DNA of 34,438 nt, from IMG/VR virus record IMGVR_UViG_3300025127_000123, positions 1-34,438 of that record; one strand, 5' to 3'. Made by a program: the position numbers and the translations under genes. Numbering within the stretch: the first letter of the stretch is position 1; each line of letters begins with the position of its first letter. Under the pieces are notes generated by a model. It did no database searches. It was not told where the DNA came from and saw only the letters and a list, made by a program, of their open reading frames with translations. This DNA comes from a virus. This document shows, piece after piece, positions 1-34,438 of this stretch.

Positions 1-113
1 TGGTCATAAGTATATGTTTCACCTTTTTTGTTTGTGAAAGTTATTAATACATTTTTTCCAATTAGTGATTTTGAAATTACAAATCTTTTTTTAGTTAATG
101 TTTCTTGTGACAT
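1..113 (-). CDS. Partial leftward gene, 5' end only, unknown function
   Basis: Reading the complement from an ATG at 113 gives 37 open codons before the window edge (MSQETLTKKRF at the start, GETYTYD at the end). The protein is basic and shows no domain I recognise. The start is supported by its leader, AATTAAATTAAATAA just upstream on the - strand, which is identical to the leader of the + strand gene at 7283. It is the only convincing - strand gene here and marks the start of a leftward arm, likely early or replication genes as in other phages with divergent modules. The function cannot be judged from this fragment. Confidence 0.65.
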   Translation of the reverse strand, partial: MSQETLTKKRFVISKSLIGKNVLITFTNKKGETYTYD

Positions 114-140
114 AGTTATTTAATTTAATTAGTTAATTTA

Positions 141-190
141 TTCATTTATATTATCTGTTGACAGTCGTATTAATTTTGTTGTTAATACTT
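141..190 (+). repeat. Direct repeat copy 1 of control-region element
   Basis: TTCATTTATATTATCT at 141-156 recurs exactly at 301-316, and TCGTATTA at 165-172 recurs at 325-332 with the same 24-nt offset. The following 20 bases match at 13 positions. This copy contains TTGACA (158-163) and TAATTTTG (171-178), the latter fitting the Bacteroidota -7 motif TAnnTTTG, but no TTG lies at the expected upstream spacing. It may be a promoter or a protein-binding element. Confidence 0.7.
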
Positions 191-264
191 TTTATTGTTA
201 ATAGTTCTGTGTGAGTTTAACTTTTGTAGTTTCACTTGACGTTTAACTTTTATTGTTCTGAATG

Positions 265-295
265 TTGACATAATAAATAAGATTAAGTTTATAAT
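265..295 (+). promoter_or_regulatory. Possible sigma70-like promoter
   Basis: TTGACA at 265-270 and TATAAT at 290-295 match the -35 and -10 consensus with a 19-nt spacer, 2 nt longer than ideal. It points rightward towards the late genes. Bacteroidota sigma factors prefer a different consensus, so this could be coincidence in AT-rich DNA. Confidence 0.3.
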
Positions 296-300
296 TTATT

Positions 301-350
301 TTCATTTATATTATCTAAATGTCTTCGTATTATAGTTGTAGTAAATGCTA
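301..350 (+). repeat. Direct repeat copy 2 of control-region element
   Basis: Second copy of the element at 141-190, exactly 160 bp downstream. The outer blocks TTCATTTATATTATCT and TCGTATTA are identical while the 8 bases between them differ (GTTGACAG in copy 1, AAATGTCT here). Conserved ends around a variable centre suggest a bound site rather than chance AT-richness. Confidence 0.7.
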
Positions 351-519
351 TACATGTTACAATGCAAATGTAAAAACGCAAAAAATTCTACATATTACAA
401 AATAAACGTAGGGGCCTGGTGTACACATAATGCGTTTTGTAAAAGCACAATGGCTAGGGGGAGTAGGGGCAGCACTATACTTATATATTTATAATATCAT
501 TTTTTATGTAATTACTATT

Positions 520-533
520 TTATAACGTTATAA
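520..533. promoter_or_regulatory. 14-bp perfect palindrome, possible operator
   Basis: TTATAACGTTATAA is a perfect inverted repeat with no spacer, ending 16 nt before the first late-gene start codon at 550. Position and symmetry suit a dimeric repressor or activator site controlling the rightward unit. The regulator is not identified. Confidence 0.45.
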
Positions 534-549
534 CTAAAAAACATAAACA

Positions 550-1392
550 ATGGCATTCAAAATGAAAGGGTTCCCAATGATCGGCGGAACTAAACCTATG
601 AAGATGGCAGTTGAGTCTGCTAAAAAAATGAAAGCAGCTATGAAACTTAAAGAAGCTATGAAGCTTAAAGAAGAGGCTGCAATGAAAAACAAAGGCTTAG
701 AAAATTTAGCAGCAGCAAATCCAGAGTTAACATATACTCCTAAGCAAATGAAAGAAAACGCTATGAAGCTTAAGTCTACTATGAAGATGAAAGAAGAAGA
801 AGCGATGAAGATGAAGGAGCCGATGAAGATGAAAGGCGAGGCTATGAAGCTAAAGGAAGAAAAAGCACCTATGAAGATGAAAGAAGATGGCGCTATGAAA
901 ATGGGTCACTCTCCTAAAAAAATGGGTCATTCTCCTAATAAAAAAGCATCTTACGCTGAAGCAAAAAAAAATAATCCTAACTTAGACAAGCTTATTAAAA
1001 CTAGAAGTAGCGCTGAAAAAGGTAGTGCAGAATATGTTAAAGCTCAAAATGCTATTAACAAAGCTTACGGTGTTAGTAAAAGACATTCAGTAAAAGGCGG
1101 TGCTGCAAAAAAACCTGGAATTGAAGAGCTTGTTTCAAGTAAAACAAAAACTTCATCTACCAAAGGTAAGGCAACAACAACAACAGACAAAAAGGTAGAC
1201 ATGAAAGGAGCTAAAGTTACTACTACAAAAACAAAGCCTAGTAAAACTAAATCTGTTACAGTTACTCAAGACGCAGATGGCAAGCTTTCTGGTACAAAAA
1301 CTAAAGTTAAAAGGTCTGGTAAGACTAAAACTAAAAAGATTTCTACTAGAAGAGCTGCTAGAATAGCTCGAAGAGAAGGACTAATAGACTAA
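550..1392 (+). CDS. Lys/Met-rich repeat protein beginning MAFKMK
   Basis: 280 residues and very basic. Residues about 28-118 are built from short degenerate units of the type AMKLKE, PMKMKE and AMKMK, followed by a doubled KKMGHSP unit. The second half is rich in Thr, Ser and Lys (TKTKPSKTKS-like runs) and ends in an Arg-rich tail. No enzyme motif, signal peptide or membrane segment is visible. The N-terminus MAFKMKGFPM resembles a recurrent, unnamed type of protein I recall from uncultured marine phages. It also matches the start of the proteins at 4446 and 5116. It is the first gene of the rightward unit. A charged, low-complexity protein of this kind could bind or condense DNA or be packaged in the virion, but that is inference. 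Confidence 0.85.
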   Translation: MAFKMKGFPMIGGTKPMKMAVESAKKMKAAMKLKEAMKLKEEAAMKNKGLENLAAANPELTYTPKQMKENAMKLKSTMKMKEEEAMKMKEPMKMKGEAMKLKEEKAPMKMKEDGAMKMGHSPKKMGHSPNKKASYAEAKKNNPNLDKLIKTRSSAEKGSAEYVKAQNAINKAYGVSKRHSVKGGAAKKPGIEELVSSKTKTSSTKGKATTTTDKKVDMKGAKVTTTKTKPSKTKSVTVTQDADGKLSGTKTKVKRSGKTKTKKISTRRAARIARREGLID

Positions 1393-1423
1393 ATCAATTA
1401 TTAACCAATAAATAAAACCAAAA

Positions 1424-1723
1424 ATGACGTATTTGTATTACAAAACAAGTTCGTGGACCGGAAATCCACAAGTAGACGATAAAACCAAGGGCCAATGGGA
1501 ACACCTTGCCAACAAAGAAAACTGGCGAATAACCCAATTACCTAATGGTTACTACCAAACTGAAGTAAATTACCCTGATAATGCTGACAAATGGTCAGAT
1601 GTTACGCGTAGAGAGACTTTAGAAGGCGCAGAATCTGCGATAGACGGTAGCATTGAGCATTTTACTAAAAAATTAGAGGCTACAAAAGGCCCAAAAGTTG
1701 TAAAATCGTTCAAAAAACAGTAA
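1424..1723 (+). CDS. Small hypothetical protein, 99 aa
   Basis: Encodes a hydrophilic, Trp/Tyr-rich protein (MTYLYYKTSSW at the start; GQWEHLANKENWRITQLPNG in the middle) with a Lys-rich tail. No membrane segment or catalytic motif is evident, and I do not recognise a named family. It sits 31 nt after the Lys/Met repeat gene and 23 nt before groEL, so it is probably co-transcribed with both. The leader is A-rich (AATAAAACCAAAA before ATG) and has no Shine-Dalgarno sequence. The gene is credible from its tight packing and codon usage like its neighbours. Confidence 0.8.
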   Translation: MTYLYYKTSSWTGNPQVDDKTKGQWEHLANKENWRITQLPNGYYQTEVNYPDNADKWSDVTRRETLEGAESAIDGSIEHFTKKLEATKGPKVVKSFKKQ

Positions 1724-1746
1724 AAAACCTAATTTAATTTAATATA

Positions 1747-3315
1747 ATGGAATATAATTTACCAAGTGAGCTTGTAAAAGAGCTCAATTTTGGCGATAAT
1801 GCCAAAAATCGTATAATTGCAGGTGTTAACAAGTTAGCATCGGCAGTAAAATCAACTCTCGGCGCTTCTGGCAAGTGCGTAATCTATGAAGATGGCCGAG
1901 GTAAGCCAGTGATCACAAAAGATGGTGTTACAGTTGCGCAGTCTGTAGTATTATTAGATCCCGTAGAGAACATTGGCGCCACTCTCATTAAAGAAGCTGC
2001 AAGCAAAACAGTCAGAGAAGCGGGTGACGGTACCACAACGGCTACCGTCTTGGCTGAAAGCTTGCTTCAAGAAATTTACAAAACATTAGAAAACAATAAC
2101 GTTAGAGATATTAAGCAAGGTATTGACTCAGCTGTAGCTAAAGTCATTGAATATCTTGACTCTATTAAAATTGAAGTAGATAACGATATGCTAGATCATG
2201 TTGCTGCTATTAGTTGTAACAATGATAAAGAGCTAGGCCGTATTATATCTGAGGCTTATAAGACTGTAGGTAAAGACGGGGTTGTACTTATGGAAGAGTC
2301 TGACACTGAAGAGACTTGTGTAGAGACAGTAGACGGCGTACAATTTGATTGTGGCTTAACTTCACCTCATTTTGTTACACATACAGACAAACAATGCGCT
2401 GAGCTAGAAAGCCCTTTAATATTAATGTGTATGTCTGAAATAGCTAATATACGTAAAATACAAGGTATACTTGAATACGTTATTAAGCAAAACAGATCTT
2501 TGCTTATTATAGCGCCAGTATCTCAGCAAGTTAAGTCAGCTTTACTTATGAATAAAGTTAAAGGCAATATTAAAGTGAATATTGTAGACTTACCTGGCTT
2601 TGGCCCTACTAAAAAAGATACATGCGAAGATGTAGCTATATTAACAGGCGCTACACTGTTTAATGAAGAACTAGGTGACGACTTAGATGCTATTACACCT
2701 GAAAGTCTTGGAGAAGCTGATTATGCTAAAACAGATGAAGCTATGACTGTTTTAACTCTAGACGAAATAAATGAAAGTATAGAAGATCGTGTTGATCACG
2801 TTGCGAAGCTTGTATCTGAAGAGAAAAACGGCTTTATGAAGAAGAAGCTTGAAGACAGGCTTGCTATATTATCTGGTAGCGTAGCTATTGTTAAAGTAGG
2901 TGCTAACTCTAAAGTAGAGCTAAAAGAAAAGAAAGACAGAGTTGAAGATGCTGTGTACGCAGTAAAAGCTGCTTTGAAAGAAGGTATAGTGCCAGGAGGC
3001 GGTATAGCCCTCTTTAACGCGTCTCAAAAAATTTCGACCGACGATGTCGGTGAACAAGTGGTTGCTAATGCTATAATATCACCTATGGCTACTATATTAG
3101 ATAACGCAGGTATTAATACTAACATCGATATACCTAAGAACGAAGGTGAAGGTATTAACGTAGTTACTGGCGAGTTTGTTAATATGGTGCAAGAAGGTAT
3201 TATAGATCCAGTATTAGTTACTAAAACAGCTTTAATTAATGCTGTATCTGTAGTTTCTACTATTATATCGGCTGATTGTGTAATCTCAAATATACGTGTA
3301 AATGAAGGCAGTTAA
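1747..3315 (+). CDS. groEL: GroEL-type group I chaperonin (phage-encoded)
   Basis: 522 residues aligning with bacterial GroEL over its whole length. Visible hallmarks are the ATP-site [20 protein letters not shown] (G93 onwards; D94 corresponds to E. coli D87), [11 protein letters not shown] in the apical domain, [16 protein letters not shown] (the conserved Asp equivalent to D398) and VPGGG at 415-419. All three domains are present, so it should form an ATP-driven folding ring in the host cytoplasm. It stops soon after the equatorial domain and lacks the Gly-Gly-Met tail of most bacterial GroELs. Apical substrate/GroES-contact residues differ from E. coli (GYLSPYF there, GLTSPHF here). The groES gene follows, overlapping by 14 nt. 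The likely role is folding capsid or giant tail proteins made from the same operon. Confidence 0.97.
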
Positions 3316-3559
3316 TTACTTTGTAGTAGTAGACAAAATAAAAGAGCCAGAAAGAAAAGTCGGTGGCTTAATATTAAAAGAAGAAAACGACGAAGACGTT
3401 AGATATTGTAAAGGTAAAGTAATTTCAACTGGTAATTTAGTTGAAGTAATAAAAGATGGTGATGTAATCTGGTATGATAAACATGCTGGTCACGGTATAG
3501 AATATAACAATAAGTTTTATTTTGTACTTAAAGCAAGTGATATTGTACTAGTAGATTAA
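3302..3559 (+). CDS. groES: GroES-type co-chaperonin
   Basis: 85 residues, slightly shorter than cellular GroES (about 95-97). Family features in order: a mobile loop with the hydrophobic contact GGLIL (corresponding to GGIVL), KGKVISTGN (corresponding to the GxVxxVG strand), IKDGDVIWYDKHAG, and the C-terminal strand FYFVLKASDIVLVD. It should cap the phage GroEL ring. The ATG at 3302 lies inside groEL, with a 14-nt overlap in another frame, so translation is probably coupled. The order groEL-groES is the reverse of the usual bacterial operon. Confidence 0.95.
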   Translation: MKAVNYFVVVDKIKEPERKVGGLILKEENDEDVRYCKGKVISTGNLVEVIKDGDVIWYDKHAGHGIEYNNKFYFVLKASDIVLVD

Positions 3560-3635
3560 ACATAAACCATAATCCTAAAACTTTAAACACAAAATCTAAA
3601 ACAAATTATTTATTAATCATTAAAAAATTTAAAAA

Positions 3636-3998
3636 ATGGAAAAATTTTTGTATTTTGCAAGCGCCGCTGCTGATGCTACAGCTGCTGACGAAGAAGTAAT
3701 TATGGTTGGCGCTAATGACATTTCACACTTTGAAATGGACACAACAACAAGATTAAATATTCATCTTAAAAAAGATGTTGCTCAAGAAGTTCTTGGTAGT
3801 GATGGCGACGATCAGAATTTAGTAGGACTTACTATTACTGCTGGTAAACACAAAGAAGTTCTTTCAGATATTTGCTCTGCTATTAACGCAGCACCTGTTG
3901 GAAATGGCTTTGTTGTTATTGCTGATGGTGAAAATTCTAAGTTTGCTAGTCCTCACATTACAGCTGTTGCTGCAATAAATATAGTTGACGCGTCGTAA
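3636..3998 (+). CDS. Hypothetical protein, possible virion decoration protein
   Basis: 120 residues, Ala/Asp-rich and acidic, starting MEKFLYFASAAADATAADEE and continuing with alternating hydrophobic stretches that suggest a beta-rich small domain (RLNIHLKKDV, GLTITAGKHKEVLSDICSAI, FVVIADG). No catalytic motif or membrane segment. It follows groES after 76 nt with an A-rich leader and no Shine-Dalgarno sequence. Small acidic beta proteins of this kind are common in the structural regions of marine phages and may be capsid-surface proteins. This assignment is inference only. Confidence 0.75.
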   Translation: MEKFLYFASAAADATAADEEVIMVGANDISHFEMDTTTRLNIHLKKDVAQEVLGSDGDDQNLVGLTITAGKHKEVLSDICSAINAAPVGNGFVVIADGENSKFASPHITAVAAINIVDAS

Positions 3999-4001
3999 TA
4001 A

Positions 4002-4442
4002 GTGCGATTAACTAGTCACGACTTACGTGAATTAAAAATCTTTAAGTATTACAGGCTCACTAGAAAGTGGGCTTGTAAGACTTACGGATTAACAGATGCC
4101 GAACTTGAGCTACTAATATTTTTAGACTGTCAAGGTCGGTTTACAAGACAAGAGTTTATAGACGGTACTTATACCATGAGCTGGGATAAGAAACGTTGGG
4201 ATAAACTAAGAAAACTAGGCTGGATAGAGGTCTGGCGTCATCGAAATCGAACTACGATTAAATACAGCGTCTTCAAAACCTCATTTAAATGCAGCCAACT
4301 TATAAGTAGAATATATCGTATCTTACTCGGAGAAGAAGACATGCCAGTATCAGATCGTAACGTATTCTATAATAACAAAACATATACAGACAAAGTCTTT
4401 AATAAAGCTATTGATGATATGATTAAAGATCCAAACAGATAG
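4002..4442 (+). CDS. Winged-helix-like DNA-binding protein
   Basis: 146 residues, starting with GTG at 4002, three bases after the previous stop. The first 90 residues look like a winged helix-turn-helix of MarR type: a helix ending in a WACKTYGLT turn, a helix DAELELLIFLDCQGRFTRQE, then WDKLRKLGWIEVWRHRNRTT, whose 'KLGWIEVWR...TTIKYSV' part resembles the beta-wing. The protein is strongly basic. It could regulate late genes or bind DNA or RNA in packaging; the palindrome at 520-533 would be one possible target. I recall near-identical proteins in uncultured marine phages, unnamed. The fold call is by eye. Confidence 0.8.
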   Translation: MRLTSHDLRELKIFKYYRLTRKWACKTYGLTDAELELLIFLDCQGRFTRQEFIDGTYTMSWDKKRWDKLRKLGWIEVWRHRNRTTIKYSVFKTSFKCSQLISRIYRILLGEEDMPVSDRNVFYNNKTYTDKVFNKAIDDMIKDPNR

Positions 4443-4445
4443 ATT

Positions 4446-5111
4446 ATGGCATTTAAAATGAAAAATACAGCAATGGCTAAAACAGCTAAAATTGCAGGAG
4501 ACCCTAGAGCGGCAATGAAGCTGAAATCAGCTTTTAAAAACGAGCCAAACTTACCAGAAGGACTTACAAGAATAACAGCTGAAGAAGCTTATAGAGATAA
4601 TCCAAAGCTTGCAAACATGGGAAGATCAGGTGTTGAAGACGGAGATAACTACTATAAAAATCAATACGGCCACGTAGTAGCTATAGGTAAACTACAAGAC
4701 GCTTCTCAAGGAGGATTAGTTGTTTCAGAATTAACAAAATCCGAAAAACAAAAGTTTTACGGAAATACTGGGCAAAAGTTTTGGGGAGAAAAATATGAAT
4801 CAAAACCTAAATCAAAGCCTAATCCTAAGCCTGAAGTTGATTTATCTAACGCTACAGTAACGCGAACTGGAAGTGGTAAGCTTGCTGCATTTTCAAAAGA
4901 TAATCCTCATGCTAAAAGAAAGATGACTAACGCTGAGCTTACAAAAGCTAGAAAGTGGGAAAGAGAAAACGAAACGGAATTTACAAGAGGCAAAGGAAAT
5001 AGATTTGGTGGTGGCGGAGGATCTACAGCTGATATTCAACAAAGGTTATCTGACGCGTATTATAGAAGAGGTGAAAGAGTAGGTGGTGAAAGCGGAGATC
5101 CTAAAAACTAA
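4446..5111 (+). CDS. Basic protein beginning MAFKMK, unknown function
   Basis: 221 residues. It opens MAFKMKNTAMAKTAK and has an AAMKLKSAFKN segment near residue 22, echoing the repeat units of the protein at 550. The middle has SKPKSKPNPKPEVD, and the C-terminal part is glycine-rich (GGGGG) and ends RRGERVGGESGDPKN. It is mostly hydrophilic and probably partly disordered. The start follows the previous stop by three bases. It belongs to the MAFK set with the genes at 550 and 5116. No function can be assigned; virion association or nucleic-acid binding is conceivable from the charge. Confidence 0.8.
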   Translation: MAFKMKNTAMAKTAKIAGDPRAAMKLKSAFKNEPNLPEGLTRITAEEAYRDNPKLANMGRSGVEDGDNYYKNQYGHVVAIGKLQDASQGGLVVSELTKSEKQKFYGNTGQKFWGEKYESKPKSKPNPKPEVDLSNATVTRTGSGKLAAFSKDNPHAKRKMTNAELTKARKWERENETEFTRGKGNRFGGGGGSTADIQQRLSDAYYRRGERVGGESGDPKN

Positions 5112-5115
5112 TAAC

Positions 5116-5457
5116 ATGGCTTTTAAACTAGGTAGCGAAAATAGAGACTTTAAAAGTTCAAGTAATACTAGAATATTTAGAAAGAAACTTGATGATGGCA
5201 TACTAGGTGAAGCTAATATGGACGGAACAATATATGTTAGTAATAAAGTTCCAGATTGCCAAGTAGAGCACGTTGTTGTACACGAAACACAACACTTAAC
5301 AGACATGAAAATAGGTAGAACTACTTATGACGATCAAGCTGTTTACCACCAAGGTCAAGTGTGGGCAAGAGGCGATGGTTATATAACAGATCCTTTTACA
5401 GGTAAAAAATATGAAGAAGGTAGCAATGAGCTTCCTTGGGAAAACGATAAAGTATGA
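5116..5457 (+). CDS. Putative mini zinc metallopeptidase beginning MAFKLG
   Basis: 113 residues from the ATG at 5116. An upstream in-frame GTG at 5083 would overlap the previous gene by 29 nt, and the MAFK start shared with two neighbours favours 5116. The core VVVHETQHLTDMK contains HExxH (H56, E57, H60), the zinc-binding and catalytic signature of gluzincin-type peptidases. The C-terminal NELPWEND offers a third ligand (E109 or E105). The upstream segment EANMDGTIYVS resembles the edge strand seen before such helices. At this size it is close to a minimal catalytic domain. It may process virion proteins or act in lysis. The next gene (holin-like) overlaps its stop by 4 nt (ATGA), so the two are probably translationally coupled. 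Confidence 0.8.
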   Translation: MAFKLGSENRDFKSSSNTRIFRKKLDDGILGEANMDGTIYVSNKVPDCQVEHVVVHETQHLTDMKIGRTTYDDQAVYHQGQVWARGDGYITDPFTGKKYEEGSNELPWENDKV

Positions 5458-5876
5458 TAAATAATTTAGTAGGTGGTTTATTTGGTAAAATAGTTGATAA
5501 TGCCGAAGGTATACTTGATAAAGTAATAACTACAGATAAAGAAAGAGACGAGGCTAAACTAGCTTTAAAAAAATTATTATTAGATGCAGAGCGTGAAGCT
5601 TTTGCAAAAGAAGTTGAAGATCGTAAAGACGCACGTGATTTATATAAAGACGATGCTATTATTCAAAAAATATTAGCAACGTTATTTACTGTAGCATATT
5701 TTGGTATTACTTTCGTAATGTTTAATTATTTTGTTACAAAAACTATAGAGCTAGGTGAATTTGAAATTAGCTTTATATCAACAATATTTGGCGCTATGAG
5801 CGCTAAAGTAAATACAATAATAGACTTCTTCTTCGGTGGAAGTTCAAAGAAAAATGAACAAATAAAAGAAAAATAA
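5454..5876 (+). CDS. Holin-like membrane protein (3TM holin type)
   Basis: 140 residues. The amphipathic N-terminal part (MINNLVGGLFGKIVDNAEGI) leads to a charged helical region (TTDKERDEAKLALKKLLLDA, then KEVEDRKDARDLYKDD). Two hydrophobic segments follow at about residues 70-93 (ILATLFTVAYFGITFVMFNY) and 104-126 (ISFISTIFGAMSAKVNTIID), then FFFGGSSKKNEQ and a charged tail. This arrangement, with RDARDLY before the first segment and GGSS after the last, matches the GTA_holin_3TM family (PF11351) as I know it. It would make the membrane lesion for lysis. No endolysin is recognisable next to it, although the putative peptidase upstream is coupled to it. Confidence 0.75.
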   Translation: MINNLVGGLFGKIVDNAEGILDKVITTDKERDEAKLALKKLLLDAEREAFAKEVEDRKDARDLYKDDAIIQKILATLFTVAYFGITFVMFNYFVTKTIELGEFEISFISTIFGAMSAKVNTIIDFFFGGSSKKNEQIKEK

Positions 5877-5877
5877 A

Positions 5878-6330
5878 ATGGGAATTAATTCAACAGAAGT
5901 AGCTTACGGTTTTGGACAAATGGGCTCAATATTTACAAATGCAAATACTAAAGTTGTAGCTCCAACAGATCAAGTTATAGTAGCTATTCAGTTTTTAGCT
6001 GACACAACGTTTGATGAGCTAACACCAGCAAAAGAAGGTTTAAATAGTCAAGGTGTATGTGTAGGCCATGCTACAAACGAAAAAGGACACGGTGCTGAAA
6101 TTGATATGCCAGCTGATAGGCTTGATGTTAACGGCAATGTATTAAAACTTCATGCAGGAGCTTCAGGTGGTCAAATAATAAATGCTGATGCAGATTCTAA
6201 TCTAACTGTGTTTCCTAAAGGCCTAACAATATATGGTCGTTGGAAATCTTTTAAAATAGATGCAGACGCTGATGGTGGAGTAATTGCATATCTAGGTAAT
6301 GCCATTCCAACTGTAAAAGGTAATAGATAA
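5878..6330 (+). CDS. Putative small virion protein with YGFGQ start
   Basis: 150 residues, starting MGINSTEVAYGFGQMGSIFT and ending with FPKGLTIYGRWKSFKIDADA and IAYLGNA. It is beta-rich by appearance and low in charge, with no membrane helix. The start directly follows the holin-like stop (1-nt gap, AAATAAAATG). I recall this YGFGQ...IYGRW pattern from many uncultured marine phage genomes, usually beside structural genes, without a defined role. A head decoration or head-fibre protein is a reasonable guess, not shown by the sequence. Confidence 0.75.
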   Translation: MGINSTEVAYGFGQMGSIFTNANTKVVAPTDQVIVAIQFLADTTFDELTPAKEGLNSQGVCVGHATNEKGHGAEIDMPADRLDVNGNVLKLHAGASGGQIINADADSNLTVFPKGLTIYGRWKSFKIDADADGGVIAYLGNAIPTVKGNR

Positions 6331-6344
6331 CATAGGTACATAGT

Positions 6345-7268
6345 ATGGCTATAATAACATACATAAATAATTTACCTTTGTTTACCTCAAAAAGTGAAGC
6401 TTTAGTGCACGGCGCTTCTTCAAGCCCTAGGCTTACCGGCTATCATACACACGTATATGAAGGTGTAATTGGCTATATGGCTGGAAGAGCACACCCTGGA
6501 GTAGCACCTAAAGACAAATCTAACGATATAAGATCTGGAAATTTTGCCGCAATTAACAAAGCTTTAAATCCTGATTCTAAATCAATTGAATTAGAAAGAT
6601 TTTATTCCGAGTTAACTTCTGAACAATATGTTGTAGAATCATCAATAAACATAGAGCTAAATAATTTAAAAGAAAGATTAAATAGATTATTAGCTTTAGA
6701 AAAGCTAAATAGTAGTGCGCTTGATGAAAAGCAAAAAGAAGAGATTAAACTTAATATTGAAACTATATCTGTTTATGTAGACAAGTTAATTAAAGATAAA
6801 GAAGAAAATAAAACTCAATTAGATTATATTCAATCTTTAACTTTAAATGAATTTGATAAATATATTAGAGGAGAAAAAGTTGAAAAAAAGCCAGCGCCAA
6901 AACCTATAGTACTTAATCCTAAGCCTATTTATGATCGTAGCATAGCTACAATTTCAACTTTAGCTAATTCTAGCGTACAAGTGGAAACTAAACCTGAAGA
7001 TCAAGAGCGGCTAAATGATTTGCAAGCTGCCTTAAACGACGAATCTAAATCTTTAGAAGATAGAGCTGATACAATACAAAAGCTGGCAGAAGAAAGGCAA
7101 AAAATATTAGAAGCCAAAGTAGAACAAGTAAAACAATCAAGTGATTTAAAAATACGTAAAGAGCAAGAAAATATAATAAAAGAAATACAAGAAGCTGACG
7201 CTAAAAAACTTGAAGAGTTAAGAAGAAGAGAAAGAGAAGCTAGAAGATCTAGCGGTAGTTATTATTAA
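6345..7268 (+). CDS. YHTH-motif protein with long coiled coil
   Basis: 307 residues in two parts. The N-terminal ~55 residues hold a compact motif, LTGYHTHVYEGVIGYMAGRAH (residues 30-50), with His at 34, 36 and 50, which could bind a metal or form a small surface domain. From about residue 75 to 175 and again 215-305 it is helical and highly charged, with heptad-like Leu spacing (NLKERLNRLLALEKL; ILEAKVEQVKQSSDLKIRKE), so it is likely a coiled coil. A KKPAPKPIVLNPKP linker joins the helical regions. I recall short proteins with this His motif in marine phages, often alone, so the coiled-coil extension looks like an added module. Function is unknown; a fibre or surface protein is possible. Confidence 0.75.
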   Translation: MAIITYINNLPLFTSKSEALVHGASSSPRLTGYHTHVYEGVIGYMAGRAHPGVAPKDKSNDIRSGNFAAINKALNPDSKSIELERFYSELTSEQYVVESSINIELNNLKERLNRLLALEKLNSSALDEKQKEEIKLNIETISVYVDKLIKDKEENKTQLDYIQSLTLNEFDKYIRGEKVEKKPAPKPIVLNPKPIYDRSIATISTLANSSVQVETKPEDQERLNDLQAALNDESKSLEDRADTIQKLAEERQKILEAKVEQVKQSSDLKIRKEQENIIKEIQEADAKKLEELRRREREARRSSGSYY

Positions 7269-7282
7269 TTAAATTAAATAAA

Positions 7283-7600
7283 ATGGCAAAAAGAAAAACA
7301 CCAAAAGTAAAAGAAGAAATTATAGATTTAACAAAACCAACAAATATTGAAGATAAAGAACTAGAATCACTACAACAAGTTTTAAGATCTTTAGACGCGG
7401 CTCACAAAGAGCTAGGTATGATAGAGCATAGAAAACATTTAATATGCCATGACATTATGACTATAAACAAGTTTGTAGAAGATACTAAAAAAGGTTTTGA
7501 AAAGAAATATGGTACTTGTGATGTAAATATACAGACAGGTGAAATTAAATACAATGAAAATGGAGACAACGAAACTGATAAGAAAGATAACGATAGGTAA
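7283..7600 (+). CDS. Small charged helical protein, unknown
   Basis: 105 residues, with Lys-rich start MAKRKTPKVKEEIIDL, then a helical stretch (ELESLQQVLRSLDAAHKELG, MIEHRKHLICHDIMTINKFV) and a short YGTCDVNIQTGEIKYNENG hairpin-like end. This helix pair followed by a beta hairpin recurs upstream of phage packaging genes in marine phages as I remember them, without a named function. The leader AATTAAATTAAATAAA is shared with the leftmost - strand gene. The next gene starts within its 3' end in another frame. Confidence 0.75.
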   Translation: MAKRKTPKVKEEIIDLTKPTNIEDKELESLQQVLRSLDAAHKELGMIEHRKHLICHDIMTINKFVEDTKKGFEKKYGTCDVNIQTGEIKYNENGDNETDKKDNDR

Positions 7601-7787
7601 AGATTATAAAATAGATTCAATGCATTACTCTGTAGGTCAAGAGGTTTACGGAGGCCATACTATTTGTGATATTATTGAAGAGTCTGAAAAGTACAGCATT
7701 TATATTAGAAAAAATAAAGATGTTATGCCTTGGAAAGACTTTAATAAAAATATGGCCGTTTCTGTTGAATATAATCTAGAGTATTAA
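7560..7787 (+). CDS. Small hypothetical protein
   Basis: 75 residues if the ATG at 7560 is used; ATG at 7554 and GTG at 7539 are in-frame alternatives that only lengthen the overlap with the previous gene. The conserved-looking core is ITIGKDYKIDSMHYSVGQEV followed by YGGHTICDIIEESEKYSIYI and MPWKDFNKNMAVSVEYN. It is probably a small beta-sheet protein. The reading frame overlaps the 7283 gene by 41 nt in a different frame. The stop overlaps the next start by one base (TAATG). No function recognised. Confidence 0.7.
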   Translation: METTKLIRKITIGKDYKIDSMHYSVGQEVYGGHTICDIIEESEKYSIYIRKNKDVMPWKDFNKNMAVSVEYNLEY

Positions 7788-8377
7788 TGCAAAGTATAAA
7801 CCATTTTTTAGTAAAACCAGTAGGAAGTAGATATAACAATGTAAAAGATATAGAGGGTAAAAGTTTAATTTTAAACTCTGAAATACAAAATCATCAATAC
7901 ATAAATAGATTAGCAGAAGTTATATCTTGTCCTGTTGCTAGTAACAAAAATATTAAACCTGGAGATATTGTTTTAGTTCATCATAATGTTTTTAGAAGAT
8001 GGACTGATATTAAAGGAAGGGAAAAAAATAGCAAAGCTTATTTTAAAGAAAATCTTTATTTAGTAAGCGAAGATCAAATATTTTTAAAAAAACATAAAGA
8101 TACTTGGCAAGCTATTAAAGGGTTTTGTTTTGTTCAACCGCTGCAGTTTAAAGGAGCTCTAGATAAAATAATAGAGCATCCAAACAAAGGGGTAGTAGTT
8201 TTTACAGATGGCGTTTTTAAAAAAGACCAAATAGTAGGTTATACTACTTTTTCTCAATATGAGTTTATAGTTGATGACCAAAGACTATTTAGAGTATACA
8301 ATAAATTTATTACAATTAAATATGAGTATCAAGGAAACGAAAAAGCGTATAATCCTAGCTGGGCGCAAAGCAGTTGA
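7787..8377 (+). CDS. Putative tandem GroES-like barrel protein
   Basis: 196 residues. Residues 1-100 follow the GroES strand order: INHFLVKPVG, then RLAEVISCPVA, IKPGDIVLVHHNVFRRW and ENLYLVSEDQIFL. These parallel KGKVISTG, IKDGDVIWYDKHAG and FYFVLKASDIVL in the true GroES at 3302. Residues 113-185 repeat a similar pattern (FCFVQPL, NKGVVVFTDG, KDQIVGYTTFSQYEF, LFRVYNKFITIKY). Neither half has an obvious GGIVL mobile loop. It could be a divergent co-chaperonin or head-assembly chaperone in the spirit of T4 gp31, or simply a structural protein that reused the fold. Its place just before the terminase genes fits head assembly. The fold call rests on eye alignment only. Confidence 0.7.
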   Translation: MQSINHFLVKPVGSRYNNVKDIEGKSLILNSEIQNHQYINRLAEVISCPVASNKNIKPGDIVLVHHNVFRRWTDIKGREKNSKAYFKENLYLVSEDQIFLKKHKDTWQAIKGFCFVQPLQFKGALDKIIEHPNKGVVVFTDGVFKKDQIVGYTTFSQYEFIVDDQRLFRVYNKFITIKYEYQGNEKAYNPSWAQSS

Positions 8378-8600
8378 TGAATTAATCAAAGTAGCGCAAG
8401 AGCAGATTATTACAAATACTGAAGATGATGTTTCTGCTGATAGACTTAAAAATGCAGCGGCTACTAAAAAGCTAGCTATATTCGATGCTTTTGAAATACT
8501 CAACCGTATACAAGAAGAAGAAAATATACTAGAAGGTAAAGAGCCTGAAGAGAAAAAAGAAAGAGTGTTTAAAGGCTTTGCTGAAGGAAGATCTAAATAA
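8322..8600 (+). CDS. Candidate small terminase subunit
   Basis: 92 residues from the ATG at 8322 (MSIKETKKRI). An upstream in-frame ATG at 8271 would overlap the preceding gene by 107 nt and is less likely. It is all-helical and charged: RIILAGRKAVDELIKVAQEQ, then VSADRLKNAAATKKLAIFDA and FEILNRIQEEENI, ending GFAEGRSK. Its stop overlaps the large terminase start by one base (TAATG), so translation is coupled. Position immediately before terL, size and helical character suit a small terminase subunit, which recognises phage DNA for packaging. No helix-turn-helix is obvious. The assignment is inference from context. Confidence 0.65.
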   Translation: MSIKETKKRIILAGRKAVDELIKVAQEQIITNTEDDVSADRLKNAAATKKLAIFDAFEILNRIQEEENILEGKEPEEKKERVFKGFAEGRSK

Positions 8601-10810
8601 TGTACGAACAAACACTATATAAAATTGTTGAACCAGTTAAGAAAACTACTATAAGTCGACTTAACAAATCTAAAAAATGGGATTATGGATATAATAAAGA
8701 ACATGATATTGTTGTTATTAGCAAAACTGGAAGAATTGGTGAAATACTTGAGATCCAAGGTTTGCGAATTGCGTTGCCAAGAGTGCCAGGGAACTTGTGT
8801 AACAAAATAAATAAATGGAAAAAATTTGATTATCCAAAAGAATTAGGTAAATTAAAAAATATATTTGACTGGAGATCATACCCAGAAGAAGCAAAAGATC
8901 AATGGTATGATTATATAGACGACGAGTTTAAACGTCGTGACGAAGGATTTTGGTTTACAAACAATGGTAAACCTACTTATATAACAGGTAGCCACTACAT
9001 GTATCTTCAATGGAGTAAAATAGATGTAGGCGCTCCTGACTTTAGAGAAGCTAACAGGCTGTTCTTTATATTTTGGGAAGCGTGCAAAGCTGATAGTAGA
9101 TGCTACGGTATGTGTTATTTAAAAAACAGACGTAGTGGCTTTTCGTTTATGAGCTCAGCTGAAACGGTTAACTTAGCTACTATATCGAGTGATGCTAGAT
9201 ATGGAATATTATCTAAAAGTGGTGCTGATGCTAAAAAAATGTTTACCGACAAAGTTGTACCAATATCTGTCAACTATCCGTTTTTCTTTAAACCGATACA
9301 AGACGGTATGGACAGACCTAAAAGTGAACTTGCTTATAGGGTTCCTGCAAGTAAGTTTACGCGTAAAAAAATTACTGCAAACGAAAAGCAGGAAGAGTTG
9401 GTTGGACTTGACACTACTATTGATTGGAAAAACACAGGTGATAATAGCTACGATGGTGAAAAGCTCAACTTGCTAGTTCATGATGAAAGTGGTAAGTGGG
9501 AAAGACCTGATAATATTTTAAACAACTGGCGAGTAACTAAAACTTGTTTAAGGCTAGGTGCACGTGTAGTTGGCAAGTGTATGATGGGCTCAACTAGTAA
9601 CTCTTTAGATAAAGGTGGTCAAAACTTTAAAAAACTATACAATGACTCAAACGTCACAAGTAGAAATAGAAATGGACAGACAAAATCTGGTCTATATTCT
9701 TTGTTTATGCCAATGGAATGGAACTTTGAAGGATTTATTGACGAATATGGACAACCAGTATTTAATAGCCCTAGCAATGATGTATTCGGACCAGATGGCG
9801 AACTAATAGACGTTGGAGTTATAGATCATTGGAATAATGAAGTTGAAGGGTTGAAAGGTGATCAAGATGCTTTAAATGAGTTTTACAGACAGTTTCCAAG
9901 AACTGAAGAGCACGCTTTTAGAGATGAAACAAAAAACAGCTTGTTTAATCTAGCAAAGATATATGAGCAAGTTGATTACAATGAAGGAATAAGAAACTCT
10001 GCCGCGGTTACACAAGGTAGTTTTCAATGGGTTAATGGCGTTAAAGATACTAAAGTTGTTTTTAATCCAGATCCAAATGGTAGATTTAAAATAAGCTGGG
10101 TGCCTAATATAAATCTACAAAATAAAGTAATAATTAAAAATGGAGTTAAATACCCTGGCAATGAACATGTTGGTGCCTTTGGTTGCGATAGCTATGATAT
10201 TAGCGGTACTGTTGATTCTAGAGGATCCAACGGATCTCTTCATGGATTAACAAAGTTTTCAATGGAAGATGCACCAGCAAACCATTTTTTTTTAGAATAT
10301 ATAGCTAGACCGCAAACCGCTGAAATATTTTTTGAAGATGTGCTAATGGCATTAGTATTTTACGGTATGCCACTGCTTGCAGAGAATAATAAGCCAAGAC
10401 TTTTGTATTACTTAAAAAGAAGAGGGTATAGAGGTTTTAGCATGAACAGACCAGATAAAGTTTGGAATAAACTTTCTACAGCTGAAAAAGAGGTAGGTGG
10501 TATACCAAACTCTAGTGAAGATATTAAGCAGGCTCATGCAGCTGCTATTGAGATGTATATTAACGATCACGTTGGAATAGACGAAGATGGTAACTATGGT
10601 AATATATATTTCAATGAGACGTTAAATGATTGGGCTAAGTTTGATATAAACAAAAGAACAAAACATGATGCTGCTATTAGTAGTGGCTTGGCGATTATGG
10701 CTTGCAATAGACATTTATATTCTCCAGTCTCACCTAAAAAAGTAGCAAAGTTAAATATAAATATAGCTAGATATGAAAACAACGGCTATGCATCAAAACT
10801 AATTAAATAA
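8600..10810 (+). CDS. terL: Terminase large subunit
   Basis: 736 residues; the motor that drives DNA into the head and cuts the concatemer. The N-terminal ATPase has a degenerate P-loop, KNRRSGFS (175-182), where the usual GK(S/T) is GFS, then Walker B LLVHDE (D295, E296) and a coupling motif near GKCMMGSTSN. The C-terminal RNase H-like nuclease shows acidic residues D530 (FGCDSYDISG, also D533), E595 (LLAENN) and D690 (KHDAAISSG), the usual triad spacing. The first ~100 residues form an extension before the ATPase. It is followed by the portal gene after 2 nt. The family call is firm; the lineage within terminases is not resolved. Confidence 0.93.
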   Translation: MYEQTLYKIVEPVKKTTISRLNKSKKWDYGYNKEHDIVVISKTGRIGEILEIQGLRIALPRVPGNLCNKINKWKKFDYPKELGKLKNIFDWRSYPEEAKDQWYDYIDDEFKRRDEGFWFTNNGKPTYITGSHYMYLQWSKIDVGAPDFREANRLFFIFWEACKADSRCYGMCYLKNRRSGFSFMSSAETVNLATISSDARYGILSKSGADAKKMFTDKVVPISVNYPFFFKPIQDGMDRPKSELAYRVPASKFTRKKITANEKQEELVGLDTTIDWKNTGDNSYDGEKLNLLVHDESGKWERPDNILNNWRVTKTCLRLGARVVGKCMMGSTSNSLDKGGQNFKKLYNDSNVTSRNRNGQTKSGLYSLFMPMEWNFEGFIDEYGQPVFNSPSNDVFGPDGELIDVGVIDHWNNEVEGLKGDQDALNEFYRQFPRTEEHAFRDETKNSLFNLAKIYEQVDYNEGIRNSAAVTQGSFQWVNGVKDTKVVFNPDPNGRFKISWVPNINLQNKVIIKNGVKYPGNEHVGAFGCDSYDISGTVDSRGSNGSLHGLTKFSMEDAPANHFFLEYIARPQTAEIFFEDVLMALVFYGMPLLAENNKPRLLYYLKRRGYRGFSMNRPDKVWNKLSTAEKEVGGIPNSSEDIKQAHAAAIEMYINDHVGIDEDGNYGNIYFNETLNDWAKFDINKRTKHDAAISSGLAIMACNRHLYSPVSPKKVAKLNINIARYENNGYASKLIK

Positions 10811-10812
10811 GT

Positions 10813-13230
10813 ATGAAGTCACCAGGTAATTATTTTCCAAGTCAAGCGGTAAGCGATATAGAAAAAGTTAGCTATGATTATGGTTTAGAAGTAGCTAAAG
10901 CTATAGAGCGAGAATGGTTTAGTGGCTCTAATGACGGCTATAATTATTATTCAAGAAGATTTACTTCTAACGGAGATACTTTTAGAAGTTTAAGATTATA
11001 CGCTAGAGGCGAGCAACCAATACAAAAATATAAAGATGAATTATCTGTTAATGGAGATTTATCTTATCTTAATTTAGACTGGAAGCCTGTACCTATTATA
11101 CCTAAGTTTGTAGATATAGTAGTAAATGGCATGAGCGACAAAGATTACTCTGTAAAAGCTTATTCGCAAGATCCTTATGGCGCTAGTAAAAGAACTAAGT
11201 ACATGGAGTCTATAATAGAAGACATGGAGCTAAAAGAGCTTAAAGACTTTTCTTTAAAACAACTTGGCGTTAACATGTACGAAAATGATCCTGAGACTTT
11301 ACCTGATAGTGTAGAAGAACTTGGTCTTCACATGCAGCTTTCTTACAAACAAGAAGCAGAACTAGCTCAAGAGCAAGCTTTAAATGTTTTGTTAAATGGT
11401 AATAAGTTTGACTTAACAAAGAAAAGATTTTTTTATGATTTAGCAGTAATAGGTATTGGTGCTGTAAAAACTAATTTTAATACGTCTGAAGGTTTAGTTG
11501 TTGACTATGTTGATCCAGCTAATTTAGTTTATTCTCACACTGACTCACCGTTTTTTGAAGATATATACTATGTAGGTGAGTTAAAAGAAATACCTATTAA
11601 TGAGCTAGCTAAACAATTTCCTTTTTTAAGTCCAGAAGATCTAAAAGATATTGCTGATAAAAACTCTAAGCGAAGACCTAATAATAGATATGAAAGAGTA
11701 GATCAAGACAGAAACATTATTCAAGTTTTATATTTTAACTATAAAACATACATGAATAACGTTTACAAAGTAAAAGAGACTTCTTCTGGCTTAGAAAAAG
11801 CTATAGAAAAAGACGACAGCTTTAATCCTCCTGAAAGTGAAAACTTTCAAAGAATTTCAAAACAAGTTGAAGTATTATATGAAGGAGCTTATGTTTTAGG
11901 AGCAAACAAGTTGCTAAAATGGGAGCTTTGTAAAAACATGATCAGACCTAAAAGTGATTATACAAAAGTTAAGATGAATTATAGTATAGTTGCTCCTCGT
12001 ATGTATGAAGGTAGAATTGAAAGTATAGTTAGTCGTATAACTGGTTTTGCTGACATGATACAGCTTACACACTTAAAAATACAGCAAGTTATGTCTAAAA
12101 TAATACCTGATGGTATTTACTTAGACGCTGATGGTTTAGCTGAAATAGACTTAGGTAATGGTACAAACTATAACCCACAAGAAGCTTTAAACATGTTTTT
12201 CCAAACAGGTAGTGTTATTGGCAGATCAATGACTCAAGACGGAGACATGAATCCTGGCAAAGTACCTATACAAGAGATAAGAAATAGTAATGGAGGTAAC
12301 AAAATGCAAGCTTTAATAGGTAATTACAATTATTATCTACAAATGATTAGAGATACTACCGGTTTAAATGAAGCTAGAGATGGAGCTATGCCTGATAAAA
12401 ACGCTTTAGTTGGATTACAAAAACTAGCGGCTCAAAACTCAAACACAGCTACAAGGCACATATTGCAGGCTGGTATGTTTTTAGTTGCTGATGTTTTAGA
12501 GTCTATGTCTCTTAGAATATCAGATATACTAGAGTTTTCTCCTACTAAAGATGCGTTTGTTCAAGCTATAGGTTCTCATAGTATAGCTAGCTTAGAAGAG
12601 CTTAGTCAAATGCACCTGTATGACTTTGGTATATTTTTAGAGTTAGCTCCAGATGAAGATCAAAAACAATTGTTAGAAAACAATATACAAATGTCTTTAC
12701 AACAGCAAAGTATAGATCTTGAAGACGCTATAGATATAAGACAAATTAAAAATATTAAGCTAGCAAATCAAGTTTTAAAGCTTAGAAGAAAAAAGAAAAT
12801 GCAAGCAGCTGCAGCAGCGCAAAAAGCTAACATGCAGCAGCAAGCGCAGACTAACGCTCAGCAGCAACAAATAGCGGCTCAACTAGAACAACAAAAGCAT
12901 GCAAGCAAAGCTCAGGCTGATATACAAGTAGAGCAAGCAAAAGCTGAGTTTAAACAAAAGTCAATGCAGCAAGAAGTAGAACTTAAAAAGCAATTGATGG
13001 CTTTAGAGTTTCAATATAATCAGCAAATTCAAAGTATGCAGTCTAACAATTTAAAAGGTAGAGAAAAAGAAAAAGAAGATCGTAAAGACGAAAGAACTAA
13101 AATACAAGCAAGTCAACAATCAGAACTTATAGATCAAAGAAAAACAGGTGGTTCACCTAAAAAGTTTGAATCTGCCGGTAATGATATACTTGGGAGTGGA
13201 TTTGGTATGGAGGCTTTTGGGCCTAAATAA
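10813..13230 (+). CDS. Portal protein
   Basis: 805 residues, directly after terL. The early part has the look of phage portals: an arginine-rich approach (YYSRRFTSNGDTFRSLRLYA), LDWKPVPIIPKFVDIVVNGM and DYSVKAYSQDP. Later parts include a long stem/wing segment with NYYLQMIRDTTGLNEARDG. The last ~150 residues are a Gln/Ala/Lys-rich coiled coil (AQTNAQQQQIAAQLEQQ), the barrel or crown extension seen in long portals, ending in FGMEAFGPK. Twelve copies would form the vertex through which DNA enters and leaves, docking TerL and then the ring proteins. Length is similar to portals of crAss-like phages. Confidence 0.9.
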   Translation: MKSPGNYFPSQAVSDIEKVSYDYGLEVAKAIEREWFSGSNDGYNYYSRRFTSNGDTFRSLRLYARGEQPIQKYKDELSVNGDLSYLNLDWKPVPIIPKFVDIVVNGMSDKDYSVKAYSQDPYGASKRTKYMESIIEDMELKELKDFSLKQLGVNMYENDPETLPDSVEELGLHMQLSYKQEAELAQEQALNVLLNGNKFDLTKKRFFYDLAVIGIGAVKTNFNTSEGLVVDYVDPANLVYSHTDSPFFEDIYYVGELKEIPINELAKQFPFLSPEDLKDIADKNSKRRPNNRYERVDQDRNIIQVLYFNYKTYMNNVYKVKETSSGLEKAIEKDDSFNPPESENFQRISKQVEVLYEGAYVLGANKLLKWELCKNMIRPKSDYTKVKMNYSIVAPRMYEGRIESIVSRITGFADMIQLTHLKIQQVMSKIIPDGIYLDADGLAEIDLGNGTNYNPQEALNMFFQTGSVIGRSMTQDGDMNPGKVPIQEIRNSNGGNKMQALIGNYNYYLQMIRDTTGLNEARDGAMPDKNALVGLQKLAAQNSNTATRHILQAGMFLVADVLESMSLRISDILEFSPTKDAFVQAIGSHSIASLEELSQMHLYDFGIFLELAPDEDQKQLLENNIQMSLQQQSIDLEDAIDIRQIKNIKLANQVLKLRRKKKMQAAAAAQKANMQQQAQTNAQQQQIAAQLEQQKHASKAQADIQVEQAKAEFKQKSMQQEVELKKQLMALEFQYNQQIQSMQSNNLKGREKEKEDRKDERTKIQASQQSELIDQRKTGGSPKKFESAGNDILGSGFGMEAFGPK

Positions 13231-13252
13231 CTATTAATTTATATTTTATATT

Positions 13253-14449
13253 ATGCAAGAAGAAAATTTAGAACAAGTTGAAGAAACTCAAGATGTAGAG
13301 CAAACTCAACAAGAACCAACGTTTATGTCTGCAGAAGATGATAACGTTATAAAAGTAAACCTAGACGCACCACCAGTGCAAGAAAACAATGAGCAACCAG
13401 AAGAAACTAACGATGCAACAGCTGACGACACAGGAGTGGTTGGAAGCGATGAAAACGCCGGGGCCGTACAAGAACAAGAAGAAGTACAGCCGGAAGAGCA
13501 AGCACAAGAAGAGTCTGTTATTGAAGAAGTAACAGAAGAGCCTGTTGTTGAGCAAGAACAACAAGTTCAACCACAACAAGATATTGAGGTTGGTGTAAGC
13601 GAAAAAGGTAATGTTGAAATAAAAATACCTGGCAGCGTAGAAAAGTTAGTTGACTTTATGAACGAAACTGGTGGTACTTTAGAAGACTATGTTAAGCTAA
13701 ACAAGGATTATTCTGATTTAGATAGTGACACAGTGTTAAGAGAATATTACAGTCAAACAAAACCACATTTGACTGGTGAAGAAGTATCTTTTTTAATGGA
13801 AGACCAATTTAATTACGATGAAGAGGTTGATGATGAAAGAGATATTAGAAGAAAAAAATTAGCGTTAAAGGAGCAGGTTGCAAATGCTAAGGCCTACTTA
13901 GACGGGCAAAAGTCTAAATATTATCAAGAAGTTAAAGCTGGTGTTAATCTTACAGAAGATCAACAACAAGCTATAAACTTCTACCAAGAGTATAACAAGA
14001 GGTCTGAAGAGACTAAAGCTCTAAGCGAAAGACAAAAATCTGTTTTTAACAAAAAAACAAACGATGTTTTTAACGACAATTTCAAAGGTTTTGAATACAA
14101 CGTCGGTGATAAAAAATACAGGTTTAAAGTCAATGATGTTAATGCTGTTAAGCAAAGCCAAAGTGATATAAACAATTTTCTTGGAAAGTTTCTAGGAAAA
14201 GATCAAACACTTGAGCAAGCTAATGAGTATCATAAATCTTTATTTACTGCTATGAACCCTGATGCTATTGCAAAACATTTTTATGAGCAAGGCAAAGCGG
14301 ATGCTGTAAAAGATAGTGTTACTAAAGCAAAAAATATCGATATGAATCCAAGAGGCGTGCAAAAAGAATTTAACGCTGACGGTGTAAAGTTTAGAGTTTT
14401 AGGTGATAATTCTTCTGATTTTAAGTTTAAAATTAAAAAAAGAAATTAA
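13253..14449 (+). CDS. Scaffolding protein
   Basis: 398 residues between portal and capsid genes. Residues 1-125 are Glu/Gln/Val-rich and disordered (many EEVQPEEQAQEE-type runs). A helical part follows: KLVDFMNETGGTLEDYVKLN, then KPHLTGEEVSFLMEDQFNYD and IRRKKLALKEQVANAKAYL. The tail is basic and ends FKFKIKKRN, suited to contacting the inner capsid shell. Acidic N-terminus, helical middle and basic C-terminus are usual for phage scaffolds, which assemble with the capsid protein and then leave. No protease motif is seen in it, so removal would need another factor. Confidence 0.82.
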   Translation: MQEENLEQVEETQDVEQTQQEPTFMSAEDDNVIKVNLDAPPVQENNEQPEETNDATADDTGVVGSDENAGAVQEQEEVQPEEQAQEESVIEEVTEEPVVEQEQQVQPQQDIEVGVSEKGNVEIKIPGSVEKLVDFMNETGGTLEDYVKLNKDYSDLDSDTVLREYYSQTKPHLTGEEVSFLMEDQFNYDEEVDDERDIRRKKLALKEQVANAKAYLDGQKSKYYQEVKAGVNLTEDQQQAINFYQEYNKRSEETKALSERQKSVFNKKTNDVFNDNFKGFEYNVGDKKYRFKVNDVNAVKQSQSDINNFLGKFLGKDQTLEQANEYHKSLFTAMNPDAIAKHFYEQGKADAVKDSVTKAKNIDMNPRGVQKEFNADGVKFRVLGDNSSDFKFKIKKRN

Positions 14450-14468
14450 CATTTAAAAATTATTTATT

Positions 14469-15995
14469 ATGCCGAATATAACATTTGGTCCCAATTTAAA
14501 TAGTGTGCCTTCTCCACAACAGCAAGCCACTACTGGGAACTATATTGACTTTACAAGTACGGCTGCAAACAGTGCAAACTGGGGCCAGCAGTATTTACCA
14601 GACCTAATGGATAAAGAAGCAGAAGTGTTCGGACCACGAACTATTTCTGGTTTCTTATCTCAAGTAGGTGCTGAAGAAGCGATGACTTCTGATCAGGTTA
14701 TCTGGTCTGAACAAGGTCGTTTACACATATCTGTAAAAGGTAACCTTACTGCTGCTGGTACTATTGCTGGTAGTAACGGTGGTTTATTTACAGTAACATC
14801 TGATATTGATGGTAACATATTAGCTGACGGATTTGGTTCTGCTGCTACTGGTGACCAGCACGGTGTTAGAACTTTTGATACTGTTTTAGTATCTGGTAAT
14901 AACGCTACTGTTCAGTGTTTAGTAACTGAAGTTAACGGTGCTCAAATCGAGCTTGAGCCTTACGGAGCTGCGGACTGTGCTGCTATTGGTGATATTGCTG
15001 ATGGAACTTGTACTCTTTTAGTGTACGGATCTGAATTTGGTAAAGGTACTGGCTACAACGCTGTTGGCGCTGCTGCTACTACTGAAAGCAGAACTGCTAA
15101 TGAGCCTACATTCAAAACTTTTACTAACAAGCCTATCATTATCAAAGACTACTACGAAGTATCTGGATCAGATGCGTCTCGTATTGGTTGGATAGAAGTT
15201 GCTTCAGAAATGGGTGCTTCAGGTTACTTATGGTACTTAAAATCAGAGTCTGATACTCGTGCTCGTTTTAACGACTACTTAGAGATGGCTATGATTGAAG
15301 GTGTCACTGGAGACGATGCTTCAGTTGCTGTTGACGCAGATGCTTTCTTAGGTATGAACGGATTAAAGTTCGGTACTGAAGGTTTATTTGCTGCTATTGA
15401 AGACAGAGGTCACTTAACTGCTGGTATCTTAGGTGTTAACGCTAACGATGATTTAGCTGAGTTTGATGCTATTTTATCTGAGTTTGACAAGCAAGGTGCT
15501 ATTGAAGAAAACATGATTTTCTGTAACAGATCTAGCTCTTTAGCTATTGATGACATGCTAGCTTCAATGAATGGCTACTATGCTGGTGGTACTTCTTACG
15601 GAGTGTTTGATAACTCTGAAGATATGGCACTAAACTTAGGTTTCTCTGGTTTCCGTAGAGGATCTTACGACTTCTATAAGTCTGACTTCCGTTACTTAAA
15701 CGATAGAGCTACACGTGGTGGTATTAACGAAACTGCAGGTACTTCAGCTATTAGAGGATTATTTATTCCAGCTGGTACATCAACTGTATACGATCAGCAA
15801 TTAGGTAAAAACATTAAGAGACCTTTCTTACATGTTCGTTACCGTGCTTCTCAAACAGATGACCGAAGAATGAAAACTTGGGTTACTGGTTCAGTTGGAG
15901 CTGCTACTTCTGCTTTAGATGCTATGCAACTACACTTCTTATCTGAAAGATGTTTAGTAGTTCAAGGCGCTAACAACTTTATGTTGATGAAGTAA
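14469..15995 (+). CDS. Major capsid protein
   Basis: 508 residues, expected HK97-like fold from context. The start region (YLPDLMDKEAEVFGPRTISG) resembles an N-arm. A likely surface insertion, rich in Gly/Ala/Asp, spans about residues 80-205, and ALDAMQLHFLSERCLVVQGA lies near the end. Codon choice differs from its neighbours: at least nine Arg codons are CGT, and TTC, TAC and AAC are frequent where adjacent genes use AGA, TTT, TAT and AAT. This is typical of the most abundant virion protein. A strong terminator follows 9 nt after the stop, isolating it as the end of a transcript. The place after portal and scaffold makes the call secure. Confidence 0.92.
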   Translation: MPNITFGPNLNSVPSPQQQATTGNYIDFTSTAANSANWGQQYLPDLMDKEAEVFGPRTISGFLSQVGAEEAMTSDQVIWSEQGRLHISVKGNLTAAGTIAGSNGGLFTVTSDIDGNILADGFGSAATGDQHGVRTFDTVLVSGNNATVQCLVTEVNGAQIELEPYGAADCAAIGDIADGTCTLLVYGSEFGKGTGYNAVGAAATTESRTANEPTFKTFTNKPIIIKDYYEVSGSDASRIGWIEVASEMGASGYLWYLKSESDTRARFNDYLEMAMIEGVTGDDASVAVDADAFLGMNGLKFGTEGLFAAIEDRGHLTAGILGVNANDDLAEFDAILSEFDKQGAIEENMIFCNRSSSLAIDDMLASMNGYYAGGTSYGVFDNSEDMALNLGFSGFRRGSYDFYKSDFRYLNDRATRGGINETAGTSAIRGLFIPAGTSTVYDQQLGKNIKRPFLHVRYRASQTDDRRMKTWVTGSVGAATSALDAMQLHFLSERCLVVQGANNFMLMK

Positions 15996-16004
15996 ATCAA
16001 TTTA

Positions 16005-16033
16005 GTCGAGGGCTTTTGCCCTCGGCTTTTTTT
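16005..16033 (+). terminator. Intrinsic terminator after the capsid gene
   Basis: Stem GTCGAGGGC / GCCCTCGGC (16005-16013 and 16018-16026, one T-G pair, otherwise paired) closes a TTTT loop and is followed by seven T residues (16027-16033). It is the clearest rho-independent terminator in the window and lies just after the capsid stop codon. It should stop most transcripts or protect their 3' ends. Confidence 0.92.
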
Positions 16034-16053
16034 AATTTTTATTATATTATATT

Positions 16054-16881
16054 ATGGCAAAGAAACAAACAAAAAAGGTTGAAGTAGCTCAACCAGAAAT
16101 TAAAGCTACAAATGAAATGGTTGAAGTAGTTATTGAAAAACCTCAACCTAAAAAACCTAGCTGGGAAATAAAAGATAGAGTTTACTATTTAACAGGCAAA
16201 AAAAAGCCTTTAACTAGATCTATTAAGTGCTCAAACATTTATTGGTTTGACGAAGAAAAAGGTTACGAAAGAGAACTTAAACATACTTCTAATCAAAGAA
16301 CTTCTTTTGTTGACGAAATGGTAGGTGATCAAAGATTAGAGCATATTGTTTTTAGCAACGGAGCTTTATTTGTTCCTAAAAACAAAGTTACATTACAAAA
16401 GCTTTTATCTTTATATCACCCTGATAGAAACTCTCTTTACTACGAATATAAGCCTATTGCAGTAGCTGCTACTGAGTTAGACGCTTTAGAAATGGAAATC
16501 GAAGCATTAGATTTAGCTAGAGCTTTAGATATTGATACGGCAGAAGCTATATTAAGAGTAGAAGTTGGCTCTCAAGTATCTAAGTTAAGTTCTAAGGAGC
16601 TAAAAAGAGATATACTATTGTTTGCTAAGAAAAAACCTAAACTGTTCTTAGAATTAGCTACAGACGATAATGTGGTGTTAAGAAACATGGGTATTAGAGC
16701 TACTGAAGCTAAAATACTAAGATTGTCTCAAGATCAAAGAACTTTCCATTGGGGAAGTAACGATAGAAAACTAATGACAGTTCCATTTGACGAGCATCCA
16801 TATACTGCGTTAGCACATTGGTTTAAAACTGATGAAGGTATGGAAGTATATTCCAGCATAGAAAAGCGCTTAAACGCGTAA
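16054..16881 (+). CDS. Structural-region protein of unknown function
   Basis: 275 residues. A Lys-rich start (MAKKQTKKVEVAQPEIKAT) leads to a beta-rich part (DRVYYLTGKKKPLTRSIKCS, RLEHIVFSNGALFVPKNKVT) and a helical second half: ELDALEMEIEALDLARALDI, then LSSKELKRDILLFAKKKPKL and RAT.AKILRLSQDQRTF. The last ~40 residues mention HWGSNDRKLMTVPFDEHPYT. No named family recognised. It lies between two RNA hairpins, after the capsid terminator and before the ring proteins, so it may be a head-completion or capsid-associated protein. Its helix-rich C-terminal half with repeated Lys/Arg could bind DNA, but that is speculative. Confidence 0.8.
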   Translation: MAKKQTKKVEVAQPEIKATNEMVEVVIEKPQPKKPSWEIKDRVYYLTGKKKPLTRSIKCSNIYWFDEEKGYERELKHTSNQRTSFVDEMVGDQRLEHIVFSNGALFVPKNKVTLQKLLSLYHPDRNSLYYEYKPIAVAATELDALEMEIEALDLARALDIDTAEAILRVEVGSQVSKLSSKELKRDILLFAKKKPKLFLELATDDNVVLRNMGIRATEAKILRLSQDQRTFHWGSNDRKLMTVPFDEHPYTALAHWFKTDEGMEVYSSIEKRLNA

Positions 16882-16894
16882 TCATTTATAGAAG

Positions 16895-16920
16895 AGTAAC
16901 CGCTCTTCGGAGTGGTTACT
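16895..16920 (+). other. cUUCGg hairpin between structural genes
   Basis: AGTAACCGCTC (16895-16905), loop TTCG, GAGTGGTTACT (16910-16920). An 11-bp stem with one G-T pair closes on C(UUCG)G, one of the most stable RNA tetraloops. No T run follows (TAACTATAAAAAAT), so it is less likely a classical terminator. An RNA stability element, processing site or leaky terminator ahead of the ring-protein genes is plausible. Confidence 0.8.
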
Positions 16921-16939
16921 TAACTATAAAAAATACAGC

Positions 16940-18007
16940 ATGGCAATAAACATAAACACAGTATATCAACGCGTATTAGATACAGCTAATAAAGAGCAAA
17001 GAGGGTATATAACGCCAAAAGAATTTAATGTTTTTGCTGATCAAGCTCAAATGGAAATATTTGATAGCTACTTTTATGACAGCGAAGTATACGGAAGAAC
17101 TCGTCCAAACGATACTGAACACTCTGACAGACACGATATTATTCAAGAAAAAATAGAGTTTTTTGAAAAAGAAATATATGGTCATGAAATAGCTTATCAG
17201 CCTGACGGCTTTAGAAGATACTTAATGTACACGCCGGATGATTTTTACAAAATACAAACTGTTTTAGTAGCTATAAATCCAAACAATCAAATTTCTGTTG
17301 ATACTTTTTTAGAAGGTGAAAATACTGGCCGAGTAAGTAATGGCTTAATATTAGATGATCCTGCTATGGATCTTGAGTATCAAAACGATGAAGATGAAGC
17401 TGATGATAGTAATCGTAGACCTGTTTATGGGCCTACAGCATTTGAAGTTGCTGAAGCTGAATATGTAAGTAAAAAACAACTTATATCTGTTATGGGTAAT
17501 AGTCTTACTCGTCCAACAATGAGAAGACCTATTTATACTTTTGAAGGTAGACACAAAGATTTTATTAGAGTCTTTGGTAAAGATAATTATCCTAACAACT
17601 ATAGAGGCACTCAAAAATATTTTTTAGATCCTAGTTTTCCTGGTCATGGTTCTTTTTCTGATGGAGGCGTAATACCTGGAGATGGTAGAAGTCCTAGATT
17701 TAGAGACTTTGACCACAATGGAGTGTTAGATAGTGCTAATATTTCTCCAGAGCTTTTAATAATATCTTACATTAGAAAGCCTAGAACTCCAAGATGGTCT
17801 TATATAGAAAATAGATTAGGCCTTACAGACACTAGCTACCCTATATACAATGCTGCTTTATCACAAGATTTTGAGCTTCACCCTTCTGAAGGGTCTAATT
17901 TAACTAACAAAATATTAGAGCTTTCTGGAATAAAACTAAAGCAAGGCGATATATCTCAAGTAGGTAGAATAAAAGTTCAAGAAAAATCACAAATAAGAAA
18001 ACAATAG
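16940..18007 (+). CDS. Putative head-tail ring (connector) protein 1
   Basis: 355 residues, starting MAININTVYQRVLDTANKEQ, then GYITPKEFNVFADQAQMEIF, a helical connector-like opening. It continues with a beta region (DGFRRYLMYTPDDFYKIQTV) and ends in a basic SQVGRIKVQEKSQIRK. Position after the capsid and directly before a second tail gene (1-nt gap) suits a ring protein joining portal to tail. I recall this N-terminal pattern from many marine Bacteroidota-type phages annotated only as structural. Residues 256-264, DFDHNGVLD, match the first half of an EF-hand/dockerin calcium loop. The exact role among ring or adaptor proteins is inferred. Confidence 0.75.
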   Translation: MAININTVYQRVLDTANKEQRGYITPKEFNVFADQAQMEIFDSYFYDSEVYGRTRPNDTEHSDRHDIIQEKIEFFEKEIYGHEIAYQPDGFRRYLMYTPDDFYKIQTVLVAINPNNQISVDTFLEGENTGRVSNGLILDDPAMDLEYQNDEDEADDSNRRPVYGPTAFEVAEAEYVSKKQLISVMGNSLTRPTMRRPIYTFEGRHKDFIRVFGKDNYPNNYRGTQKYFLDPSFPGHGSFSDGGVIPGDGRSPRFRDFDHNGVLDSANISPELLIISYIRKPRTPRWSYIENRLGLTDTSYPIYNAALSQDFELHPSEGSNLTNKILELSGIKLKQGDISQVGRIKVQEKSQIRKQ

Positions 18008-18008
18008 T

Positions 18009-19259
18009 ATGGCACAAGATTTTAGATTTGACAGAGAATATTATGGCGATAGATCAATGGATCCAGGCGATGGTTTTAAAGGTGGTCATGGCTACTCTTT
18101 TACTAGTCTAGAAGATTTTTTAAATGGTTTTATGGTTTCTTATGTTGGTGAAGACAAAATAATAAGAAAAGCAAATAGAACTGAAGTATCTTTTTTTGCA
18201 CAAAGAGGTTTGCAAGAATTAAGCTATGATACACTAAAATCTTATGCTGCACAAGAGTTTGAAGTGCCAAATAGCTTATCTCTTATATTACCTAAAGACT
18301 ATGTACACTATACTAAAGTTTCAGTTGTAGATGGTAATGGAATTTATAGACCTTTATATCCAGAGAGAAAAACTGGTAATGCTTTTGCTATGGTGCAAGA
18401 TGAAAATGGTTTTCCTGATTTTGACACAGGTGATGATGGAGACAATGATGGCGGTGGGCCTGATGGGCGTGATGATGTGTTTAGAATGCGCCAAAAAGCA
18501 GAAGTAATAATTACTTGTAGAATAAGAAGTCTTGGTGTAACATCAGTAGACGAGCCTATATATAGACTTGACAATTTTACAGTTGGAACAGCTGCAGATG
18601 TTAGAATAGGCTTAATGATAGAACAAAATAGAGACTATTCTAACGTTTTATTCAATAATACTTTTAGAGGCGGAAGAAATATTACTAGCGTAAGAAGAGA
18701 TGCTTCTGGTGGTAATGATGTTGCGCCACTTATTCGTATGAATCAATTTATAGGGACAGGTATAAACGAAACAATAAGTTTTGTTATACACGAATCTGAA
18801 GCTTTAAAAAGATTTAAGTCTTCAGGTTCGGTTGCAACAGGTGGTAATATATCTTATGACCCAGCAGTTGACAATGATTTAATGGATGTTTACGGTAGAA
18901 GATATGGTCTTGACTCTGAAAGAGCTCAAGTTAATGGAACTTACTATATAGATAATAGAACTGGTACAATACGTTTTGGCTCTTCTTTAGCAGGACAAAT
19001 TGTTGTTTTAGAATATTTAAGTGACTCTTTGTCTAGCGAGTATACAATGATTGTACACAAGTTTGCAGAAGAAGCTCTTTACAAATACGTTCAATATAAT
19101 TTAGCTGCAGTTAGATCAGGAATACCTGGCAATATATTAGGTATGTTAAAAAAAGAAGCTAGATCGGCTAAACGAAATGCTAAAATAAGATTATCTAATT
19201 TTAAAATAGAAGAGTTTGCTCAAGTATTAAGAAATCAAAACAAGTTTATTAAGCACTAA
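18009..19259 (+). CDS. Putative tail ring/adaptor protein 2
   Basis: 416 residues. The core SFFAQRGLQELSYDTLKSYA, the segment FEVPNSLSLILPKDYVHYTK and SVVDGNGIYRPLYPERKTGN are features I associate with tail-adaptor proteins of podovirus-type Bacteroidota phages. The C-terminal helix region MIVHKFAEEALYKYVQYNLA and GMLKKEARSAKRNAKIRLSN returns to a helical hub-like end. A loop at about 137-156 is packed with Asp and Gly (DTGDDGDNDGGGPDGRDD) and could bind calcium. About 150 residues (185-335) form what looks like a beta insertion. It follows ring protein 1 by 1 nt and precedes the giant tail gene by 2 nt, so the three are probably made together. Confidence 0.78.
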   Translation: MAQDFRFDREYYGDRSMDPGDGFKGGHGYSFTSLEDFLNGFMVSYVGEDKIIRKANRTEVSFFAQRGLQELSYDTLKSYAAQEFEVPNSLSLILPKDYVHYTKVSVVDGNGIYRPLYPERKTGNAFAMVQDENGFPDFDTGDDGDNDGGGPDGRDDVFRMRQKAEVIITCRIRSLGVTSVDEPIYRLDNFTVGTAADVRIGLMIEQNRDYSNVLFNNTFRGGRNITSVRRDASGGNDVAPLIRMNQFIGTGINETISFVIHESEALKRFKSSGSVATGGNISYDPAVDNDLMDVYGRRYGLDSERAQVNGTYYIDNRTGTIRFGSSLAGQIVVLEYLSDSLSSEYTMIVHKFAEEALYKYVQYNLAAVRSGIPGNILGMLKKEARSAKRNAKIRLSNFKIEEFAQVLRNQNKFIKH

Positions 19260-19261
19260 TT

Positions 19262-22200
19262 ATGGCAGAGTTAAAAAGAACTTTTGTTAAAGGCGGTATG
19301 AATCTTGATCTTGACGAAAGATTAGTAGGCCAAGGCATGTATAGAGAAGCATTAAACATTAGAGTTAGTAGCTCTAGTGAAGGTAATGAAGGCTCTTTAG
19401 AAACTGTAAAAGCAAACGAAGCTTTAGAAGACGCTCGGTTTGAAGTAGGTGACGAAGAGCGAAGAGATCATGTTGATCATCAGTTACAAATTCTTCCTAG
19501 TTCTATAGTGAATTCTATTGTAGGTAATGTTGTTGACAAGTCTACAGACATAGTATATTTGCTAGTTGCTGACAACATAAAGTCTAATTCTGTTTTTTTA
19601 GAAGAAGACTATAATGAAGACTTAAAATATACTAAGGTATCTACCGACTCTATATACGAGCATCACCCTGAAACAAATACGTTTAATATAGTTTTTAACG
19701 ACGTTTATGAAATGTATATACCTGTTGTAGGTGTAGTGTCAAATCCTGGCGAACAAACTTATATTGAAATAAATGAAGCTCACTTAGAAAATCTTGATGT
19801 TAGAGAAGATATGCGTATTTTTCAGCATGAAGAGTTAACTGAAGTAGTAGCGGTTGATCCCGCGCCTGTAGACGCACCTATTAATCAAGGTGTAATAGAT
19901 GGCTTTTATGTAGATTATATTGATAGAGCAAACAGTAGAATATATGTAAAAGATTTATACAATAAGTTTAACGCTGCTACAGTTGGTCAAGTAGAAACAA
20001 TAAGATTAGCTTCTAAAAGAATATTAGGCTTTAGTAGCGTTAATGGATCTTTAGGCAGAGCAGAAAGATTTAATATTATAACAGGTTTAAATGTTTTTGA
20101 TGGCTTAATATTTTTTACAGACGGTGAAAGAGAGCCTAAAAAATTAAACATACAAAGATGTAAAGATGGCACTTTAGGTAATCCAAGTTCAGTATATCCT
20201 TCTTGGGTTAGTGATAGAAGATTTTTTCACACAAGACTATTAAAAAAGAATACTAGTAATGTTGTAGGTTTTCAAAACGTTTCAGAATACGACTTTTTTG
20301 GCGATATTAATAATGGTACCGGTGGTATGATAGAGCCACACTGTACAGTTATAAGACCAAATCCAGAAGAGCATTTAAAAATAGAAAGTAGTGTAGGTGC
20401 TATAACAAGTGAGACTACAGCTATCGGTCCTAGAGCCGGTGTTATTACACATCCTTTTCCAATACATCCAAGCAAAAGAGCTGGAGACACATTACAATTT
20501 TGTATAGCTTACGCTAACGAGTTAGGTTTCTTTGATTTTGACGGAGCTTTACTAACAGATGCTTCTGTTCCACCTGAAGGAGGACCATTAGTAGATCAAT
20601 ATTATAGTGATAATTTTCTTGCAGTGCCAGGTATTGTTGGCGGTGGAGAAAGCTGGGCTTTTACATTAGCTATTCCAGATATTTTAGCTGCGCAAGCACA
20701 TAGACTAGCTACTTATCCGTACAACGAAGGTATTCAAGGATTACTAGGAACTCAAACAGACGGATTAGCAACTAATCCATTTTTTGAAGCAAATGGTTAT
20801 CAAATAGATTCTATGATTTCTTTGTACGAAGCAGATGGTAATGGTGAAGGACAACCTATGACTGATAGGCCTTTGTTTAGAGATCATTTAAACATTGGTG
20901 TTTTTAATGCTGGCTTTCAGTTAATATACTACAGTGATACTCTAGGACTTATCAATGATCCAGGCGTAATGCCTAGCGCTGTTCAAAACTACGACGTAGG
21001 CGATCAATACGAAGGTAACAACTATCAAGGTCCAGGTGGATTTATTGATTATGCTGGTGTTTCTGGAAATAGAAATACCGGTACAGGCGTAACAGATCAA
21101 AGTATGCTAATGCAGTATTGGGATGTTGAAAATCCTAAAATGGACTTTCAAGAAGCTTTTAATTTAGCTGCTTATAGTGATGATGGTTTAGGAGCTAGTC
21201 CACACCCTATAGTTAGGGCTTATCATAGAGGTGGGCTTTTGTCTAGAACTAATCTTATAGGCTCTAACTCAGACATAAACACTGTTAGCGAGTATTGGGG
21301 TATTGGCGATGACTCTATGCAAAACTTAATTCATAATGGAGAAATAAAAGCTAATGAAAATGGTTTGATTAGACCTACTACGCCAGGTAGATTTGTTGTT
21401 CAGCCGCATGGATTTCAAGTAGGTGATATAGTTATTTTAAAAGGTTTAGGAAATACTTATAGAAATGACGCAGTAGGAACTTACAAAGATCAAGATTTTA
21501 CTGGTAATAGCTTTGATGTATTAAAAGATACAATTGAAAATGCTAGCTTTGAAGACGGAGCACAAGGAGGTGGTAGTTTAAGTGATATGTATACTGAAGC
21601 AACTGCTGGCGCGCAAGATAACGCTCCTTGGTTTGTTAGAACTAGAAAGCACGACGGCTACATGGACAATGTTAAAGCTAAAATCGTAAAAATAGAGCAT
21701 GTTAATATTAGAGAAAACGATGCTGTAATAAATGGCGAAATAGTTCCTCAATTTATAGACAACTATGGCAACGCACATAATTTGTTGACAGATAGATTTA
21801 TGTTTCTTAGCGACAAAATGGTTGGTGATTTATTCTCTGATGGCTCAGATCCAGACGGTGAAGTAATAGAAGGTGTACAGATAACACCTAGTTTTTTCTC
21901 TACACCTTCATACGCTAGTCAGTACGTGTTTACAATAGAAATATTAGAAAATAATAGAAAAAAAGATCAAGATCCTACACTAAGAGCTGACATGAGCGCA
22001 AGACATCTTAATCCAGATGCTATTTTTGCTAATGCTGATAATCCACCTCTTTGTGGTTTTGGAGATCCTAGGCTTAACGCCGCTATGCTTCCTCCTTACT
22101 ATGAGTTTAATAAATCGCCGTACTTTCAGTTTGACGAAGGTTGGGGTTGGCCAGGCGGCGGTGTTTCTGCTCCAGTTGTAAACGGTGATACCGAGCAGTA

Positions 22201-25200
22201 TTTTGGACCTCCACTACCTCAAGTGTGGGCTGTAACAGCTGCTAGTGATTTTGAAGAAGGCGGTACTTTATCAGATGAAAGAGCTTTAAGAGAAACTATG
22301 CTTAGGTTTTCATATAGATACCAGTATGAAGATAATGAATACTCTGGTTTTGCACCTTTTACTACGGTAGTTTGGAGAACGTTAAATCAAAAAATTGATT
22401 GGCCAAATTATTACATATCTTTAATTAATGAAATAACAGATTTAAGATTATTAGACTGGTCGCCAAAGAATATACCGCAAGATGTAAAAGCTGTTGAGCT
22501 ATTAGTTAAAAGTGAAGAAGCTTCAAATATATATGCTTTAAAAAAATATGACTATAGACAGTCTGAGTATACATCTAATGGTAACGGAACTTATAGAGGT
22601 GTGCATGAATTTAATTCTAATACTTTAGGTTTAACAATAGAGCCTAATCAAATATTAAGGCCATTTGATTCAGTTCCAAGAGCAGCTAAAGCTCAAGAAA
22701 TTAGTGCTAATAGAGTTATATATGGTAATTATTTAAAAGATTATAACTTAGAAGAAGTAATACTTGGAGGTTTAGGTACATACAAAGAAGATATAAGAGT
22801 TAATTTAGAAGTTGGTTTACATAGTTATATAAATCAAACGCAAGGCGAAATACTAGGTCCTGATGGTAACGCCATAGCTATTACATTAGATACAGACGAA
22901 AACGCAATTGAAACTTTTGAAGATGCTTATTCAAATGTAAATCCTAATTTTGGTTTACCTTTAGAATCTGTTAAATCATATAGATCATATCAAGTAGGAA
23001 TAGTATATAGAGATGAATTTGGTAGAGAAACACCTGTTTTAACTAATAAAAAAGCTGTTATTAAAGTAGGCCCTGATCAATCAAAAAAGAGCAATAGGCT
23101 TAAAGTTATTGTAAAAAATCCGCATCCTACGTGGGCTAAGTCTTATAAGTTTTTTGTAAAAGACACTTCATTAGATTATCATGTTTTACCGTTAGAGCAA
23201 ATAAAACATTACGTTGAAGGCAATAATAGTGATGACGATGCTGATATTGACGCAGTAAACGCCGAGTTAACAGAGCAGTCTACAAGCTGCTTAATATTTA
23301 GCTCTGATCATAGAAACAAAATTCAAGAAGGAGACGTAATAATACAAAAAAGACCTCATAAAATAACTACACAGCCTGATCCAAGCATGACTACTATAAC
23401 TCATATTTATGAGCCAGACAATCCTGGGCTAGAATATGAAGTTCAAACTATTAAAAACGAAGCGCCAGAAAATTTAGTTGATGCATTTGAAGGTAACGAA
23501 GAACAGTTAGAAGGTAAGTTTTTTGTTTTTGTAAAAACAGACAGACCTTTAGTAATAAACAATAATGAAGGCGCTTTACCTGGTCCCAACACAGCTAAAA
23601 CTCAAGCTGTATTTGAAACTAGACCAAAACCAAACTACGATGTAGACTTATACTACGAAGCTTCTCAAGCATATCCTGTAGTTCTCGATGATGAAACTGA
23701 TGAGCAATTTATAAAGCCTGGCCGTATGGTTTTACCTTTTAACTACACGCCAATACTTGGTGTCGGTGAAATAGGTGGTGCTTTAACAACAGCTAACGGA
23801 TCTGGAGGTAATAGTTATTTTCCTACAATGTTTGGTGAAGACTCTGACGGCGATGGTTTAATAAGTTATTTTGACTCTAATTCTTTTGATCCTATAACAG
23901 TTGTACAGGTAAACACGCTTGTTGGTAGACACTCTGAAAATGATGAATTATATACAGAGATAAAGCTTAGCGAGCCTGTTACACTTAATATACCTGTTGG
24001 TGGCGAATTATGTTTAAGAATACAAAATCATTTAGGAGAGAGAATGAACGTGGGCGAGTACATTCATGTTGTAGTTGCTGAAGACGTTGTTGATAGCGAC
24101 ACTGTTCTTGTAAAAAGACATACGCACGCTTCTAACTTTGGCTTAACTAACGACATTGCTTTGCCTATATCTTTACCTTGGTATAATTGTTTTTCTTTTG
24201 GTAATGGTATTGAAATATCTACCGCTAGAAACGCATTTAATGGCGCTAGACTTCAAAAAGGCGTAAAAGCTTCTAGTATATATGAAGATTATGCTGAAGT
24301 AAAAGAGTCAACTGGATTAATATTTTCTGGTGTATATAATTCTTATAGTAGCTTTAATGAAACAAATCAATTTATAGAAGCTTTAGGTATAACAAAAAGA
24401 TTTAATCCTGATCACGGATCTATACAAAAGTTGTTTTCAAGAGCTAATGATTTAATTGTTTTATGTGAAGATAAAATTTTAAAAGTTCTTTCTCAAAAAG
24501 ACGCAATATTTAAAGCTGACGGTAATCCTGACTTACTAGCTACTAATAGAGTCTTAGGTCAATCTGTTGCTTTTGACGGTGAGTATGGTATATCAAATAA
24601 CCCTGAGTCTTTCGCACACTATGGCTTTAGATCTTATTTTACTGATGCTAAGAGAGGTGTAGTATTAAGACTTTCTAAAGATGGTTTAACAAAAATATCA
24701 GACGTTGGTATGGACTCATTCTTTAAAACAAGATTAGCTAACGTAAGACAAGAGCAAATAACTGGTGTTACTGGAGTAGAGCAAAATGTAGTAGGCTCTT
24801 ATGATATTGATAAAGAAGAATACTTAGTAAGCAGTACTAAGTTTACAGTATTTTTTGATGACGCTAGTAACTTTACAGATGGACTTACTGTTGCTTGGTC
24901 AGAAGATCAAAAAACATGGACTTCTTTTAGAAGCTACGTACCAACGCATCAAGGCTATAGTGTTTTAAATAAATACTACGCAGGCACTGGAAACACTTTA
25001 TATCAGTTTGATACGCTTAATTCTCCATACATGGCGTACGATGGTTATTATCCTGCTTATCAAGGTGCTGGTATGAATCCTATGCATAGATCAAAAGTTG
25101 CTTTAGTTTATAACGAGCAACCAGGAATAATAAAAGATTTTACTTATACAAACTACGAAGGGTCTCAAGCTAAAATAATTGGAAACGCAAGTGATGAAAT

Positions 25201-25888
25201 TTTATCTACTAATTTACCTCGAAAAGGTTGGTGGATAGAAGCGGTAAGTACAGACTTAGAACAAGGTATGTCTATTAACTTTAAAAAGAAAGAGAACAAA
25301 TGGCATAACAATATAATGCACAAAACAAAACCTAGTAGAATAAATTTACCTTCTATAAATGAAGAAGAATATCAGCAACGTATCATCGCTATAGGTAGGC
25401 CTACAATAATTACTACTACAGAGAATTATGAAAATGGTGCGGCAGATTATAGATTTATCTTTAATTTTGAGCCTGGAGATGTTAATATGTCTTTAATTCA
25501 GCAAGATCAGTTTATACAAATATTAAAATACAATCCTGAAACAGGTTTACTTTATAATAGCATTGAAAGCTTAGGTAATTTTGTTCACTTTGGAGAAGTA
25601 GAAAGCTGGACTGGTAATTCAATTACTACTAAGCTAATGGAAAATGATTATTTTAATGCGCGTAATGGTTATCCTTTTACTTATCCGTTTGGTTATGAAA
25701 TAACACAAGCAGAGCAAGACAGCGTTTTAGCTGGTTATTCTGAAATGGTAGTTGTATTAAAACAAGCGGCTTTAGAACATTCAAGTGTAAAAGGTTATTT
25801 TGCAAAAGCAACATGGATAAATGACGATGATCAACAAAAATCAGAGCTATTTGCTGCAACGTTAAATGCTGTTGAAAGCAGTAAATAG
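19262..25888 (+). CDS. Giant tail protein (muzzle / stabilization type)
   Basis: 2208 residues. The opening, MAELKRTFVKGGMNLDLDER followed by LVGQGMYREALNIRVSSSSE, matches the start I know from 'stabilization protein' or muzzle proteins of crAss-like and related marine phages, where it forms the distal tail. The body is beta-rich with many Asn/Asp/Gly turns. D1527 begins DSDGDGLISYFD, a complete EF-hand-type calcium loop. The end region has helices (SVLAGYSEMVVVLKQAALEH). No catalytic hydrolase motif was noticed, so it appears structural. It is longer than most relatives I can recall, and the excess is probably in surface domains in the middle. It is the likely heavy client for the encoded chaperonin, although it far exceeds what a GroEL cage encloses. 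Confidence 0.85.
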   Translation: MAELKRTFVKGGMNLDLDERLVGQGMYREALNIRVSSSSEGNEGSLETVKANEALEDARFEVGDEERRDHVDHQLQILPSSIVNSIVGNVVDKSTDIVYLLVADNIKSNSVFLEEDYNEDLKYTKVSTDSIYEHHPETNTFNIVFNDVYEMYIPVVGVVSNPGEQTYIEINEAHLENLDVREDMRIFQHEELTEVVAVDPAPVDAPINQGVIDGFYVDYIDRANSRIYVKDLYNKFNAATVGQVETIRLASKRILGFSSVNGSLGRAERFNIITGLNVFDGLIFFTDGEREPKKLNIQRCKDGTLGNPSSVYPSWVSDRRFFHTRLLKKNTSNVVGFQNVSEYDFFGDINNGTGGMIEPHCTVIRPNPEEHLKIESSVGAITSETTAIGPRAGVITHPFPIHPSKRAGDTLQFCIAYANELGFFDFDGALLTDASVPPEGGPLVDQYYSDNFLAVPGIVGGGESWAFTLAIPDILAAQAHRLATYPYNEGIQGLLGTQTDGLATNPFFEANGYQIDSMISLYEADGNGEGQPMTDRPLFRDHLNIGVFNAGFQLIYYSDTLGLINDPGVMPSAVQNYDVGDQYEGNNYQGPGGFIDYAGVSGNRNTGTGVTDQSMLMQYWDVENPKMDFQEAFNLAAYSDDGLGASPHPIVRAYHRGGLLSRTNLIGSNSDINTVSEYWGIGDDSMQNLIHNGEIKANENGLIRPTTPGRFVVQPHGFQVGDIVILKGLGNTYRNDAVGTYKDQDFTGNSFDVLKDTIENASFEDGAQGGGSLSDMYTEATAGAQDNAPWFVRTRKHDGYMDNVKAKIVKIEHVNIRENDAVINGEIVPQFIDNYGNAHNLLTDRFMFLSDKMVGDLFSDGSDPDGEVIEGVQITPSFFSTPSYASQYVFTIEILENNRKKDQDPTLRADMSARHLNPDAIFANADNPPLCGFGDPRLNAAMLPPYYEFNKSPYFQFDEGWGWPGGGVSAPVVNGDTEQYFGPPLPQVWAVTAASDFEEGGTLSDERALRETMLRFSYRYQYEDNEYSGFAPFTTVVWRTLNQKIDWPNYYISLINEITDLRLLDWSPKNIPQDVKAVELLVKSEEASNIYALKKYDYRQSEYTSNGNGTYRGVHEFNSNTLGLTIEPNQILRPFDSVPRAAKAQEISANRVIYGNYLKDYNLEEVILGGLGTYKEDIRVNLEVGLHSYINQTQGEILGPDGNAIAITLDTDENAIETFEDAYSNVNPNFGLPLESVKSYRSYQVGIVYRDEFGRETPVLTNKKAVIKVGPDQSKKSNRLKVIVKNPHPTWAKSYKFFVKDTSLDYHVLPLEQIKHYVEGNNSDDDADIDAVNAELTEQSTSCLIFSSDHRNKIQEGDVIIQKRPHKITTQPDPSMTTITHIYEPDNPGLEYEVQTIKNEAPENLVDAFEGNEEQLEGKFFVFVKTDRPLVINNNEGALPGPNTAKTQAVFETRPKPNYDVDLYYEASQAYPVVLDDETDEQFIKPGRMVLPFNYTPILGVGEIGGALTTANGSGGNSYFPTMFGEDSDGDGLISYFDSNSFDPITVVQVNTLVGRHSENDELYTEIKLSEPVTLNIPVGGELCLRIQNHLGERMNVGEYIHVVVAEDVVDSDTVLVKRHTHASNFGLTNDIALPISLPWYNCFSFGNGIEISTARNAFNGARLQKGVKASSIYEDYAEVKESTGLIFSGVYNSYSSFNETNQFIEALGITKRFNPDHGSIQKLFSRANDLIVLCEDKILKVLSQKDAIFKADGNPDLLATNRVLGQSVAFDGEYGISNNPESFAHYGFRSYFTDAKRGVVLRLSKDGLTKISDVGMDSFFKTRLANVRQEQITGVTGVEQNVVGSYDIDKEEYLVSSTKFTVFFDDASNFTDGLTVAWSEDQKTWTSFRSYVPTHQGYSVLNKYYAGTGNTLYQFDTLNSPYMAYDGYYPAYQGAGMNPMHRSKVALVYNEQPGIIKDFTYTNYEGSQAKIIGNASDEILSTNLPRKGWWIEAVSTDLEQGMSINFKKKENKWHNNIMHKTKPSRINLPSINEEEYQQRIIAIGRPTIITTTENYENGAADYRFIFNFEPGDVNMSLIQQDQFIQILKYNPETGLLYNSIESLGNFVHFGEVESWTGNSITTKLMENDYFNARNGYPFTYPFGYEITQAEQDSVLAGYSEMVVVLKQAALEHSSVKGYFAKATWINDDDQQKSELFAATLNAVESSK

Positions 25889-25917
25889 GTGTAATAATAA
25901 TATAATAAAAGAATAAA

Positions 25918-26781
25918 ATGAACTACGGAGAAACAGAAAGTCCTTTAAAAAATGTAACAACATCTACGCTTAGCGGCGCTGGACAAGGTGCTATAACTGG
26001 AGCTTCAATAGGTGGTGCTCCAGGCGCTATAATAGGTGGCGTTATAGGTGGTGTATCAGGTTATCTTAGTGGCAAAGCTAACGAAGAGTTAGAAGAGCAA
26101 CAAAGAATAGCTCAAGAAGAGTTTAATAATAAGTTAGACGCGTTTGTTAATTCTGAAGTTAATAATCCTTTTGCAAACATATCTAATACTTTTGCAGGAC
26201 TTACAAATCCTCTTGAAGAAATATCTACAGAAAATAAATTTGAAGACTTAACTGTAAATTTAAAGTCTGCAGATTATCAAAGGCAAATGGCTGAAGAGTC
26301 TCAAGCAGCTATATTACAAACTGCTAGAGCTGGCGCTGGTGGTGCTGGTGGTATTGCTAGCATTTCTGCTTTATTAGCAAAACAAAACGCACAAGTTAGA
26401 CAGCAAATATCAGCTGACATTGGAGCACAAGAAGCGCAAAATCAAAGATTAATGGCTCAAGGTGCTGAAAGTGCTAGACAAGTTGAAATACAACAAGCAC
26501 AAGCTGAAATGAATAGACAGCAAGCTGTAGCTCAAGGTGCTATGCAAGCACAGTTAGCGCAAGCTGAAGGTCAGTTTAAAGTTGACCAAGTACAAAGAGA
26601 TAAAGAAATGCTAGCTTTAGGCTATGACGCACAAACTTTTGCTGGTGACACTGCCGCGCTACAAGCTCAAATGGAAGCTAACACAGAAAGTGTAAATAAT
26701 TTATTTGGTACTGCTACAGACTTGTATTCAGCTTATCAAAGCGGCGGTGGAACAGGTAATATGTTATCAGGTACTACATAA
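25918..26781 (+). CDS. Glycine-zipper internal virion protein
   Basis: 287 residues. Residues about 20-48 form a glycine zipper (GAGQGAITGASIGG, GAIIGGVIGGVSGYLSG), a small-residue motif that packs helices in membranes and is typical of phage ejection proteins. The rest is helical and rich in Gln, Ala and Glu (QVEIQQAQAEMNRQQAVAQG and QAQLAQAEG), likely coiled coil. A Gly/Ala stretch AGAGGAGGIASISALL lies at about 137-152. It follows the tail gene and precedes two further large internal proteins. The likely role is to enter or line the host envelope during DNA ejection, like T7 gp14. This is inference from motif and place. Confidence 0.78.
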   Translation: MNYGETESPLKNVTTSTLSGAGQGAITGASIGGAPGAIIGGVIGGVSGYLSGKANEELEEQQRIAQEEFNNKLDAFVNSEVNNPFANISNTFAGLTNPLEEISTENKFEDLTVNLKSADYQRQMAEESQAAILQTARAGAGGAGGIASISALLAKQNAQVRQQISADIGAQEAQNQRLMAQGAESARQVEIQQAQAEMNRQQAVAQGAMQAQLAQAEGQFKVDQVQRDKEMLALGYDAQTFAGDTAALQAQMEANTESVNNLFGTATDLYSAYQSGGGTGNMLSGTT

Positions 26782-26793
26782 AATTAAATAAAC

Positions 26794-28206
26794 ATGTCAT
26801 TAAATTTTTTACAAAAATCACTAAGCAAACTAGCTGATACACAAGCTAGCTATAAAGCGTTTAAAGGAACTAGCTTTAACCGTTATATGGATAGTATAAT
26901 TAGCACTACAGGTGAAGTTGCAAAAGTTAATTTAGAAATTACAAACGCTGCTTACAATGCTTTTTTAAAGTCTACTGGTCAACCTATAACTCAAGAAATA
27001 AAAGATAGAAAAAAATATGCTAAAGATTTAACTGACAAAAATGTAAAGTTAGATCCAAACTTAGGATTTGAAGCTAACAGTAGTTTAATAAATCAAATTG
27101 AAATAGATAATCAAGAGGCTAAGCAATTAATTAGAATACAAAAAAATCCTTTTAAAAATAAACAAACTAAATTAGACGCTACTGCAAGGTTACAACAAAT
27201 TAAAAATCAATTTGTTAAATATAAGCAAGACAAAGAAGTAATAACAGAACTGCATAAAAACGCTATTGACGCTCAAAAAAATCCAGATCCTGATCCTACA
27301 TTGCTTGAACAGACTGTACATACAGATTTATTAGACGGTACGTTTAAAGATAAAATTGTTTGGAATCCTGAAATAGGTGGTAATAAAACGCTAGGTGGTT
27401 TTTATAAAGCGCCAAACGGAGACTTAATAAGATTAGAAGATCTTAAAAGTGTTAACAAGGTAGATTTAGAATTTGAAGGTAGTTTAGCTGGTTTTGCGGC
27501 TGAAGCTGGCCAATTAGCTAGTACTGGCAAGTGGAACTCTGACTCAAGAAGAGAGCTTGTTAGTAAAATGGTAGAGCTCATTAACTCTAATCCTAAAGCT
27601 GTAAGACCTGTTATTTTTAATGGATTTACAGCTGATAGAACTACTGGTGAAGCAGAAAGTTTTGCTACTTTGTTTTTAGATAAAATGATAGCAGATCAAG
27701 GCCTAACTGTAGGAGATGAGCAAAAAGATGTAATGAGAGATCAATTAAAAACTGAAGACTTAACAGAAAGCTTTATTAGTTATTATGCTAAATTAATAGA
27801 TGAAACAGCTAGTAGTGCTATGGTTGCAAGTTCAATAAACAAAAATACTGGCAGCAAATTTACCGCTAGTGAATTAAATCAATATAATGCCTTTGTAGAA
27901 AGTTATAATTTACCAGATGGTAGTGAAATAAATATACCTTTTAGCACAACTACAGCTAAAAGATTATCAAATGGTAAGTATCAAGTAGTAGAAAAAGGTA
28001 ACGATATAACTTTGCAAAATCAAAATAAATACATAATTTCTGAAGACGAGCTTTTAACTATGAGTAGACTTCCTCAAAGTATGCGTAATAAGTTAGGAAA
28101 ACGTAAAGCAAATGATAAACCTAAGCCAAACACAGAAACAGCTACGCCGACAAATATGTCGCCAGAAGATTTTAAAGAGTTTTTTCAAACAAAATTAAGA
28201 GGTTAA
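26794..28206 (+). CDS. Putative internal/cargo protein
   Basis: 470 residues, mostly helical and charged (YKAFKGTSFNRYMDSIISTT, later NQFVKYKQDKEVITELHKNA) with a Pro/Asp-rich joint (NPDPDPTLL) and a beta segment (NKTLGGFYKAPNGDLIRLED). The end reads RLPQSMRNKLGKRKAND followed by a Thr/Pro-rich tail. No catalytic motif or membrane helix recognised. It lies between the glycine-zipper protein and the giant cargo-like gene, with tight spacing (13 nt on each side). Position suggests a protein packaged in the head or tail lumen and ejected, but no family supports it. Confidence 0.72.
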   Translation: MSLNFLQKSLSKLADTQASYKAFKGTSFNRYMDSIISTTGEVAKVNLEITNAAYNAFLKSTGQPITQEIKDRKKYAKDLTDKNVKLDPNLGFEANSSLINQIEIDNQEAKQLIRIQKNPFKNKQTKLDATARLQQIKNQFVKYKQDKEVITELHKNAIDAQKNPDPDPTLLEQTVHTDLLDGTFKDKIVWNPEIGGNKTLGGFYKAPNGDLIRLEDLKSVNKVDLEFEGSLAGFAAEAGQLASTGKWNSDSRRELVSKMVELINSNPKAVRPVIFNGFTADRTTGEAESFATLFLDKMIADQGLTVGDEQKDVMRDQLKTEDLTESFISYYAKLIDETASSAMVASSINKNTGSKFTASELNQYNAFVESYNLPDGSEINIPFSTTTAKRLSNGKYQVVEKGNDITLQNQNKYIISEDELLTMSRLPQSMRNKLGKRKANDKPKPNTETATPTNMSPEDFKEFFQTKLRG

Positions 28207-28219
28207 TAAATATAATTTT

Positions 28220-31200
28220 ATGGATAAAGAGTTAGAATTAGAAATTCAAAAGCTAATTGATGCTGGTAGATCTAAGCAAGACATAGAGACTTACATCACA
28301 AACTATGTTGAAGCAAAAAAAGAAAAAGCTCCCCAGAAAGTGGATGCCCCTGCGGAGCCAGAAGATATGGCATCCAAGCCGGTAGATTTTTTATCGGAAT
28401 CCAAAAGCTATAAGCCTTTTAATCCTCTAGATGTATCTGGTGATTTATCATTAGATGTTGATCCTACAGGCGGTGTTGGTACCGCTATTGAAGTGGCAAA
28501 TAGCGTTGTTACAGACGAAGAGTTTGATCAAATACAAATAAACAAAAAACAAAAAGAAAACGAAACTTTAGCTCAAGACAAAGCTGACGCTGCAGCTGAT
28601 GGCCCGTTGTTGTTTTTAGATTTTAGCCAAGAGCTTGGCGGTGTTATTCCTGGTGCTGAAATGACAAAAAAACCTGAAGTTAGACCAACAATTGACGGGC
28701 GAACAAGATCTGCTGAAGGTTTACCGTTTGTAAGTGACGAGCTTGACGGTTATTGGCAGTACACAGACAGACGTTTTGGATCACAGAGAGAATACATAAA
28801 CTCTCTTTGGCAGTCTAAGTATCTAAACGATTTAGAAGCTGTTAATAATGATAAAAACAAGCTTAACGAAAAAGTAAAAGAGATTAGTATAAACTACTTA
28901 GACTTAGACGTTGATAAAGATATAGCTGAGTTAAATCAAAAAATAAAAACTTTAGCTGATGGTCCAGTTAAAGATGAATTAATAAAACAAAGAGATGCTA
29001 GGTTTAAAGCCAAAAAATATGTGCCGTTGTTTAACGAAGACGGTAGCACTACAGGTTTTATACAAGAACAATATGAAGAGCAAGCTCAAAACGATGCAGA
29101 TGAGTTTCAGTTGGATGAGTTAGAACAGTCAAGATTAAACTTGTATTATGAACTAGTAGAGTTAGGTAGTTTAGGCGCTCAATTTGATAATAGAAGACCT
29201 GTTAAAGACGAAAGAATATTACCTTATGTTGGGAAATCAATTTTAGGTATTAAAGGTGCTCAAAGTGCAGTTGAAAAAGTAGGTGGTGCTGTAAGAGAAT
29301 TATTTGGTGCAGAAGATACTTATTATGACGATATAAAACTTCTTGAATTTATATATGACAACGACAAGCTTCCTGCTAATCTAACTACACTTCCAGGAGA
29401 ATCTCAAATAGCTCAAAGATTTAATGAAACTTTAAGTAAGTTTAAAATAGCAAATAGAGCTATTGAAATAAAAGCAAATTTAGCTCCGTTAGAAGAAGAA
29501 AGTATTTGGCTTGAAGGATTAGATCGTTTTACTAAAAACATAACTGATAAAGGAACTAATTTTACAGAAAGAAACGACGAAGCTGTAGATTTATTTACTA
29601 ATTGGTACGCTGAAGCAACTGGTACTATTTTTGACAAAGATGAAGTTTTTAGACCAGGAACATCATCAAGTAGAGCTATACAAGAGATAGCTAAAAACGG
29701 AGCTGCAGACTTATCAGAGTTAGTACTTTCTATAGCTGCTACTAAAAAATTACCGGTAGGTGTAACTACAAAGTATGCGAAAGCTGGTAGAGGCATGATT
29801 GAACAAACAGGTCAAGTTGTTACTTTTGGTCAAAAAATGCGTAAGACTAAAAACGCTATACAAAAATGGGCGCTTAGAGGCAATAAAAGTAAAGCGTATG
29901 AAACAGGCGTTAGGTATAGCTTAGGTGCTGCAGACGAAATAGTAAAGCTAGGTGTAGCTGATATAGTTGGTGGTGGTTTATTTAATTCAGAAGGTTTTGT
30001 TTTTAACGATCAAACAGGTGATGTTAATTTAGTTTTTCCAGCATCTTTAGGTTTTGGTAATGAGGCTTCAAAAGACTTTATTAAAAGAATGATGAGAATC
30101 AAAATACCTGTATTAACACCTATACTTGCTAATGCTAATAGATCTAAAGCTTTAAGCACTTTTATGGGCGCAAACGTGTCGGCAGGCGTTGGTACATCAA
30201 CATTAGTTTTTGCAGAGCGAGTAGATGAATATTACAGAGAACTAATAAATGATAGAAAGTTTTTTGAAGCTAAAAAATTACAAGAAACTGATCCTGTGCA
30301 CCACTTTGTAGGGCATTATATAAACATGCTTATGATTGGTGGTCCTAGAACTTTAGGTAAACTTGGTAGATCAATGCAAAGAGATATTTTACGATTGTCT
30401 AACAAATTACCTGGTACTGATAAAGCAGGCGCAACGCTAGGTTTAAAACATGGGGCTGAGCCAAAAGAAATTGATGCTGCTGTTCAAAAAAAAATAAACG
30501 AAATAAAATCTAATAAAAATTTAGATAAGTTTCAAAAAGAAGAGCAAATAAGCGAAGTTAGAAAAGCTGGTAACAAACTGCAATACTTACACGAGTATAA
30601 TGCAGCTATTACAACAGCTAAGTCGCATGGTAACTACATGAAGTTTTTATCTGATCAGTCTGTGCTTCTTAATAAAATAAAACAAGGCGTTGAGCTTACG
30701 GCTAAAGAAAAAGAAAGACTAGCTAATTTAAAAGAATACGAGTTTGATTATATAAAAGCAGAGCTTGGTGTTAGTAAAAATTCTGTTGAAGGACGATTGT
30801 TTGACCTTAAAAAGAAAAACTTTGAAAACATAGTAGAGTCTTTGAATGCTGAAAATATACGAGGACCACAAAAAGAAAAAATTATTGATCTTATGGATCA
30901 ATACTTAAAAGTAAAAGACAGAAAAACAAACTTAGAAGGCACTATTAATAAAAGACCTGAGCTAGAAGGTGTTGTAAGAGAAAAAATAAATAAAATAAAC
31001 GAACAGCTAAAAGAAATAACAGATAAAATTGGTGTAGAAACTAAGTCTTTTGATGCCGTATTTGAGCGAATGATTGAAGGCGAAGTAAACATGGTTAAAG
31101 CAGCTGCTAGCGAAATGGGTGTTAAAGGGTTTAACGTTTTAAACGGAAGCGGTTTTGCTAGGTTTTTAATGTTAACTGGTAGATATACTCCTGAAGCTGC

Positions 31201-34200
31201 TATAGCTGAAGCTATGAAAAGCTCTGGTGTTTATGATCCTGTTAAAGATCAGATATACCTTAACATGAGTAGAATAAAAGAAACTCGAAGTTTAGGTGAT
31301 CCGTTGCATGAGCTAGGCCACGCTATACTTAGAAAATCTTTAAAGGGGCCTGATGGTAAAATAAGTAGCGAAGGTATAAAAATAATAGATCAATTTAGAA
31401 ACTCTTTAACAGCTCAAGAACAACAGATTATTAACGAAAGAGTTAAAAGAAACTATAATCCTGACGGAACTAGAAATAAAAACGAATACTACGAAGAGTA
31501 TTTAATGGCTTGGTCTGATGCTGTTAAAAACAGAGAAATTACATATAATGCAACTACTGGTCAAAAAATATCTGATGTATTATACCCTGTTCTTTCAAAA
31601 GCTGGATTTGGAACCAACTTTGCTAAAACAGATATAGGCGGTGAAAATATATTTTTATTCATGCAAACGCTACAGCGTGCTAGCTTAAAAAAAGGTTTAC
31701 GTAAAGATATTATTGAATTTGGTAAACAAGCTAGAGAAGGTGATGTTAAAGGTGAAATGCTTCAGTCTAAAAATATTACTAAAGAACAAGCAGAAAAAGT
31801 TGCAGAAGATTTAAACAAAATAAATCAAATAAAAAAAGCTGTTGAAACCTTTTCAAGTAAAAAAGGTTTAAACGCCCTTGAAGTATTAGAAAGTGATGCA
31901 ATTTACCAAAGAGCTTCTCAAAGAATAAAAGATAATATTAGTGAAACAACAGGTAGATTAACAACAACTTTAACTAAAAGGTTGTTTGATCCTATACCTG
32001 AAGACTTTACTAAACCTTTAGGCGATACTAAAGACTTAGCTAGACAAAACTTTCAAGAGTCTTTAAAGTCTGAGCTTGAGCAAATGGTTATAAAAGAATA
32101 CAAAGGCAAGCAAGAGTTAGAAAAGTTTATAGTAAATAGAGGCTTTTTAAGAGCTCAAAGCTTAGCTAAAAGACTAGGTGTAATACAAGAAGTTGCTGAA
32201 GGCACTAGTAAAGAAAAGCAAATAGCGGATAAGCCTGGCATGGTACAGCAAGGCAACAGATTCTTGTTAGACATGGCTGAAACTGCTGGTCCTAGAGTGA
32301 GAGAAGCTACTCAAAAAGTATATAAAGAAATAGCAGAAAGCGTTGAAGCGCAAAAGCAAGCTGGTAAACCAGAAGCTGAAATAGTTCCAGGTAGCTATAA
32401 GCAAGTTAATCCTAAATACTTATCAGAACTTATAGAGTCTTTTGTGGTTGGTAAAAGAGCCGAAGTTAAAGGCCAAGAAGTTATTGGCGATAAAGCAATG
32501 TCTGACCGTATTGTAAAACAGATACAAACAAAGCAACAGCTAAACAACAATGAAATAGCTATATTAAAAAAGTCTATAGGTGATAATTGGTTAATGTTTG
32601 ATGCTGCTTTGCCTCAAGGTTTTACTATAACTGGCGAAGCTACAATGGGTAGAATAGGTGGTTTAAAACCTTATTACAACGAGATGACTCAAAGAGCTAC
32701 TCAAGAAACATTTGGCATAGCCGCAGCTCCTTCAGGTAGAAAACCTTTTGTTAGAATAAAAGGCATGAACAAAGAAACTTTCATGCAGCCATTAGAAGCT
32801 ATTACTAAAGCTTCAGAAAGTGGACCATTAAAGAGCATGCTAGTTGAATATGTTAGAGCTTTTGAAAATCAGGCTATGAGATCTAGACTAGATCCATTAG
32901 GTGAAGCGTTTAAGCATTTAGCAGATGGTAGATCACCGTATTTATTTAGTGTTAATGAAAAGACAGGTATGTCTATAGCTGATTTAATGCAGCAAGGCGT
33001 AGCAATAGGCTCTATAAGATTACAAACTAAAAACTTAATAGAAGCTTTTGGTAAACCTAATTACGAAAAAATAGCTAGAGAAAAACATCCAGCTGTAGTT
33101 GATTTAGTTGAAACGTTAATGCTTAACAGAAACGAAACGCTAACTGTTGGCGGATCATATCAAAAGTCTATTAAAACTGACGCTTTTACACCTGGCGAAA
33201 TAAAAAATCAATTAACAGAAGGTGGTATATATAGAGGTAAGAAGCTAAACGATCCGGCAACTCGTCAAAAGTATGTTAATGCAGCTTTTAATATAGGTAT
33301 GAAAATGCATCCGGCTATAGAATCTTCTTGGATAGAAGCTTCGTTAGCTTTAAAAGATGGTTATAAAGGCACTGTTAAAGTTACAGATTATGCTACTCAA
33401 AGAGCTGCGCTTAGAAATAGATCTTTTACTCCAGCTGAGATTAAAAAAATGGAAGCTGATATGAAGAAGCTAGGTGTAGACGTTGAGAATCTAGTTAACG
33501 CTACGCCTATGGAGATGAAAGGTTTTGTTAAAGAAACGCTAGAGTCTATAGGTAGAGAAACATCACTTCAAGCTAAAGAGCAAATATTAGCAAACGCTAA
33601 AAATAGACTTGAAAATATAAACAAGGCTAATCATGATTTACACAAATACATGAACGACTTGTATCAAAAAGAATATGCTAATAAAAATATAGATAATACT
33701 TTTGTATTATTAAATGGTGCTTTACAAACTAATATTACGGCTGGTAAAAGAGCTATGAGTACTTTTGAGTATGTATATTTAAGAGAAGGTAAACAAATAG
33801 GTTTAAATAAGCCGGCTAAAACATTAAAAAACTACGAAGCTAAATTACAAGAATACTACAAATCTTGGGAGCAATGTGTTGAGTATAAAGAAAGATATAA
33901 TGTAAGGTTAAAAGAAACTAAAAATAAAGCCCAAGCTAGAGATTTAGCAATATCTGATCTTCAATGGAAGAACGAGCACTTAGGCGCTTCTGCTACAACA
34001 AACGGCAAAATATCTTCTTATATATATTCTGGTGGCAAGTCTATAACGCTAGATAACATAAACAATGGCCACAGAACGCTTTGGGCTCCTAAATATATAG
34101 CTGACAAAGTATTAGATGCTAAAATAAAAGTTGGTGACAAAATGGTTGACAACAAAGTTAGTTTAGAAGGTGAGCTTCGTATATTAAAGTTTGGTCAAGG

Positions 34201-34438
34201 TAAATTGTTTGGGCCAGACAGAAAAGTTGTACATTTTACAGGTGAGTCGGCTAGTACATATATAGCTAATAAAAATAGAGTTGCAGAAATAATTAACGAA
34301 ACATTGCAAGCAGAGCAGGCAAGTGTTACAAAAGTAGCTGCACCAAGTAAAATTTTAAGTTTTTCTAAAGACTTTAGGAAAACAAAAGAAAACATAAAGA
34401 TATATGATAAAGCTATGGAGCTTGGTCGTATGCCTAAT
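28220..34438 (+). CDS. Giant polyvalent/cargo-type protein with HELGH protease motif (partial)
   Basis: An open frame of 2073 codons from the ATG at 28220 to the window edge with no stop, so the true protein is longer. It begins MDKELELEIQKLIDAGRSKQ, then a Lys/Pro linker and long helical, charged regions. H1030-E1031-L-G-H1034 (DPLHELGHAILRKSL) is an HExxH zinc-protease motif; NEYYEEYLMAW, 58 residues on (E1092/E1093), offers a gluzincin third ligand. The ~70 residues before it (RYTPEAAIAEAMKSSGVYDP, then DQIYLNMSRI) look like the edge strand of that domain. Late residues, about 1900-2040, hold NEHLGASATTNGKISSYIYS and RTLWAPKYIADKVL, unrecognised. Such multi-domain giants downstream of phage tail genes are usually virion cargo injected into the cell. 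No RNA-polymerase DxDxD signature is seen in the visible part. Confidence 0.88.
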   Translation, partial: MDKELELEIQKLIDAGRSKQDIETYITNYVEAKKEKAPQKVDAPAEPEDMASKPVDFLSESKSYKPFNPLDVSGDLSLDVDPTGGVGTAIEVANSVVTDEEFDQIQINKKQKENETLAQDKADAAADGPLLFLDFSQELGGVIPGAEMTKKPEVRPTIDGRTRSAEGLPFVSDELDGYWQYTDRRFGSQREYINSLWQSKYLNDLEAVNNDKNKLNEKVKEISINYLDLDVDKDIAELNQKIKTLADGPVKDELIKQRDARFKAKKYVPLFNEDGSTTGFIQEQYEEQAQNDADEFQLDELEQSRLNLYYELVELGSLGAQFDNRRPVKDERILPYVGKSILGIKGAQSAVEKVGGAVRELFGAEDTYYDDIKLLEFIYDNDKLPANLTTLPGESQIAQRFNETLSKFKIANRAIEIKANLAPLEEESIWLEGLDRFTKNITDKGTNFTERNDEAVDLFTNWYAEATGTIFDKDEVFRPGTSSSRAIQEIAKNGAADLSELVLSIAATKKLPVGVTTKYAKAGRGMIEQTGQVVTFGQKMRKTKNAIQKWALRGNKSKAYETGVRYSLGAADEIVKLGVADIVGGGLFNSEGFVFNDQTGDVNLVFPASLGFGNEASKDFIKRMMRIKIPVLTPILANANRSKALSTFMGANVSAGVGTSTLVFAERVDEYYRELINDRKFFEAKKLQETDPVHHFVGHYINMLMIGGPRTLGKLGRSMQRDILRLSNKLPGTDKAGATLGLKHGAEPKEIDAAVQKKINEIKSNKNLDKFQKEEQISEVRKAGNKLQYLHEYNAAITTAKSHGNYMKFLSDQSVLLNKIKQGVELTAKEKERLANLKEYEFDYIKAELGVSKNSVEGRLFDLKKKNFENIVESLNAENIRGPQKEKIIDLMDQYLKVKDRKTNLEGTINKRPELEGVVREKINKINEQLKEITDKIGVETKSFDAVFERMIEGEVNMVKAAASEMGVKGFNVLNGSGFARFLMLTGRYTPEAAIAEAMKSSGVYDPVKDQIYLNMSRIKETRSLGDPLHELGHAILRKSLKGPDGKISSEGIKIIDQFRNSLTAQEQQIINERVKRNYNPDGTRNKNEYYEEYLMAWSDAVKNREITYNATTGQKISDVLYPVLSKAGFGTNFAKTDIGGENIFLFMQTLQRASLKKGLRKDIIEFGKQAREGDVKGEMLQSKNITKEQAEKVAEDLNKINQIKKAVETFSSKKGLNALEVLESDAIYQRASQRIKDNISETTGRLTTTLTKRLFDPIPEDFTKPLGDTKDLARQNFQESLKSELEQMVIKEYKGKQELEKFIVNRGFLRAQSLAKRLGVIQEVAEGTSKEKQIADKPGMVQQGNRFLLDMAETAGPRVREATQKVYKEIAESVEAQKQAGKPEAEIVPGSYKQVNPKYLSELIESFVVGKRAEVKGQEVIGDKAMSDRIVKQIQTKQQLNNNEIAILKKSIGDNWLMFDAALPQGFTITGEATMGRIGGLKPYYNEMTQRATQETFGIAAAPSGRKPFVRIKGMNKETFMQPLEAITKASESGPLKSMLVEYVRAFENQAMRSRLDPLGEAFKHLADGRSPYLFSVNEKTGMSIADLMQQGVAIGSIRLQTKNLIEAFGKPNYEKIAREKHPAVVDLVETLMLNRNETLTVGGSYQKSIKTDAFTPGEIKNQLTEGGIYRGKKLNDPATRQKYVNAAFNIGMKMHPAIESSWIEASLALKDGYKGTVKVTDYATQRAALRNRSFTPAEIKKMEADMKKLGVDVENLVNATPMEMKGFVKETLESIGRETSLQAKEQILANAKNRLENINKANHDLHKYMNDLYQKEYANKNIDNTFVLLNGALQTNITAGKRAMSTFEYVYLREGKQIGLNKPAKTLKNYEAKLQEYYKSWEQCVEYKERYNVRLKETKNKAQARDLAISDLQWKNEHLGASATTNGKISSYIYSGGKSITLDNINNGHRTLWAPKYIADKVLDAKIKVGDKMVDNKVSLEGELRILKFGQGKLFGPDRKVVHFTGESASTYIANKNRVAEIINETLQAEQASVTKVAAPSKILSFSKDFRKTKENIKIYDKAMELGRMPN

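Follow-up and report, generated by a model that had tools for sequence, protein, structure and literature searches.

The phage polyvalent proteins described by Iyer et al. in 2017 are very large, have their genes among those for portal, terminase and virion proteins, and join unrelated enzymatic domains in one chain; about 36% of them carry a zincin, with a core comprising an HExxH motif and a ligand Glu on the following helix (PMC5512222). Injection of these proteins has been proposed, as has processing by the zincin of its own polypeptide, and host targets are allowed for some of these zincins. Virion proteins reported with such a domain include (i) DdrB from P1, cleaved before packaging, and (ii) the virion RNA polymerase (vRNAP) from N4, packaged uncut, in which the region containing the zincin is required for encapsidation (PMC5512222). 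In crassviruses, capsid and tail store large cargo proteins, whose extrusion is believed to take place in a partly unfolded state (PMC10172136), and an ejection protein from T7 carries a cell-wall enzyme (PMC8954989). By abundance, the phi38:1 group ranks near the top of ocean phages (PMC7198788), and the largest protein of the virion operon in its members has no assigned family or function.

The window analysed here, a stretch of 34,438 nucleotides, derives from a marine podovirus of Bacteroidota that is uncultured and whose relatives include Cellulophaga phage phi38:1 and the Flavobacterium elemo phages; the IMG/VR record is a virus fragment, and its end coincides with that of the window. 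The virion operon comprises:

8600..10810, + strand: terminase large subunit (phrog_6681; nearest terminases from phages)
10813..13230, + strand: portal protein (phrog_6547)
14469..15995, + strand: virion structural protein in the major-capsid position (phrog_13704; 38% identical to elemoF gp26)
19262..25888, + strand: muzzle-like tail protein, 2208 aa (phrog_14478, E 1.6e-96; Pfam crAss_MUZ above cut-off)
25918..26781, + strand: glycine-zipper protein, 287 aa, candidate channel or ejection protein (sub-threshold Pfam Gly-zipper; position)
26794..28206, + strand: 470-aa protein between the glycine-zipper protein and the giant, in the position of phi38:1 gp100 and elemoF gp19 (no family match)
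28220..34438, + strand: giant virion-operon ORF (ATG start, 2073 codons, no stop up to the window end)

The giant is the last gene of this terminase-portal-capsid-muzzle operon, with the muzzle-like protein, whose length in relatives L009-L088 lies between about 1400 and 3330 aa, three genes before it. The nearest terminases belong to an uncultured podovirus (64%) and to Flavobacterium, Cellulophaga and Tenacibaculum phages. Syntenic operons likewise end in a giant of 1691 aa in phi38:1, 3694 aa in elemoF and 3859 aa in the Manatee Spring phage, those of phi38:1 and elemoF being annotated as structural (labels as deposited); the literature searched held no virion mass-spectrometry data for these three giants. 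The cargo-like nature proposed in the first-pass annotation gains support, by analogy, from its place as the closing gene of the virion operon and from the 'structural protein' label of homologous or positionally equivalent giants in cultured phages.

The reading frame of at least 2073 codons stands as first described, and the downstream sequence that the first-pass annotation had called for is available through an IMG/VR relative, L001, whose complete protein of 3000 aa is 82% identical to the window giant; from this close relative, the full-length window giant is predicted to reach about 3000 residues. A further IMG/VR relative, L002, spans residues 1-1640. The window giant has no family match in Pfam or PHROG, its part within the window matches nothing in phage records searched with DNA and with the single protein sequence, and neither the full giant nor the module profile gave a meaningful match in PDB sequence searches. 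No transmembrane segments were detected by scan, repeated 5-mers considered as candidate cleavage sites are not informative (10 vs 5 expected; shuffle maximum 12), and promoters around the giant region are fewer than in shuffles. Within the giant, the following features are distinguished:

28220..28324, + strand: N-terminal exchangeable module, about 35 aa, differing between the window and L001
31127..31528, + strand: predicted zincin core, residues 970-1103, with three strands, the HExxH helix and the ligand-Glu helix (AlphaFold; alignments A3 and A5)
31307..31321, + strand: HELGH, the two predicted zinc-ligand His and catalytic Glu1031 (invariant in 71/71 modules)
31496..31498, + strand: Glu1093, predicted third zinc ligand (invariant in 71/71 modules; also in alignments A3 and A5)

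The first 35-60 residues of the giants fall into a few swappable types, the window resembling L094, with L001, L089 and L112 forming another type and L097, L104 and the Manatee Spring phage a repeat type.

The HELGH reported at residues 1030-1034 is present there in the translated ORF, in which 0.011 HExxH motifs are expected by chance. In a first sample of 80 loci retrieved by a muzzle profile, 28 of the 31 downstream giants cut off at the locus end carry HExxH (29 motifs vs 0.27 expected), and in a further case, L061, the motif appeared once the full gene (L099) was retrieved. Because giants in this sample were partly chosen by the motif, the clean test is an independent second sample of 71 complete giants (1808-3900 aa) picked by their C-terminal core alone: HExxH occurs in 70 of them, exactly once in 69, with about 1.15 motifs expected in all. 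The sole giant lacking it, L112, has its gene split into two ORFs, the upstream one containing HEAIH. In 268 further ORFs of related loci, all at least 500 aa long, HExxH is absent (0 vs 3.1 expected), a figure that is descriptive since this set is partly defined by lack of the motif where the giant lies. That a helical protein bears HELGH by chance, a reading favoured by the lack of a strong family match for the giant and by nothing else, was rejected, its probability being close to nil in view of the excess of HExxH over expectation, the low dN/dS described below and the conservation of all four ligand and catalytic residues. Judged by this conservation, the zincin domain in the giant is real.

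Alignments of 19, 71 and 70 modules agree that only His1030, Glu1031, His1034 and Glu1093 are invariant, the modules being otherwise about 15% identical overall; in a set of 35 modules including isolates, each of the two Glu columns shows one exception, the catalytic Glu being kept in 34. The first-pass annotation had placed the third ligand at a Glu 58 residues on, a spacing that fits Glu1089 (58 after Glu1031) or Glu1092 (58 after His1034). Both of these were dropped: Glu1093, 62 residues after Glu1031 and 59 after His1034, is the one invariant among distant relatives and therefore the predicted third ligand. The spacing between catalytic and ligand Glu ranges from 50 to 111 residues among the modules, with a median of 62, the value in the window. 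In addition, dN/dS over residues 1025-1110, a stretch picked in advance as the ligand region, is 0.015 vs L001 and 0 vs L002, and 100-aa bins of the protein range from 0.02 to 0.55; the ligand helices are thus under the strongest purifying selection among the stretches measured in the giant.

The AlphaFold model of residues 890-1259 has a mean pLDDT of 70, rising to about 80-90 in the module core, and displays strands at 970-974, 1003-1006 and 1011-1015 together with two helices, 1027-1041 holding HELGH and 1092-1103 holding Glu1093 (138-152 and 203-214 in model numbering). The modelled module matches the minimal zincin core of Iyer et al. 2017, with the published MPTase layout of a three-stranded sheet, an N-terminal helix and two C-terminal helices bearing HExxH and Glu. 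The ligand set, an HExxH helix with a Glu on a later helix, fits a gluzincin-type zincin with a predicted zinc site, so that the gluzincin-like module originally noticed is borne out by the four invariant residues and the modelled core; a HELGH helix without its third ligand was looked for and did not occur. Foldseek found no match to the model in the PDB at E <= 0.001, its matches being mainly helical, a probable effect of the long helix that dominates the model. VIA-align retrieved the catalytic domain of anthrax lethal factor, a solved zincin, over 158 residues spanning the module (rmsd 4.2) with a Z of 6.7, in the range of common arrangements, and a fold shared with a toxin catalytic domain tells nothing about the function of the giant's zincin. 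The best BFVD match is an uncharacterised viral protein (E 3.8e-12), weaker ones including IrrE-like and polyvalent proteins; both searches support the fold weakly. No Pfam peptidase family matches the window module, and PHROG metallo-protease/peptidase families reach only E 0.014 and 0.039. Searched with Pfam and PHROG profiles for a place among the 12 published MPTase clades, the window module gave no match beyond these, and the Asp that Iyer et al. describe for one phage clade, three residues downstream of HExxH, is not present in the window.

Past the window end, L001 and other relatives show that about 870 aa at the end of the giants form a conserved core, just before which the window stops. 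This core (L001, 16142-18874; relatives L105-L184) is not represented by a family in Pfam or PHROG and opens with the HAD motifs DFDxT, TAR and DD; in an alignment of 12 members their key residues do not vary. The motif set is found by strict pattern in 61/71 giants, parts of it being visible in nearly all others, and 9 of the 12 members match DUF2608, a HAD-type family, below threshold. The description of an otherwise helical giant was therefore incomplete, as relatives carry intact HAD phosphatase motifs and the C-terminal core beyond the window. The core is encoded in at least 596 IMG/VR stretches, and in cultured phages it leaves only a trace, in one; most MAG contigs encoding it fall in Bacteroidota bins and some in others. 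The zincin lies N-terminal to the core motif in 58/58 giants measured. In L001, the extreme C-terminus (18800-18874) forms a Cys/His tail like a small zinc-binding motif, absent from aligned relatives.

The giant may accordingly be compared with several described proteins. It shares with the polyvalent proteins of Iyer et al. (PMC5512222) the large size, the genomic setting, the zincin core and, in relatives, two unrelated enzymatic domains per chain, zincin and HAD, the HAD part of the window giant lying beyond the window end; it differs in that the zincin is present as a single copy in essentially every sampled giant, and in its C-terminal HAD/core, which has no family name. N4 vRNAP and P1 DdrB are likewise reported to bear a zincin, but no polymerase or ParB-like domain is recognised in the giant, which is compared with them by description. 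The cargo proteins gp45-gp50 from phiCrAss001 are also large and associated with a muzzle-bearing tail (PMC10172136), as is suggested for the giant by its crAss_MUZ neighbour; the giant matches none of the crassvirus cargo families (gp45, gp46, gp47-50) in Pfam or PHROGs. Among cultured phages, elemoF gp18 ('structural protein', 3694 aa) occupies the same place at the operon end and its zincin is matched by the A5 profile (E 5e-12), although the C-terminal core profile does not find it and it carries DUF3293. Gundel_1 gp74 ('structural protein', 2482 aa), from a Tenacibaculum phage, contains HEFGH at 1337 and a C-terminal stretch (2054-2304) related to L001 2540-2775 (E 9e-8), but its gene lies upstream of the terminase and it includes a sub-threshold GNAT-like stretch. 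Finally, phi38:1 gp101 (1691 aa) is devoid of HExxH, so that distant relatives manage without the zincin.

The zincin is kept in every sampled complete relative and is therefore probably essential, its likeliest task being to cut the giant into working parts. The reading we prefer, which has about an even chance of being correct, is that the giant is a polyvalent protein packaged in the virion and cut by its own zincin. The giant would be packaged as cargo with the DNA, as we infer from operon position and annotation, and ejected through the tail and muzzle; the gluzincin-type zincin in its middle (His1030, Glu1031, His1034, Glu1093) would be active, and its main job would be limited proteolysis in cis, during assembly or after ejection, so that the N-terminal half could act as one protein and the C-terminal HAD-phosphatase/core part as another. 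What favours cleavage in cis is that the module occurs once, is near-universal and highly constrained, and lies N-terminal to a separate enzymatic module. Release of the giant's own domains by the protease, one of two roles first suggested for it, thereby finds support by analogy, having already been proposed by Iyer et al. 2017 (PMC5512222); published precedent points both ways, P1 DdrB being cut before packaging and N4 vRNAP remaining uncut. The phi38:1 giant without HExxH and the lack of a strong peptidase-family match also count against this reading.

The other role first suggested, that the zincin is an ejected effector cutting host proteins of defence, transcription or the envelope after delivery, appears unlikely. 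Host targets have a place in the scheme of Iyer et al. (PMC5512222), and divergence to about 15% identity outside the ligands is what a changing target would allow, but the module has no known host target, and arms-race domains usually come and go, whereas this one is near-universal, single-copy and under strong purifying selection, more like housekeeping; attack on host proteins thus finds no positive support. We consider it quite improbable that the substrate lies among other virion proteins or in the envelope, the zincin trimming co-packaged cargo or capsid proteins or opening a periplasmic path. Although no prohead protease was recognised among the window proteins scanned, a phage with a P22-like portal need not have a maturation protease, and no processed virion proteins are known here; the cell-wall enzyme carried by the T7 ejection protein (PMC8954989) is the precedent for an envelope role. 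A non-catalytic zincin fold, retained purely for packaging or structure, would recall N4 vRNAP, which requires its zincin region for encapsidation and stays uncut (PMC5512222), and relative L023 has HDGIH; against this very unlikely reading stands the catalytic Glu, conserved in 71/71 and 34/35 modules. The HDGIH of L023 (19224-25100) aligns to the zincin in place of HExxH and possibly marks an altered or inactive form.

Self-cleavage of the giant as a polyvalent protein draws on an idea and a kind of domain already known; what is new is a giant family with a near-universal zincin, the corrected third ligand and the connection with a large group of uncultured marine phages. A protease in every sampled complete member makes the older proposal that zincins process polyvalent proteins testable, and cultured relatives with laboratory hosts (elemo phages, Gundel_1) carry HExxH-bearing giants. 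A tentative and rather doubtful extension is that an obligatory protease in the ejected giant times infection in these abundant flavobacterial podoviruses, parting a swappable N-terminal ejection part from a conserved HAD-phosphatase/core that then acts in the host cytoplasm; if so, the invariant zincin would be no accessory but an enzyme essential to infection.

Upstream of the virion operon, the window encodes GroEL (1747-3315) and a GroES-like protein (7787-8377), as do the elemo and Manatee Spring relatives, and a 124-aa ORF (5083-5457) with a second HExxH (HETQH), possibly a small zinc peptidase.
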